From a virus, in IMG/VR virus record IMGVR_UViG_3300034061_004586, positions 1 through 48,617 of that record: a DNA stretch of 48,617 nucleotides. One strand, 5' to 3'. The number at the start of each line of letters is the position of its first letter. The first letter of the stretch is position 1. This document shows, in pieces, positions 1-48,617 of the stretch. The translations under genes and the position numbers were made by a program. The notes below the pieces were generated by a model. The model did not search any database, was not told the origin of the DNA, and worked only from the letters and a program-made list of their open reading frames with translations.

Positions 1-127
1 TTAGGGTTTTTCGTAAAACGCGCTTGAAAAGGGTGAGGGTGGCTTAAACTTATTGGTTCCAAATGCAGGAAACGTTTCTGTCTCGTTTGCCGACGAAGCC
101 ACACATAAACCCGCATTGAGGAACCAG
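1..127. repeat. Left copy of 127-bp terminal direct repeat
   Basis: These 127 bases are identical to the last 127 of the window. A perfect repeat of exactly 127 bp at contig ends is what a de Bruijn assembler leaves on a circular molecule when its largest k is 127. I therefore read it as a circularity signal, not a biological terminal repeat. A true short terminal redundancy cannot be excluded without reads. Confidence 0.9.
54..126. other. Long imperfect inverted repeat with internal palindrome
   Basis: TGGTTCC (54-60) pairs with GGAACCA (120-126), and AATGC (62-66) pairs with GCATT (113-117), separated only by A61 opposite GA 118-119, so the two arms make a 12-bp stem. Inside lie the perfect palindrome GAAACGTTTC (69-78) and an AAACG/CGTTT pair (70-74 with 84-88). 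The element is in a region with no credible gene, between convergent gene ends. It could be a replication origin structure or a small structured RNA. The function is inferred from position only. Confidence 0.5.
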
Positions 128-433
128 CAATTTCAGCTTTACCCCCTACCTTTCCTACCAGTAGACCAAGAAAGCCTAAGAGTGAGGGCAAAAACGCAGG
201 GTGAGGGTAGGGGCATACCCCGTAGGGGCCCCCTCACACCCCCTGGGCACGAAAAGCGGTCTGTGTGGAAACAGTCCTAGGTATTGGGGAGGGGGTCCCG
301 TTGCGGCTGCCCGGTCGGCGCGGCCCCCACCCACCCCACCCCGTGGGGACGGTCCGGGCCCAAAGGAATCCATTAGGGGTCCCGCCGGCAAGGCAGGCCC
401 GTCGCCAGGGCGGCGTCGCCGTCCACCAGGCGC
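128..433. other. Non-coding GC-rich region with GTGAGGG repeats
   Basis: No reading frame here has protein-like composition. GTGAGGG occurs at 182-188 and 201-207, with another copy at 33-39, and its complement CCCTCAC is at 231-237. The 201-207 and 231-237 copies form the outer arms of a stem enclosing a GGGG-cata-CCCC hairpin (210-221). A further GC hairpin, CCCCAC/GTGGGG with a 3-nt loop, lies at 334-348. This is a candidate iteron-type origin or control region together with 1-127 and 48438-48490. Confidence 0.4.
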
Positions 434-781
434 TCAGGCCGGGAGGTCCGGCGGGGGGAGCGGGGCGGCCGGGCTCACGTCGAGGGTCGGAGCGGAGGGG
501 CGCTTGCCTCCACCAGCGGCGGGGCGGCGGGGGAGACAGAGGAGCTCGGACAGCTGGTCCCGCAACTTCACGGCAGCCCCAATCAGGGCGGCGCGCTCGG
601 ACGGATCCAATCCCGGTGCGCTTGCCTCGCGGTGAACAACTTCGAGCTCGCGTCGCGCGGACAAGACCATCCGACCCGGTAGAGTAACCTTGCACGCGCT
701 CATTACCGCCACGTTCCTCTGAGCCCTCCGGGCCAGCGACTGAGGGCTCGCATTGGGAGCCACCGATTCAAGTTCAGGCAT
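434..781 (-). CDS. Small hypothetical protein, possible leftward early gene
   Basis: About 115 residues from ATG 781; an internal ATG at 703 would give 89. The middle (roughly residues 35-80) has a plausible amphipathic helix pattern rich in Leu, Ala, Arg and Glu, and the C-terminus is Pro/Ala-rich. It is divergent from the rightward early operon and shares its control region. GC content is extreme here, so chance open frames are common and the opposite strand is also open. No family is recognised. Confidence 0.4.
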   Translation of the reverse strand: MPELESVAPNASPQSLARRAQRNVAVMSACKVTLPGRMVLSARRELEVVHREASAPGLDPSERAALIGAAVKLRDQLSELLCLPRRPAAGGGKRPSAPTLDVSPAAPLPPPDLPA

Positions 782-841
782 GACTGACAATGCCCGACAA
801 AGCCCCTGTTTTCAAGGGTTTCGTGAGACCCTGAAAAAGAG

Positions 842-873
842 GTGTTGACACGCAAAGCGGTTTGTGTCACCTT
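842..873 (+). promoter_or_regulatory. Putative divergent early promoter/operator
   Basis: A consensus -35 hexamer TTGACA lies at 845-850. TGACAC (846-851) is repeated in inverted form as GTGTCA (864-869), leaving 12 bp between the arms, an operator-like spacing. The site is just upstream of the first rightward gene (GTG 880) and between two diverging genes. No good -10 is visible at 17 bp (CACCTT), so the promoter assignment is weaker than the inverted repeat itself. Confidence 0.45.
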
Positions 874-879
874 GATGTC

Positions 880-1065
880 GTGATCCTCGAAATCCGCCAT
901 CGTTCCACCGGCCTCGGTTACCAGCGCCAACGCTGGCCGCGCGCCGTCCACCACATCGCCCGACTCGGTCGCACCGAGGCGCGCCTGATCGTCGAAGACG
1001 GCGAACGGCCGACCGTGTGGCAGGTGGTTGGGTTTCTCGTCGCAGCAATCCTGACCAAGCCATGA
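880..1065 (+). CDS. Small hypothetical protein, first gene of early operon
   Basis: 61 residues from GTG 880. The protein is basic in the middle (Arg/His-rich) with a hydrophobic C-terminus. Its TGA overlaps the ATG of the next gene as ATGA (1062-1065), the junction type used throughout this operon, which is the main support that it is real. An upstream TTG at 862 would add six residues but falls inside the inverted repeat of the putative operator. No family is recognised. Confidence 0.5.
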   Translation: MILEIRHRSTGLGYQRQRWPRAVHHIARLGRTEARLIVEDGERPTVWQVVGFLVAAILTKP

Positions 1066-1346
1066 AAACCATCATCCCCCCACCCCTGTCCCCGGCCGAC
1101 GTCGCCGGGGATTACACCCTGACCGAAGCGGAGGAGACTCTCGTCATCCTCCTGTTGCGCAGCGCCGCTTCCCTCGCCGAGCGGTACTACGGCGATCCGC
1201 AAAACCGCGCTGCTGATGGTGAGTCATCGAACGAGGCCGAGGCCATGGCCCACCGGATCTGGCGCGAGGCCGGAAACCCCGACCGGCCGACGTGGGAGAT
1301 CGAGGTCCTGATCGGCCGCCGGTACGGTATGGAGGGCTGTTTGTGA
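1062..1346 (+). CDS. Hypothetical early protein
   Basis: 94 residues from ATG 1062. The N-terminus is Pro-rich, followed by an acidic helical stretch (TEAEETLVILLLRSAASLAE) and a Trp-containing C-terminal half with charged residues. It is coupled to its neighbours by ATGA at the start and GTGA at the end (1343-1346). There is no signal peptide or metal motif. It resembles the many small host-takeover-type genes of phage early regions, but I recognise no family. Confidence 0.6.
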   Translation: MKTIIPPPLSPADVAGDYTLTEAEETLVILLLRSAASLAERYYGDPQNRAADGESSNEAEAMAHRIWREAGNPDRPTWEIEVLIGRRYGMEGCL

Positions 1347-1453
1347 AGCGCACCGAGCGCGTTACCACAGCCGCCGTCCTGCTGGTCGCCAGCGGCGCTG
1401 TCCTGCTCATCGTCTGGCTTCTGGTCGATGCTTTGCTTGGGCCGATCGGCTGA
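1343..1453 (+). CDS. 36-residue single-pass membrane protein
   Basis: GTG 1343 overlaps the upstream stop as GTGA. The product starts with a short basic head (VKRTERV) and then has one continuous hydrophobic helix of about 22 residues from around residue 9 to 31, ending in GPIG. This is a classic N-in single-span inner-membrane microprotein. Very small phage membrane proteins can act as superinfection or lysis modulators, but nothing here says which. It was found by reading the frame directly. Confidence 0.6.
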   Translation: MKRTERVTTAAVLLVASGAVLLIVWLLVDALLGPIG

Positions 1454-1459
1454 CCCGGT

Positions 1460-1482
1460 CACCCCTCGCAGCGATGCGGGTG
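1460..1482 (+). other. Intergenic RNA hairpin with GCGA loop
   Basis: CACC (1460-1463) and CGCA (1467-1470) pair with TGCG (1475-1478) and GGTG (1479-1482) around a GCGA tetraloop of GNRA type, with a 3-nt bulge on the 5' side. It sits in the 60-bp gap between two early genes and lacks a T tract. A role in mRNA processing or stability is more likely than termination. Confidence 0.4.
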
Positions 1483-1513
1483 GGTGAGCGGATCGTCCGA
1501 TCCACAACAAACC

Positions 1514-2068
1514 ATGAACCTACAAGACACCATCAAAGGGCTGCGGATCCGCAAGGGTCCGGCGGCCGGAATCGACGACACGGGCGAGTATTGGATTGTC
1601 TCCGATCCTCCCCTCATTCATCACGGCGGCGACGACGGGATTGGCCAGTCGGCCCCCGACCGCAGGCTGCGGCTCCAGCTGCGGCATTACCGGGGAGGTC
1701 ACGCCGAGGCCCTGATTTGGACCGATTTGTGGCACCAGAATCAGGGCAGCTGGACCGACCGGCGCACGCTGCCCGGCGTGCTCGATGCGACCACCGTGGC
1801 GGAGGTCATCACAGCCATCCGCGCGGCGGAGGTCGAAGACTGCGGCCGGTATCTCAGCGACACCGATGCTCTGCGGACGTGGCTGACGAACCTCGGATTC
1901 CCAGTAGCGGCGCCGGGGCCCGACGAGGGGCCGGCTGAGCCGACGCTGGTCGATAGGATGCGAGCGGCGCTGGAAGCGGTGGACCGCGCGGACACGTATG
2001 TCCACGAGCGGGGCGAGGCGCTGGCGCTGGTGCGCGCGGTTCTGGCGGTGAAAGGGGGTGCGAAGTGA
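1514..2068 (+). CDS. Hypothetical early protein
   Basis: 184 residues from ATG 1514 (start context aaaccATG). A GTG at 1484 would add 10 residues but overlaps the hairpin. The protein is acidic with a run of Gly/Asp in the first third and a helical C-terminal part (residues about 135-180) of alternating Ala, Leu and Arg. The last codons read GAK then stop, over a 13-base junction that recurs at 2811-2823. The next gene starts by GTGA overlap. No family is recognised. Confidence 0.65.
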   Translation: MNLQDTIKGLRIRKGPAAGIDDTGEYWIVSDPPLIHHGGDDGIGQSAPDRRLRLQLRHYRGGHAEALIWTDLWHQNQGSWTDRRTLPGVLDATTVAEVITAIRAAEVEDCGRYLSDTDALRTWLTNLGFPVAAPGPDEGPAEPTLVDRMRAALEAVDRADTYVHERGEALALVRAVLAVKGGAK

Positions 2069-2514
2069 AGACCTCCTACGGTGAGTTCAGACTCACGACT
2101 TTGCGTGAGGTCGCACCGGATTATCATTGCGACCAGCCTCCGAAGATCGCGGCTTACTACCGCGAGGTGATCGCCCCGACGATCGACCCGTGCAAGGAGC
2201 ACCTGCACGTGATCCTGCTGAACAACAGGATGCGCGTGTTGGGCCACACGATGGTGAGCATGGGTAGCCCCAACGAGTGCCCGGCCCACCCGCGCGAGGT
2301 ATTCCGACCTGCGATCATCGCGTCGGCTCTGTCGATCGTGATGGTCCACAACCACCCCAGCGGCGACCCGAATCCCTCCGAGCCCGACATCCGGCTGACG
2401 CGACGGATGTTGGAGGTTGCGAGGATCGTGGGGATCTCCCTTGTGGACCACCTGATAATGTCCGGCGACCGGCATTGCAGCCTGAGGGAATTGGGCCACA
2501 TCCGCATCGACTGA
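2065..2514 (+). CDS. RadC-like JAB/JAMM domain protein
   Basis: 149 residues from GTG 2065. The segment 95-108 reads HNHPSGDPNPSEPD, the H-x-H-x10-D zinc motif (H95, H97, D108) of the RadC/JAB (MPN+) fold. It lacks the N-terminal helix-hairpin-helix part of chromosomal RadC, as is usual for phage and plasmid versions. RadC-type proteins have no settled biochemical role; proposals include a metallopeptidase or a role in DNA-repair or conflict systems. The ribosome site GGGGGTG overlaps the end of the previous gene. Family assignment is firm; function is open. Confidence 0.85.
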   Translation: MKTSYGEFRLTTLREVAPDYHCDQPPKIAAYYREVIAPTIDPCKEHLHVILLNNRMRVLGHTMVSMGSPNECPAHPREVFRPAIIASALSIVMVHNHPSGDPNPSEPDIRLTRRMLEVARIVGISLVDHLIMSGDRHCSLRELGHIRID

Positions 2515-2522
2515 CCAGAGCA

Positions 2523-2556
2523 CGGCCGCCCCTGCGGGGGCTGCCCTCTCTGGCCG
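2523..2556 (+). other. Intergenic hairpin with two nested stems
   Basis: Outer arms CGGCC (2523-2527) and GGCCG (2552-2556) enclose GCCCC (2528-2532) paired with GGGGC (2537-2541). It lies between two early genes with no T tract after it. The flanks AGCACGG (before) and CCTCTC (inside the 3' arm) recur around a second hairpin at about 4654-4680. Confidence 0.4.
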
Positions 2557-2576
2557 AACGAGCCGGAACCAAAACC

Positions 2577-2822
2577 ATGATACCAAACATACCGTGGTCC
2601 ATCGACGACGACCGCATCAACGACGCGACCGGCAGGGAGGTCGCACGCATCGCACCGCGCCTGCACGGTTTGAAAAACCGCAGCTTGATCGCGGCGGCTC
2701 CGGAGTTATTGACTGCGCTGGAAGGGCTGGTCTCCGACTGGGAGCGTGTGACGGAGCGAACCCTGCCAGACGACCACGAAGCCAAGGCCGCCATCGCCAA
2801 GGCGAAGGGAGGTGCGAAGTGA
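2577..2822 (+). CDS. Small hypothetical early protein
   Basis: 81 residues from ATG 2577 (context aaaaccATG). The N-terminus carries Trp and a run of Asp, followed by a short Leu/Ala-rich helix around residues 35-50 and a Lys/Ala-rich C-terminus ending GGAK. The last 13 bases plus overlap are nearly the same as at the end of the gene stopping at 2068. The pattern resembles a widespread type of small phage protein with a LLTALEGL-like helix. No function is known to me. Confidence 0.65.
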   Translation: MIPNIPWSIDDDRINDATGREVARIAPRLHGLKNRSLIAAAPELLTALEGLVSDWERVTERTLPDDHEAKAAIAKAKGGAK

Positions 2823-3019
2823 AACCGGAAGACCTGCACGCCATCCTGACCGCCTACGAGCGCGGCCGAGAGGACGCATTCACCCGGGGCGTCTACGCTA
2901 ATCCCTACCGGGAAAAACCTGGCGCTCTGGGAGCGGCGTACAAGTACGGTTACGATCGCGGAATCACGCAATACTGCGAGGCCGAAGGGCTGGATCGTGA
3001 GGAGGAAGCAACGCCATGA
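2819..3019 (+). CDS. Small hypothetical early protein
   Basis: 66 residues from GTG 2819, which overlaps the previous stop as GTGA behind GGGAGGT. The protein is rich in Tyr, Gly and Arg in the middle and ends in an acidic EEEATP tail whose coding sequence supplies the AGGAGG ribosome site of the next gene. It ends by ATGA overlap with the methyltransferase-like gene. No family is recognised. Confidence 0.65.
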   Translation: MKPEDLHAILTAYERGREDAFTRGVYANPYREKPGALGAAYKYGYDRGITQYCEAEGLDREEEATP

Positions 3020-3609
3020 AGCGTCTTCTCGTCGCCTGCGAATACAGCGGCCGGGTCCGCGATGCGTTCGCGGCCCGTGGCTGGGATGCATGGTCATGCG
3101 ACTTTGAGCCGACGGAGGTTCCGGGCCAGCACTACCAAGGTGATGTCCTCAATCTTCTGACCGAGCGGTGGGACATGATGATTGCGTTTCCCCCATGCAC
3201 CTACCTGTGCGCCAGCGGGATGCATTGGACAACCCGGGGTTTGCGCGATCCGAAGCTGACTGAGTCGGCCTTGGAGTTCGTGCGCCTGCTCATGGAAGCG
3301 CCGATCCATCGGATCGCGATCGAGAACCCGGTTGGCGCAATCAGCACGCGGATCCGTAGGCCCGACCAGCGGATTCAGCCGTGGCAGTTTGGTGAAGATG
3401 CCAGCAAGGCGACCTGTCTCTGGCTGAAGAACCTACCGTTGCTGAAGCCTACGAATGTCCTGCCGGCGCCCGAGACGGGCCGATGGGGCAATCAAACGGC
3501 CAGCGGCCAGAACAGACTGTCGCCCGGGCCGAACCGGTGGAAGGAACGCAGTCGCACCTATCAGGGGATTGCCGATGCCATGGCCAGCCAATGGGGAGGT
3601 GACCTGTGA
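3016..3609 (+). CDS. DNA (cytosine-5) methyltransferase-like protein
   Basis: 197 residues from ATG 3016, behind a clear AGGAGG. The N-terminus VACEYSGRVRDAF (6-18) fits the SAM-binding motif I position, FPPCTYLC (58-65) is the Pro-Cys catalytic motif IV with C61, and IENP (102-105) is the ENV/ENP motif VI. At about 200 residues it is shorter than restriction-type C5 methylases and lacks a clear target-recognition domain, like many stand-alone phage members. The likely role is self-methylation against host restriction. It is inferred to act in the cytoplasm on phage DNA. Activity is not proven. Confidence 0.8.
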   Translation: MKRLLVACEYSGRVRDAFAARGWDAWSCDFEPTEVPGQHYQGDVLNLLTERWDMMIAFPPCTYLCASGMHWTTRGLRDPKLTESALEFVRLLMEAPIHRIAIENPVGAISTRIRRPDQRIQPWQFGEDASKATCLWLKNLPLLKPTNVLPAPETGRWGNQTASGQNRLSPGPNRWKERSRTYQGIADAMASQWGGDL

Positions 3610-3845
3610 CTGGCCTCACCATCGAACGCGCCCGAGGCGCCACCTATGCCAGCGGCCGATGGGCCGTGTACCAGCATGGCGAATACGAGCGCGGTTCCGT
3701 GCTGGAAGGCCAGAGCCGGCGGGTGTGGCTCGACGATTTCGAGACCCTAGACGAGGCCCGCGCGGCCTACCCGGATGCGGACGTGATCGATGGCAGCACG
3801 TATCGGCCGCCGTCGTTGAACCACCTGCCGGGGGAGGACCTGTGA
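3606..3845 (+). CDS. Small hypothetical early protein
   Basis: 79 residues from GTG 3606, overlapping the methyltransferase stop as GTGA behind GGGAGGTG. It has an aromatic beta-rich N-terminal half (TYASGRWAVYQHGEY) and a short acidic segment with DEARAAYPDADV, a pattern of small one-domain alpha/beta proteins. The stop overlaps the next GTG. No family is recognised. Confidence 0.65.
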   Translation: MTGLTIERARGATYASGRWAVYQHGEYERGSVLEGQSRRVWLDDFETLDEARAAYPDADVIDGSTYRPPSLNHLPGEDL

Positions 3846-4300
3846 GAACGATCAAGGGCGTGTCCATCGACCCGTTTCAGCGCGCCATGCGGTCCGTGGC
3901 GATCCCGAGGGATGTCCGCGAGGTAAAGCGCCTGTGTGGCGCGGACCTGCTCGAGGTGTTCCGGTCTCCGAGTGGGGCTGTTGAACTCTGGGTCGATGAA
4001 ATGGGCCAGTTGCGCGACGACCCGGGCTGGTGGATGGCGTCGTGGAAGCAGCTGCTCGCCGGTCGCTGCTTCGTTTGCCGGCCCGGGTTCCGCAGCCTGA
4101 CGGCTCCTGACATGGGGTACATCGCCCGTTGGATCCGGCCGGGCATGACCCAGTCGCTGCAACAGATTCGCCACCTGAACCGTGCGCGGATCGTCACCGG
4201 AGCCGACCAGTTCCGGGAATGGGCCCGGGATTGGCGCGACCAAGCGACCATGACCGAGATGTTGTTCCTTGCGACTGAGCCAGCGGCACCCGTACAGTAA
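3842..4300 (+). CDS. Hypothetical early protein
   Basis: 152 residues from GTG 3842, behind GGGGAGG. The sequence is Trp- and Arg-rich, with a WWMASWKQLLAG segment around residue 60 and one C-x-C-free CFVC pair near residue 77-80 that is too sparse for a zinc finger. It is translated directly before the transglycosylase-like gene, 7 bp away. No family is recognised. Confidence 0.65.
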   Translation: MRTIKGVSIDPFQRAMRSVAIPRDVREVKRLCGADLLEVFRSPSGAVELWVDEMGQLRDDPGWWMASWKQLLAGRCFVCRPGFRSLTAPDMGYIARWIRPGMTQSLQQIRHLNRARIVTGADQFREWARDWRDQATMTEMLFLATEPAAPVQ

Positions 4301-4307
4301 ACGCATT

Positions 4308-4643
4308 ATGAAAGCCGAACTGTTGGCCGCATTGATCGCGGTGGAGTCTGGCGGTGACGACTTGGCGCGGGGGCGCCATGGGGAGCTTGGTGCCCTCCAG
4401 GTGCGCCCCTGCGTGGTCGCGGACGTGAACCGATTGGCTGGAGGTCGGTATCGGTGGTCGCAGATGACCAACCGAACGGAGGCCATGACTGTTTGCAAGT
4501 TGTACCTTCGGATCTGGGGTGGGCGAATCGGCCGACCTCCGACTGACAGGGACTTGGCGATGATCTGGCATCACGGACCGAACGGGTGGAAGCGTCCGCC
4601 CGGGGCGTACTGGAGGCGGGTGCGGGCGAAGATGCAGACCTGA
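4308..4643 (+). CDS. Lytic transglycosylase-like muramidase domain protein
   Basis: 111 residues from ATG 4308. IAVESGG (10-16) matches the SLT/lysozyme-like catalytic Glu context (E13), GALQV (28-32) the following G-x-x-Q motif, and MIWHHGPNGW (85-94) the YN-x-G-type motif of the fold. It would cleave the glycan strand of peptidoglycan. There is no signal peptide, so export would need a holin or a virion route. It is encoded among early genes, some 32 kb from the lysis cassette. It may be the phage endolysin, since no other muralytic gene was found, or an entry enzyme. Confidence 0.65.
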   Translation: MKAELLAALIAVESGGDDLARGRHGELGALQVRPCVVADVNRLAGGRYRWSQMTNRTEAMTVCKLYLRIWGGRIGRPPTDRDLAMIWHHGPNGWKRPPGAYWRRVRAKMQT

Positions 4644-4699
4644 CCCGGAGCACGGTGGTCGGCGCGTCCGGCCATCCTCTCCGCGCCAGTAACGCGGGA

Positions 4700-5053
4700 A
4701 TGAATATGGAAAACGAAAATCAACCGAACGACGAGGCGCCGCTGGTGCCTCCCGCAGTCAGTCATGCAGCTTCAGCCCTTGGCCGGAGGGGCCGGGGCCG
4801 GCCGAAGACCATCACCGAGGAGGAGCGCCAGCGCCGCTCCGAGGCGATGCAGTCGATCAACGCGCGCAGGACGGTCAAGGTGCAGGGCATCGTGGTGAAC
4901 GGGCCGCGCGGCAACACGACGGTGCAGCAGGCGGTGAAGCCGCAGCTGGTGGAACCGGTCACGAACCCGGCGATCGTCGAGTCCATCAGGCGATCCGCGC
5001 AGAACCCGCCGCCGTTCCCGCGCGTCGCCCGTGTGGAAGGGAGGCGCCCGTGA
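4700..5053 (+). CDS. Hypothetical basic protein with AT-hook-like motif
   Basis: 117 residues from ATG 4700; a second ATG at 4706 would remove two. Residues about 28-37 read GRRGRGRPKT, an R-G-R-P core typical of AT-hook minor-groove binders, followed by a charged helix (EEERQRRSEAM). The rest is low-complexity and Pro/Val-rich. DNA binding is inferred from the motif. It sits before an HU-like gene, which fits a DNA-architecture role. It overlaps the next gene by GTGA. Confidence 0.6.
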   Translation: MNMENENQPNDEAPLVPPAVSHAASALGRRGRGRPKTITEEERQRRSEAMQSINARRTVKVQGIVVNGPRGNTTVQQAVKPQLVEPVTNPAIVESIRRSAQNPPPFPRVARVEGRRP

Positions 5054-5244
5054 ACCGGAAGGTGACCATCGAGATCGAGGACGCCGAGGGTGGGTTCCAC
5101 CTGTCGATCAACGTCGAGCCGCCGCTGCCCGAGGACGGCAGCGAGGCACGGCCGACGCCGGCGCTGCTGGCAGGCGCGGTCGCCCGGCGGGCGATTCAGG
5201 AAATGGTGGCAGCACAGGGGGCACCGAGCCATGAAACGAATTGA
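5050..5244 (+). CDS. Small hypothetical protein upstream of HU-like gene
   Basis: 64 residues from GTG 5050, overlapping the upstream stop behind GGGAGG. It begins with an alternating beta pattern (KVTIEIEDAEGGFHLSINVE) and ends with an Ala-rich helix. Its 3' end overlaps the HU-like gene by 14 bp. No family is recognised. Confidence 0.55.
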   Translation: MNRKVTIEIEDAEGGFHLSINVEPPLPEDGSEARPTPALLAGAVARRAIQEMVAAQGAPSHETN

Positions 5245-5533
5245 GATCTCCCGGCGCGTCTCGGAGGAGTGCGGCCTGCTGGTGCCCCATGCCCGGCAGG
5301 TGGTGGACACCGTCGTGGACCTGATGATCGAGGAGATCCTAAGGGGGGAGTTCTACCTGTCGGAGTTTGGGAAGTTCGAGGTGAAGTGGAGCAAGCCGAT
5401 GATCGGCCGGAACCCGCTGATCCCGGATGTCGAGATCGCCATCCCGCCGAGGCCGAAGGTTCACTTCCGGCCGTCGAAGGAATTGGCCGATCGGGTCATC
5501 AAAACCCTTGCGGCTGTGGGGTCCAAGAGGTAG
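5231..5533 (+). CDS. HU/IHF-family DNA-binding protein
   Basis: 100 residues from ATG 5231, the usual HU length of about 90-100. The core FGKFEVKWSKPMIGRNP (46-62) is the HU/IHF signature joining the beta-arm, with GRNP conserved, and PKVHFRPSKEL (75-85) matches the following P-x-F-x-P-x-K-x-L. It would bind and bend DNA as a dimer, supporting replication, packaging or recombination. It is the last gene of the rightward early operon and is followed by a strong terminator. Confidence 0.9.
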   Translation: MKRIEISRRVSEECGLLVPHARQVVDTVVDLMIEEILRGEFYLSEFGKFEVKWSKPMIGRNPLIPDVEIAIPPRPKVHFRPSKELADRVIKTLAAVGSKR

Positions 5534-5568
5534 GCTACAGCCGCTTGTAGGGATTGTTTGTTGTCAGG

Positions 5569-5599
5569 CCCCCGGGATTGAGAGGTCCCGGGGGTTTTT
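5569..5599 (+). terminator. Rho-independent terminator of early rightward operon
   Basis: CCCCCGGGA (5569-5577) pairs perfectly with TCCCGGGGG (5586-5594) around an 8-nt loop, followed at once by five T residues. This is 36 bp after the HU-like stop. Confidence 0.9.
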
Positions 5600-5623
5600 C
5601 TTTCCCCGGGGGGGGGGCTGTCC

Positions 5624-5665
5624 CAAAAAGGAGCCGCCCTGCCGGTGATCCATTCCGACAGGGCG
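5624..5665 (-). terminator. Rho-independent terminator of leftward recombination operon
   Basis: Read on the minus strand, CGCCCTG (5665-5659) pairs with CAGGGCG (5641-5635) and an inner CGG/CCG adds three pairs. A run of five T (5629-5625) follows after GCTCC. It lies about 60 bp beyond the end of the leftward gene at 5724 and faces the plus-strand terminator. Confidence 0.8.
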
Positions 5666-5723
5666 TGGGCCGATACCAGACCGATGGGTGCAAACTATGA
5701 GAAAATCACCCCGGCCACGTCGG

Positions 5724-5933
5724 TTACTCGAAAGAGGATGATAGCACTCCAGGCACGCGATTGAGGTTCGCCAGAAGCCTCTCCGGCGCCTGCGAGTTCG
5801 TCACGCAGATTCCGATGACGTCCTTTCGGGCGCGTTCATCGAGGCTGCTGTAGCTGACCAGCACCGCTCGATTACCGGTCAGAGTGATCCGGAGGGTGGC
5901 GGTGGATTGTTTCGCGGACCCGGGCGTCTTCAT
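5724..5933 (-). CDS. Small hypothetical protein, last gene of leftward operon
   Basis: 69 residues from ATG 5933, which overlaps the stop of the HTH protein (5930) as ATGA. It has alternating hydrophobic beta-like segments (TLRITLTGNRAVLVSYSS) and a helical middle, ending LSSSFE. The minus-strand terminator follows. No family is recognised. Confidence 0.55.
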   Translation of the reverse strand: MKTPGSAKQSTATLRITLTGNRAVLVSYSSLDERARKDVIGICVTNSQAPERLLANLNRVPGVLSSSFE

Positions 5934-6048
5934 TGAGTGCGGCCTTGAACCGTTTCAGGGCCTGCTGGCACGTCCAACACGGGTGTGGTTGGCTGCACCC
6001 GCAGGCGATTCGCTCGGCAAGCAGGTGGGCGATTTCTTTCCAGTCCAT
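5872..6048 (-). CDS. Small Cys-containing hypothetical protein in overlapping frame
   Basis: 58 residues from ATG 6048. The N-terminal part (MDWKEIAHLLAERIACGCSQ) and the C-x-C...C-x-x-C pattern (CGC, CWTC) look like real protein, followed by an amphipathic helix. It overlaps the HTH gene (5930-6190) by 119 bp in another frame and the following gene by 62 bp. Either two genes are nested, or the HTH protein continues into this frame by frameshift. Confidence 0.4.
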   Translation of the reverse strand: MDWKEIAHLLAERIACGCSQPHPCWTCQQALKRFKAALNEDARVRETIHRHPPDHSDR

Positions 6049-6190
6049 AGCGGTATTTGCGGATGGTGGTGATTGAGAGGTGAAACAGTTCCGCGAGAGC
6101 GCGGTCGGTGACATTGGTTGGAGAAAAGCGGATGGCCAGCCGTTTCCACCAAGGTGCGGCAGGTCGGCCGAAGCGTCTCAGGATTCGCAT
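5930..6190 (-). CDS. Small helix-turn-helix protein
   Basis: 86 residues from ATG 6190, overlapping the upstream gene by 13 bp. Residues around 24-45 (NVTDRALAELFHLSITTIRK) have the spacing of a helix-turn-helix with a recognition helix after the LSITT turn. The last 35 residues are Arg/Pro-rich and compositionally odd, and they lie over the alternative frame of the gene at 5872-6048. It may be a transcriptional regulator or a replication-site binder. Confidence 0.5.
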   Translation of the reverse strand: MRILRRFGRPAAPWWKRLAIRFSPTNVTDRALAELFHLSITTIRKYRYGLERNRPPACRANRLRVQPTTPVLDVPAGPETVQGRTQ

Positions 6191-6723
6191 GAGTAGATCG
6201 TGGTTGTCGTTTTCAGATGCGTGGGCCACTCGGGTGCGTTGAAGGACGAGTCTCGGAAGATGACCTTGTCGGTGGGTTGGATCGTCAGGCGCCCGTTGTC
6301 GAGCGTGATGAACATGAACTCCTTGGCCTGCTCAGGATACCTGCTGAAGCCGTCGTCGATGGGCGCCGCTGTGAAGAGGTACTCGCCTGTCCGCAGGAGC
6401 GCGCCGGCCTTGGCCTCGACTCTCACGCCCCGCAGGTAGGTGTATTCGATGGTCGTGAACTCCCGGCCGTAGCAGTCCCACCGCTGGGCGTGCTCGATGC
6501 GCCAGTCGGGCTCCGGGCTGTCTTTGAACGCCAGCGCGTGCGGCGGCACCGCCCGGTAGACGGCGCCACACTCGAGCATGATCGTGCAGCCCCAGGCGCG
6601 CCCGGGGATTGAGACAAGGCCGAACCAGACGCAGGGGGCGAAACCCTGCTTGCTCGAGATGAATGCCAGATCAACCAGGGCGTACTGGTGTGCTGGCAGC
6701 TGGCCGGATTGGGAGTAGGTCAT
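6178..6723 (-). CDS. Hypothetical phage protein
   Basis: 181 residues from ATG 6723, overlapping the upstream stop at 6720 as ATGA. The sequence is a globular mix with many aromatic residues and several Cys. The C-terminal third has a beta-rich block (EFMFITLDNGRLTIQPTDKV) of a type I associate with conserved phage proteins of unknown role. There is no signal peptide, membrane helix or catalytic motif that I can name. Confidence 0.65.
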   Translation of the reverse strand: MTYSQSGQLPAHQYALVDLAFISSKQGFAPCVWFGLVSIPGRAWGCTIMLECGAVYRAVPPHALAFKDSPEPDWRIEHAQRWDCYGREFTTIEYTYLRGVRVEAKAGALLRTGEYLFTAAPIDDGFSRYPEQAKEFMFITLDNGRLTIQPTDKVIFRDSSFNAPEWPTHLKTTTTIYSCES

Positions 6724-7019
6724 GGCGTGTTGAAGGTCCAGCTGGCGCGGCACGACAGGCAGGTGACCTTCGATTTGTCGGTGGTCTTGCGATCCGTGTG
6801 ACGACCGCACGGGGATCGATCGTAACAGCAGTTGAAATGCATGGTTGGGCTCTTGGATTTGTAAAGGTAGATGCCAGCACGGAGAAGGTCCCGCAGCAGG
6901 CGCCCCTGATAGGCCAGCACCCACGCCGCTGGCGTAGGCCTGCGGTGGATGTGACCGCAGGTAACGGCACGCCTGTCCTGGGCGGCTTGGTAGAGTTGTT
7001 CGAGGGTTTTGATTTTCAT
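6720..7019 (-). CDS. Small Cys/His-rich hypothetical protein
   Basis: 99 residues from ATG 7019 (ATGA overlap with 7016). After a helical N-terminus (KIKTLEQLYQAAQDRR), Cys and His cluster at the C-terminal half (NCC, SPCGRH, TCLSC), consistent with a small zinc-binding domain. It could bind nucleic acid. No family is recognised. Confidence 0.6.
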   Translation of the reverse strand: MKIKTLEQLYQAAQDRRAVTCGHIHRRPTPAAWVLAYQGRLLRDLLRAGIYLYKSKSPTMHFNCCYDRSPCGRHTDRKTTDKSKVTCLSCRASWTFNTP

Positions 7020-7219
7020 GGGCAGTCCTTCCAATGGAACGAAGGTTCGCCGTTCGTTCCGGGTCGCCATTCGGCGTGGCCGGCGATGACGGCTTCGCGC
7101 TGCATCATCTCACGGGCGAGACGGTGGGTGTCCTTCCGGTGGCAATCCATCCCGCCAAGCGCACCGATGAGGAAGCAGGCGAACACCGTCAGGAACCAGA
7201 GTTGGGGGTCTGGTTTCAT
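7016..7219 (-). CDS. Small membrane-anchored hypothetical protein
   Basis: 67 residues from ATG 7219, overlapping the stop of the preceding gene. Residues about 7-22 (LWFLTVFACFLIGALGG) are a single hydrophobic span after a short head, and the rest is a charged soluble tail rich in His and Arg. It is probably an inner-membrane protein with a cytoplasmic or periplasmic tail. The role is unknown. Confidence 0.6.
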   Translation of the reverse strand: MKPDPQLWFLTVFACFLIGALGGMDCHRKDTHRLAREMMQREAVIAGHAEWRPGTNGEPSFHWKDCP

Positions 7220-7515
7220 GGGCACACCTCCCCAACAAGATCCTTCCAGTTGGAAATCGCCATCGAGCAGTGAGCGCACGGCTTGGTTGAAAGGGAGACC
7301 GCATAACGAACGCAAGTGCAGTTCCTCCTGTCTGCGAGTTGCTGCCCCGCTTTCAGGAAGTCGTTCATCTTCTTGATGGCACCTTCAGCCGCCCAGACCC
7401 GCTTGAGTTCTGTGGTGTCCATGAGGTCTGCGACCTGCGCCTCAAGGCGTTTGATCTCCAGCTTCAGGTTCTGATGATCGGCCTTGTGGATGAGGGTGTA
7501 GTCTTCAAGGTTCAC
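7216..7515 (-). CDS. Small coiled-coil protein with Cys-rich tail
   Basis: 99 residues from GTG 7515, reached from an AAGGAGG site coded within the previous gene. Residues about 15-35 form a heptad helix (LKLEIKRLEAQVADLMD), related in style to the three upstream paralogues. The C-terminal half holds Cys pairs (CTC, CAHC). It may be a diverged member of the same family with an added metal-binding end. Confidence 0.6.
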   Translation of the reverse strand: MNLEDYTLIHKADHQNLKLEIKRLEAQVADLMDTTELKRVWAAEGAIKKMNDFLKAGQQLADRRNCTCVRYAVSLSTKPCAHCSMAISNWKDLVGEVCP

Positions 7516-7718
7516 GGATGGGCCTCCTTCTTTAGCACCTCATCGGCTTGGGCGGTGCAGTCCTTGTTTCCGTAGAACCTCAGCAGTTCCACCTCACGCT
7601 CCAACCGCTTGATGCGGTCATTGGCGGCGTTCAGTTCGAGTTCCAACTGGCGGGCGAAACCGACACTCACACGTCCGGTTCCAAACTGCGCTTCATCCGT
7701 CCTCGGTGTATCACTCAC
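7512..7718 (-). CDS. Small coiled-coil paralogue (SDTPRTD type)
   Basis: 68 residues from GTG 7718. It starts VSDTPRTDEA, almost the same as the start of the next upstream gene, and carries ELELNAANDRIKRLEREV, the shared coiled-coil core. It ends KKEAHP, whose codons contain AAGGAGG, the ribosome site of the following gene. Small phage proteins with SDTPRTD starts are common but uncharacterised. Confidence 0.7.
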   Translation of the reverse strand: MSDTPRTDEAQFGTGRVSVGFARQLELELNAANDRIKRLEREVELLRFYGNKDCTAQADEVLKKEAHP

Positions 7719-7939
7719 GGCTTGGCCTCCTTGGCTTTTGGCCAATCGCGCACAGAGTTCCGATCTGTCCAGAAATGCGCAAAGTCTTTTGCCATCGCAT
7801 CCCCCGCCTCCTCCAGCCGCTTGATGCGCTCATTGGCTGCGTTGAGTTCGCGTTCCATCCGCTTCATCTCGCCTGCCAGATCGTACATCGTGGCTCCAGG
7901 TTTGAAGTAAGCAGCATCCGTCCTCGGCGTGTCGCTCAC
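7715..7939 (-). CDS. Small coiled-coil paralogue (SDTPRTD type)
   Basis: 74 residues from GTG 7939, read as MSDTPRTDAA. The core MERELNAANERIKRLEEAG (about 29-47) is shared with the genes at 7512-7718 and 8214-8417. It ends KAKEAKP over an AAGGAGG site for the next gene, with a GTGA overlap. The three copies look like tandem duplications. Function is unknown; a coiled coil of this size could self-associate or bind a partner. Confidence 0.7.
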   Translation of the reverse strand: MSDTPRTDAAYFKPGATMYDLAGEMKRMERELNAANERIKRLEEAGDAMAKDFAHFWTDRNSVRDWPKAKEAKP

Positions 7940-8217
7940 GGCTGGGCCTCCTTCACCTTGCCGGTGTCTTGATCAACGACGCCAAGTGCAATGGCGTTGA
8001 ATAAGACAACATGACCGCACTTTTTACATTGAACCTGAAACAGAGGGGTGATAGCAGCACCGGGACAATGATTTCCTTCGTTGTAGTGTCTGGCTTCAAC
8101 AATGCCACCAACATTCCAGACTGTGGGTGCAATGCATATCGGACAATCGCGCTTACCCTTCCAAACACTCGTTATCCGCTCGCTGATGAGCTTTTTCTGG
8201 GATTTGTTGAGGTTCAC
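7936..8217 (-). CDS. Small zinc-ribbon protein
   Basis: 93 residues from GTG 8217. CPIC (25-28) and CKKC (64-67) make a two-knuckle zinc ribbon with about 35 residues between. The N-terminus is a basic helix. Base composition is more AT-rich than the neighbours. The gene interrupts a run of coiled-coil paralogues but uses the same junction, with AAGGAGG in its last codons (KVKEAQP). It may be a nucleic-acid or protein-binding adaptor. Confidence 0.65.
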   Translation of the reverse strand: MNLNKSQKKLISERITSVWKGKRDCPICIAPTVWNVGGIVEARHYNEGNHCPGAAITPLFQVQCKKCGHVVLFNAIALGVVDQDTGKVKEAQP

Positions 8218-8417
8218 GGCTTGGCCTCCTTTGCTTCATTCCATTTATCTGAATCATGTGGGGCAGCGTACAATTCCATCCTGTCCCCTGCTTCCACCAA
8301 CCGCTTTATCTTGGCGTTCGCTGCGTTGAGTTGTCGTTCCAGTTCTTCGATCTTTTCCTCCTGTTGCTGGGAAACGTAATCATCCCAAGCTGCGGCGGCT
8401 TTTTCGTCTGCGCTCAT
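8214..8417 (-). CDS. Small coiled-coil paralogue
   Basis: 67 residues from ATG 8417, which overlaps the stop at 8414. The helix QQEEKIEELERQLNAANAKI continues into KRLVEAGDRM and aligns with the cores of the genes at 7715 and 7512, but the N-terminus (SADEKAAAAWDDY) differs. It ends NEAKEAKP over AAAGGAGG, the ribosome site of the zinc-ribbon gene. Confidence 0.65.
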   Translation of the reverse strand: MSADEKAAAAWDDYVSQQQEEKIEELERQLNAANAKIKRLVEAGDRMELYAAPHDSDKWNEAKEAKP

Positions 8418-8629
8418 GGCCTTCCCTCCTGAATCACCGCCCTGATGGCGCTCCGTCGGACACCGACGGCTCTGGCTACGTAGGTAAGTGAAGCGCCCTG
8501 ATCCCACAGCTGCCATGCCCAACGGGCGTCCACCTGGGCGGCATCTGCCAGCACGCGTTTCCGGGCAGGCTTGGGCGCCGGGAAGCTGATCCAGCCCCGG
8601 GCGACGGCGGTCGAGATGGTGGCATTCAC
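8414..8629 (-). CDS. Small helix-turn-helix protein
   Basis: 71 residues from GTG 8629 (GTGA overlap with 8626). The C-terminal third (GASLTYVARAVGVRRSAIRA) fits a helix-turn-helix: a helix, the AVGV turn, and an Arg-rich recognition helix. The N-terminal part is basic and Pro-rich. It is probably a DNA-binding regulator or recombination accessory protein. The exact family is not assigned. Confidence 0.6.
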   Translation of the reverse strand: MNATISTAVARGWISFPAPKPARKRVLADAAQVDARWAWQLWDQGASLTYVARAVGVRRSAIRAVIQEGRP

Positions 8630-9393
8630 ACGCGCACCCCCACTTTCGTCTCGGTGAAGATTCGAGCGTGGGTCAGCTGGCGGCACCCGCTCCGGATCAG
8701 TTTCAGCACCTCGGCGCGCCGGACGGTGATCTCGACCAGTTCTGGGTGCGCGGCGGCAAACCCTTTCAGGTCAGTCACCTCGAAGGTCCAGTCCTCACGC
8801 ACCACGGTGCCGGCGACCCGTGTCGGTTCGACAACCGCAGGCAGGTTCGCCTGCCGCTCTGCTGCTGCGGCGCGCTCGGCTGCGGCCGCCTGCTCTGCGG
8901 CGATGCGGCGGGCTTCTGCGGCTGCACGCTCGCGCTCGTTGGCTGCCATGCGCTCGGCCCGCGCGGCCTCCTCCTGTTGCCGGCGGATCTCGGTCAGCCG
9001 GGCGGCCTCCTCAGCTTGCCAGCGGCGTACCTTCTCCAGGCGTTTGCGTTCCTCCTCGGCGGCAATGCGGCGTTGCTCCACCTCAAAGGCGGTCAGCATG
9101 GCGGACACGCGGGCGATCTCGGTCTCGATGCTGGCATTGAACTCCTTGGCAGTTGCGTCGATGCGCCTGCCGATGTCCAGCACAGGGGCTTTGGCGGTCG
9201 TGCGGGATGACTCGACGGCCTTGGTCAAGGCGCGCAATTCCCGCAGCACGCCGGCACCGGCTGCGGCTTGGGTCTGAGTTCGAACGCTGACAATCAGGGC
9301 GGCGTTCTCAAGCGCCTCCTCGCGTTTGGTGATCGCGGCCGGGTCGATGGCGATCTCGATGGCGCCGACGTTCCGAAGAGCAAGCGCGTTCAT
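8626..9393 (-). CDS. Coiled-coil recombination-locus protein
   Basis: 255 residues from ATG 9393. A structured N-terminal part (about 1-90) precedes a very long Ala/Glu/Arg coiled coil (about 90-190), and a small C-terminal domain ends TETKVGVRV. This arrangement and its place next to recE/recT-like genes match DUF1351-type phage proteins found in recombination operons. It may assist DNA recombination, but the biochemical role is not established. It is flanked by ATGA and GTGA overlaps. Confidence 0.65.
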   Translation of the reverse strand: MNALALRNVGAIEIAIDPAAITKREEALENAALIVSVRTQTQAAAGAGVLRELRALTKAVESSRTTAKAPVLDIGRRIDATAKEFNASIETEIARVSAMLTAFEVEQRRIAAEEERKRLEKVRRWQAEEAARLTEIRRQQEEAARAERMAANERERAAAEARRIAAEQAAAAERAAAAERQANLPAVVEPTRVAGTVVREDWTFEVTDLKGFAAAHPELVEITVRRAEVLKLIRSGCRQLTHARIFTETKVGVRV

Positions 9394-9626
9394 CGGCCGG
9401 CCTCCCGTTTGATGACCGAAGAAATGGCGCCCGGTGATCGGTTGAATCGTTTGGATAGCTCTTTCATGCTGTAGGTTGGGTTTTTCTGGTGGAACTCGAA
9501 GATGGATCGCGCCTCGTCCTTGCTGATGGCAGACCAGATTCCGCGCGGCTTCTGCTTTTCAAGGACCGGCAACGGCGGCTGCGGACCGAGGATCCGCTCG
9601 ATGGCCTCACGCGATGGGGCTTTCAT
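9390..9626 (-). CDS. Small helix-turn-helix protein
   Basis: 78 residues from ATG 9626, overlapping the exonuclease gene by 20 bp. The C-terminal half (SMKELSKRFNRSPGAISSVI) is a good helix-turn-helix with turn NRSPG. The N-terminus starts SREAIERILG. It is likely a DNA-binding accessory or regulator of the recombination operon. Confidence 0.6.
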   Translation of the reverse strand: MKAPSREAIERILGPQPPLPVLEKQKPRGIWSAISKDEARSIFEFHQKNPTYSMKELSKRFNRSPGAISSVIKREAGR

Positions 9627-10404
9627 CTTTCAGGATGTAGTTGGGGGACTCGATGATCTCGGTGGAATCGCCGTTGTACCCGGGCCAGCTTTCCGTGTCT
9701 TCGCAGGTGATCCATTGACGGATCCACGACTGCCAAGTGGCACTCGCCTTCTCGAGCGACTCGGTGCCCAGCTGGTAGACCGCCACCGCGTAGGGCGCCT
9801 GGTCTTCGACGCAGATCCATTGGAACGCTCGTGTCTCGCCGGTGATGTCGCGGTACAAATCCCGGTAGTAGGCCGCCTGCACGTCGTAGCGCAGCTGGCC
9901 GATCTGCCGACGGAATCCGTGTCTGCTGGCATCCCGGGTTTTCTTGAGGTCCACGATCACCGGCATGGTGCTGGGGAGCCAGTCGATCAGGCCCTTGCGA
10001 TCGCAGGACTCGAACTCACCGAACATCCCGACCTGAGCGCGGCCGGGCTCGGCGAGCAACCGGCCGGCGACCGGATGCTTGCGGACAGCCTCGACCATCT
10101 TGGTCACGGTCTCCAGCTGCTCCTGCTTGAACACGGTCACGCCCCGGGCCTCTTGGTCGTCGCGCCACGCGCGGGCGTCCTTGGTGCGGTAGTCGTCAAA
10201 CGGCGAGGTGGTCCACAAATAGGGCGTGCCGAGGATCTTGTGGTCCAGCATGGACCCCAGGTTCATGGCGTCGGTGCTCTCCTTCTCCTCCTCAAAGCCA
10301 ACCAAGGCGTGCGCCGGTGAGCGCGAGAACGCCTTGAGGCTGGAGATGTTGATTGCAGGGTGACTGCGGTAGGTGTTTACGTCGATAGGGTGGACCAACT
10401 TCAC
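9607..10404 (-). CDS. RecE-like PD-(D/E)XK exonuclease
   Basis: 265 residues from GTG 10404, which overlaps the recT-like stop as GTGA. GSMLDH (50-55) is the early Gly/His motif of RecB/RecE-type nucleases, D135/D141 and VDLKK (151-155) give the D...D-x-K core, and QAAYY (176-180) is the trailing Q-x-x-Y motif. It would resect duplex DNA 5' to 3' so the adjacent RecT-like protein can coat and anneal the strand. Pairing with RecT supports the call strongly. It lacks the long N-terminus of E. coli RecE, as phage forms do. Confidence 0.8.
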   Translation of the reverse strand: MKLVHPIDVNTYRSHPAINISSLKAFSRSPAHALVGFEEEKESTDAMNLGSMLDHKILGTPYLWTTSPFDDYRTKDARAWRDDQEARGVTVFKQEQLETVTKMVEAVRKHPVAGRLLAEPGRAQVGMFGEFESCDRKGLIDWLPSTMPVIVDLKKTRDASRHGFRRQIGQLRYDVQAAYYRDLYRDITGETRAFQWICVEDQAPYAVAVYQLGTESLEKASATWQSWIRQWITCEDTESWPGYNGDSTEIIESPNYILKDESPIA

Positions 10405-11405
10405 AGGGCACCCCCCGCCTTCTGGAACGCCCGGGCGATGCCTCTCTTGTTCCGCACGACCCACAGCTTGATCTCCTCCGGAAGATCCTGGGCGGTCGGG
10501 TAGGTGTCAGCCTCGGGCCACCACTCGAGGTCGGTGGCCAGCTTCGCCAGCTGCGGGTAGGTGACTCCGATCTGGGCCAGCGTGGACTCGACGGTCGGGT
10601 TCGCCGGGTCGAAGAAGCTTGCTGGCGTGGGCTCAGGAGCAGGAGCGGGCTCAGGAGCGGGCGCCGGTTCCGGGACGGGCTCGGGGGTCGGCGCAGGCTC
10701 GGGCGCCGGAGTCGGTGCTGGCACGGGCTCGGCAACCGCGATGGCCTCGGGCTCCTTCTTCTTCCTGGCCGGCTTGGGCTCCGGCGGTGTCGGCGTCACG
10801 TCCACGACCGTCGGTCGAACGACCTCTTGGGTCGCAGGCGTGTCGGCCATCTCCTCGGCGGTGTGCATCCCGAGGGCGATCTCCGGCGCGTAGGCGCGGG
10901 TCCAGAACGCGGCGGCGCGGTACTGGAGCATCTGCTCCGGCATGGTCTTCCACTTGGAACCGTTCTTGGAATACCAGCCCTCGGCCTTGGCCATGGCGAT
11001 CGTGACCAAGGCGCCGACCAGTTCGAGGTTGCCCTCGCGCTCGACCGCGAAGGCGCGGCAGCCCCAGTCGTCTGTGCCCTCCTTGCCGACCCAGCGGAAC
11101 CGCATCGGAGAGAAGCGGCCGCAGCTGTTGACGGTGGCGATCAGGAACGCCGCGCTCCAGGTGGGCTTCCCGTGGATCGGGACCATGGACTGCATCACGG
11201 CCATGACCGAGGCGCCGATGCGCTGGCTGAGTTCGAGCGCGATGATGCAGTTGCCGAGGTTGGCCTCGCCCCGATAGGAGTCGGGAACGAGCGTGCTGGA
11301 CGCAAGGGCCTTGGCCATGCGCTGCACGGAGACGAACGCGTTCTCGCTGGAGAACGCGCTGAGGGGTTGGGATTGCTGGGTGGTTGCGACTGGGAGGTTG
11401 CTCAT
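10401..11405 (-). CDS. RecT-like single-strand annealing protein
   Basis: 334 residues from ATG 11405. The first ~200 residues match the phage RecT-type pattern, with FVSVQRMAKALASSTLVPDS near the N-terminus, NCIIALELSQRIG, and the GKPTWSAAFLIATVNSCGRF segment. It would anneal complementary single strands after exonuclease resection. Residues about 215-270 are a Pro/Glu/Ala repeat linker, followed by an extra ~65-residue domain (FFDPANPTVESTLAQIGVTY onward) not usual for RecT. It is the first gene of its operon and its start codon lies inside an inverted repeat. Confidence 0.8.
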   Translation of the reverse strand: MSNLPVATTQQSQPLSAFSSENAFVSVQRMAKALASSTLVPDSYRGEANLGNCIIALELSQRIGASVMAVMQSMVPIHGKPTWSAAFLIATVNSCGRFSPMRFRWVGKEGTDDWGCRAFAVEREGNLELVGALVTIAMAKAEGWYSKNGSKWKTMPEQMLQYRAAAFWTRAYAPEIALGMHTAEEMADTPATQEVVRPTVVDVTPTPPEPKPARKKKEPEAIAVAEPVPAPTPAPEPAPTPEPVPEPAPAPEPAPAPEPTPASFFDPANPTVESTLAQIGVTYPQLAKLATDLEWWPEADTYPTAQDLPEEIKLWVVRNKRGIARAFQKAGGAL

Positions 11406-11444
11406 ACGGGGTCACCGTATGTCACCCGGCGCACAACGTCAAGC
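11404..11444 (-). promoter_or_regulatory. Putative recT promoter with operator over start codon
   Basis: On the minus strand TTGACG (11442-11437) is followed after 17 bp by TACGGT (11419-11414). ATACGG (11404-11409) and CCGTAT (11415-11420) form a 17-bp inverted repeat that covers this -10 and reaches the ATG at 11405. A repressor there would block both RNA polymerase and the ribosome. If transcription starts seven bases after the -10, the mRNA is nearly leaderless. The elements are seen directly; their function is inferred. Confidence 0.5.
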
Positions 11445-11446
11445 AG

Positions 11447-14400
11447 TTAGGGGATCGATCGGTCGATTTTTTCGCGGACGCGCGTGCGGATGCGCTCGGT
11501 GTCTCGCGTGATGATCTCGATTGCCTGTTTAGGCGTGGCACCAACCAGCAGTTCGCCCTTCTGGAGCACGTATTTTCGGTATTCCTGACCGACCTCACGC
11601 TGGTAGCGGTAGAACTCGTCGGGCGTCATGGGGCGCCGTTGACCGTTCGATTTGATCTTGGCGGCTGCGGACGGTGTCGGCAGGAAGACTCCCCGCTCAG
11701 AGAGGGTTGCGAGCGTCGTCCATGCAGGGTCATCCCGCCGCGTTTTGATCCACCGGCTGAACGGATGCTTCATCATTTCGATTGGCTCGCCGAGCACGTT
11801 GACAGCGGGGCCAGGGCCGACATCGCGGCGCAGCATGGGCACCTGTTGGAGGAAATACTCCGAACCGATCTTGGCCTGATAATACTGGGGATCGAAGTAG
11901 GTATCGACCTGCTTGAGGATGTTGGGGATGAACGACCCCGCGAGCCTTCCGGCCCATCGCGCCAAGCTCTTGTTGACCAAGTCGTCGGCGTCGTACTTGT
12001 AGGCGTTGGCCATGCCAACAAGCTCCGTGAACGCGGAGATGGCAGGCGCGTCGGTGAGCACGAACATTCCCGCCTGCGCGGCATCCTTGAACTTGCCCAG
12101 GATGGCGTCCCGGTTCCACTCGGCCGGGTTGTAAAGCTGTCGATCCCGGAGCTCTCCGATCGCGGCCAGACCCATGGCGAACGGCATTTGGCGGTACGAG
12201 ATGAAGTTGTCGCCAATGCGGATCGAGTACGGTTGTCTGCCTTGGGCCAACAACTGGCGCTTCTTGTCGGGGTCAAGCGACCGGAACGACCCGGTGATGT
12301 CGATGTTCCGCTCGCCGTCCTTGTCATCGTCACCGAGAAACGTGACGCCGGCCAACGCCATGAGGGCGGTCCCGACGGACGCCTTCATCAACAGGAGCTT
12401 TCGTTCGTTGCCGCTGATTTCGTACCCGAAGGGTTTGTTGATGCGCGACGAGTTCGACAGGTAGTAGCGGGTGAACCCCCAAGGCGTGTAGTCGATGCCG
12501 CTGTTGGTGGCGTTCGCGGCAAATCGCAGGAACGCCAATCCCGTCGCCATTTTCAGTCCGGGATACTTTTTCTCGGCTTGGTTGAGCCACTGGTAGAACA
12601 GCCCAACCACGCCGGTCGGGTCCTGCTTGAACGCGGCTTGGCGCGCGAGCTCCTTGGCATCGATCAGGATCTCGGAAGGAATCCGTTCCCCAAGAATCTC
12701 CCGAACACGCTCGTTCATTCGCTTTGCAGGAGTCCCCTCGGCGGAAGCCTTGTCGCGCGCCAGCTTGATGTCGGCGGCATCTGGGATCAGGTACTTCTGG
12801 ATCAACTCTTGGTTGCCTTCGCGCGCGATGATCCAAGCCTTCATGGCCTCGTAGTTGGACGTGACGGCGATGTGATCCATGGCGTCCATGAATCGGGAAA
12901 CGAAACGCAGGTTGCTGATCACCTGAAGCGCCGCGTTGTCTGAATCCTTGAGGACCTCCAGCGTGCTGGTGGGACGTTCTGGATCAAAGTTGATGCTCCG
13001 GAAAAACTCTCCCTTCGACACGATGCCGGGCAAGTCCTTGGCTGAACGACGCAGACCATCGAGCCATGCGGAGGCGATGTAGGGCGCTGCCTTCGGGCTC
13101 TGGACAGACGCCAGGCCGGCATTGATCGCGCTGTTGATTATTCCGGTGCCCTGCTCGACTTGGGTGGTCAGGCCCGACAGGACGGACCCGTACCAGTAAT
13201 CCATGATGATGTTGCGCGCGCGAATGCCGCCCTCGCGCTGCATCAACTGGTACATATCCTGGATGATCTTGTTCCGGGCGACACCAGTGGTCTTCTGGGC
13301 CAGCTGCGCCATCGCAGCGATCTTCTCTGCCGTCGCACCGTTGAATTGAGCCACGCCGAACTTGGGGGCGATGGCATTACGGAACGCCTCGTCGGCCGCC
13401 TCGGGATTCGTCAGCAGGCCAAGATTGGCCCACTTGATGATCTCCGGGATGGAATCGTAAATCTGCTTTCTAGTCTTCTCCTTGACCTCGGGAAGGCGCA
13501 CCTGCTTGCGGAACTCCTCGCGGACGATCTTGTTGCGCTCCTTCTCGAAAGCGTTCCCAAGAAGGTTTGCCAGTTCGATTTGGCCGGCACCACTCAGCGT
13601 TTTGAGAATCGGGTGCTCCCGGATCATGTCCAAGAGGATCCGCTTGTAGTTGCCCTGCTTCTCTAGGCTGGAGGTCATTATCTCCTGCCAAGAGATTCCA
13701 AGCTCAGCGCGCGCCTGCTTGAGTTCGCGAGAGACGACGTTGTCAGCGATGGACAGGGTGGCCCGCAGGTTGGCGATCGCGCGCTTGGAGGCGTCCAGCA
13801 ACCAGCGGCGAATCTGGTCGGAGGTGACCTCTGGGAACGGCAGTTCCTTCTGCCGCTCGTTGATGAGGTTGTAGTAGCTGAGGGTCGGGGTCAGGTAGGC
13901 GATCTTGTCGATCATGCGGCGCCGGGCCTGACCGCTCTGGCCGAAGTCCTGAGCGCCAGCCTGGGCGGCAACCTCACCGATGTTCCGAAGAAGACGGACC
14001 CACCGGGCTTGGTCGATCGGGTTCCTGAACGCACCTTGCAAACGGACGTTGGTCCGTTCCAGCAACTCGCCAAGGATGGTCTGCTGGATTGCCGGTGTGA
14101 TGCCAAACTGAGCGGATCGATTGGCCGAGGTTGCAGCCGTGAACGCCTCCTCGAGGTTGTCCTCGAACTGATCCACCCAATCACGCGCTGCGCTTTCACG
14201 TTCCGCGTTGGTCTCCCGCACGATGCGCCCTTGGAAGAATCCGGCAGACGGACGGCGGCGAGCGCCGGCAGCAGCCCTGGGAGGCTGAATCTCGCGCTCC
14301 TCGAACGCTCCGACACCAGGGGTCTCGAACGCGCCTTCGACGAGCTTGCCGATCTCGACCTCCGCAGCGGCGAAGTCCGTGTCCGACGGAGCGTTTTCGC

Positions 14401-17400
14401 GGACGTACTGAATGGCGGCCTGACGCGCCTGCACGATGTCACGGGTCTTGAGGTAGACCGCGCGCGCCGCCCGCAGCGCCAGGTTGATGACAGCCAGCGG
14501 AATGGCCGCCGTGGATTCGTAGGCGCCTTGGGGCCGCGTGGCCTCGATCGCCTTGTTCAGCAGATTCTCGACCTTGTCGTACATCAACCGGCCGAGGTCG
14601 GGATTCAACCCCTCTGCCTGCGACAGGAATCGAGGCGCATCTGTCGCGTCCATCGTCCCGACCAAGAACGATCCCTTCTGGACCAATCCCTCTGGGAAAA
14701 ACCCTTGGATGCCGGCGTTCGACCAGACGGGTCGAAGCGTGTTGTCCGCTCGGATGCGAACCTCCACCTTGTTCCCGGCAACGGGTTTGAGTCGCAGAAG
14801 ATCGGGTCGCACCCGCTTCATTTCTCCGGCATCACTCGCCTCCCCCTTCACGAACACCTCGGTGCCCGTCTTCAACAGCGAGATCGCCTCCGCGCGCGGA
14901 ACGCTGATGTCCTTCACCTTCCGTTCAGGCGTGAAGTTGGTCGGCATCACGATGCCGGTCTTTCGCTTGCCGGTATTCGTGGTGTAGATGGTGATCTTTG
15001 GGCGAACCTCAGAGGCCCCGCGAGCGGCTTGGAATCCCTTCAGCAGGTTTCCGGTCACGATGTACCGCTGGTCGGTTGATTCCGTGGTGGTCGCCCATTC
15101 CTCTGCGGCGTTGGAAACCTCTTGGCCAAGGGAAGACGCCTCGGATGGGCCTTCCGACATGGACAGGGGCATCGATGCCCGGGAGCGCACCATGTTCCGA
15201 ACGAGAAGCAGCTGGTGATCGGATGGCCGAGTGAAGTTGCCCGGATCGTTTGATTTCAGTTTTAGCCCGATGGGCACCGCCACGTACCCAAACGAGTTCT
15301 TGAACGCCCGCCCGATCTTGCCGTAGGCCGAGATGACCGTTTGTCGGGTCTCCTCGAAGGCGTCCTTGACCATTTGGATCTGCGCCGGATTGACCTCGCG
15401 CGCCTCCATTTCGGAAACACGCTGCTGCTCAAAGGCGCGACTTTGACGCAGCCATCCTTCGGCCACGCCCTTGGTGGCCATGCGATTCTTTGAAGCCTCT
15501 TCGGTCGCGGCTTCGTAGGTCGGCGGCGCCTTGGGCGGTTTGATGGAGACACGTTCCATCGCAGACGGGCCGTCGAAAGGCGTTGTCCCTGTTCCTGGTG
15601 TGAACTCGGCCGATTCAACGGTGCGCGCTCGAAGGTCATCGACGTTGGCCTTGAGGGGGTTCTCACCAACCTCATCCAGAGCGCGAATGCGGTCGGTGTA
15701 GAGCTCAGAGATGTCGCGCCAGAGCTTGGCCGCGTAGTCATCCGGAAGGATTACGAAGTGGCCCGTTGCCCAGCGTGCATAGTCGCCATTCTGATCAACG
15801 TCCTCATCCATGTTAGGTTCTCCACTTGCCCGTAAAAAACCCATTCCCATTTCCAGCATTAGAATCGGATTTGAACGGAGCACGTCGAACACGACTTTAT
15901 CCCCGATCGAATTGAAAATGTCCGCTACCAAGCCCTCGTTTGCGGTGAGATCGGATTCCGTGTCCGCCGAGGTGTTGGCGTTCAAGGAAGCCATCTTCCG
16001 GCGTAGCAGCACCATGAATCGGTTCTCGGCCGCGAGTGAAGACGACAGCACTACGTAACGCGGCAGGCTGGTCTGACCGAAACGCATGATGCGCCCGAGC
16101 ATCTGCATGAAGTCGTTGATGTCAGGGGCGGCCTGACCAACGATCATCACGCGTCGCCTCTGGTCCTTGAAGCGGGGGTCCGTGTGGGCGCTGGTTCCAG
16201 TTGAGCCCGACTTGTTGACCAAGATGGCGTCGAGACGACCGTTGTTGAAGTCGTCCAAGATCACCCGACGATCTCGCTTATTGCGTCCAACAGAATCGGC
16301 TACGCCCTCTTTAGAGATGACGATTTCATTATTTCTACCAGTGATTTCGTCGATCGAATAGCCGGCGTCTTCAATGCGTTTTTTGATGAAATCGATGGGA
16401 GAGATGGGCATATCTCCGAAATCTCCACCTTCAATTTCGTCGCGGATGGCTTCGTACTGTTGGCGGGCATCCTCCGGAAGTTCTTCCGGCGTCAGTTTGA
16501 TCGTGCTTTTAGTGTTTGCGCCTTTGTCTCGAACAGTGATCTCAAGCAGTTTATCTAGCTGCCTTAGCAAAAGCCCTTTGTAAGAAATCTCGTAACCTTC
16601 ATTTTTGAGGTTTTCAATAGGCCCCTCCAAAGTGCTGTTTATTGCAATAAAAGGCTTTTCGTTTTCCTTCAAGACGCGAATTGCATAATCTGCAATCGCC
16701 TGAGACTTCAAAGACAAAATGTATTGCGTCGAAAGGTTGAATAGCTGGCTCCCGAAATTGACCGACGTAATACTTACGCGTCCCTCTGTTGAAGCGCGGA
16801 CCTGATTTTCCGCGTTTTGCATACCCTTTGCGACATTTGAGATTTTCCGGCTCAATTGCAGGATTTGTTTCAAAAAGTCCGTGTAGACATCTGCTAGTTC
16901 GCGCTCACGCTCCGCGTTGTCCGTTGATGTTACGAAATCAAACGGCACGCCTCCCCAGTTTTGTTCGCGTCGCACAAACTCACCGGATTCCGCGAGCATA
17001 GAGGTCAATGCCTGTTGTAGTGCCAAACCGCCGCTGTTCAGCAGGTCGGTCATTTCGGTTGGTTTCAATCCAGCCCTTTGAATCAGCGTCTTGAGCGCAT
17101 AAAGACCCAATGTGTCGGGTCGCTTGGCAAACGTGGCTGATGCGAAATACGCGCCCTTGGACGCGGGCAGCACTTGGTCAAACCGGATGTTTGTGTCGGA
17201 GTTAGCGCCAGCCGCAAGGTGGGCTTCGTCCAGAACGAAGATAGCGTTCGGTGCGATACGTGAAAGAGCCTGCCAGATTGGTCCGAATGGCTTTGCAATG
17301 CGCTTGTTTTTGCGTCTACGTGCCGCCTTATCGTTTTCCTCAAAACCTTCCAATACGTCGTCCTTTAGTTGATCGTATGTGGTAAAAAATGCGTTTGTGT

Positions 17401-20400
17401 TTTCAGGAAGCTCTCCAGTTGAATTGATTCCTTCAAGAGCCTTTTCAAAACTTTGTTTTGATTGTCTAACTTTTACCGTTTCTCCAGTAGAGGAAATGTA
17501 ATCGACTTTTTTGTTGGTGACATACGGCCGAATGCCAGTCTCCCCGATCGCCGGAAGGTCGCGGCCTGCCATGTCGGAGTAGAGCGTCGGCTTGGCGGTG
17601 ATGAACACCGGGATCAGTCCATTGAGGCGGGCATACCGCAGAACGGCCGCAACCGTGCGCCCCTTGCCCACGCCGGTCTGGTCGGAGTTGATCAGAGCGG
17701 ACCCGCGCTCGATGTTCCGGATCGCCAGTCCCGCAGCATCGATTTGCGCGGCCGACATGACCTTGAACAACTGGTCCTTGGTCATCTGCAACCGATTGGC
17801 GACGTACTCGTCGATCGGCATCTTGACCTCGGCCTCCAGTTCACGAAGGGCGCGCTCGGTGGCGTCGGCGATGTTCGACGGGCTCACCAATCCGGTCTCG
17901 GCGTTCTTGCTCTGGCTCTTGTACGGCTTGGTCCTGGCCTCTGACATGGCCTCAGGCTCTGCCTCGATCTCGGGTTCCATCGGCACCTCTGGTTCCGTGG
18001 GCACCGTGGCCTGATCGATGCCAGCGATCACCTCGTTGGCTTGTGTGCGCGTCAGGTCGTCCAACCCTTCGACGGTGTTGGCGGTTTCCTGCCAGATGGC
18101 CAGCAGGGAACGCTTGAGCTTGTCCCAGATGTCCGGCAGGTCTGCGCGAACCTGGGCGGCGAACTCGGCAAACCTCCGGATGCCAGCCTCCGCATAGAGG
18201 CCAGCCATGCGGGCGCCGATCACGATGATCTCGGGATCCACGCCCATGCCAACGCCACCGAGCTTGTCTCGCAGCTGCTTCTTCAGCGCCTCCAGTTGCG
18301 CCTGCTTTTCGGCCGAGAGCTTGGATGTCAGTCCGGGCCTTGCGGCAGGCGGCGCAACCACAGGTTCAGGCCGTCCTGCCGCCACGCCTCCAGCTGCTCC
18401 TGGTTGTTCGACTGCGGGCGCTGTTGGAGCCACTGGTCCAGCTGCCGGCGGTTCACCTGAAACAGGAGCTCGTTGTTCCGGAACACTTGGAACAACTGGT
18501 CCGGGTCCAGCAACAGGCTGTTCGGCGGGCGCACGTTCTGGCCGCTGTCCTTCAGGTAGGACTTCAGCACCCGGGCGCGCTCCTGCAACGCCTCCGGGTT
18601 GTCCTGGACCTGTTGCAGCTGGTCGGCCCACAGGAGGGAGATTTCCGACGCCAGTTGGTCCTGGGGTGACAGGGGGTTGGATTTTCGGTTGGCGAGCTTC
18701 ATTGATCAGGGTTTTGAGTTCTGCCCAGTTGGTGTAGACGCGGGGCGCGGAAATCCACGGGCGCACGAAACCGCCATCGACAGACGACGGTGTTGGGCGC
18801 TTGCCATCGATGACAACGACATCGACCGGCCATCCGGCACCCATCTTGGAATAGAGGTCTCCCTCAAGAGTGAAAAAGTCGGTGACGTTGAACCGCTTGA
18901 AAAGATCGAGGTACTCCGCGCGGTCGTAGGACTTGATGCGGCTTTCCGGGGATCCGAGCTTGTTCGATTGCGATCCCGTCTTGGATCCGAGGATCAGCAC
19001 GGCCTTCCCATCGGGAGCCATGGCTTCGAGCGTGTTGAGAGCGATCGCAAGATCGATGCTCGAGCTCTGAGGCTTCCCGAGGGTGCTGCGGAAAAGCTGG
19101 AAGGTCTCCTTCTGCCCCTCGATGAATCGCGCGCCGAATGGCGGGTTGATGATCACCCGATCGGGTTGCAATGCGTCGAGTGAATCGAAGAACTCTTGGC
19201 TGACGGCATCCAGGCCGGTCGCAGGCTTCCCGATGAACCGCTCCAACCGCGCGCGCCGGTTCGGATCGAGCTCGTTGGCGACGATCTCCTGACGCGCCGG
19301 GTCCGAAGTCACCAAGAGCATCCCATTGCCAGCGGTGGTCTCCGCAACGCGCTTGCCGCCCGCAACATCCGCCAACACGCCGGCGAGGTAGGCCAACGGC
19401 GGAGGCGTGGAATACGCCTGGGCGGTCTTGCTCACGGCCGTGCGGGTGCCCAGCTGCGGCTGCTGCTCGTACCGCTGGGCGAGCTTGTCGTATGTCTCGT
19501 TCGGATCGATGCCAGCCTCCCGGTCCTGCCGGACGATGTCGGCGGTCTCCTGAACGATCTGGGACTCGAGCTCCTCCTCGGCGGCTTTCTTGGCCGGCTC
19601 GATTGGCTTCTGGGGCGGAACGGGGGTCGGCTCGGCAGGCGGAAGCGGCGCCGCTGGAGTCTCGGCAGGGGGCGGCGTGACCACCTCCGGGGTGATTTCC
19701 TCCGGCGGCCGGATCAACTCTTCCGGGACGACCGGCGCTTCGGCTTCGGGCCCGACTCCTTCGGGAGGCCGCCCTCCTTCAGCAATTTCTGGCAGTCCCA
19801 CTTGGACTTCGGGTTGCGGTTCTTCTCCGCGAAGCACGCCCGCATCTGGGCCTTGTTCTTGAATGGCACTGGGTGTTGGGGTTGGGGGTTCCGGTTGGGG
19901 TTCAGGCTCCGCAGGCGGCGCAATCGCCTCCTCGACAGCGGTCGGGATCGTTGGTTCGGGTTGGATCCGAATGGGGCCAGACGGCGGACCTCCGGCGTTG
20001 ATGCCTCCGAGTTCCTCGGTGATGTCCGGCGTGAGCGCATCCTCGATGCCGGCGACCGTGGCGGCGGAGTTGGGCAGAGGCGTGTTCGGGTCCGCTCCGA
20101 TCGCGGCGCGGGCAGCCGCATTGCGTTCCCTGAAATCTTGAAGCTGACGCAGTCGCTGACCGCGCATGGCCCTTCCGGCCCCGCCAGTCACCAGCCCAAC
20201 CAAACCGCCAACAGCGCCTCCGATCTTGGCGGACTCGATCAATCCTTCACCAATCTTCTGCTCAGGGTTGTAGACCTGCTTGGCGACCAAATTGCCAAGC
20301 GCCTGCTCCGATGCTTCCTGGGCGGCTTCCTCGAGGCCGGTCTGAACAGCCTCACGAATGACACGCTTGCCTGCTTGGCCAGCGAATGCACGGCCGATTG

Positions 20401-21088
20401 CCGGGACGGCGCCAAGCGCCCTTTCCGTAATTGCGCCGACTGGGGCCGTCAGCAACGCCGCTTGGTACTGCTTTACCGGCTTCTCGGCGCGGAGACGGTC
20501 GGCCTCGCCCATGTCACCCTTGGCCAAGGCATCGGCAATTCGCACGTCATACAGGCTGCCTGCACGCTGCGCTGCATCCTCACCCGCGCTGAGTCCGTAG
20601 GCCAGCTGGCCCGCCACAGGGATAGCCGAAACCGGAAGTGATCCGACGCCGCTGGCAACCTGAGTCAGGAAATCCTCCTGCCGCAACGGACTGACCGGAA
20701 ACGCCTCCTCCGCTCCGCGCTGGAGCGCCTGGCCGATCTGGAACGTCGGACCGGCTTCGATCTCAGCCGCACGAGCTTGCAGAACCTCCGGGGGGACCTC
20801 TTGGGTACGCTTCTGCCAATCGGCCAAACGACGCTCGTATGCCGCCATTGCGGCAGGATTTTCCGCCTGCGCAGCAGAGAGGAGCGGAGGTGGTTCCTCG
20901 AGCCCAAGACGCGCCAAGCCCATCATGGCGCCGCCAACCATTCGGCCGCCCTCGCGCATCAAAGCGGATCCGGCCGCAGGCAATGCACCCTGCCGAAGGG
21001 TCTGTGCGAACTCCAGCAACTGGTTTTCACCGATCCGGTCATCAACCTCGACCAGACCAACCCCTTCGATGTCAACGATGCGTGGCAT
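11447..21088 (-). CDS. Giant polyvalent ejection protein with methyltransferase and SF2 helicase domains
   Basis: 3,213 residues from ATG 21088, one fifth of the genome. Residues about 1-330 are Ala/Gly-rich with amphipathic helices, like internal virion proteins. A Pro/Glu linker follows. About 540-790 is an N6-adenine methyltransferase (TAGNGM near 583, INPPFG near 647). After a second linker, about 1090-1760 is a strawberry-notch-type SF2 helicase: GVGKGR near 1139, DEAH near 1287, QMLGRIMRFGQ near 1667, and a later YIVTGNLLKGF motif. From about 1900 on it is helical virion-type sequence with one hydrophobic span near 2900. It is likely ejected with the DNA to methylate or remodel it on entry, as proposed for DarB-like polyvalent proteins. 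Domains are seen; ejection is inferred. Confidence 0.8.
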   Translation of the reverse strand: MPRIVDIEGVGLVEVDDRIGENQLLEFAQTLRQGALPAAGSALMREGGRMVGGAMMGLARLGLEEPPPLLSAAQAENPAAMAAYERRLADWQKRTQEVPPEVLQARAAEIEAGPTFQIGQALQRGAEEAFPVSPLRQEDFLTQVASGVGSLPVSAIPVAGQLAYGLSAGEDAAQRAGSLYDVRIADALAKGDMGEADRLRAEKPVKQYQAALLTAPVGAITERALGAVPAIGRAFAGQAGKRVIREAVQTGLEEAAQEASEQALGNLVAKQVYNPEQKIGEGLIESAKIGGAVGGLVGLVTGGAGRAMRGQRLRQLQDFRERNAAARAAIGADPNTPLPNSAATVAGIEDALTPDITEELGGINAGGPPSGPIRIQPEPTIPTAVEEAIAPPAEPEPQPEPPTPTPSAIQEQGPDAGVLRGEEPQPEVQVGLPEIAEGGRPPEGVGPEAEAPVVPEELIRPPEEITPEVVTPPPAETPAAPLPPAEPTPVPPQKPIEPAKKAAEEELESQIVQETADIVRQDREAGIDPNETYDKLAQRYEQQPQLGTRTAVSKTAQAYSTPPPLAYLAGVLADVAGGKRVAETTAGNGMLLVTSDPARQEIVANELDPNRRARLERFIGKPATGLDAVSQEFFDSLDALQPDRVIINPPFGARFIEGQKETFQLFRSTLGKPQSSSIDLAIALNTLEAMAPDGKAVLILGSKTGSQSNKLGSPESRIKSYDRAEYLDLFKRFNVTDFFTLEGDLYSKMGAGWPVDVVVIDGKRPTPSSVDGGFVRPWISAPRVYTNWAELKTLINEARQPKIQPPVTPGPTGVGNLPPVGRPAATGPGQPGGVAGARPGAEVLPEGQRPERAPAEQPVAGPGPVVPSVPEQRAPVSGEPPAAGPVAPTAPAVEQPGAAGGVAAGRPEPVVAPPAARPGLTSKLSAEKQAQLEALKKQLRDKLGGVGMGVDPEIIVIGARMAGLYAEAGIRRFAEFAAQVRADLPDIWDKLKRSLLAIWQETANTVEGLDDLTRTQANEVIAGIDQATVPTEPEVPMEPEIEAEPEAMSEARTKPYKSQSKNAETGLVSPSNIADATERALRELEAEVKMPIDEYVANRLQMTKDQLFKVMSAAQIDAAGLAIRNIERGSALINSDQTGVGKGRTVAAVLRYARLNGLIPVFITAKPTLYSDMAGRDLPAIGETGIRPYVTNKKVDYISSTGETVKVRQSKQSFEKALEGINSTGELPENTNAFFTTYDQLKDDVLEGFEENDKAARRRKNKRIAKPFGPIWQALSRIAPNAIFVLDEAHLAAGANSDTNIRFDQVLPASKGAYFASATFAKRPDTLGLYALKTLIQRAGLKPTEMTDLLNSGGLALQQALTSMLAESGEFVRREQNWGGVPFDFVTSTDNAERERELADVYTDFLKQILQLSRKISNVAKGMQNAENQVRASTEGRVSITSVNFGSQLFNLSTQYILSLKSQAIADYAIRVLKENEKPFIAINSTLEGPIENLKNEGYEISYKGLLLRQLDKLLEITVRDKGANTKSTIKLTPEELPEDARQQYEAIRDEIEGGDFGDMPISPIDFIKKRIEDAGYSIDEITGRNNEIVISKEGVADSVGRNKRDRRVILDDFNNGRLDAILVNKSGSTGTSAHTDPRFKDQRRRVMIVGQAAPDINDFMQMLGRIMRFGQTSLPRYVVLSSSLAAENRFMVLLRRKMASLNANTSADTESDLTANEGLVADIFNSIGDKVVFDVLRSNPILMLEMGMGFLRASGEPNMDEDVDQNGDYARWATGHFVILPDDYAAKLWRDISELYTDRIRALDEVGENPLKANVDDLRARTVESAEFTPGTGTTPFDGPSAMERVSIKPPKAPPTYEAATEEASKNRMATKGVAEGWLRQSRAFEQQRVSEMEAREVNPAQIQMVKDAFEETRQTVISAYGKIGRAFKNSFGYVAVPIGLKLKSNDPGNFTRPSDHQLLLVRNMVRSRASMPLSMSEGPSEASSLGQEVSNAAEEWATTTESTDQRYIVTGNLLKGFQAARGASEVRPKITIYTTNTGKRKTGIVMPTNFTPERKVKDISVPRAEAISLLKTGTEVFVKGEASDAGEMKRVRPDLLRLKPVAGNKVEVRIRADNTLRPVWSNAGIQGFFPEGLVQKGSFLVGTMDATDAPRFLSQAEGLNPDLGRLMYDKVENLLNKAIEATRPQGAYESTAAIPLAVINLALRAARAVYLKTRDIVQARQAAIQYVRENAPSDTDFAAAEVEIGKLVEGAFETPGVGAFEEREIQPPRAAAGARRRPSAGFFQGRIVRETNAERESAARDWVDQFEDNLEEAFTAATSANRSAQFGITPAIQQTILGELLERTNVRLQGAFRNPIDQARWVRLLRNIGEVAAQAGAQDFGQSGQARRRMIDKIAYLTPTLSYYNLINERQKELPFPEVTSDQIRRWLLDASKRAIANLRATLSIADNVVSRELKQARAELGISWQEIMTSSLEKQGNYKRILLDMIREHPILKTLSGAGQIELANLLGNAFEKERNKIVREEFRKQVRLPEVKEKTRKQIYDSIPEIIKWANLGLLTNPEAADEAFRNAIAPKFGVAQFNGATAEKIAAMAQLAQKTTGVARNKIIQDMYQLMQREGGIRARNIIMDYWYGSVLSGLTTQVEQGTGIINSAINAGLASVQSPKAAPYIASAWLDGLRRSAKDLPGIVSKGEFFRSINFDPERPTSTLEVLKDSDNAALQVISNLRFVSRFMDAMDHIAVTSNYEAMKAWIIAREGNQELIQKYLIPDAADIKLARDKASAEGTPAKRMNERVREILGERIPSEILIDAKELARQAAFKQDPTGVVGLFYQWLNQAEKKYPGLKMATGLAFLRFAANATNSGIDYTPWGFTRYYLSNSSRINKPFGYEISGNERKLLLMKASVGTALMALAGVTFLGDDDKDGERNIDITGSFRSLDPDKKRQLLAQGRQPYSIRIGDNFISYRQMPFAMGLAAIGELRDRQLYNPAEWNRDAILGKFKDAAQAGMFVLTDAPAISAFTELVGMANAYKYDADDLVNKSLARWAGRLAGSFIPNILKQVDTYFDPQYYQAKIGSEYFLQQVPMLRRDVGPGPAVNVLGEPIEMMKHPFSRWIKTRRDDPAWTTLATLSERGVFLPTPSAAAKIKSNGQRRPMTPDEFYRYQREVGQEYRKYVLQKGELLVGATPKQAIEIITRDTERIRTRVREKIDRSIP

Positions 21089-21091
21089 AGG

Positions 21092-21952
21092 TTACTTGAG
21101 TGGCGTGAAGGTTGCACCAAGCGGCGCATTCGGGTCGAAGGTAATCCGTCCGACCGGGACGGCATTGGTTGCACGCGCCTTTGAAAGACGTTCGGCAATC
21201 TGCTCGGCCGTCAGTTTGATGTCCATCGGTCCCTCTGGAGTTTCGATGGTGATCTTGCCTGGGTAATCTGTCTTGGCAGGCGTCGCAGCCTTGGGCTTTC
21301 GCATTATCACGTTGCGCCCAGCCACGCGGCCCGCCGTCATGCCCTCTGGAGGCTCAACACGTTGCGCTGGAGCGCCAGGTGCGGCGCCCGACATGATGTC
21401 GAAAATCGTCGCTGGTCCTTGGCCGGTGATGGCCGATTCAAGATCCGCAGGAATCTCCGCAGACGATCCGGAAGGAAAGATTCCCTGTGACGCCAAAATC
21501 CGATCAAACTGCTGCTGATCTTTGGTCCTCTGGACGATTCCTTCAGCGCGACCACGATTGTAGCGCGGCGATTTTCGATCCTCCTCGGTCAACGTGAGAC
21601 CAGGGATTGATGCACCAATGGTTTCCGCGAATCCAGCCGTCTCCAGCAGCTGCTCTCGATCGCCCGCCTCTTTCATCTTTTTTGCCGACTCAATGAAGTT
21701 GATTGAGCCGTCCGGATTGTAGGTCAGGTTTTCTCCGAACTTGATGGCCAAGGCATCCTCGCGGCCTTGCGCTGCGATTCGCGCGGCATCGGCCCGCTGT
21801 TGTACCAAGTCCTGATAATACCTCTCCCTGATCGCCGCCTCTTCCCGGCGCTGCGCCAAGGCGTCTTCGCGCTCCTGCCGGCGCTGCGCCAGCTGCACGC
21901 CCTGAAGGTACGACTGCCCGATGTTTTCGAGTCCTGAGAATGGGTTGGCCAT
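21092..21952 (-). CDS. Coiled-coil virion/ejection protein
   Basis: 286 residues from ATG 21952. The N-terminal 80 residues form a strongly charged coiled coil (LAQRRQEREDALAQRREEAA), the middle is Gly/Pro-rich, and the C-terminus is a short basic region with a TIETPEGPMDIKL beta segment. It lies 4 bp from the giant gene and 7 bp from another virion gene. Position and composition suggest an internal virion or ejection protein. No family is named. Confidence 0.6.
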   Translation of the reverse strand: MANPFSGLENIGQSYLQGVQLAQRRQEREDALAQRREEAAIRERYYQDLVQQRADAARIAAQGREDALAIKFGENLTYNPDGSINFIESAKKMKEAGDREQLLETAGFAETIGASIPGLTLTEEDRKSPRYNRGRAEGIVQRTKDQQQFDRILASQGIFPSGSSAEIPADLESAITGQGPATIFDIMSGAAPGAPAQRVEPPEGMTAGRVAGRNVIMRKPKAATPAKTDYPGKITIETPEGPMDIKLTAEQIAERLSKARATNAVPVGRITFDPNAPLGATFTPLK

Positions 21953-21958
21953 GGTATT

Positions 21959-22711
21959 TCAGAGTAGACCGGCACGACCGTAGCCGACCGGCATTCCAGT
22001 TTGATAATTCCAGTCTCCGCCGCCGCCGGCACGGGTTTGCGCTCCAAGTTGAGCGAAGCCAAGGTTGGTCAAACCGGATCCGAGCGACCCAAGACCTTGA
22101 CCAACAACACCACCGGCACTCGGCATCGAGGCAACGCCGGCCAAGGCGTTCATTCTGGAGATACGTTCCGATTCACGGAGGCGAGCAATGTCGGCAGGTG
22201 TGAACTCGTAGTTTACAACTGGCGCCAGCGGCGTTGTGCCGAGGATGTTAGCGAACTGCTGTCCTCCTGCCTGCTGCAATGCCAGAGACGTGCGTCCGAT
22301 GTCGCGGGCCGTGAGATTGCGTGCAGCTTGGCTGCCGGCAAACCCGCCTGCCACAGACCGGCCGGCCGCCTGCCGTTGGACTTGGGCCAAGACGTCCGGG
22401 GGTAGCTCGCCACGGAGAAGCGCCAACGCATTCTCAGAACGTTTGGCTTGGGCCTCTTGGTAACCCGGCACCTGGATGCCGAGGGATTCCAGAAGCTGGG
22501 CGCGGGCAAATGCGTTCCGCTGGGCTTCGAGCTCCCGCGTTCGTGGTGTCAGCTGCTCGGATTCTCCGATGATGGCAGGAATGTCGAGGCCCGGAGTCTC
22601 AGCTGCGCTCCTGGCCTGCTTGCGTGCCGAGCTAGCAGATGAAGCCTGAAGGCCCATTCCGACACCTGCCGTGACAACCCCGGCTCCGATTGCTGTGGCT
22701 ACGAATGACAT
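21959..22711 (-). CDS. Probable internal virion (ejection) protein
   Basis: 250 residues from ATG 22711. The N-terminus (SFVATAIGAGVVTAGVGMGL) is a Gly/Ala/Val hydrophobic helix with small residues, typical of ejection proteins that insert in the host envelope. An Ala/Gln/Arg-rich helical middle and a Gly-rich C-terminus (AGGGGDWNYQTGMPVGYGRA) follow. It overlaps the cupin-like gene by 13 bp and precedes two more presumed ejection proteins. Membrane insertion is inferred. Confidence 0.65.
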   Translation of the reverse strand: MSFVATAIGAGVVTAGVGMGLQASSASSARKQARSAAETPGLDIPAIIGESEQLTPRTRELEAQRNAFARAQLLESLGIQVPGYQEAQAKRSENALALLRGELPPDVLAQVQRQAAGRSVAGGFAGSQAARNLTARDIGRTSLALQQAGGQQFANILGTTPLAPVVNYEFTPADIARLRESERISRMNALAGVASMPSAGGVVGQGLGSLGSGLTNLGFAQLGAQTRAGGGGDWNYQTGMPVGYGRAGLL

Positions 22712-23154
22712 GGTAAGTATTGGTTCTGCCTCATGTACGTGAGGTCGTTCAAAAGCTCTTCTGGGTCCCGCTTGTTATCGAGGTTCAGGTGGACCGTGGT
22801 CCAAACAGTGTCCTCATGGATCAGCAGGAGGCGGCGCGTCCCGGGCTTTGTGATGCCGGAGTAGGGCGCCGTGTAGGTCACGCATCCCTCGTTCTCGCTG
22901 ACCACGGTGACCTTGCCCTTCGTTATGAAGAACGGGTTGTCGAACTTGTGGATGCGGCTGGTGATGACCGACCCGGCTGGCATGAAGATTTCCCGCACGT
23001 ACATTCCATCCGGAAAGGTGTGCGTCAGCGGGCACTCCTGCGGCGGCAGGTTGGCAACGAATGCCTCCCACCGATCCAGCCGATCGTCGAACGACACCGT
23101 CTCGTCGGCCAGGAAGTCCAGCCACGTCACAGGTTGTGGAGGGGCGACTTCCAT
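22699..23154 (-). CDS. Cupin-fold virion-locus protein
   Basis: 151 residues from ATG 23154. The central part (REIFMPAGSVITSRIHKFDN, then PFFITKGKVTVVSENEG) has the beta-strand and Gly spacing of a cupin barrel, ending with a C-terminal helix. One His is present in the first motif but the full metal-binding set is not evident. Related small cupin-like genes occur among phage tail genes; the role may be structural. It overlaps the upstream gene by ATG/stop sharing. Confidence 0.6.
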   Translation of the reverse strand: MEVAPPQPVTWLDFLADETVSFDDRLDRWEAFVANLPPQECPLTHTFPDGMYVREIFMPAGSVITSRIHKFDNPFFITKGKVTVVSENEGCVTYTAPYSGITKPGTRRLLLIHEDTVWTTVHLNLDNKRDPEELLNDLTYMRQNQYLPCHS

Positions 23155-24242
23155 CAGATGAACCCTCCGAACCGATACTCGATCTTCGCCGACCCGAACG
23201 GCTGCACGTTGATCACGCTTCGCTCGTTGGGGCTGTAGGCCTCCAACTCGTTGCGCAGCGCCCGGAGGGCCAGCTGGATCTCGCGCTCGGCCTCCGGGTA
23301 CTGGTTGCGATCCTCCTTCTGGATCGCCTTCATCATGTGCTTGACCGCTTGAAGGTTGCCGATGAACAGCCAGTCGGAGTCCACCACGGCCGGGATGAAC
23401 TCCAGGCGAACGATCGCCTCGATCACCGTGTTGGTGCAGGCTTCATCGGGCGGGACGCACCCGTCGCCGTGGTCGATGCAGTCGTTCTCGGCTGTCGCAT
23501 TGCAGCCGCTGGTCCCGCCGCAGACCTGAGGCATATTGATCAGGTACGTCCGGCGGTATTCCGGGTTCTGCTCGCTCGGTGCCCAGATGGCAATCTGGGT
23601 CTGCACGCCGGTGCTCTGGTTGACCGCGACGATCGTGAGGCTCCCCTGTGTCAGCGGCTTCTGGGCTCCGGTCAGGCCCGGTTGCTTGAAGACCGACACC
23701 GTCTCGACGTAGGCGGTCACAGCCGGATTTGGAAGGGTGACGTACTCGCCCCAGACGTACTCGCCGGTGACTGCATCCAACGTGCGGATCGGGTTGCCGT
23801 TCACGTCGAGACCCTGCAACAGCACCCGCTTGCCAGCGTCGGCGGTCAGGTCCGGGTAGATGCGGATCTTCGAGGCGCCGGTGAAGTCCCGATACTGGTA
23901 CACGATGCCTCGGTCCAGCAGCTGGTCCTGCTCGCAACCCTCCCGGCCGCACCCGGTTCGCGGCGCCCGCTCGTCCGTCTGGAACTCGTACCACTGATTT
24001 TGGATCGGGATGTTGTCGCCGCAGACGTTCATCGCCTCCACGGTCTTGACCTCCCGGGGCCAGGTGATGCATCCGGCGGTGACGCAGATGCGGAGCTTCT
24101 TGTACGTGCCCCACCACTTGCCCATCTCAGCAAGCCGCTCCTGCGCCTCGTTCAGCAGCTGGAGAAACCGATCGTCGCAGGTGGCCAGCCCGATGGCTTG
24201 CGGGATCGTCGAGTTCTTGGCTTGGGCGAGGGTCTTTCTCAT
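23154..24242 (-). CDS. Virion structural protein, possible head-tail adaptor
   Basis: 362 residues from ATG 24242. The N-terminal helix (LLNEAQERLAEMGKWWGTYK) precedes a large beta-rich middle, and the C-terminal helices (QYPEAEREIQLALRALRNEL) end the protein. This helical-beta-helical arrangement resembles gp4/tail-tube-A type connectors of short-tailed phages. An unusual number of Cys sit in one middle segment (residues about 265-290). The call rests on position between tail genes and composition, not on a specific motif. Confidence 0.5.
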   Translation of the reverse strand: MRKTLAQAKNSTIPQAIGLATCDDRFLQLLNEAQERLAEMGKWWGTYKKLRICVTAGCITWPREVKTVEAMNVCGDNIPIQNQWYEFQTDERAPRTGCGREGCEQDQLLDRGIVYQYRDFTGASKIRIYPDLTADAGKRVLLQGLDVNGNPIRTLDAVTGEYVWGEYVTLPNPAVTAYVETVSVFKQPGLTGAQKPLTQGSLTIVAVNQSTGVQTQIAIWAPSEQNPEYRRTYLINMPQVCGGTSGCNATAENDCIDHGDGCVPPDEACTNTVIEAIVRLEFIPAVVDSDWLFIGNLQAVKHMMKAIQKEDRNQYPEAEREIQLALRALRNELEAYSPNERSVINVQPFGSAKIEYRFGGFI

Positions 24243-24243
24243 G

Positions 24244-25209
24244 TCAGCGGATGGCTCGGGCCATGACTCTCCAGTTGGCTTCCGTGATACCCACTTGGAT
24301 GTTAGTGGTTTTGTGGAAGATGTTGATGTTCAGGCCAAGCGTGGAACGACGCAGCCCGATCACGCTTAGGTTGGCGTATGCAGTGAACATGATGCCGTGT
24401 TCACCGGTCGAATAACCCAGCGACCCAAACGGGATGTAGTCGTTCACGTCGTACCCGTTCACCGCGACATCGCTTGTGACGCAGATGATTCCGATGTCCC
24501 AGAAAATCGGCATGACGGAAAATCCATGGGTGAATGAAACCCCGTTTCCGATTGCTGGAATCGCCTGATAACCCGCCACAGGCGTGATGTACCCCGACTC
24601 CCAAAGGGTTACCCCAGGCGACCCGGATGTTCTCAGAAACTGGCGATCGACTCCTGGCAAGATGTAGCCAGGCGGCACAATGTTGTGCGTCAGCAGTTGA
24701 AACTGAGTGCCGTCGTAGATCACAACGGCCATCTGGCCGGGAACGATGTCGCCAGCGGCAAGCGCGACGGCGCCGTACTTCGTGATCGCCTTCGGACCTT
24801 TGCCATCCACGTCGAGCGTGCTGGCACCGGTGTTGAGTGCTGTCGGGATGAATGCGTAGGTGACGCCGGTTCGGTACGCCTGATTGGCGCCTGGTGACGC
24901 CGGCAGCAACGTCAGCGTGTAGGCGTTTGCGACGCCGCCCCCAACGCCATACGTGAATTGAGTGGTCGCCCGGGTCCACCCAGCTGGGGGCGTGGTGTTG
25001 TATTTGAGGACCTCGACAGGATTGCCGCCAGCATCCAGCCGCAGCCAATACAGCGACAGGTTGGCCGGCGCCACCGAGTTGGCAGCCCACTCCGGAGAGG
25101 CGTTGAACTGGGCGATCATTGCAGCCGCGTAGGCCTCGAGGCGATCCTGCTCGGACGCGTAGCAGGCTGGGGGCGGCAACTCGCCGGCGGTAAGGTTGAT
25201 CTCAGGCAT
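24244..25209 (-). CDS. Tail fibre-like protein
   Basis: 321 residues from ATG 25209, 2 bp after the beta-helix gene. A short conserved-looking N-terminal head (INLTAGELPPPACYASEQDR) with a helix is followed by Gly/Thr/Ala beta-rich sequence, including a STLDVDGKGPKAITKYG segment of the kind found in collar or shaft domains of fibres. The C-terminal 90 residues have the aromatic beta pattern of a receptor-binding tip. It likely binds the host surface. Confidence 0.65.
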   Translation of the reverse strand: MPEINLTAGELPPPACYASEQDRLEAYAAAMIAQFNASPEWAANSVAPANLSLYWLRLDAGGNPVEVLKYNTTPPAGWTRATTQFTYGVGGGVANAYTLTLLPASPGANQAYRTGVTYAFIPTALNTGASTLDVDGKGPKAITKYGAVALAAGDIVPGQMAVVIYDGTQFQLLTHNIVPPGYILPGVDRQFLRTSGSPGVTLWESGYITPVAGYQAIPAIGNGVSFTHGFSVMPIFWDIGIICVTSDVAVNGYDVNDYIPFGSLGYSTGEHGIMFTAYANLSVIGLRRSTLGLNINIFHKTTNIQVGITEANWRVMARAIR

Positions 25210-25211
25210 GG

Positions 25212-28103
25212 CTAGATCCGGTACAGGTAGTCGTTTGGCTTACACGGGCCTGGGTCGCATTCAAGCGTCAAACAGCCCTCGGGACAATCGAAATAGAAAA
25301 ACTGGTCCAGCGGCGCCACGGGCCCATTGGGGCGTCCCAGAAGGAACAACCCTCCGAACCGACCGCCGGTGTTCGAGACGAGTCCGTTGCCGCTCAGGCG
25401 GCGCACGGTGTTGCATCCAATCTGGATGTCATCGACGTAGCGAAAGAAGTTTCCCGTCTCGGAGGTGAATGAAGTGTCGGGCCCAGGGCTCACGCAGGTG
25501 AACGTCGTAGGCGTAGGCGTGCCAGTCACGATCACCTCGTCGTTGAACGTCGGGTCGCTAAACCCCTCGATGGTGACGTGCCAGCCCAGCTGGAGATGAT
25601 GCGCCTTGTTGGTGGTGTAGGTGGCCACGCCGGCGGTGCGCTGGAAACCGATGGGAAGGATCTCCCAAGGGAACTGAACCGGATCGTTGATGCCCAGCTT
25701 GCCACCCAAGGACGCCCCGTTGGCGCCCGGATTCGAGACCGTGAAGGTCGTTGGGGTTGGGACGCTCAAGACCGTGAAGGTGCCGTTGAAGCTGCCGACC
25801 GAGGATCCCACGACGCTGACCGTCATGCCCTGCTGCAATTCATGCGGCGATGCTGTCGTGTGGGTCGTGGTGTTGAACGCCCTCGAGGATGCCGAAATCG
25901 GGATCTGGTAATCCGTCGGGTAGTACCATCGCGACCGATCCACGTCGTGGTTGTTGATCAGGAAGACCGCATCGAGTGGAAGCAGGGCGGTCTGGAAGTA
26001 CCAGGATGCCGGACCGGTCAGCAGGACATCATTGTTCTCGATCAGCATCTTGCGATGCGCCGTGTTGAGCACCGAATAGAGCTCCGGGTTCGCCGTTCCG
26101 GACGCGACCGCGATGGAATACCAGTCCTGCACCACCAGCGCGATAAACGCCGAGATGTTGAGCGCGGAGTTGTTGTGGATGTGCGTGCGGTAGTGCTGGT
26201 ACGAGTCAACGTAGAAGCAGGTCCCGGTGAAACCGTCGAAATTGTTGAAGCGGATTTCCGCCCCATCGGTCTCGCGGACGGTGATGGCCGTCGCCGGACT
26301 CTGCTGGTTGATCGGGTTGGGGCCGCCTCGGATCTCGTTGTGCTCGAAGACGCATCCGGCAGCGAAAATCTTCCGCGATCGAAGCATGATCACGTAGCCG
26401 TCGAGGTAGAGGCCCGGGAGGATGTCTGGGCCGCCTGTCGTGGCGGTGAACCGGAATGCGTCTGGCGTGCTCAGGACGGTCAGCGTGCCGTTGAAACTGG
26501 GATTCGAGAACCCTCCCACCACCACGACATCCCCCACCCTGAGCGTGTGCTTCATCACGCAGGTGTACGTGGCGACGCCTGCCGATCGGGACACGACGTT
26601 GATGTTGGCGAGCAGGCTGGAATAGCCACCGATCGCGCACTGGGTGTTGGACTCCGCGCTGCCAGGGTACAGCACGCCTTGGATAAAGTTTCGCCCTTGG
26701 TAGCCGAAGTTGACCCTGCGAACCGTCGCCCCCTTCGTCAGGTTATCGACAGTCATGGGCAGGAACGATTTCAGCAGGAAGGTTTCCGCGTCTGCGATAC
26801 CCACGCCGAAGTTGTAGAACTGGAGGTCCTGAAACAGCGCGTTCTCGCCGACATGATTGATGCCGGCGACGGTGTAAAGCGAGTTGACTCCGGCGCTTCC
26901 TTGAAGCGTCAGCGGCACGTCTGGCACCGACCAAGCAAACGCGCTGGCGTTGAGTTCGGTCACCACAGGGTTGCCGTTGGCGCAGTAGAACTCCGAGGCC
27001 GAAAGGAACGCGATAATCGTGAACGTCCCGTTGAGCGTTGGGTCAGCAAATCCGGTGATCGTGATCGTGTCTCCAGCCGTGAACGTGAAAAGCCACTCGT
27101 TGTGCTTGGTGTACGTGGCGAATCCGAACGCGTTGATCTCCCCCTTGATCAGCACCGTTCGCACGTCGCGCTGAAACGTCAGCTGGGTGATGTTCACAAG
27201 TCGGCCGAGACCGTTGAACGTGGCATCGACGCCAATCCCAGCCGTCTGAACCCCGCTGATGTATTGGTTGTAGATGCTGACGTTCGAGTACGGCACAGGG
27301 ACCACCGGAGGGGTGAACGTGGGAGTAGCCTGTGAAGCGATAAAGTGCGGGTAGGCCGTGGTGTAGGTGTTGATGCCGGCGGTTCTCTCGACGGAGATGA
27401 TCTGAATGTCCGCGACGCTGTTGTTGTTGTAGTTGCCGTCGAAGGTGATGTTCTCGATCAGGAGGTTTTTGCAGTTGGCACCGTCCACCGGAACCCCCGG
27501 ATAGGCCCCCGGTGCGCCGACGACACCGCTGCCCGGGTAGTTCCCTGTGGTCTTCATCATAATGATGTTGAACCCAAAGAGATCGCCCCTGGTGGCCGAG
27601 GTGTGGTTGGCCCAGCGAATCGTGGTCTTGCCGATGCCCTTGCCAGTGAACGCCACGTTGTTCAGGACCGGCGGGTATCCGAGAATGATCGACGAAGTGT
27701 AGCCGCCACCAACCAGGTTGATCCAGCCGTCTTGAACGACCAGCGGCGCATCGGGGTAACCCGGGCCGGGCATCGAAAGCGTAAACTGTGTCGGTGTTGG
27801 GGTGCTGAGAACCTCGAACCCGAATTGCGCTGGGCCAGTGCCGTTGAAGGTTGGGTCGGTGAACCCGTACAGCGTGATCTTCTCGCCGACGATCAGCCCG
27901 TGCGGGACCGCCGTGTTGAAGGTCCCGACGCCACCAACGCGCACTCGGTCCACGATCAGGGCCCCGGGGCTTGATCCAATCAGGAATGTGCCCTCTGGAA
28001 AATCGCACCTCCCGGCCGCGATCAGGCATTCATTGATTGCCCAGGCGCTGTTGCGATTGCCGCATGGATCCGCACCGTAATCGACTGGGTTGGATGATGG
28101 CAT
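25212..28103 (-). CDS. Beta-helix tail protein with five repeated beta modules
   Basis: 963 residues from ATG 28103. The start (NPVDYGADPCGNRNSAWAIN) is the classic pectate-lyase/tailspike entry of right-handed beta-helix proteins. A module of about 70 residues recurs roughly five times, with an H-x-L...G near its start, GF-DPTFNGTFTVL in the middle, and TPTTFT at its end. Between modules lie Asn-rich beta-helix rungs (NNSALNIS, ENNDVLL). It probably forms a trimeric tailspike or appendage that binds or cleaves a surface polysaccharide. No catalytic residues are assigned. Confidence 0.7.
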   Translation of the reverse strand: MPSSNPVDYGADPCGNRNSAWAINECLIAAGRCDFPEGTFLIGSSPGALIVDRVRVGGVGTFNTAVPHGLIVGEKITLYGFTDPTFNGTGPAQFGFEVLSTPTPTQFTLSMPGPGYPDAPLVVQDGWINLVGGGYTSSIILGYPPVLNNVAFTGKGIGKTTIRWANHTSATRGDLFGFNIIMMKTTGNYPGSGVVGAPGAYPGVPVDGANCKNLLIENITFDGNYNNNSVADIQIISVERTAGINTYTTAYPHFIASQATPTFTPPVVPVPYSNVSIYNQYISGVQTAGIGVDATFNGLGRLVNITQLTFQRDVRTVLIKGEINAFGFATYTKHNEWLFTFTAGDTITITGFADPTLNGTFTIIAFLSASEFYCANGNPVVTELNASAFAWSVPDVPLTLQGSAGVNSLYTVAGINHVGENALFQDLQFYNFGVGIADAETFLLKSFLPMTVDNLTKGATVRRVNFGYQGRNFIQGVLYPGSAESNTQCAIGGYSSLLANINVVSRSAGVATYTCVMKHTLRVGDVVVVGGFSNPSFNGTLTVLSTPDAFRFTATTGGPDILPGLYLDGYVIMLRSRKIFAAGCVFEHNEIRGGPNPINQQSPATAITVRETDGAEIRFNNFDGFTGTCFYVDSYQHYRTHIHNNSALNISAFIALVVQDWYSIAVASGTANPELYSVLNTAHRKMLIENNDVLLTGPASWYFQTALLPLDAVFLINNHDVDRSRWYYPTDYQIPISASSRAFNTTTHTTASPHELQQGMTVSVVGSSVGSFNGTFTVLSVPTPTTFTVSNPGANGASLGGKLGINDPVQFPWEILPIGFQRTAGVATYTTNKAHHLQLGWHVTIEGFSDPTFNDEVIVTGTPTPTTFTCVSPGPDTSFTSETGNFFRYVDDIQIGCNTVRRLSGNGLVSNTGGRFGGLFLLGRPNGPVAPLDQFFYFDCPEGCLTLECDPGPCKPNDYLYRI

Positions 28104-28104
28104 T

Positions 28105-30144
28105 TTAGGCTGAGAGAAGGGGGCAGGCGACGCGGCTCAAATCGCCGTACAGGTCCTCCTGGAGGCGCTGCGCCACCATGGCCACCCGCTTGAGGCGGAA
28201 TCGACCCGTGTTCACGTACCGCAACTGGAACTCGAAGCCGTCCCGAGTGAATCCGCCGGTCTGCGAGTCGCACTTGTCGGGCGGCTGCGGCAGCGCGATC
28301 CGCGACCTGGCGGCCGGCTGGTAGTATTTCACCTCCTGGCAGTTGATAACCGCCGGAGGGCATGAAATCTCGCCCGGCTCGCAATTGCGGTACTTGGCGC
28401 AGTCCTTGAACTCTGCCCACGGCTGCCAGCACTCGCTTTCGTTGGCGCGGAAGTAGACCTTGGATTCGATGTTGCCCATCACCTGGTCGTACCACTGCTC
28501 GGCGCTGATCAGGCGCTTCTTGCTGGCAGGCTCTGCGAACGTCAGCGACCTCGTTTCGATCGTCCAGTCGATCGGGACGTCATCGAACCCGTCGAAGTCG
28601 AACTGGCCGTTCTTGGTGACCTCAAACAGACCGATGTTTCCCTGATTCAAGCCGAACAGGAAGCACCGGTCGGTCCGCTTCACGCGGATGGTCACCATCT
28701 GGAGAACATCGACTCCGGTCCAGACGCCTTCCCAAGACGGGGGCAGCTTTCGGCCCATGCCCGAGACGAGGTCAAAGTCCATCACCACGATGCCGTTGTG
28801 GGCGATGCCACGGTTGTTGACCTTCTTCGGCTGGATGGTCATCAGCATCCGGTTGTCGAAGTTCACCGCGCTGGCAGCCGTGAGGTAGTATTCCGTGTCG
28901 TATGCTAGCGCGCGAACCATCTGGCGGCTGATCGGTGTGTTGCCCCATTCCGTGAAGTCCCGGCGGGCGTAGATCAGGGACCGGATTCCGTCTTGAGCCC
29001 GGAAGATCAGGTCGCCGTTCACCGGCACAATCGATTCGTGATTGAAGGAACCAAAGTTCAGGAGGGCGAACCGCTGGATCGGGTAGTCGAGGTCCTTCCA
29101 GACATCTCGATCGACCGGCGCGTTGAAGGCGTAGGTGGCCGTCGGCGTGAAGACCAACAGGTCCCCGTCACCCAAGGAGGTGTCGAGGTTGGCGGCAAAC
29201 GCCAAGCCGGTGATCGGGCCGTTGGAGACCGCGAAGGCGCCGCCCTCATTCAGGAAGGTGTTCTCGGTGAACCGGATCACGCTGTCGCGCCCATAGGCGG
29301 GATCGCCGTAGACCAGGTCGCCGCCGTAGTATTCAGAGCCGTTGGCGACCCACAGGCGCCCCTTTCCGTAGGCCATGGGGCCGCCGACCGGCACCTCGTC
29401 GCCAGCTGCCCGTCGAAGGGTCGAACCGTTGTAGAGGTATGGCTGGCTCTGGCCGTCTTGGATGATCAACCAGTTCTCGGCCTGCTGAAAGAAAACGTGA
29501 TCGGCCTGCGGGTTGTTCGTCGCCAGCTGGTAGCCTGTGAACCCAGGACCCAACAGGGGTCCGGCATCGATGCCCGGCGAGTAGGTGGTGAAGGTTGTCG
29601 GAGACGGGACAGTCTCGACCACAAAATCCCCGAAGAAACCCGTCGCAAAGAAGGTTCCAGGAGGTTCCGGAAGGCGAACGACCATGCCCGGTGAAAGGCC
29701 GTGAGGCGCCGAGCACACGTAAGTCGCCACGTTCGAGACGCGGCCGCGAGTTGAGACCGGAAACGTGAAGTTGATCGGCGTCAGGTCCGTGACCTTGAAG
29801 GCGTTGGAGATGTCGATTTGGAAGACCTTGCCACCGATCGCTGCGAAGAGAAACGGCTCCCCAGAGTCGGACGTGTAGGTGCCGCATCCTTGGAAAAAAC
29901 CCTGCTCGAACGCGTTTTTGACGGCTCGGTTGTAATAGGCGCCGTTGTAGACTGCGTCCTGATCGTCGAATGTCAGGATCTTGGTCCAGATGCCGGGCCG
30001 CGCCTTGGGAAATCCGCCGCGCACGGTGGTGTTGACCGCCCAAGCCAACTGATTCGGCTGGATCAGCGACGGCGAGAAGCCGCTATCGACCCCTCCCTCG
30101 GAGGTCAACAGGCCGTCCACAATGCGATTCTTTTCGGCGACCAT
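28105..30144 (-). CDS. Large tail hub or stabilisation protein
   Basis: 679 residues from ATG 30144; an upstream TTG at 30186 would add 14 but collides with the terminase start. Beta-rich with repeated WxxxxDYPIQR/GFDDVP style blades, it resembles beta-propeller tail-hub proteins such as P22 gp10-type or tail-tube-B proteins. Residues about 150-190 carry one copy of the same HGL...G...TPTTFT module found five times in the next gene. The C-terminus is Cys-rich. It is the first gene of the leftward tail operon. Confidence 0.55.
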   Translation of the reverse strand: MVAEKNRIVDGLLTSEGGVDSGFSPSLIQPNQLAWAVNTTVRGGFPKARPGIWTKILTFDDQDAVYNGAYYNRAVKNAFEQGFFQGCGTYTSDSGEPFLFAAIGGKVFQIDISNAFKVTDLTPINFTFPVSTRGRVSNVATYVCSAPHGLSPGMVVRLPEPPGTFFATGFFGDFVVETVPSPTTFTTYSPGIDAGPLLGPGFTGYQLATNNPQADHVFFQQAENWLIIQDGQSQPYLYNGSTLRRAAGDEVPVGGPMAYGKGRLWVANGSEYYGGDLVYGDPAYGRDSVIRFTENTFLNEGGAFAVSNGPITGLAFAANLDTSLGDGDLLVFTPTATYAFNAPVDRDVWKDLDYPIQRFALLNFGSFNHESIVPVNGDLIFRAQDGIRSLIYARRDFTEWGNTPISRQMVRALAYDTEYYLTAASAVNFDNRMLMTIQPKKVNNRGIAHNGIVVMDFDLVSGMGRKLPPSWEGVWTGVDVLQMVTIRVKRTDRCFLFGLNQGNIGLFEVTKNGQFDFDGFDDVPIDWTIETRSLTFAEPASKKRLISAEQWYDQVMGNIESKVYFRANESECWQPWAEFKDCAKYRNCEPGEISCPPAVINCQEVKYYQPAARSRIALPQPPDKCDSQTGGFTRDGFEFQLRYVNTGRFRLKRVAMVAQRLQEDLYGDLSRVACPLLSA

Positions 30145-30187
30145 GACGCTTGAACCGATTGAAGTCCCATCCCAAGATTCCGGCAAG
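30145..30187. promoter_or_regulatory. Divergent intergenic control region, tail versus packaging
   Basis: The 43 bp between the divergent ATGs at 30144 and 30188 must serve both structural operons. Plus-strand TTGAAC (30150-30155) with CAAGAT about 17 bp on is a weak promoter match; the minus strand offers TTGGGA and similar. No strong ribosome site is visible for either gene. The assignment comes from layout. Confidence 0.3.
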
Positions 30188-31960
30188 ATGAATGAAAGCG
30201 CCGACTACCTGTCCATACCGTGGCGTACAAAAGACCGCTTCCTGATCGAGGCGGAGATGGTCCGCAGGGGCGGCTACTTCAACCACGGTGGAGTCAGGTA
30301 CGGACTCGGCAAGTACCATCATTACCGCGAGGCCATGAAGGCCCTCTGGCCGCACTTCGACTGGCACGAATGGTCTGAGCTCCTGATCCGCAACTTCGTC
30401 GAGCACCAAGAGGTCGGCATCATGGGCCCCGGTTCATCAGGCAAGACCTACGACTCGGCGGCGTTTGGGCTCTGCACGTTTTACATCTTCCCGATCGGGA
30501 CATCGATCATCATGTCTTCGACGACCCGCGAAGGTCTCCAGCTGCGAATCTGGGGATCGATCAAGGAGCTTCACAACAAGGCCAAGGCCAAGCGGGATTG
30601 GCTCCCTGGGCGCGTGATCGAGAGCCGGTTCATCCTGACCAGTTCAGATGAAGATGCCGAGGCCCAGGACTTCCGCGACGGCATCATCGGCGTGGCGTGC
30701 AAGGTCGGCGGCACCTTCGTCGGTCTGTCGAACTACGTCGGCCTGAAGAACGACCGGGTCATGCTGATTGCAGACGAGGCCTCCCTGATGGGGCGTGGGT
30801 TCCTCGATTCGGTGGCCAACCTCCGCAAGAACCCGGAGTTCAAGTTGATCGCGATGGGGAATCCCAAGGACCGCAACGACGCGCTCGGCGTGGTTTGCGA
30901 ACCGCACCCGTCGATTGGCGGGTGGGAGGGACTCGAGTACCTCGAGCAGACGCGCACCTGGAAAACGCGGGCTCCGGGGGGCGTTGCAGTCCAGCTGTGC
31001 GGCTACGACACGCCGAACGCCAAGTTTCCGAAAGGGACCAACCCCTACCGTGGCATCATCACGCCGGAACAGATTCAGGCGGACTTGGACTACTACGGGC
31101 GCGACTCGTTGCAGTTCTCGATGATGAACCTCGGCCTGCTGCCTCGGGACGGCGGCACCAGGCGCGTGGTCACGATGTCGCTGTGCGAGCAGAACCAGGC
31201 GTTCGACGAGGTTGTCTGGAACCGCGCTGACAAGATCACCCGCGTGATCGGCATTGACGCGGCCTACTCGGGTGTCGGCGGCGACCGCTGCGTGATGACC
31301 GACCTTCAGTTCGGCGAGAACAGCAACGGCCAGGTGGTGCTGGCATTTGCCGAGCCCCCGGTGGTGATCCCGGTCACGGCCGTAAAGGCGCAGCAGGCAG
31401 AGGAGCAGATTGCCGAGTACGTGATGCTCTACTGCAAGCAGCGCAACGTGCCCCCGGAGAACGTCGGGTTCGACTCGACCGGCCGGGGCACGCTGATGTC
31501 CGCCTTCGCGCGCCTGTGGTCTCCCCAGGTCGTGCCCATCGAGTTCGGCGGCAAGCCGCTGGATCGGCCGGTGCGGCAAGGGGACCCCAAGACGGAACGG
31601 GAGGCCTACGGCAAAATGGTGACGGCGCTGTGGTACTCGTCGCGCCTGCTGATTGAGAGCCGGCAGCTGCGGAAACTCCCGCGCGAGGTCGCCGAGGAAG
31701 GCTCGATGCGCGAGTGGGGCATTTCACGCACCGGGCTCATCGACGTTGAACCCAAGCAGAAGACCAAGGAACGCATGGGCAGGTCCCCCGACCTGTGGGA
31801 CTCCTTCGTGGTGGCGCTGGAAATGGCGCGTCGGACAGGTTTTGAGATTGCAGCCGGCAGCGGCGTGGGTATTGTCAAGCGGCAGATGCCCAAGTGGCTG
31901 ACGCGTATGTCAGAAAAGCGTCGGTCCGTGGAATCCGAACATCAGCTTACCTACCAATAA
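30188..31960 (+). CDS. Terminase large subunit
   Basis: 590 residues from ATG 30188; an ATG at 30143 is possible but overlaps the divergent gene. Walker A GPGSSGKT (80-87), Walker B MLIADEA (192-198), and nuclease Asp positions GIDAAY (D357) and VGFDST (D429), followed by a DLWDSFVVALEMAR segment, give the two-domain ATPase and RNase H-like nuclease of a packaging motor. It cuts and translocates DNA into the prohead through the portal encoded downstream. No separate small terminase was recognised; one of the small Cys genes could take that place. Confidence 0.9.
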   Translation: MNESADYLSIPWRTKDRFLIEAEMVRRGGYFNHGGVRYGLGKYHHYREAMKALWPHFDWHEWSELLIRNFVEHQEVGIMGPGSSGKTYDSAAFGLCTFYIFPIGTSIIMSSTTREGLQLRIWGSIKELHNKAKAKRDWLPGRVIESRFILTSSDEDAEAQDFRDGIIGVACKVGGTFVGLSNYVGLKNDRVMLIADEASLMGRGFLDSVANLRKNPEFKLIAMGNPKDRNDALGVVCEPHPSIGGWEGLEYLEQTRTWKTRAPGGVAVQLCGYDTPNAKFPKGTNPYRGIITPEQIQADLDYYGRDSLQFSMMNLGLLPRDGGTRRVVTMSLCEQNQAFDEVVWNRADKITRVIGIDAAYSGVGGDRCVMTDLQFGENSNGQVVLAFAEPPVVIPVTAVKAQQAEEQIAEYVMLYCKQRNVPPENVGFDSTGRGTLMSAFARLWSPQVVPIEFGGKPLDRPVRQGDPKTEREAYGKMVTALWYSSRLLIESRQLRKLPREVAEEGSMREWGISRTGLIDVEPKQKTKERMGRSPDLWDSFVVALEMARRTGFEIAAGSGVGIVKRQMPKWLTRMSEKRRSVESEHQLTYQ

Positions 31961-31965
31961 CTCTC

Positions 31966-32397
31966 ATGGCGTCGTTCAACAAAGTCATCCTGATTGGCAA
32001 CCTCACCCGCGAGCCCGAACTCAAGTTCCTCCCGAAGGGCACCGCGATCTGCAACATCTCCATGGCGGTCAACCGCCGCTGGAAGAACGAAGTCGGGGAG
32101 GAGAAAGAGGACGTGTATTTCGCCGACTGCAAGAGCTTCGGCAAACAGGCCGAGGTGCTGGCGCAGTATGTCAAGAAAGGGCACCCGCTGATGATTGAGG
32201 GGCGCCTGAGCCGTGAGGAGTGGGAAGACAAGCAGACGGGCGCCAAAAGGAACGCGACGCGGATCATCATCGAGCAGTTCCAGTTCCTGCGTGGCAAGGA
32301 TGATGGTGGCGAGCCTTCCCAGAGGCGGCAGCCGGCGGCAACCGCAGCCGCGCCGGCGGCCAAGCCTGATCTGGACGCCGACGATCTGCCGTTCTAA
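31966..32397 (+). CDS. ssb: Single-stranded DNA-binding protein
   Basis: 143 residues from ATG 31966, 5 bp after the terminase. NKVILIGNLTREPELKF (5-21) is the SSB OB-fold signature, AVNRRWKNEVGE and CKSFGKQAE continue it, and the protein ends in an Ala/Pro linker and the acidic tip DADDLPF used to recruit partners. It coats single-stranded DNA during replication and recombination. Its place inside the packaging operon, between terminase and portal, is unusual. Confidence 0.95.
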   Translation: MASFNKVILIGNLTREPELKFLPKGTAICNISMAVNRRWKNEVGEEKEDVYFADCKSFGKQAEVLAQYVKKGHPLMIEGRLSREEWEDKQTGAKRNATRIIIEQFQFLRGKDDGGEPSQRRQPAATAAAPAAKPDLDADDLPF

Positions 32398-32406
32398 ACC
32401 TCGGCC

Positions 32407-32691
32407 ATGAATCGAGACGCGTTTCCTTCTGGCGGTTGGCAGTTCTACGAACCCAAAACCAAGTGGAGCCCCAAGGATCCGCTGAATTACGGCTTCTACG
32501 ACATGGTCAACCTGATCGTGCAGCATCGGATGGCAAACGGTTTGCCGGCCTCGCCGGACAAGGCTGCCGCTGATCTGGAAGCCTACACGCGGGCGCGTCT
32601 CCCGGAGCTCCGAAACACCCCAACAACCACCACGACAAATGTATCTCCAAGGGTCTCAGGCTGTCGGACGTGCGGTCGCAAGACTGCGTAA
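32407..32691 (+). CDS. Small hypothetical protein between ssb and portal
   Basis: 94 residues from ATG 32407. Aromatic residues dominate the N-terminus (GGWQFYEPKTKWSPKDP), followed by a helix (YDMVNLIVQHRMAN) and a Thr-rich tail ending CRTCGRKTA, which may be the first half of a zinc site. It overlaps the next gene by 53 bp. The N-terminal style is common in small phage packaging-locus proteins. It is a possible small terminase candidate, with little evidence. Confidence 0.55.
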   Translation: MNRDAFPSGGWQFYEPKTKWSPKDPLNYGFYDMVNLIVQHRMANGLPASPDKAAADLEAYTRARLPELRNTPTTTTTNVSPRVSGCRTCGRKTA

Positions 32692-33031
32692 CACCGCTCG
32701 AGGGGCGAGGGTGTTGGCGGAGTGGTTGGGTGACGGCGGCGTCCCGGTTGATCGGCAGCTGGCGCAGGACCGCATCGATGCTTGCAACCGATGCCTGCAC
32801 AACAAGCCGACCGACAGCCGGAAGATCGAGAAGGCAATCGCCGAGGCGATCATTGAGCAGGAAGAGGTTCGCAACGACATGGCGATGTTCCTGCACGGAG
32901 AGGGGCTGGCTGGGACCTGCGAGGTTTGCGGCTGCTACCTCAAGCTCAAGGCATGGGTGCCATTGAGGTTCCAGGGGGACCTTCCGATGCCTGATAATTG
33001 CTGGATTTCGCGGGAACGGGCCGCAAGCTGA
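32639..33031 (+). CDS. Cys-rich small protein upstream of portal
   Basis: 130 residues from ATG 32639. A helical N-terminal half (RLNTAR-like, LAEWLGDGG) precedes CNRC (about 49-52), a long charged helix, then CEVCGC (about 93-98) and a final Cys, consistent with a zinc-binding domain. It lies 6 bp before the portal gene. Similar Cys-rich proteins flank portal genes in some phages; no role is known to me. Confidence 0.6.
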   Translation: MYLQGSQAVGRAVARLRNTARGARVLAEWLGDGGVPVDRQLAQDRIDACNRCLHNKPTDSRKIEKAIAEAIIEQEEVRNDMAMFLHGEGLAGTCEVCGCYLKLKAWVPLRFQGDLPMPDNCWISRERAAS

Positions 33032-33037
33032 GATCAA

Positions 33038-35308
33038 ATGAGCTTCAAAGAACCCACCAAGGTCTGGAACGTCGTCAGCGCCATGCTCGAGGCTGAACAG
33101 CCTCGCTCTCGCAACCGCGCCCGTATCAATGCCGTGTTCAACGGCAACCCTCCGTACTCGGCCGAGGAGGCGCGCGACAACCGCATCCAGACGAATGTCA
33201 ACTTCCTGGAGGGCACCCGGATCATCCATGCCGCCCGCCAGCAGTTCACCAACGCGTTCCTGAAACCGCAGAACTACTTCTCGGTCGGGCTGGACATCGG
33301 CCCCCGAGACAAGCGGTCGCAGTGGGGCAACATCATCACGAAGCAACTCAACCGCGTGATGAAGCGGTCTGCGAAGTTCTCGACCGTGCTCGAGTCGCAG
33401 TTCGCCGCCACTGTGCTGCACGGCATCGGCCCGGTGACGTGGCTGCGAGACCGCGACTGGTGCCCATCGGCGCGTGGCACCGAGGACATCTTGGTCCCGA
33501 CCAACACGCTGACCACGATGGAGAACCTCTCGCACTTCGCCATCTACACGTCTTTCACGGCGGCAGACCTCATCCGGATGACCCGGGGCGAAAACGTGGA
33601 TCCGGGGTGGAACCTCAAGTTGGTCAACCAGCTGCTGGCCAACATGATCAAGGACGAGGCCACCAGCCTCCAGGTCAACGACTGGTCCGGGCAGTATTTC
33701 CCCGAGAAGATCGAGGAGGACTTCAAGGAGAACTCTGGCTACTGGGGCAGCGACGCGACGCCGGTGCTGCGCTGCTACGATTTCTACTTCTTGGACACCA
33801 CCAGCGACGATCCGTCCTGGCGACGCCGGATCATCGTGGACCAATACAACAGCGGCATCGGCAATATGCAGACCGCCGGTCAGTGGTTGTTTGATGCCGG
33901 CGACCGATGCTACGGCAGGGACATCTTCGAGCTCATGCACGTCCAGTTTGCGGACGGCGCCGTGGTGCCCCCGTTCCGCTGGCACTCGGTTCGCTCGCTT
34001 GGCTACCTGCTTTACGCGGTCTGCCATCTCCAGAACCGACTCCGGTGCAAGTTCACCGACTCGGTCTTCGAGCAGATGCTCTGGTTGTTCCGCAACGTGG
34101 CGGACGGCGACATGGAGCGGATGGAGAAGATCGACCTGTTCAACATGGGCGTGATCCCAGAGGGCCTGTCGTGGGTGCCGCAGGCCGAACGTCACACGGT
34201 CGATTACCCGATGCTTTCCGGCGCCATGGCCATGCACCGCCAAATCATGGCCGAGTCCAGCGCGGCCTACACGCAGGACGTGAACGATGGGACCTCGAAG
34301 GAGCTTACGGCCACCGAGGTGATGGCCCGTGTGAACAACGCCAACGCGCTCATGGGCTCGATGCTCACCCGCGCGTACACCCAGCAGGCTTTCCAGTACC
34401 GCGAGATCGCCCGCCGGTTCTGCACGATCGATCACCCGGATTGCGTTCAGTTTCGCAAGAAGTGCGAAGCCGATGGCGTTGATCCGTCCGTGTGGAACAA
34501 CCTCGACAGCTGGGACATCATGCCCGAGCGCGTCATGGGCTCCGGCAACAAGATGCTCGAGATCGCCCAGGCCGATCGCCTCATGGCCATCCGGCCGCTG
34601 CTGGCGCCAGACTCTCAGGCCGAAGTGGTCCACATGTACGTCGAGGCCAACACCGACGACCCGCTCCTGGCGAATCGCCTAGCTCCTGTGGACAACAGGC
34701 CCGTCTCCCCGGCCGTCGAGCGGGCGACGCTGGCGTGGGGAACGCTCATCGATGGTCAGCCCGTGGTCATCGCCACGTCGATCAACCGGCCCGAATACAT
34801 CCAGACGCTGCTTCAAATGCTGGGCGGCGCGATCGGCAAGATCGAGCAGGCTGGCGGATTCCCGACCATGGAACGTGTCATGGGCCTGGCCAACGTCATC
34901 CAGCACATCGAGCAGCAGGTTCAGCTGATCGCGCAGGACCCCGGGCAGGAACAGAACCTCAAGCTCTACATGGACGGGCTCGGCCAGGCCTCCAACTACC
35001 TCAAGGGCTACGTCCAGCGTCTCCAAGAGCAGGCCCAGGCCCAGGCCGAGGCCGGCGCCGCCGGCAATGGCATGGACGCCGAGACTGCGGCAAAGATCCA
35101 GTCGATGCTCATCACCGCGCAGTCGAAGGCCGAGATTGCCGCTGCGAACGCGGAGCAGAAGCGCATCCAGAAGCAGGTCGCTTTCGAGCAGGATCAGCAG
35201 CGCAAGAATGCTGGCACGATCGCCGAGGCGCAGCGGAAGGGCGCCATGACCCGGGCTGAAATCGCCGCCATGGATCTGAGAACCCAAGCCAACATCTTGA
35301 ACCAATGA
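33038..35308 (+). CDS. Portal protein
   Basis: 756 residues from ATG 33038, close to the ~725 of the P22-type short-tailed phage portal. It lies in the packaging operon and has the usual mix: an N-terminal wing with helices, a central beta-rich part with many Trp/Asp, and a long helical C-terminus (about 600-756) rich in Gln/Ala that would form the barrel. It would make the dodecameric vertex ring for packaging and tail attachment. There is no single diagnostic motif; size, order and pattern support the call. Confidence 0.8.
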   Translation: MSFKEPTKVWNVVSAMLEAEQPRSRNRARINAVFNGNPPYSAEEARDNRIQTNVNFLEGTRIIHAARQQFTNAFLKPQNYFSVGLDIGPRDKRSQWGNIITKQLNRVMKRSAKFSTVLESQFAATVLHGIGPVTWLRDRDWCPSARGTEDILVPTNTLTTMENLSHFAIYTSFTAADLIRMTRGENVDPGWNLKLVNQLLANMIKDEATSLQVNDWSGQYFPEKIEEDFKENSGYWGSDATPVLRCYDFYFLDTTSDDPSWRRRIIVDQYNSGIGNMQTAGQWLFDAGDRCYGRDIFELMHVQFADGAVVPPFRWHSVRSLGYLLYAVCHLQNRLRCKFTDSVFEQMLWLFRNVADGDMERMEKIDLFNMGVIPEGLSWVPQAERHTVDYPMLSGAMAMHRQIMAESSAAYTQDVNDGTSKELTATEVMARVNNANALMGSMLTRAYTQQAFQYREIARRFCTIDHPDCVQFRKKCEADGVDPSVWNNLDSWDIMPERVMGSGNKMLEIAQADRLMAIRPLLAPDSQAEVVHMYVEANTDDPLLANRLAPVDNRPVSPAVERATLAWGTLIDGQPVVIATSINRPEYIQTLLQMLGGAIGKIEQAGGFPTMERVMGLANVIQHIEQQVQLIAQDPGQEQNLKLYMDGLGQASNYLKGYVQRLQEQAQAQAEAGAAGNGMDAETAAKIQSMLITAQSKAEIAAANAEQKRIQKQVAFEQDQQRKNAGTIAEAQRKGAMTRAEIAAMDLRTQANILNQ

Positions 35309-35574
35309 TTCTGTCTCCCAAGCAAGAGTTTCAGCGCAGCAAAGAGCGCGTCCAGGCGCTCGAGCGAATGCTGGACACGGTCGAGCTCCAAGCCGCATTG
35401 CTGGCGGCCTTCAACAATCTTTGCTGGAACCTGCCTTCCTCGGACAACCCACAGCACGGCTGGAATGCCAACTGCAAACGAGCCGGAGCTCGGGCGCTGA
35501 TCGAGGAGTTGCAGAATCTGGCTGTCATCCGCGAAACCCCCAAACCAACCAACGCCAACCTTGAACCAACCTGA
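35305..35574 (+). CDS. Small coiled-coil protein after portal
   Basis: 89 residues from ATG 35305, overlapping the portal stop as ATGA. It is an all-helical N-terminal half (SKERVQALERMLDTVELQAA) with a Trp- and Asn-containing second half (GWNANCKRAGARALIEELQN). It ends in a Pro-rich tail that overlaps the scaffold-like gene by 14 bp. It may be a head-assembly accessory protein. Confidence 0.6.
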   Translation: MILSPKQEFQRSKERVQALERMLDTVELQAALLAAFNNLCWNLPSSDNPQHGWNANCKRAGARALIEELQNLAVIRETPKPTNANLEPT

Positions 35575-36811
35575 CACAACCCCGCCGCCCGATCGTGGTG
35601 CGGATTACTCCGAGGCATTTGCCGGCATCGACGCAATCGAGGGCCAGGGTCTCGACAACCCGATGGGGTCGGCCATGCCGACTCAGACCGCTCCCGCTGC
35701 GGCTCCTGCGGCCCCCGCTGTTGCGGCTCCGGATCCTCAGGCTGCCGCGCCTGTAGAGCCAGCCAAGCCAAAGGCCGAGGACCTTTTCAACCTCGACAAG
35801 CTGGTCTCGCCGAAGCCCGAGCCGGCCGCACCCGCCAAACCCGAACCAGTCAAGCCGGAGCCCACCTCGCTCAAGCAGTTCCGCGAGCAGTACGAGCTAA
35901 CCAAGAAGGAGCGCGACGACCTGGCGGCCAAGATTCAGGAGCTCGAACGAGCCAAGGCGGACGGCACCAAGAAGGAGGTCGAGACCGCCACCAAGGCGCT
36001 GAAGGACGAGATGGACTCGATCCGAAAGCGTGCCGAGGAGCTCGACACCGAGGTCCGATACCTCAACTACACGCGCTCCGGCGAATACAAGGAGAAGTAC
36101 GAGACACCCCTTCGGGAGGCGTGGCAAAGCGCGCTGGGCGACATCGACGGCATCCGGGTGACCGATGCCGATGGCACGGAGCGCGACGCCAGCCACCAGG
36201 ACATCATGTCGATCCTGAACGTGCCCACGGCCAAAGCCGCGATCATCGCGCAGGAGATTTTCGGTGCAGCTGCGCCCGAAATCATGGCTCACCGGCGCCG
36301 GATCCTCGAGCTCACCCAGGCGCGGGACAAGTCCATCGCCGAGTGGAAGGAGAAGGGAAGCCAGCGCGAAGTGCAGCAGCGCCAGCAGATGGAGCAGCGC
36401 CAGCAGCGATCGAAGCAGCTGTTCGACTCTCAGTTCACCGATTACGAGAAATCCCACGCCCAGCTGTTCGCCAAGGAGGACGGTGACGATGATGGCAACA
36501 GGCTCTTGGACGAGAGTGACACCCTGATCCGCATCGCGCTGAAGGGGGAGGGCATCGATGCCGATCTCGGCTACGACGACAAGGTGGACCTGATCACCAA
36601 GGCGCAGGCTCAGGTGGCGCTTCGCGCGCGCGCCTACGGACGTGAGCGCCTGCGGGTGATCAGGCTCCAGCAGAGGGTTGCCGAGCTCGAGAAGAAGATC
36701 GGAAAGGTCCGGTCCTCAGAGCCAGGTCAGGGAGAGGGCACCTCGACCGTCACGCGAGTGGCGCCCAAGAATGCCGAGGATGCGATCGACGACCTGCCTT
36801 CGGCGTACTGA
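35561..36811 (+). CDS. Scaffolding-like protein
   Basis: 416 residues from TTG 35561 (14-bp overlap with the previous gene). The N-terminus is low-complexity Pro/Ala/Lys/Glu, residues about 105-190 form a charged coiled coil (LTKKERDDLAAKIQELERAK), the middle holds a Gln/Arg helix (VQQRQQMEQRQQRSK), and the acidic C-terminus ends DAIDDLPSAY. Elongated, helical, charged and placed after the portal, it fits a prohead scaffold. The capsid gene that should follow is instead on the other strand, 4.5 kb away. Confidence 0.7.
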   Translation: MNQPDTTPPPDRGADYSEAFAGIDAIEGQGLDNPMGSAMPTQTAPAAAPAAPAVAAPDPQAAAPVEPAKPKAEDLFNLDKLVSPKPEPAAPAKPEPVKPEPTSLKQFREQYELTKKERDDLAAKIQELERAKADGTKKEVETATKALKDEMDSIRKRAEELDTEVRYLNYTRSGEYKEKYETPLREAWQSALGDIDGIRVTDADGTERDASHQDIMSILNVPTAKAAIIAQEIFGAAAPEIMAHRRRILELTQARDKSIAEWKEKGSQREVQQRQQMEQRQQRSKQLFDSQFTDYEKSHAQLFAKEDGDDDGNRLLDESDTLIRIALKGEGIDADLGYDDKVDLITKAQAQVALRARAYGRERLRVIRLQQRVAELEKKIGKVRSSEPGQGEGTSTVTRVAPKNAEDAIDDLPSAY

Positions 36812-36812
36812 C

Positions 36813-37058
36813 CTACCAAGCTCGGCAGGACCAATACTTGGCTGACAATTTGGAGCCCGGCGTGTCGCATCCATGCCGGGCTCTAAAGTTTTTACGGCGC
36901 TCCGGAATGTGCTTCTTGATGCTCATCTTGGGGTCGCCGAACCGGACGAGACGGACCTTGCCGCCTTCCTTCGCCAGCACGGCGGACTTTTTTGGTCCTG
37001 CTGGCGTGGATTTCGGCTTGTTGTACCCGGCGAACTTTTGGCCTCGGTAGGTGATCAT
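36813..37058 (-). CDS. Conserved-type small phage protein (ARH...YWSCRAW end)
   Basis: 81 residues from ATG 37058, overlapping the upstream stop as ATGA. The start (MITYRGQKFAGYNKPKSTP) and the Cys-containing, aromatic end (RARHGCDTPGSKLSAKYWSC) are a pattern I recognise from small phage proteins of unknown function near lysis or head genes. It is strongly basic. Its end is only 1 bp from the convergent scaffold gene, and its last ~13 codons also encode that operon's terminator. Confidence 0.7.
   Translation of the reverse strand: MITYRGQKFAGYNKPKSTPAGPKKSAVLAKEGGKVRLVRFGDPKMSIKKHIPERRKNFRARHGCDTPGSKLSAKYWSCRAW
36853..36891 (+). terminator. Rho-independent terminator of packaging operon
   Basis: GAGCCCGGC (36853-36861) pairs perfectly with GCCGGGCTC (36875-36883) around a 13-nt loop, followed by TAAAGTTTTTA. 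It is 42 bp after the scaffold stop and lies inside the 3' coding end of the convergent gene 36813-37058. Confidence 0.8.
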
Positions 37059-37270
37059 TTGGCTTTCGGCAGCGCGTACCAGCCCGCCGGGATCTTCACC
37101 TTGGCGGGGCCAGACAGGTTTCCTTGAGCGTCAAAGGCATAGACCTTCACGCGGATTGGCTCTGCCAGCAGCACGGGATCACCGGAAGGGACCAGGATCA
37201 CCTTCGTTTGGCAACCCAGGGAGGCCAGCAATGCGATCACCCAACTGAGTCTTGAGAGGCTTCGGAGCAT
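37055..37270 (-). CDS. Small outer-membrane lipoprotein, Rz1/o-spanin-like
   Basis: 71 residues from ATG 37270. A hydrophobic signal (LSWVIALLASLGC, about 8-20) ends in the lipobox LASLGC with Cys20 as the lipid anchor, and the mature part is a short beta-like, Pro-containing domain. The gene starts inside the preceding gene (37179-37349) in another frame, with 92 bp of overlap, as Rz1 does with Rz. It would sit in the outer membrane of a Gram-negative host. Its mature region is longer and less Pro-rich than classic Rz1, so the spanin role is inferred. Confidence 0.65.
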   Translation of the reverse strand: MLRSLSRLSWVIALLASLGCQTKVILVPSGDPVLLAEPIRVKVYAFDAQGNLSGPAKVKIPAGWYALPKAK

Positions 37271-37349
37271 TGCCGTTCTCGATTTTTGGCGCAGGCGTCT
37301 CCCGGAGAAAATCCAGGAGCGCCTTCACCAGTTGGTAGATCCAGTTCAA
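37179..37349 (-). CDS. Small lysis-cassette protein overlapping the lipoprotein
   Basis: 56 residues from TTG 37349, overlapping the holin-like stop as TTGA. The short N-terminal amphipathic helix (NWIYQLVKALLDFLRE) is followed by a polar Pro/Asn/Lys tail. Proteins of this shape commonly follow holin-like genes in phage lysis cassettes. It does not have a full membrane span. It may be a membrane-associated accessory or inner-membrane spanin relative. Confidence 0.55.
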   Translation of the reverse strand: MNWIYQLVKALLDFLRETPAPKIENGNAPKPLKTQLGDRIAGLPGLPNEGDPGPFR

Positions 37350-37516
37350 GCCTTCGGCTGACGGTTTTTCCAGATGGCCCAAGCCGTTCCCAAAAAGGTC
37401 ACCAGAGCTCCAACGAGCTCGGCAATCTGATCGGTCGATGCCATGCCTTTGGCGACAAGAAAACCGCCGGCGGCAGTCAAACCATGTCGAATGAGGGATG
37501 CGGTGTTCGGGTTCAT
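37346..37516 (-). CDS. Holin-like small membrane protein
   Basis: 56 residues from ATG 37516 (ATGA overlap with the gene ending at 37513). It has two hydrophobic stretches: GLTAAGGFLVAKGM near 12-25 and AELVGALVTFLGTAWAIW near 32-49, ending in a basic KNRQPKA tail. Two short spans with a charged C-terminus is a common holin form. It would permeabilise the inner membrane at lysis. The identification rests on topology and cassette context. Confidence 0.65.
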   Translation of the reverse strand: MNPNTASLIRHGLTAAGGFLVAKGMASTDQIAELVGALVTFLGTAWAIWKNRQPKA

Positions 37517-37719
37517 TTGAGTGTGAGTCTGAAGATTCCTTGAATGATCGCAACGATAACCGTCATGGCGCCAAACAGCCGATACTGGAACCGTTTCAGT
37601 TCGTCGATCTGCTGCTTGATCCCGTGAACCTCGGCCACAAGGCCAGAGTCACGGTCGCCGATGATGGTCTCGAGCCTCACGATTCGGACCTCAAGGCTGT
37701 GCTGATTCTCCTCCGGCAT
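37513..37719 (-). CDS. Small membrane protein with N-terminal coiled coil
   Basis: 68 residues from ATG 37719. The first ~45 residues are a charged helix (RIVRLETIIGDRDSGLVAEV, HGIKQQIDELKRF), followed by one C-terminal membrane span (LFGAMTVIVAIIQGIF). This coiled-coil-then-span form resembles haemolysin XhlA-type accessory lysis proteins. It overlaps both neighbours in the lysis cassette. Confidence 0.6.
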   Translation of the reverse strand: MPEENQHSLEVRIVRLETIIGDRDSGLVAEVHGIKQQIDELKRFQYRLFGAMTVIVAIIQGIFRLTLK

Positions 37720-37894
37720 TTGTCGTGGCGGGTGCGGTTTGAGTCTTCGCCCCGTCCGCTGCCAATGCGGCCTCAATGCGATCGCAAATTGGCACCAAGA
37801 CGCGGGCATTTTGCAGGCCGCCGGCCTTGATGACCAAGTCGGCGGACTGAACGATGGCGGTGAGCTCTTCCTTCTGGAATGCGATGGTGATCAT
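37691..37894 (-). CDS. Small helical protein, first gene of lysis cassette
   Basis: 67 residues from ATG 37894. It starts MITIAFQKEELTAIVQSADL, has an Ala/Leu-rich amphipathic helix containing KAGGLQNARVLVPI, and ends in a Thr/Ala-rich polar tail. Short proteins of this pattern are frequent in phages near structural or lysis genes without a known role. A putative operator or promoter lies just upstream. Confidence 0.6.
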   Translation of the reverse strand: MITIAFQKEELTAIVQSADLVIKAGGLQNARVLVPICDRIEAALAADGAKTQTAPATTNAGGESAQP

Positions 37895-37922
37895 GCGGCG
37901 TCAGTGTGTGGCACCGTCAAGC
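37895..37922 (-). promoter_or_regulatory. Putative lysis-operon operator sharing motifs with the RHH gene
   Basis: Upstream of ATG 37894 the plus strand reads TCAGTGTGTG (37901-37910) and CGTCAAGC (37915-37922). The same 10-mer and 8-mer occur upstream of the RHH gene, at 43288-43297 and 43311-43318. The 20 bp from the second element to the ATG is too short for a -35 plus spacer plus -10, so an operator half-site is more likely here. Confidence 0.4.
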
Positions 37923-38330
37923 ATTTGGCAACTTTGAAGTCGATTCAGGCTCGTCAACCACAACCGGAGCGGCAGGAGCCTCAGTCGCAGGCTCGGGTTG
38001 CGGCTCTGGGGCCGGCGGCAACCACGGCAGCGGCAGACTGACAACCGGAGGGTTGATCTGGTTGTTGATCTGGAGCGTGACGTTGGCTTCGATGGCGGTC
38101 TTGTCCACGCCGTTGGCGAAGCACCAGTCCAGCACCTGCTGCTCGGTGAGCTGGTCGTAGGGCGTGAACGAGCCGCTGGGAGGAGCGAACGAGCAGGAGC
38201 CATAGCAGGTTCCGGTGAAACCCTGATCGACGCCGTTGCACCTCCAGTCGGCGGTGATGACGACATCGGTGTGGGTTCCAGCGGTCGGCTTGACCAGCAG
38301 GCGTTCGATGATCCAAGAGATGGTGGGCAT
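37917..38330 (-). CDS. Hypothetical virion-locus protein
   Basis: 137 residues from ATG 38330. The N-terminal ~90 residues look like a compact domain with Trp, several Cys (WRCNG, GTCYGSCSF) and a YDQLTEQQVLDWCF helix, followed by a Pro/Glu tail ending STSKLPNA. The start MPTISWIIERLLVKP and this style occur in phage proteins of unknown function near tail-fibre genes. The last 6 bases overlap the shared operator element. Confidence 0.6.
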   Translation of the reverse strand: MPTISWIIERLLVKPTAGTHTDVVITADWRCNGVDQGFTGTCYGSCSFAPPSGSFTPYDQLTEQQVLDWCFANGVDKTAIEANVTLQINNQINPPVVSLPLPWLPPAPEPQPEPATEAPAAPVVVDEPESTSKLPNA

Positions 38331-38334
38331 AGGA

Positions 38335-39231
38335 TTAGGCGAGGGTGATGTTGGCCGTGCGGGTGGTGCCGTCAGAACCGCGATAGGAGAACCGCAGGTT
38401 CGTGTTGCTGGTAGCGTTGACGGTAAGCTGGCCGTTGGTTGTCAGCGTGGCTGGTGTCGCAGGCGGACTGATAACAATGCCTCCGTTGACTTGCAGCTTT
38501 TCAAGCGTTGGCGTAACCCCCACGCCCAAGCCATTGGCGTTCAAAGTCATCCGAGTGCCGCCTGCGCCGTCGTACCAAGTGAAAGTTCCGCTCGGTTCAA
38601 TCAGGTGGCAGACTTTATTATCCGGAGAAAATCGAATGGCTCGAACTCCAGACGTTGTTCCAATGACCAATGCGTCTGAATAGTTCGATTCGATGTATCC
38701 AGAACGGCCATTCGTCGTATCGTCCGTGATTGTTATGCGCGTTGCTGCGGCAGTGTTTGAAATATGGAGAATGCTGGAAGGACTCGCCGTCCCAATACCA
38801 ACCCGATTGTTCGCCGAATCCACCTTCAGGGTGCTGGTATCCACCGTCAGGTCGCCGGTGATGGTGGCGGCACCGGTAATATTGAGCAATGATAGCGGGC
38901 CATCCCAAGTGAAGTTGGGGTCACCGGTCAGAACGCCTGCGTCGTTCCAAATCACCTGCTTGTCTGCGCCAACGCCGCCGGGGGCCGGAGGAGTTGCCAG
39001 GAACTTCATCATCTGATTGACGATGATCGACTCGATGTCGGACTTCGGCAGCGTGATGACCTGGCGGGCCTCGTTGATCAGCTGCTGATTCGTCAGGCTG
39101 GTGCTGAGTGGCGTGCCCGTGTTGGCGTTTGCAAGCGCAACGGCCATCACGGACCGAATGTAGGTCATGTTCTGGAGAGCCAGAACCGACTGCGCGTCAT
39201 TGACTAGGGTTTGAATGGAGGGGGTAGGCAT
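38335..39231 (-). CDS. Tail fibre-like protein
   Basis: 298 residues from ATG 39231. An N-terminal helical head precedes Thr/Gly/Ala-rich beta repeats and the VGIGTASPSSILHI segment (about 168-181), a hallmark of the shaft part of phage fibres and adhesins, with more repeats (GVGVTPTLEKLQVNGGI) to the end. There is no intramolecular chaperone at the C-terminus. It is probably a surface fibre or head fibre. It is 4 bp from the upstream gene. Confidence 0.7.
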   Translation of the reverse strand: MPTPSIQTLVNDAQSVLALQNMTYIRSVMAVALANANTGTPLSTSLTNQQLINEARQVITLPKSDIESIIVNQMMKFLATPPAPGGVGADKQVIWNDAGVLTGDPNFTWDGPLSLLNITGAATITGDLTVDTSTLKVDSANNRVGIGTASPSSILHISNTAAATRITITDDTTNGRSGYIESNYSDALVIGTTSGVRAIRFSPDNKVCHLIEPSGTFTWYDGAGGTRMTLNANGLGVGVTPTLEKLQVNGGIVISPPATPATLTTNGQLTVNATSNTNLRFSYRGSDGTTRTANITLA

Positions 39232-39234
39232 AAA

Positions 39235-39639
39235 TCAAACGAACTCAGCGAATGTGTAGGACGGGTTGCCGGAGGTTGGTGCGACGCTCAGGGCGCCGAT
39301 GTAACCATCCAGCATCAAAGGGTCAGAGTGCTTCGATCCAGGGTTGTGAGGAGCAAGCGCAATGTGGTAATCCGTGATCGTTGCTCCGGTGCCGAACTTT
39401 ACGAACAACTCTTCGTTCTTCTGGTTCTGGAGCGTGAACTTCTTGCGGAGCGGGTTTGCCGCAGACGTAGCCGTCGCGGTCAGCAATCCTCCTGGGCTTG
39501 TGGTCGTCAGCGGCGCGCCTGGCGAGGCTGCCAGAATCTGCTGGAGCAGGGTGACCATGTAGGTCTCCTTGATTCCAGGCGACAGGCAGTCGAAGCACCC
39601 GCTCAACGCCGCGATTTCTGCTGATGTCAGGGATGGCAT
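39235..39639 (-). CDS. Virion protein with GCFDCLSPG head motif
   Basis: 134 residues from ATG 39639. It starts PSLTSAEIAALSGCFDCLSP, with the short Cys-containing motif GCFDCLSPG-x-KET also present at the N-terminus of the upstream 422-residue protein. The C-terminal ~80 residues are beta-rich (KKFTLQNQKNEELFVKFGTG) and could be a small decoration-type domain. It may attach by the shared head motif to the same partner. Confidence 0.6.
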   Translation of the reverse strand: MPSLTSAEIAALSGCFDCLSPGIKETYMVTLLQQILAASPGAPLTTTSPGGLLTATATSAANPLRKKFTLQNQKNEELFVKFGTGATITDYHIALAPHNPGSKHSDPLMLDGYIGALSVAPTSGNPSYTFAEFV

Positions 39640-39640
39640 T

Positions 39641-40909
39641 TTAGGCGAAGAAAAGGTCACCAACGACATCTCCAACACCGACCGCAGTAGCGTCAGCGTC
39701 GGCGGAACCAGTTACAATTGTAAGACCAATTCCTGTCGTGAATGCAATTCCGCCGTCCAGATGAATGTTGGAGACAGTATTCGGTGGAATTGCAATCGTT
39801 CGGACAACACCTGTTCCGGCTGTTGGGGTAGTGGTTTGATTGTGCAGCTTGACGTAACGGAACGATGCGGTCGTGTTTGCCAACGACCATCCAATGACAC
39901 GGCCGGCTGCGTTTTTGACAACCGTGGCATTCGTCGTTGCAGCAGAAACGATATGCGTTCCAGATGCCGCCCCGGTTGCATTCGCACGGTACTGGGTGCC
40001 AACGTCGCCGATGAGGTTGGTTCCAGCAGGAACCGCGCTGATAGCAACGGTTCCGCTTACCGGTTGCGTTGCCTGCCAGTAGCACGGCAGTGTTACATAC
40101 CTTTCGATTTCAAGAGTCGTGGTTCCAGCTGTCGTTGCCGTTGAAAGCCGAAGTCGAAGGTATCTCGCTTGCCGGACAGTGTTCCACAGGCCAGCCGCAT
40201 TGAAGGTTGTAACAAGTGCGCCAGCCTGAGAATTGATGCTGGCAGCTACCCAATTAGTTCCATTGACAGACCATTCCGGAGAAACAACTCCGGTGGTTCC
40301 CATTGACGTGCATTGAATTGCAACTCCTCCGTAGGCAAGAAGATCCAACGTCACCAAAATGGTGTTGATCGGAATAACTCCGGCCTGCGTAAAGCTGGTC
40401 AGGGCGGCATCAGGAAGACTTGCTGGAACCGGTGTCTGGTCAGTTGGAAGCGCGACAGGAATGCTTACAGCACGAAGAGCGGGAGCAAGGGCTGGAATCC
40501 TGGAAGTGAAGGTTGCCTCCTTCAGCAACGTTGCCAGCGTCGCTTCGGTAGCAGCGCCGGACGGTAGCGGCAAGGATGCGGCAGCCACCGGCACCGCTGA
40601 CGCCCGAAGCTCGGCGTCGGTAAGCGGGCCGACCACCGGCATCGCGCCACCAACCGGCGTCGGGGTTTTCGCGTTGATCGAGTTGACCGACGAAGCGATT
40701 GAGGTCGTGTCGATTTCGATGGCGGAAAGGACGCCGGTCTGAACCTGTTGCTCGGCAAGTGTCGCGCCGCCAACAGGAGCAGGAGGTGCAGGAGGATTGG
40801 CCGTGTTGGACTCGATTGCATTCAACAATCCGAGCATCACGGTTTCTTTGAGCCCCGGTGAAAGGCAATCAAAGCACCCAGATTCTGAAATCACCTCCTG
40901 CGGAGTCAC
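39641..40909 (-). CDS. Beta-rich virion protein with GCFDCLSPG head motif
   Basis: 422 residues from GTG 40909 (GTGA overlap). The N-terminus ESGCFDCLSPGLKETVMLGL matches that of the next gene. A long Pro/Ala/Thr-rich region follows, then two beta-rich domains: one with SPEWSVNGTNWVAASINS, the other with VIGWSLANTTASFRYVKLHN. These look like carbohydrate-binding or Ig-like fibre domains. Base composition is more AT-rich than around it. It is probably a head fibre or decoration. Confidence 0.6.
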   Translation of the reverse strand: MTPQEVISESGCFDCLSPGLKETVMLGLLNAIESNTANPPAPPAPVGGATLAEQQVQTGVLSAIEIDTTSIASSVNSINAKTPTPVGGAMPVVGPLTDAELRASAVPVAAASLPLPSGAATEATLATLLKEATFTSRIPALAPALRAVSIPVALPTDQTPVPASLPDAALTSFTQAGVIPINTILVTLDLLAYGGVAIQCTSMGTTGVVSPEWSVNGTNWVAASINSQAGALVTTFNAAGLWNTVRQARYLRLRLSTATTAGTTTLEIERYVTLPCYWQATQPVSGTVAISAVPAGTNLIGDVGTQYRANATGAASGTHIVSAATTNATVVKNAAGRVIGWSLANTTASFRYVKLHNQTTTPTAGTGVVRTIAIPPNTVSNIHLDGGIAFTTGIGLTIVTGSADADATAVGVGDVVGDLFFA

Positions 40910-41175
40910 GCTTCCTCCTCCATCTCCATCTCCATCTCCTCGCCTTCCTCCTCCATCTCTTCCACGTCCTGACGACCGGACTCACCCAGCGTGATGCCGT
41001 CGAATCCGATGATCTCGACGGTGCCGCGCGGCGTGATGCGCCAATCAACCATGGCGGTACCAGACTCGCCGTCCAGCTTGAGCTCCTTAGGCGGGGTGAA
41101 CTCAACGGTCTCAACCTCCGCACCCATGCGGCCCATGCCGTCCATCTTTCGCTTACCCATCATTTGTCCGTACAT
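40906..41175 (-). CDS. Small acidic Met/Glu-rich protein
   Basis: 89 residues from ATG 41175, preceded by AGAAAGGG. A Met-rich N-terminus (MYGQMMGKRKMDGMGRMG) and a beta-like middle lead to a C-terminal tail of almost only Glu and Met after residue 70. It lies directly after the capsid gene. It could be a cement or capsid-stability protein, but no family is recognised. Confidence 0.6.
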   Translation of the reverse strand: MYGQMMGKRKMDGMGRMGAEVETVEFTPPKELKLDGESGTAMVDWRITPRGTVEIIGFDGITLGESGRQDVEEMEEEGEEMEMEMEEEA

Positions 41176-41204
41176 TGAAACCCTTTCTCTTGTTGGTGAG
41201 AGGT

Positions 41205-41244
41205 TGCCAGCATCTCGGTCTCGCCGAAAGGCTGCCAGCATCTC
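41205..41244 (-). repeat. Direct repeat pair in capsid 3' leader
   Basis: TGCCAGCATCTC occurs at 41205-41216 and 41233-41244, 28 bp apart, in the gap between the capsid gene and the small acidic gene. A small GCC-gaaa-GGC hairpin lies between them. They may be operator or processing sites. Confidence 0.5.
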
Positions 41245-41247
41245 AGA

Positions 41248-41273
41248 GGGGGCCCTCCCGAAGGAGAGCCCCC
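41248..41273 (-). other. Stable hairpin with UUCG loop after capsid gene
   Basis: Read on the minus strand, GGGGGC and CTCC pair with GGAG and GCCCCC around TTCG, with one mismatch. In RNA this is a UUCG tetraloop on a GC stem, 15 bp after the capsid stop. No T tract follows, so it is more likely a 3' mRNA stabiliser or attenuator than a complete terminator. Confidence 0.7.
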
Positions 41274-41287
41274 ATTGCTCTCTCAAA

Positions 41288-42889
41288 TCAAATCTGGAAC
41301 TCCAGAGTGACGTTGGTGCAGGGCACCGATTCGCTGTCGGTCGGATAGCCGCCGGACAGCTGGATCACGTTGCCAGAGACAACGCTCCAGGTGCCGGAGG
41401 AGGCGCCGAACTCGGCGTCCCAAGCAGCCTGCAACGCAACAACCAGAGCGGCCGGATCGACCGCGCTGATGCCCGCGTTGGTGACGATGTTGTCGTTGCA
41501 CAGGATGCCCGTGGTGCCGATGTTGTAGAGACCCGCATCGTTCGGGATCGCCGTGAACTGGACGGTCGTCCCGCAAACCGGATCCACAGAACTGTAGCTC
41601 TGGGCCGGGTTGCCAGGATCGGCCTCGCAGACCGGGACGATCTCGATGCAGCCGCGATCGACCTTGTGGAAGATGGCCTCGAGCCACTCCGGGTGCTCAG
41701 GCTTCACCGCCAGCTGGAAGTCGGCGATGAACTTGCCCTTGTTGCCGCGACTGTTGTCGATCGGGGCGCCAGCGCAGTCGGCACCGAGGTCGTTGGTGGC
41801 GAACTTCCACCGCCCACCGTAGTCCCGAACCATGAACGGCATATTCGGGTTCACGGCCTCGGGGCGGAACGGCAGCACGCGCAGCGCACGCGGGTTGTTG
41901 ACGTAGCTGATCTGGTACTGAGCGCGATCGTAGTCCTCGTTGAAGACAGACTTGATGCCCTCCGTGGCAGCCACGTTCTTGTACGGCAGCACCAGGGTGT
42001 AGTTGCCCGGGGTAGCCGTCGCGTTGAACTTCAGCGGGAACTGAAGGACCTTCACCATGAAGTCACCGACGAAGCCCATGAACCCGTACTTGAAGAACTC
42101 CTTCGCAGCCGGGGCGAACACGCCAAAACGCCAGGCGTCGTACAGGGTCGAGTTGGTCTTCTGGAGATACCGGAAGGTATCCTTGTCGGTGTGCAGCTGG
42201 AGGGAATCGTAGCCCTCCTTGCCGGCCTGGATGGCACCCAGGAAATACTGCCGAGTCACGCGGGACTGGAGGATTTCCGGGGTCAGCTTGCCGAGCGACG
42301 CCGCCGTGATGGGGGCCGCAGCGTTGTCGGTCACGCGCAGGGTGGTGTAACCGGCGCCGACCCAGGAGAAGTTGATCGGGGGCAGACCCGAGGCGCAGGC
42401 GAACGCGTTGCCACCGACCAGCGAACCGGAAAGCTCCATGGCCTTCCGCTGGAGGTAGTACGTGGTGATCCAGTTGGTGGCCGGCCGCAGCACGTCATCG
42501 ATGATCTGACGGAAGTGCTCCTTGGCCTTCGTCTTCGTCATGATCTGATCGAAGCACAGGATGTCGGAGCCCCAGGACTGCTTCTCCAGGGCGTACTCGT
42601 TGCGAGTCCAGCCCCAGCCGATCTTGTTCTCAGGCGGGTCGCACGGCTGCCCAGAGCAGGACGATCCGTTCACGCCTTCCCACGCCGTGGTGACGTTGGG
42701 GAACACGCTGTTGAATCGGTCAAACCGATGGGTGGTGCCGGAATACGCGTCGAACGATCCGGTGTTGTAGTATCCGATCAACCCGTCAAACGGTCGGATG
42801 TCCTTGAGCACTTCCTTGTCGTACACAGGCTCCTGCGAGACGAGGAATGAAGCAAACTGCTTGCAGCTGATTACATTTCCAGTGGCCAT
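41288..42889 (-). CDS. Probable major capsid protein
   Basis: 533 residues from ATG 42889 behind a strong AGGAGA ribosome site. It is a globular, aromatic and Asp/Gly-rich protein with a helical segment (FRQIIDDVLRPATNWITTYY) in the first third and a beta-rich C-terminal part (about 430-533) holding several Cys. Support for the capsid call: size, a strong ribosome site, hairpins on both sides, neighbouring fibre and decoration genes, and no better candidate. No HK97-fold signature could be checked by eye. Confidence 0.6.
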   Translation of the reverse strand: MATGNVISCKQFASFLVSQEPVYDKEVLKDIRPFDGLIGYYNTGSFDAYSGTTHRFDRFNSVFPNVTTAWEGVNGSSCSGQPCDPPENKIGWGWTRNEYALEKQSWGSDILCFDQIMTKTKAKEHFRQIIDDVLRPATNWITTYYLQRKAMELSGSLVGGNAFACASGLPPINFSWVGAGYTTLRVTDNAAAPITAASLGKLTPEILQSRVTRQYFLGAIQAGKEGYDSLQLHTDKDTFRYLQKTNSTLYDAWRFGVFAPAAKEFFKYGFMGFVGDFMVKVLQFPLKFNATATPGNYTLVLPYKNVAATEGIKSVFNEDYDRAQYQISYVNNPRALRVLPFRPEAVNPNMPFMVRDYGGRWKFATNDLGADCAGAPIDNSRGNKGKFIADFQLAVKPEHPEWLEAIFHKVDRGCIEIVPVCEADPGNPAQSYSSVDPVCGTTVQFTAIPNDAGLYNIGTTGILCNDNIVTNAGISAVDPAALVVALQAAWDAEFGASSGTWSVVSGNVIQLSGGYPTDSESVPCTNVTLEFQI

Positions 42890-42899
42890 TTTGGCTCTC

Positions 42900-42945
42900 C
42901 TGCCTCGGGGTTTGCTTCACCTACCCCTCCGAGACAACGAGGCAG
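42900..42945 (-). promoter_or_regulatory. 5' UTR stem-loop abutting capsid ribosome site
   Basis: CTGCCTCG (42900-42907) is repeated inverted as CGAGGCAG (42938-42945). On the mRNA the 3' arm runs straight into the AGGAGA site, so the stem would partly hide it. An alternative pairing of CTCGG with CCGAG (42929-42933) would leave it freer. This may tune capsid translation. The 43099-42946 stretch upstream shows no other gene or clear promoter. Confidence 0.5.
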
Positions 42946-43099
42946 ATTGCAGGCCCTGTTGGGCCATCAATCCAACCTCGGTGGCGAATCCGAGCCGTGG
43001 AACCGGCGAGCACCCTTCGGCGCTCTTGGCCAACTGGAATAACGCGCCCAGTTCGCGCCTGGTTGACGAAGTCAGGTGTTCTGTCTTGGGGGAAGCGTT

Positions 43100-43282
43100 C
43101 TACCGTTTCTTGCGGGTGTCAACGGGTTTCTCGGGCACCTCTGCAATCTTCCGGCCTACGTAGTCCTCGATGGCGATGATCAACACCGCCGTCTTCGTCC
43201 GGCGCGACCTGACGGCCTCGCTTTCCACCATCTCCGCAATCTCGATGGGCAGCCTGTAGCTGACCCGAACCGTGTTTTTCAT
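43100..43282 (-). CDS. Ribbon-helix-helix DNA-binding protein
   Basis: 60 residues from ATG 43282. KNTVRVSYRLPIEIAEMVES fits an N-terminal beta-ribbon followed by helix A, RRTKTAVLIIAIEDYVGRKI fits helix B, and a Lys/Arg tail ends it: the MetJ/Arc fold. Such dimers bind short inverted repeats. It is divergent from the helicase operon, with a 16-bp palindrome between, so it is probably an autorepressor that also controls the replication genes. Confidence 0.75.
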   Translation of the reverse strand: MKNTVRVSYRLPIEIAEMVESEAVRSRRTKTAVLIIAIEDYVGRKIAEVPEKPVDTRKKR

Positions 43283-43302
43283 GCCGTCAGTGTGTGCCTT
43301 GT

Positions 43303-43318
43303 GCTTGACACGTCAAGC
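43303..43318. promoter_or_regulatory. Palindromic operator with face-to-face -35 elements
   Basis: GCTTGAC (43303-43309), AC, GTCAAGC (43312-43318) is a perfect palindrome around a 2-bp centre. It holds TTGACA reading right (toward the helicase ATG 43344) and TTGACG reading left (toward the RHH ATG 43282). The -10 positions are not consensus. Half-site copies CGTCAAGC occur before the recT-like and lysis operons. Confidence 0.55.
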
Positions 43319-43343
43319 CCCAGAACGCAGCCTTCGGCTCACG

Positions 43344-44726
43344 ATGGAGCTCCGCCCGTACCAGAACCGTTTGGCGAACGACATCCGGGCCGCGTTTTCC
43401 TCGGGGGCCCGTCGCCCGCTGGCCGTGAGTCCGACCGGCTCCGGCAAGACCGTGCTTTTCAGCTACATCACCTCGCAGGTCCTCCAGCGCGGGTCCCGCG
43501 TGGTCATCATCGCGCATCGCCGGGAGATCCTCGACCAGATCAGCGGCACGCTCACACGGGTATCGGTCCCGCACGGCTTCATCCAAGCCGGCAAGCCCAT
43601 GTCGAAGCAGGCCGCGATGGTCGCCTCCATTCAGACACTCGGCCGGCGCCTGGATCAGGTCGAGCCTCCGGACTTGGTCATCATCGACGAGGCGCATCAC
43701 TCCGTCTCGAAGACCTACGTCGAAGTGTTTGCGCGATGGCCTGACACCCGATTCATCGGCGTGACGGCCACGCCGGAGCGGCTCGACGGAAAGGGCCTCG
43801 GAGCCATGTTCGACCGCATGGTTCTCGGGCCGTCCGTGCAGTGGCTCATCGACAACGGCTTCCTCGCGCGACCGGTCTACTACGCGCCCCGCGAGACGGT
43901 GGACCTGTCGGCCGTCGCCAAGATCGCCGGCGACTTCGATCGCGCCGAGGCCGAGGAACTCATCGACACCCCCAAGATCACCGGTGACGCCGTCAGCCAC
44001 TACCGGCGCCTGTGTCCTGGGCAGCGGGCGGTCGCGTTCTGCATTTCCGTCGCGCACGCCCAACACGTCGCCGATCAGTTCTGCGCGGCCGGCGTCCCTG
44101 CTGCCAGCATCGACGGCACGCTCGATCCCGAGGTCCGCGCGAAACGGGTGGCCGACCTCACAGCCGGCAGGATCCTCGTCCTGACCAGCTGCGAGCTCAT
44201 CTCCGAGGGGTTCGACCTGCCCGCTGTGAACGCCGCAATTCTTCTCCGGCCCACACACTCGCTGTCCATGCACCTCCAGCAGCTGGGTCGCGCGCTTCGG
44301 CCGTGCCCGGGCAAGACTCACGCCACCATCCTCGATCACGTCGGCAACTGCCTGCGCCACGGTCTCGCGGAGCAGGATCGCGCCTGGGACCTCGAGGGCC
44401 GCGAGAAGCGCGCGAAGAAATCCGTCCCCGTCGAGACCAAGCAGTGCTCGAAGTGCTTCGCCATCTTCACCGGCACAGTCTGCCCGCAGTGCGGACAGCA
44501 GCGCGAGGTCACGGCGCGCGAGGTCGAGCAGGTCGATGGCGAGCTCCAGCGCCTGTCCATCGAGGACATCGCAGCCAAGCGCGAGGCTCGCCGCGAGGAG
44601 GGCAAGTGCCGCACCCTCGAGGACTTCAAGGCGCTGGCCCGTGAGCGCGGATACAAGCCCGGCTGGGCCTATTTCCGTTGGCAGGCGCGCCAGCGCAAAT
44701 CTACCGTCCTCACCCACCTGCTATGA
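43344..44726 (+). CDS. SF2 DEAH helicase
   Basis: 460 residues from ATG 43344. ELRPYQNRL (2-10) is a Q-motif-like start, SPTGSGKT (29-36) Walker A, DEAH (115-118) motif II, TATPERLDGKG (141-151) motif III, and QQLGRALRP (312-320) motif VI. A zinc site CSKC (368-371) and CPQC (380-383) follows, then a helical tail. It resembles phage relatives of UvsW/RecG/DEAD-type restart helicases. It would unwind or remodel DNA in replication; it is the first gene of the operon. Confidence 0.9.
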   Translation: MELRPYQNRLANDIRAAFSSGARRPLAVSPTGSGKTVLFSYITSQVLQRGSRVVIIAHRREILDQISGTLTRVSVPHGFIQAGKPMSKQAAMVASIQTLGRRLDQVEPPDLVIIDEAHHSVSKTYVEVFARWPDTRFIGVTATPERLDGKGLGAMFDRMVLGPSVQWLIDNGFLARPVYYAPRETVDLSAVAKIAGDFDRAEAEELIDTPKITGDAVSHYRRLCPGQRAVAFCISVAHAQHVADQFCAAGVPAASIDGTLDPEVRAKRVADLTAGRILVLTSCELISEGFDLPAVNAAILLRPTHSLSMHLQQLGRALRPCPGKTHATILDHVGNCLRHGLAEQDRAWDLEGREKRAKKSVPVETKQCSKCFAIFTGTVCPQCGQQREVTAREVEQVDGELQRLSIEDIAAKREARREEGKCRTLEDFKALARERGYKPGWAYFRWQARQRKSTVLTHLL

Positions 44727-44742
44727 CTCATCGTTTCCGCCC

Positions 44743-45114
44743 ATGACCGAATCCGAACTCCAGGCTCTCATCCTCCGCGCCGCCGGCGGCCTGCCGCACG
44801 TCCGCGTCTTCCGCAACCAAGTCGGCGAGGGCTACGTCGGCAAGGCACTCCGCGATGCCGAGGGCGTCTTCCTCCGCGACGCGCGCCACGTCCGCATGGG
44901 CCTCTTCCCGGGCTCCGGCGACCTCATCGGCTGGCGCACGCTCCTGGTGACACCGGAGATGGTCGGCACGCCGATCGCCCAGTTCCTCTCCATCGAGGTC
45001 AAGACCCCCACCGGCAAGGTCCGGCCCGACCAGTCCAACTGGCTCGATCAGGTCAACCGCGCCGGCGGCCACGCCATCATCGTCCGATCGATCATCGACG
45101 CTGCCAACCTATGA
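44743..45114 (+). CDS. VRR-NUC family nuclease
   Basis: 123 residues from ATG 44743. RVFRNQVGEGYVG (21-33), LFPGSGDLIGW (54-64) and LSIEVKTPTGKVRPDQSNWL (82-101) follow the VRR-NUC order: an early Asn, G-S-x-D, E-x-K and Q-x-x-W/Y. This is a stand-alone PD-(D/E)XK enzyme of the type placed next to phage helicases. It may resolve branched replication structures. Its TGA overlaps the next ATG. Confidence 0.85.
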   Translation: MTESELQALILRAAGGLPHVRVFRNQVGEGYVGKALRDAEGVFLRDARHVRMGLFPGSGDLIGWRTLLVTPEMVGTPIAQFLSIEVKTPTGKVRPDQSNWLDQVNRAGGHAIIVRSIIDAANL

Positions 45115-45305
45115 AACCACGACTCCCATCCGACGCCACGCTGCATCAGGCCATCCGCCAGCCGGTTCCCGCCGGTCTCTCTCCCGAGGCGACCTACCTC
45201 TACCACGAACGCCTCGGGATGCTCTGCGGCATGGCAGACCCGACACCTGACCAACTCCGGATCGCGCTCCTCGATGCGCGCGAGTACGACCTCGAGCACG
45301 ACTGA
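45111..45305 (+). CDS. Small hypothetical protein between nuclease and primase
   Basis: 64 residues from ATG 45111 (ATGA overlap). It is a helical protein with TLHQAIRQPVPAGLSPEATY and an acidic end (LLDAREYDLEHD). The codon composition matches the replication genes around it. Similar short genes occur in phage replication operons without known role. Confidence 0.6.
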   Translation: MKPRLPSDATLHQAIRQPVPAGLSPEATYLYHERLGMLCGMADPTPDQLRIALLDAREYDLEHD

Positions 45306-45335
45306 CACCCTCTCCCAGCACCCTCTCCCAGCACC
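45306..45335 (+). repeat. 13-bp tandem repeat before primase-helicase
   Basis: CACCCTCTCCCAG occurs twice back to back (45306-45318, 45319-45331) with a partial third copy (CACC). It fills the 37-bp gap between genes. No ribosome site is visible in it. It may be slippage or a protein-binding site. Confidence 0.75.
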
Positions 45336-45342
45336 TACAAGC

Positions 45343-47580
45343 ATGACCCTCACAGAACTATCGGACGCTCTCTCCGTCCGTGTCGCAGACCTCTGCGCTC
45401 AACTCCTCCCCGCCGGCCGCCAGGTCGGCTCCCAGTGGATCGTCGGCAACGTCTTCGGGGACCCCGGCGACTCCATGTACGTCGAGCTCTCCGGCCCGAA
45501 GCAGGGCCTTTGGTACGACCACGCCGCTGGCAACGGTGGCGACCTCCTCGAGCTCATCGGCCAGAACCTCACGCTCCCGAAGGGCCGCGCCGCCCAGTGG
45601 GCCCGGGACTTCCTCGGTATCCGCGACGACTACCGCCCGACGCCTCGCCTGTTCGACCCTCTCAAGCACGGCCACCGCCGGGACGCCTCCGAACCCTACT
45701 CTTACGGCTCCGCCGCGTGGCCCTACCACGACGCCGACGGCAACATCCACGCCTACGTCGTCCGCTTCGATCGCCCGCCGACCCCGGAGCGCCCCAACGG
45801 TTCCAAGGACACCCTCCCGCTCCGTCTCCTCCCGCCGGACGGCGTCCTGCCTGATCCCCAGAACCCGCGTCACTGGCGCTGGAAGGGCTGGCCGAACCCG
45901 GAACCGGTCCCCCTCTTCAACCTCCATCTCCTCGCCCGGCGCCCGAACGACCCGGTCCTCATCGTGGAGGGCGAGAAAACCGCCGTCGCAGCCTCCAAGC
46001 TCTTCCCGTCCCACGTCGTCGTCACCTGGCAGGGCGGCTGCAAGCGTGTCGGGCGCGCCGCCATCGAACCGCTTCTGGACCGCGCCACACCGATCGTCCT
46101 CTGGCCTGACGCCGACAAACCGGGCCGTGACGCCATGGTCTACCTCAAGGCCCGCATCCCGTCCGCGCGCCTCGTCAACCTCCCGGACACACTCCCCGAC
46201 GGCTGGGACCTCGCCGACCCGGTCCCTGATGGCGTCTCCATCCAGGGTCTCCTCGACGCCGCTGGCGACCTGCCGCGCCCGGTTCCGGCGCAACCGGTTC
46301 CTGCGAGCCCAAACCCGCTCGACGACCTCCACTACGACCCGAACTCCGGCCAGTGGTGGATCCGCAACGCGTGGGGCGACTACGCCCAGATCAACTCCGA
46401 CCGTGTCCGCACGCACCTGACGGAGCACGGCGTCTCGCACGTCAAAGACCAGACCGGCTCCTCGGACCTCGACCGTGAGCTCCTGCGCCGCACCCGCGAC
46501 ACCCTCATCGAGTACGCCGGCCCGCTCGCCGGTCACCGCGCCGGCCTGTACGGCACCATCCTCGTCACCCGCTCGGTCAACCCGCTCCCGGGTGCTCCCG
46601 GCTCCTGCGCGCGCCTCCAGACCTACCTCTACAACCTCCTCGACCAGAACGACGACCAATACTGGCGCCTCATCTTCTGGCTCGCGCTCCGCCGGCAGGC
46701 CGTCCTGACGGGCGTCTGGCGAGCGTCGCAGGCCCTCGCGCTGGTCGGCCCGGCCGCGTGCGGCAAGTCCTTCGTGCAGTCTGCCGTCATCACACGCCTC
46801 CTCGGCAACCGCATCGCCAAGCCATACCGCTACATGAGCGGCGCCACCGACTTCAACGGCGACCTCTTCACCTCCGAGCACCTGTGCATCGAGGACGAGG
46901 CCCCCGGCCGCGACATCCATTCCAGGCGCACCCTCGGCTCCAACATCAAATCCATGCTGTTCAGCCAGAACCAGTCCTGCCACCCCAAGAACCGCCAAGC
47001 TATCACCCTCAAGCCCATCTGGGCCATGTCCATCTCCCTCAACGACGAGCCCGAGAACCTCCAAGTCCTCCCGCCCCTCGACCCATCCCTGATGGACAAG
47101 CTCATCATCCTCCGCTGCGTCCGCCAGACCCTCCCCTGGCCCGGCCCCGAAATCGAAGTCCTCAAGGACATCCTCGACACCGAACTGCCAGCCTTCGCCC
47201 ACTACCTCGACGGCCTCGCCGTCCCAGAACCCCTCTTCGAGCCCCGCTGCGGCCTCAAGGCCTACCAACACCCAGCCATCCTCGAGGAACTCATGCAGCT
47301 GTCACCAGAGCACCAACTCATCGGCCTCATCGACACCGTGATCTTCGAGAACGAGTTCCTTACCTGGCGAGGAACCGCCGCAGACCTCGAAACCGCCCTC
47401 CGCGACTCCAAGTACGCCCGCGAAGCCGACCGCCTCTTCCGCTTCAATACCGCCTGCGGAGTCTACCTCGCCCGCCTCCACGAACAGGACCCAACCAGAA
47501 TCCGGAAGTCGAAAACCAACGGCAAGGTCCGCTGGGACATCACACCGCCAGCGAACTACAATCGCGAAACGTGGTCTTGA
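45343..47580 (+). CDS. Primase-helicase (TOPRIM plus SF3-type ATPase)
   Basis: 745 residues from ATG 45343. After an N-terminal domain with a LWYDHAAGNGGDLLELI segment (57-72, DUF/CHC2-like core of phage primases), VEGEKTA (208-214) and WPDADKPG (254-261) give a TOPRIM fold with its acidic Mg sites. A Pro linker leads to the ATPase: GPAACGKS (469-476) Walker A and CIEDEA (515-520) Walker B, with a later SLNDEPENL segment of the phage/plasmid primase family. It would prime and unwind DNA at the fork. Confidence 0.85.
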   Translation: MTLTELSDALSVRVADLCAQLLPAGRQVGSQWIVGNVFGDPGDSMYVELSGPKQGLWYDHAAGNGGDLLELIGQNLTLPKGRAAQWARDFLGIRDDYRPTPRLFDPLKHGHRRDASEPYSYGSAAWPYHDADGNIHAYVVRFDRPPTPERPNGSKDTLPLRLLPPDGVLPDPQNPRHWRWKGWPNPEPVPLFNLHLLARRPNDPVLIVEGEKTAVAASKLFPSHVVVTWQGGCKRVGRAAIEPLLDRATPIVLWPDADKPGRDAMVYLKARIPSARLVNLPDTLPDGWDLADPVPDGVSIQGLLDAAGDLPRPVPAQPVPASPNPLDDLHYDPNSGQWWIRNAWGDYAQINSDRVRTHLTEHGVSHVKDQTGSSDLDRELLRRTRDTLIEYAGPLAGHRAGLYGTILVTRSVNPLPGAPGSCARLQTYLYNLLDQNDDQYWRLIFWLALRRQAVLTGVWRASQALALVGPAACGKSFVQSAVITRLLGNRIAKPYRYMSGATDFNGDLFTSEHLCIEDEAPGRDIHSRRTLGSNIKSMLFSQNQSCHPKNRQAITLKPIWAMSISLNDEPENLQVLPPLDPSLMDKLIILRCVRQTLPWPGPEIEVLKDILDTELPAFAHYLDGLAVPEPLFEPRCGLKAYQHPAILEELMQLSPEHQLIGLIDTVIFENEFLTWRGTAADLETALRDSKYAREADRLFRFNTACGVYLARLHEQDPTRIRKSKTNGKVRWDITPPANYNRETWS

Positions 47581-47613
47581 CGCAATCGCGAAAACGCATC
47601 ACCGTGCAACCGC

Positions 47614-48033
47614 ATGAATACAAAAACCATACTACGCAACATGAGGCCAGGAGAGAGCATTCTCGTCTCTGGGAACATGGCGACCGAGGCCGATCAGATG
47701 GGTGGGTTTGCTGTCCAGGGCAACTACCTCGTCTGCATCAACGACCCGAAGCGTTACGACGCTCCCATCATCTTCGGGCCCGACGGCTACCGCCGTGGAT
47801 TCAGCTGGATCAAAAACCTGCCTCCAGTCGGATGGACAGGCACGACCACTGAGCTCAAGGCCTACGTCCGGGATCCAGAGACGCTCACCTCGTTCGGTCG
47901 TCGCCTGCGGATCTTCAACGAAGCAACCAAGTGTTTCGATCGCATGACCAAGTGCTCCAACCGCCCATGGCGAGTCAGGGAAATCCCTGATGAATGCGAC
48001 CTCATCGACACCTTCATCCGAGACCCCCAATGA
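47614..48033 (+). CDS. Hypothetical protein downstream of primase
   Basis: 139 residues from ATG 47614. A beta-rich N-terminal region (SILVSGNMATEADQMGGFAV) precedes a positively charged region with RGFSWIKNLPPVGW and a Cys/Arg-rich C-terminus. The start TKTILRNMRPGES and composition are of a small alpha/beta protein of unknown role. Its stop overlaps the next ATG. Confidence 0.6.
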   Translation: MNTKTILRNMRPGESILVSGNMATEADQMGGFAVQGNYLVCINDPKRYDAPIIFGPDGYRRGFSWIKNLPPVGWTGTTTELKAYVRDPETLTSFGRRLRIFNEATKCFDRMTKCSNRPWRVREIPDECDLIDTFIRDPQ

Positions 48034-48398
48034 CCTGCCTCACCAAACTCATGCGGCTGCGGCATGGCAACATCCTCCACCGCGACGCCCATCATCCAGC
48101 ATCATGGGATCGCGCAGTCACACTCGCAAACCTCATGCCTCACCTCGAGGTCAGCGAGTTCATGATCACCCCGCAATTCAACTGCCCCAAAACCGAAATC
48201 ATCACCTCCAACGAAGGCCGAGAAATCGACTTCCCAGACGGCGGAACACACACCCTCAAGGATGTCTGGGAGACGCAACTCACCCCTCGGCTCAAAATCG
48301 AAACCCTCGAACTCCATCTTCGACTCCTCGCAAAGCACTTTCCGCAACTGGTGAGAAAAAGGCACGAAGAGGGAGCCATCTTGTGGTCATTCAAGTAA
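48030..48398 (+). CDS. Hypothetical protein, last gene of replication operon
   Basis: 122 residues from ATG 48030 (ATGA overlap). It begins with a basic His-rich helix (TKLMRLRHGNILHRDAHHPA), has a beta-hairpin-like middle (TEIITSNEGREIDFPDGG) and a C-terminal helix ending in EGAILWSFK. No family is recognised. A terminator follows 15 bp later. Confidence 0.6.
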   Translation: MTCLTKLMRLRHGNILHRDAHHPASWDRAVTLANLMPHLEVSEFMITPQFNCPKTEIITSNEGREIDFPDGGTHTLKDVWETQLTPRLKIETLELHLRLLAKHFPQLVRKRHEEGAILWSFK

Positions 48399-48413
48399 AC
48401 GCGTAAATCATCA

Positions 48414-48437
48414 CCCCCTGCTGAAGGGGGTTTTTTT
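48414..48437 (+). terminator. Rho-independent terminator of replication operon
   Basis: CCCCCT (48414-48419) pairs with AGGGGG (48425-48430) around a 5-nt loop, followed by seven T (48431-48437). It is 15 bp after the last gene. Confidence 0.9.
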
Positions 48438-48490
48438 GGGGCCTGTGATGGGTTCGACCATACCCTCCTACTTCGTTTTTCGCCTGGTTC
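48438..48490. other. Non-coding spacer leading into the repeat
   Basis: These 53 bases hold no gene. They are followed by the right repeat copy and continue across the junction into the non-coding control region at 1-433. A TTCGTTTTTCG stretch (48473-48483) resembles the first bases of the repeat (GGTTTTTCG). Confidence 0.5.
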
Positions 48491-48617
48491 TTAGGGTTTT
48501 TCGTAAAACGCGCTTGAAAAGGGTGAGGGTGGCTTAAACTTATTGGTTCCAAATGCAGGAAACGTTTCTGTCTCGTTTGCCGACGAAGCCACACATAAAC
48601 CCGCATTGAGGAACCAG
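48491..48617. repeat. Right copy of 127-bp terminal direct repeat
   Basis: This is base-for-base the same as 1-127, so it carries the same inverted repeat and GAAACGTTTC palindrome (here 48559-48568). It is best read as the same locus seen twice because the contig is circular. Keep one copy when counting genes or repeats. Confidence 0.9.

Follow-up and report, generated by a model that had tools for sequence, protein, structure and literature searches.

The window analysed here, that is, the whole 48,617-bp stretch of viral record IMGVR_UViG_3300034061_004586, is a complete phage genome. The same 127-bp direct repeat is found at both ends (1-127 and 48491-48617), indicating that the genome is complete and terminally redundant, or was circularly assembled. 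A megablast search against phages gave no matches. Three large ORFs, 33038-35308, 35561-36811 and 41288-42889, lie at positions plausible for the portal, scaffold and major capsid genes; none was matched in the family libraries against which they were run, and the phage therefore appears to belong to a divergent lineage. Two adjoining ORFs, 39235-39678 and 39641-40909, have near-identical, unusual 'SGCFDCLSPGxKET' starts and are apparent paralogues.

A single uninterrupted ORF of 3,213 codons, with its ATG at 21088, takes up 19.8% of the 48,617-bp record, in agreement with the first-pass annotation, which had described one gene occupying a fifth of the genome; it lies on the minus strand. This giant gene is the last of a tail/ejection operon, a late or virion context, and the order along the minus strand is tail-type genes, a 250-aa gene, a 286-aa gene, the giant gene, RecT and an exonuclease-like gene. 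The features are as follows.

28105-30186, 25212-28103, 24244-25209 and 23154-24242, minus strand: tail-type genes
22699-23154, minus strand: tail-type gene, short tail fiber-like (phrog_12032, E 1.3e-28)
21959-22711, minus strand: 250-aa gene with a Gly/Ala-rich hydrophobic start; by position and character a probable gp14-like ejection protein
21092-21952, minus strand: 286-aa gene directly upstream of the giant gene; probable ejection protein in the gp15-like slot
about 20084-21780: recombination cassette, reaching from the 3' part of the 286-aa gene through codon 335 of the giant gene (comparison of relatives L007 and L010)
11447-21088, minus strand: giant ejection/polyvalent gene (single ORF, relatives, purifying selection)
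20084-21088, minus strand: residues 1-335 of the giant, N-terminal ejection module (phrog_2206 match, N4 gp50 profile match)
19502-20083, minus strand: residues 336-529, Pro-rich linker (composition; partly low conservation)
18689-19501, minus strand: residues 530-800, gamma-class N6-adenine methylase (N6_Mtase, invariant motifs, PADLOC mad2)
18329-18688, minus strand: residues 801-920, second Pro/Gly-rich linker (composition, conservation)
17909-18328, minus strand: residues 921-1060, GVDPE helical module (phrog_10089, HMM matches)
15509-17908, minus strand: residues 1061-1860, strawberry-notch (Sno)-type SF2/SWI2-SNF2-clade motor (Pfam, alignment, AlphaFold, Foldseek)
14159-15508, minus strand: residues 1861-2310, Sno-type helicase C-terminal extension (TGN motif at 2012, HMM matches)
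13199-14158, minus strand: residues 2311-2630, segment also found in L025 and, with weak similarity, in L026
11450-13198, minus strand: residues 2631-3213, internal-virion-protein-D (IVP-D) module (homology to L014 and L025-L027; hhalign)
10401-11405, minus strand: RecT annealing protein, directly downstream of the giant gene (phrog_561, 4e-67)
8626-9393, minus strand: exonuclease-like gene, downstream of the giant gene

The pattern of two small ejection-type genes ahead of the giant one recurs in the close relatives as well as L025-L027, with a similar arrangement in Burkholderia podovirus JC1, and RecT follows the giant gene in relatives too. The 250-aa protein had no family match above the cut-off and no tblastn match in phages. 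The tail gene at 28105-30186 matches two adjacent ORFs in relatives (L005, 17-1192 and 1122-4334), which suggests duplicated or exchanged tail-spike domains.

A search of viral contigs recovered the giant gene in 10 contigs, at approximately 80% identity and with its architecture kept. The ORF is full length, at 3,150-3,278 aa, in six loci, some of them near-identical to each other. The methylase, GVDPE module, helicase and C-terminal segments have dN/dS ratios of about 0.06-0.10, indicating purifying selection, although these values are approximate because synonymous sites are near saturation; the Pro-rich linkers, whose ratios are unreliable, were left out. In one relative, L013, an in-frame TAG near contig position 15292 (about residue 2312) splits the gene, through either inactivation or sequence error. 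A search of host and prophage genome contigs with the C-terminus and the methylase-helicase as queries returned no relatives.

The methylase region carries STP at residue 560, TAGNGM at about 585 (ETTAGNG at 582) and INPPFG at about 646-648, the last two as originally reported. The Pfam N6_Mtase match (E 5e-4) is just under the curated cut-off, and PADLOC mad2 matches the region with an E of 6.9e-8. The assignment is secured by the alignment, in which STP, ExxxGxG and NPPF are invariant between the window protein and three distant phage proteins, those of BS-TP4, Acinetobacter phage MD-2021a and L025. LPD36 was not matched N-terminal to the methylase in the domain libraries searched. The GVDPE module gives a DarB-like phrog_10089 match (E 1.3e-20, best stretch residues 930-1160) and HMM matches to L025, BS-TP4 and JC1 gp69, and is common in DarB-like and polyvalent proteins; it usually precedes the methylase, but here it follows it.

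The motor is of the strawberry-notch type according to Pfam, with Helicase_C_4 at E 4.8e-19 (69.6 bits against a curated cut-off of 30.5) and AAA_34 at E 3.9e-8 (33 bits against 27). Its Walker A (GVGKGR, 1139), DEAH (1287), SAT (1317) and QxxGRxxRxxQ (QMLGRIMRFGQ, 1662) motifs are kept, with DEAH generalised to DExH, throughout the aligned helicases, distant relatives included. YIVTGNLLKGF (2009), which had been counted as part of the SF2 set together with GVGKGR, DEAH and QMLGRIMRFGQ, instead falls outside the helicase core, in the TGN region of the extension. The TGN triplet is nearly invariant there, and the extension HMM matches other Sno-helicase proteins, including stand-alone ones of about 1,020 aa. 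This conserved extension may correspond to the C-terminal winged HTH (SnoC-wHTH) of strawberry-notch helicases. AlphaFold modelled residues 1061-2260 from 23 sequences with a pLDDT of 82.5, and Foldseek places the motor nearest to the solved folds of the SWI2/SNF2 ATPases ISWI, Chd1, CSB and RapA; the top viral fold matches cover both helicase and extension. A PDB sequence search with the helicase and the C-terminus as queries found nothing meaningful. Thus Pfam, alignments and fold matches bear out the proposal of a polyvalent protein with a methylase and a strawberry-notch helicase. The 'DarB/strawberry-notch' label holds in its second half only, the helicases of P1 DarB and JC1 gp69 being SNF2-rel.

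How unusual this arrangement is was judged from 69 viral-contig ORFs with a Sno-type helicase, which came from the best-scoring 80 matches and are not phylogenetically independent. An N6-adenine methylase lies upstream of the helicase in 58 of the 69, always in that order. Within the same best-scoring matches, the GVDPE module precedes the methylase in 17 ORFs and lies between methylase and helicase in L052 and L053, two near-identical ORFs that make up 2 of the 19 other cases. Order had been offered as the mark of a possible new subtype; methylase-then-helicase is in fact the rule, and it is the position of GVDPE that is uncommon. Size, the other proposed mark, is not distinctive, because methylase-helicase proteins in this best-scoring set are as long as about 6,200 aa and a published relative, JC1 gp69, takes up 22.1% of its genome (PMC9144972). 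LPD38-like ends were found in 27 of the 69 ORFs and internal-virion-protein ends in three (L040, L041 and L055), again among the best-scoring 80 matches, and contig L025 provides a fourth case. Stand-alone Sno-helicase genes of about 1,020 aa are present in phage contigs L062, L070, L075, L076, L078, L079 and L081, with no detectable methylase of the window family within the contig stretch examined.

Both ends of the protein resemble ejection proteins. Residues 1-335 have a short 'IVDIEGVGLVEVDD' start followed by an Ala/Gly-rich helical segment, and give a weak match to the PHROG virion RNA polymerase family phrog_2206 (E 1.7e-4). A profile of the window family broadened with L027, L085, L086 and L095 matches N4 gp50 at 256-488 with 20.3 bits, the highest score among 300 shuffles being 6.7, whereas the window-family profile without these intermediates did not reach N4 gp50. 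By sequence comparison, then, the N-terminus is related to that of the N4 virion RNA polymerase through intermediate sequences, in line with the ejection-type N-terminus proposed earlier. The phrog_2206 match is confined to the N-terminal part, and an RNA polymerase domain was not matched anywhere in the window protein; tblastn with the N-terminus against phages also gave no match. The module recurs close to the N-terminus of several further methylase-helicase giants, and it is also related to several other giant virion-type proteins.

The close relatives carry two exchangeable allele types of this N-terminus. On both sides of an exchanged block, L007 and L010 share mostly 82-98% identity, against about 38-60% within it. 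This block starts about 800 bp ahead of the giant gene's start codon, stops about 1,000 bp into the gene, and corresponds to roughly 225 C-terminal residues of the 286-aa protein plus the N-terminal 335 of the giant, after which identity recovers abruptly. Since T7 gp15 physically partners gp16-N (PMC8954989), the co-exchange fits a similar partnership between the N-terminus and the 286-aa protein, although it could also have arisen from simple gene adjacency.

The virion character that the first-pass annotation had ascribed to the C-terminal part was upheld by profile-profile alignment with IVP-D proteins (hhalign 99.95%, E 8e-38, 543 columns). The comparison set comprised six internal virion proteins, among them Syn5 gp45, ProddE, CRP-804 and HTVC041P, and profile scores were 35-72 bits, as against at most 4.3 bits in 300 local shuffles. 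The module has the motifs 'PYSIRIGDxFISY' and 'SFIPNxxKQVDxYFDP'. Podovirus ctQWt234 (MW202801) has a further match to the last ~580 residues, a 1,121-aa protein encoded by the final gene of its operon; that protein has no enzyme part and itself matches phrog_6651, 'internal virion protein'. On the strength of these alignments, the last ~580 residues are homologous to IVP-D of Syn5-, pelagiphage- and Desulfovibrio-type podoviruses (Autographiviridae-type). Scans with the L025 and L026 C-termini matched only themselves. Direct homology to T7 gp16 was sought by profile alignment and nothing was detected. A divergent LPD38 was also considered and showed no detectable relation, some resemblance at 'N(V/K)xxGxPI' and 'MTPDEFY' staying below threshold. 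Segment-wise modelling, which had been recommended, gave a SWI2/SNF2 fold for the motor; residues 2311-3213 were modelled as almost all helical at low confidence (pLDDT 51.6), and were left out of the fold search.

The gene product is a variant of the polyvalent/DarB-like class, which is already known, and not a new kind of protein. Iyer et al. (2017) predicted methylase-helicase dyads to be injected and antirestrictive, and noted the Sno branch (PMC5512222). The window protein is like these Sno-branch dyads in its STP-bearing gamma methylase followed by a Sno-type motor, its large size and its late-gene context, but it ends in IVP-D rather than LPD38 and has GVDPE between methylase and helicase. 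The closest isolate-derived relative, gp3 of Bacteroides phage BS-TP4 (PQ571277, 5,391 aa; methylase 36%, helicase 34%), differs in having InPase, ddrB-ParB and LPD38 and in placing GVDPE before the methylase. JC1 gp69, a DarB-like protein of 4,515 aa, has been found in virions by mass spectrometry, with 51 peptides (PMC9144972). It and Bcep22 gp75 share with the window protein a size close to a fifth of the genome, the last place in the virion operon, a methylase with an SNF2-clade motor, and GVDPE; unlike it, they have an SNF2-rel helicase, an SLT lysozyme N-terminus, LPD3 and LPD38.

P1 DarB is likewise a methylase-helicase. It is virion-borne and antirestrictive, properties that the window protein would share; it protects DNA in cis after entry (PMC5512222) and its first 30 residues direct it to the capsid (PMC9024508). 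DarB differs in its SNF2-rel helicase, its length of 2,255 aa and its want of an internal-virion-protein C-terminus. The window helicase profile matches it over just 29 columns with 2.6 bits, and methylase similarity is weak. Because the helicases of DarB and JC1 gp69 are SNF2-rel and that of the window protein is Sno, the latter is no DarB orthologue, although by analogy it may work like DarB. The IVP-D proteins of Syn5, pelagiphages, roseophages and Desulfovibrio phages have homologous C-terminal ~540-580 residues and an equal operon position, but are 1,100-1,400 aa long and lack the methylase-motor insert. N4 gp50, the ~3,500-aa ejected virion RNA polymerase (PMC12633501), is also a giant enzyme with a related N-terminal segment, for which beads-on-a-string passage has been proposed; it carries an RNA polymerase in place of the methylase-motor and a different C-terminus. 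What is new here is the fusion to an IVP-D tail, the uncommon module order, and the recombination cassette of N-terminus and upstream protein.

We suggest that the giant is probably an ejected antirestriction methylase-motor, occupying the slot of T7 gp16 and the N4 virion RNA polymerase in a podovirus-like phage. Its domains, motifs, ejection-operon synteny, C-terminal homology, selection and exchange cassette were computed directly. The reading follows from the IVP-D-like C-terminus, the position in the tail-ejection operon, the N4-related N-terminus, the invariant motifs, the remodeller/RapA-like fold, the low dN/dS and the literature on JC1, DarB and N4. Weighing against it are an N6_Mtase score below the Pfam cut-off, the failure to reach T7 gp16, the low confidence of the C-terminal model, stand-alone copies of the helicase, which allow the motor a role outside ejection, and an N4 link that runs via intermediates. 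From the families named above, we infer that the protein would be present in virions and ejected, and that it would methylate, translocate and counter restriction. As the largest ejection protein, its methylase and Sno-branch dsDNA translocase would replace the gp16 lysozyme or the N4 RNA polymerase. It would be packed in the head and exit via the tail as flexibly linked domains, the N-terminus docking on the upstream ejection protein or proteins at the envelope. The C-terminal internal-virion-protein part would then reach the cytoplasm and grip DNA, and, with the motor tracking along the incoming linear DNA, the methylase would modify adenines or block sites ahead of host restriction enzymes.

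The main job of the translocase might instead be drawing the genome into the cell, with methylation secondary or marking DNA that has entered; transcription pulls in the T7 genome, and the same has been proposed for N4. In both N4 and T7 the protein occupying this slot remains with the ejectosome (PMC8954989, PMC12633501), the C-terminal part belongs to an ejection-protein family, and the window fold is of the SNF2 clade, whose motors travel on double-stranded DNA (PMC5512222). However, coupling to a methylase in 58 of 69 relatives from the best-scoring 80 matches points to a joint role, and MW202801 and Syn5-type podoviruses carry the same C-terminal module without any motor; we consider an entry role of this kind unlikely. 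The methylase-motor could also be part of the ejectosome itself, a motor held at the inner membrane by the protein's ejection domains and reeling the genome in while the methylase marks the threading DNA in one ATP-driven step, an idea to which we give little credence. If it were true, the exchange cassette would tune docking to different envelope tunnels, with the engine kept constant.

That the protein is not ejected at all, and methylates DNA late in the producing cell before or during packaging, its virion-like parts serving only to bring the enzyme to the procapsid, also strikes us as improbable. The late-operon location implies late expression, methylated packaged DNA would be equally protected in the next infection, and stand-alone helicase genes do exist; but both termini resemble ejection proteins, and the cis action of P1 DarB follows entry (PMC5512222). 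Even less probable, in our view, is an injected dyad that modifies host DNA or, with RecT and the exonuclease, repairs or circularises the entering DNA. RecT and the exonuclease-like gene do lie downstream on the same strand, and the RecT position is kept in relatives, but RecT is common in phages, which makes adjacency weak evidence, and a methylase is no repair enzyme. An assembly chimera or a fortuitous long ORF, for which nothing speaks except the in-frame stop of L013, is refuted by the relatives, with the same architecture in 10 contigs and low dN/dS, and we assign it next to no chance.

An antirestriction-type methylase-motor in the ejection slot offers a testable model of the way in which DarB-like proteins encounter the DNA as it enters, and the co-exchange of its N-terminus with the upstream protein points to which parts may dock together. 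Our results also suggest that the ejection slot is a general delivery chassis, carrying a lysozyme in T7, an RNA polymerase in N4 and, here, a methylase-motor.
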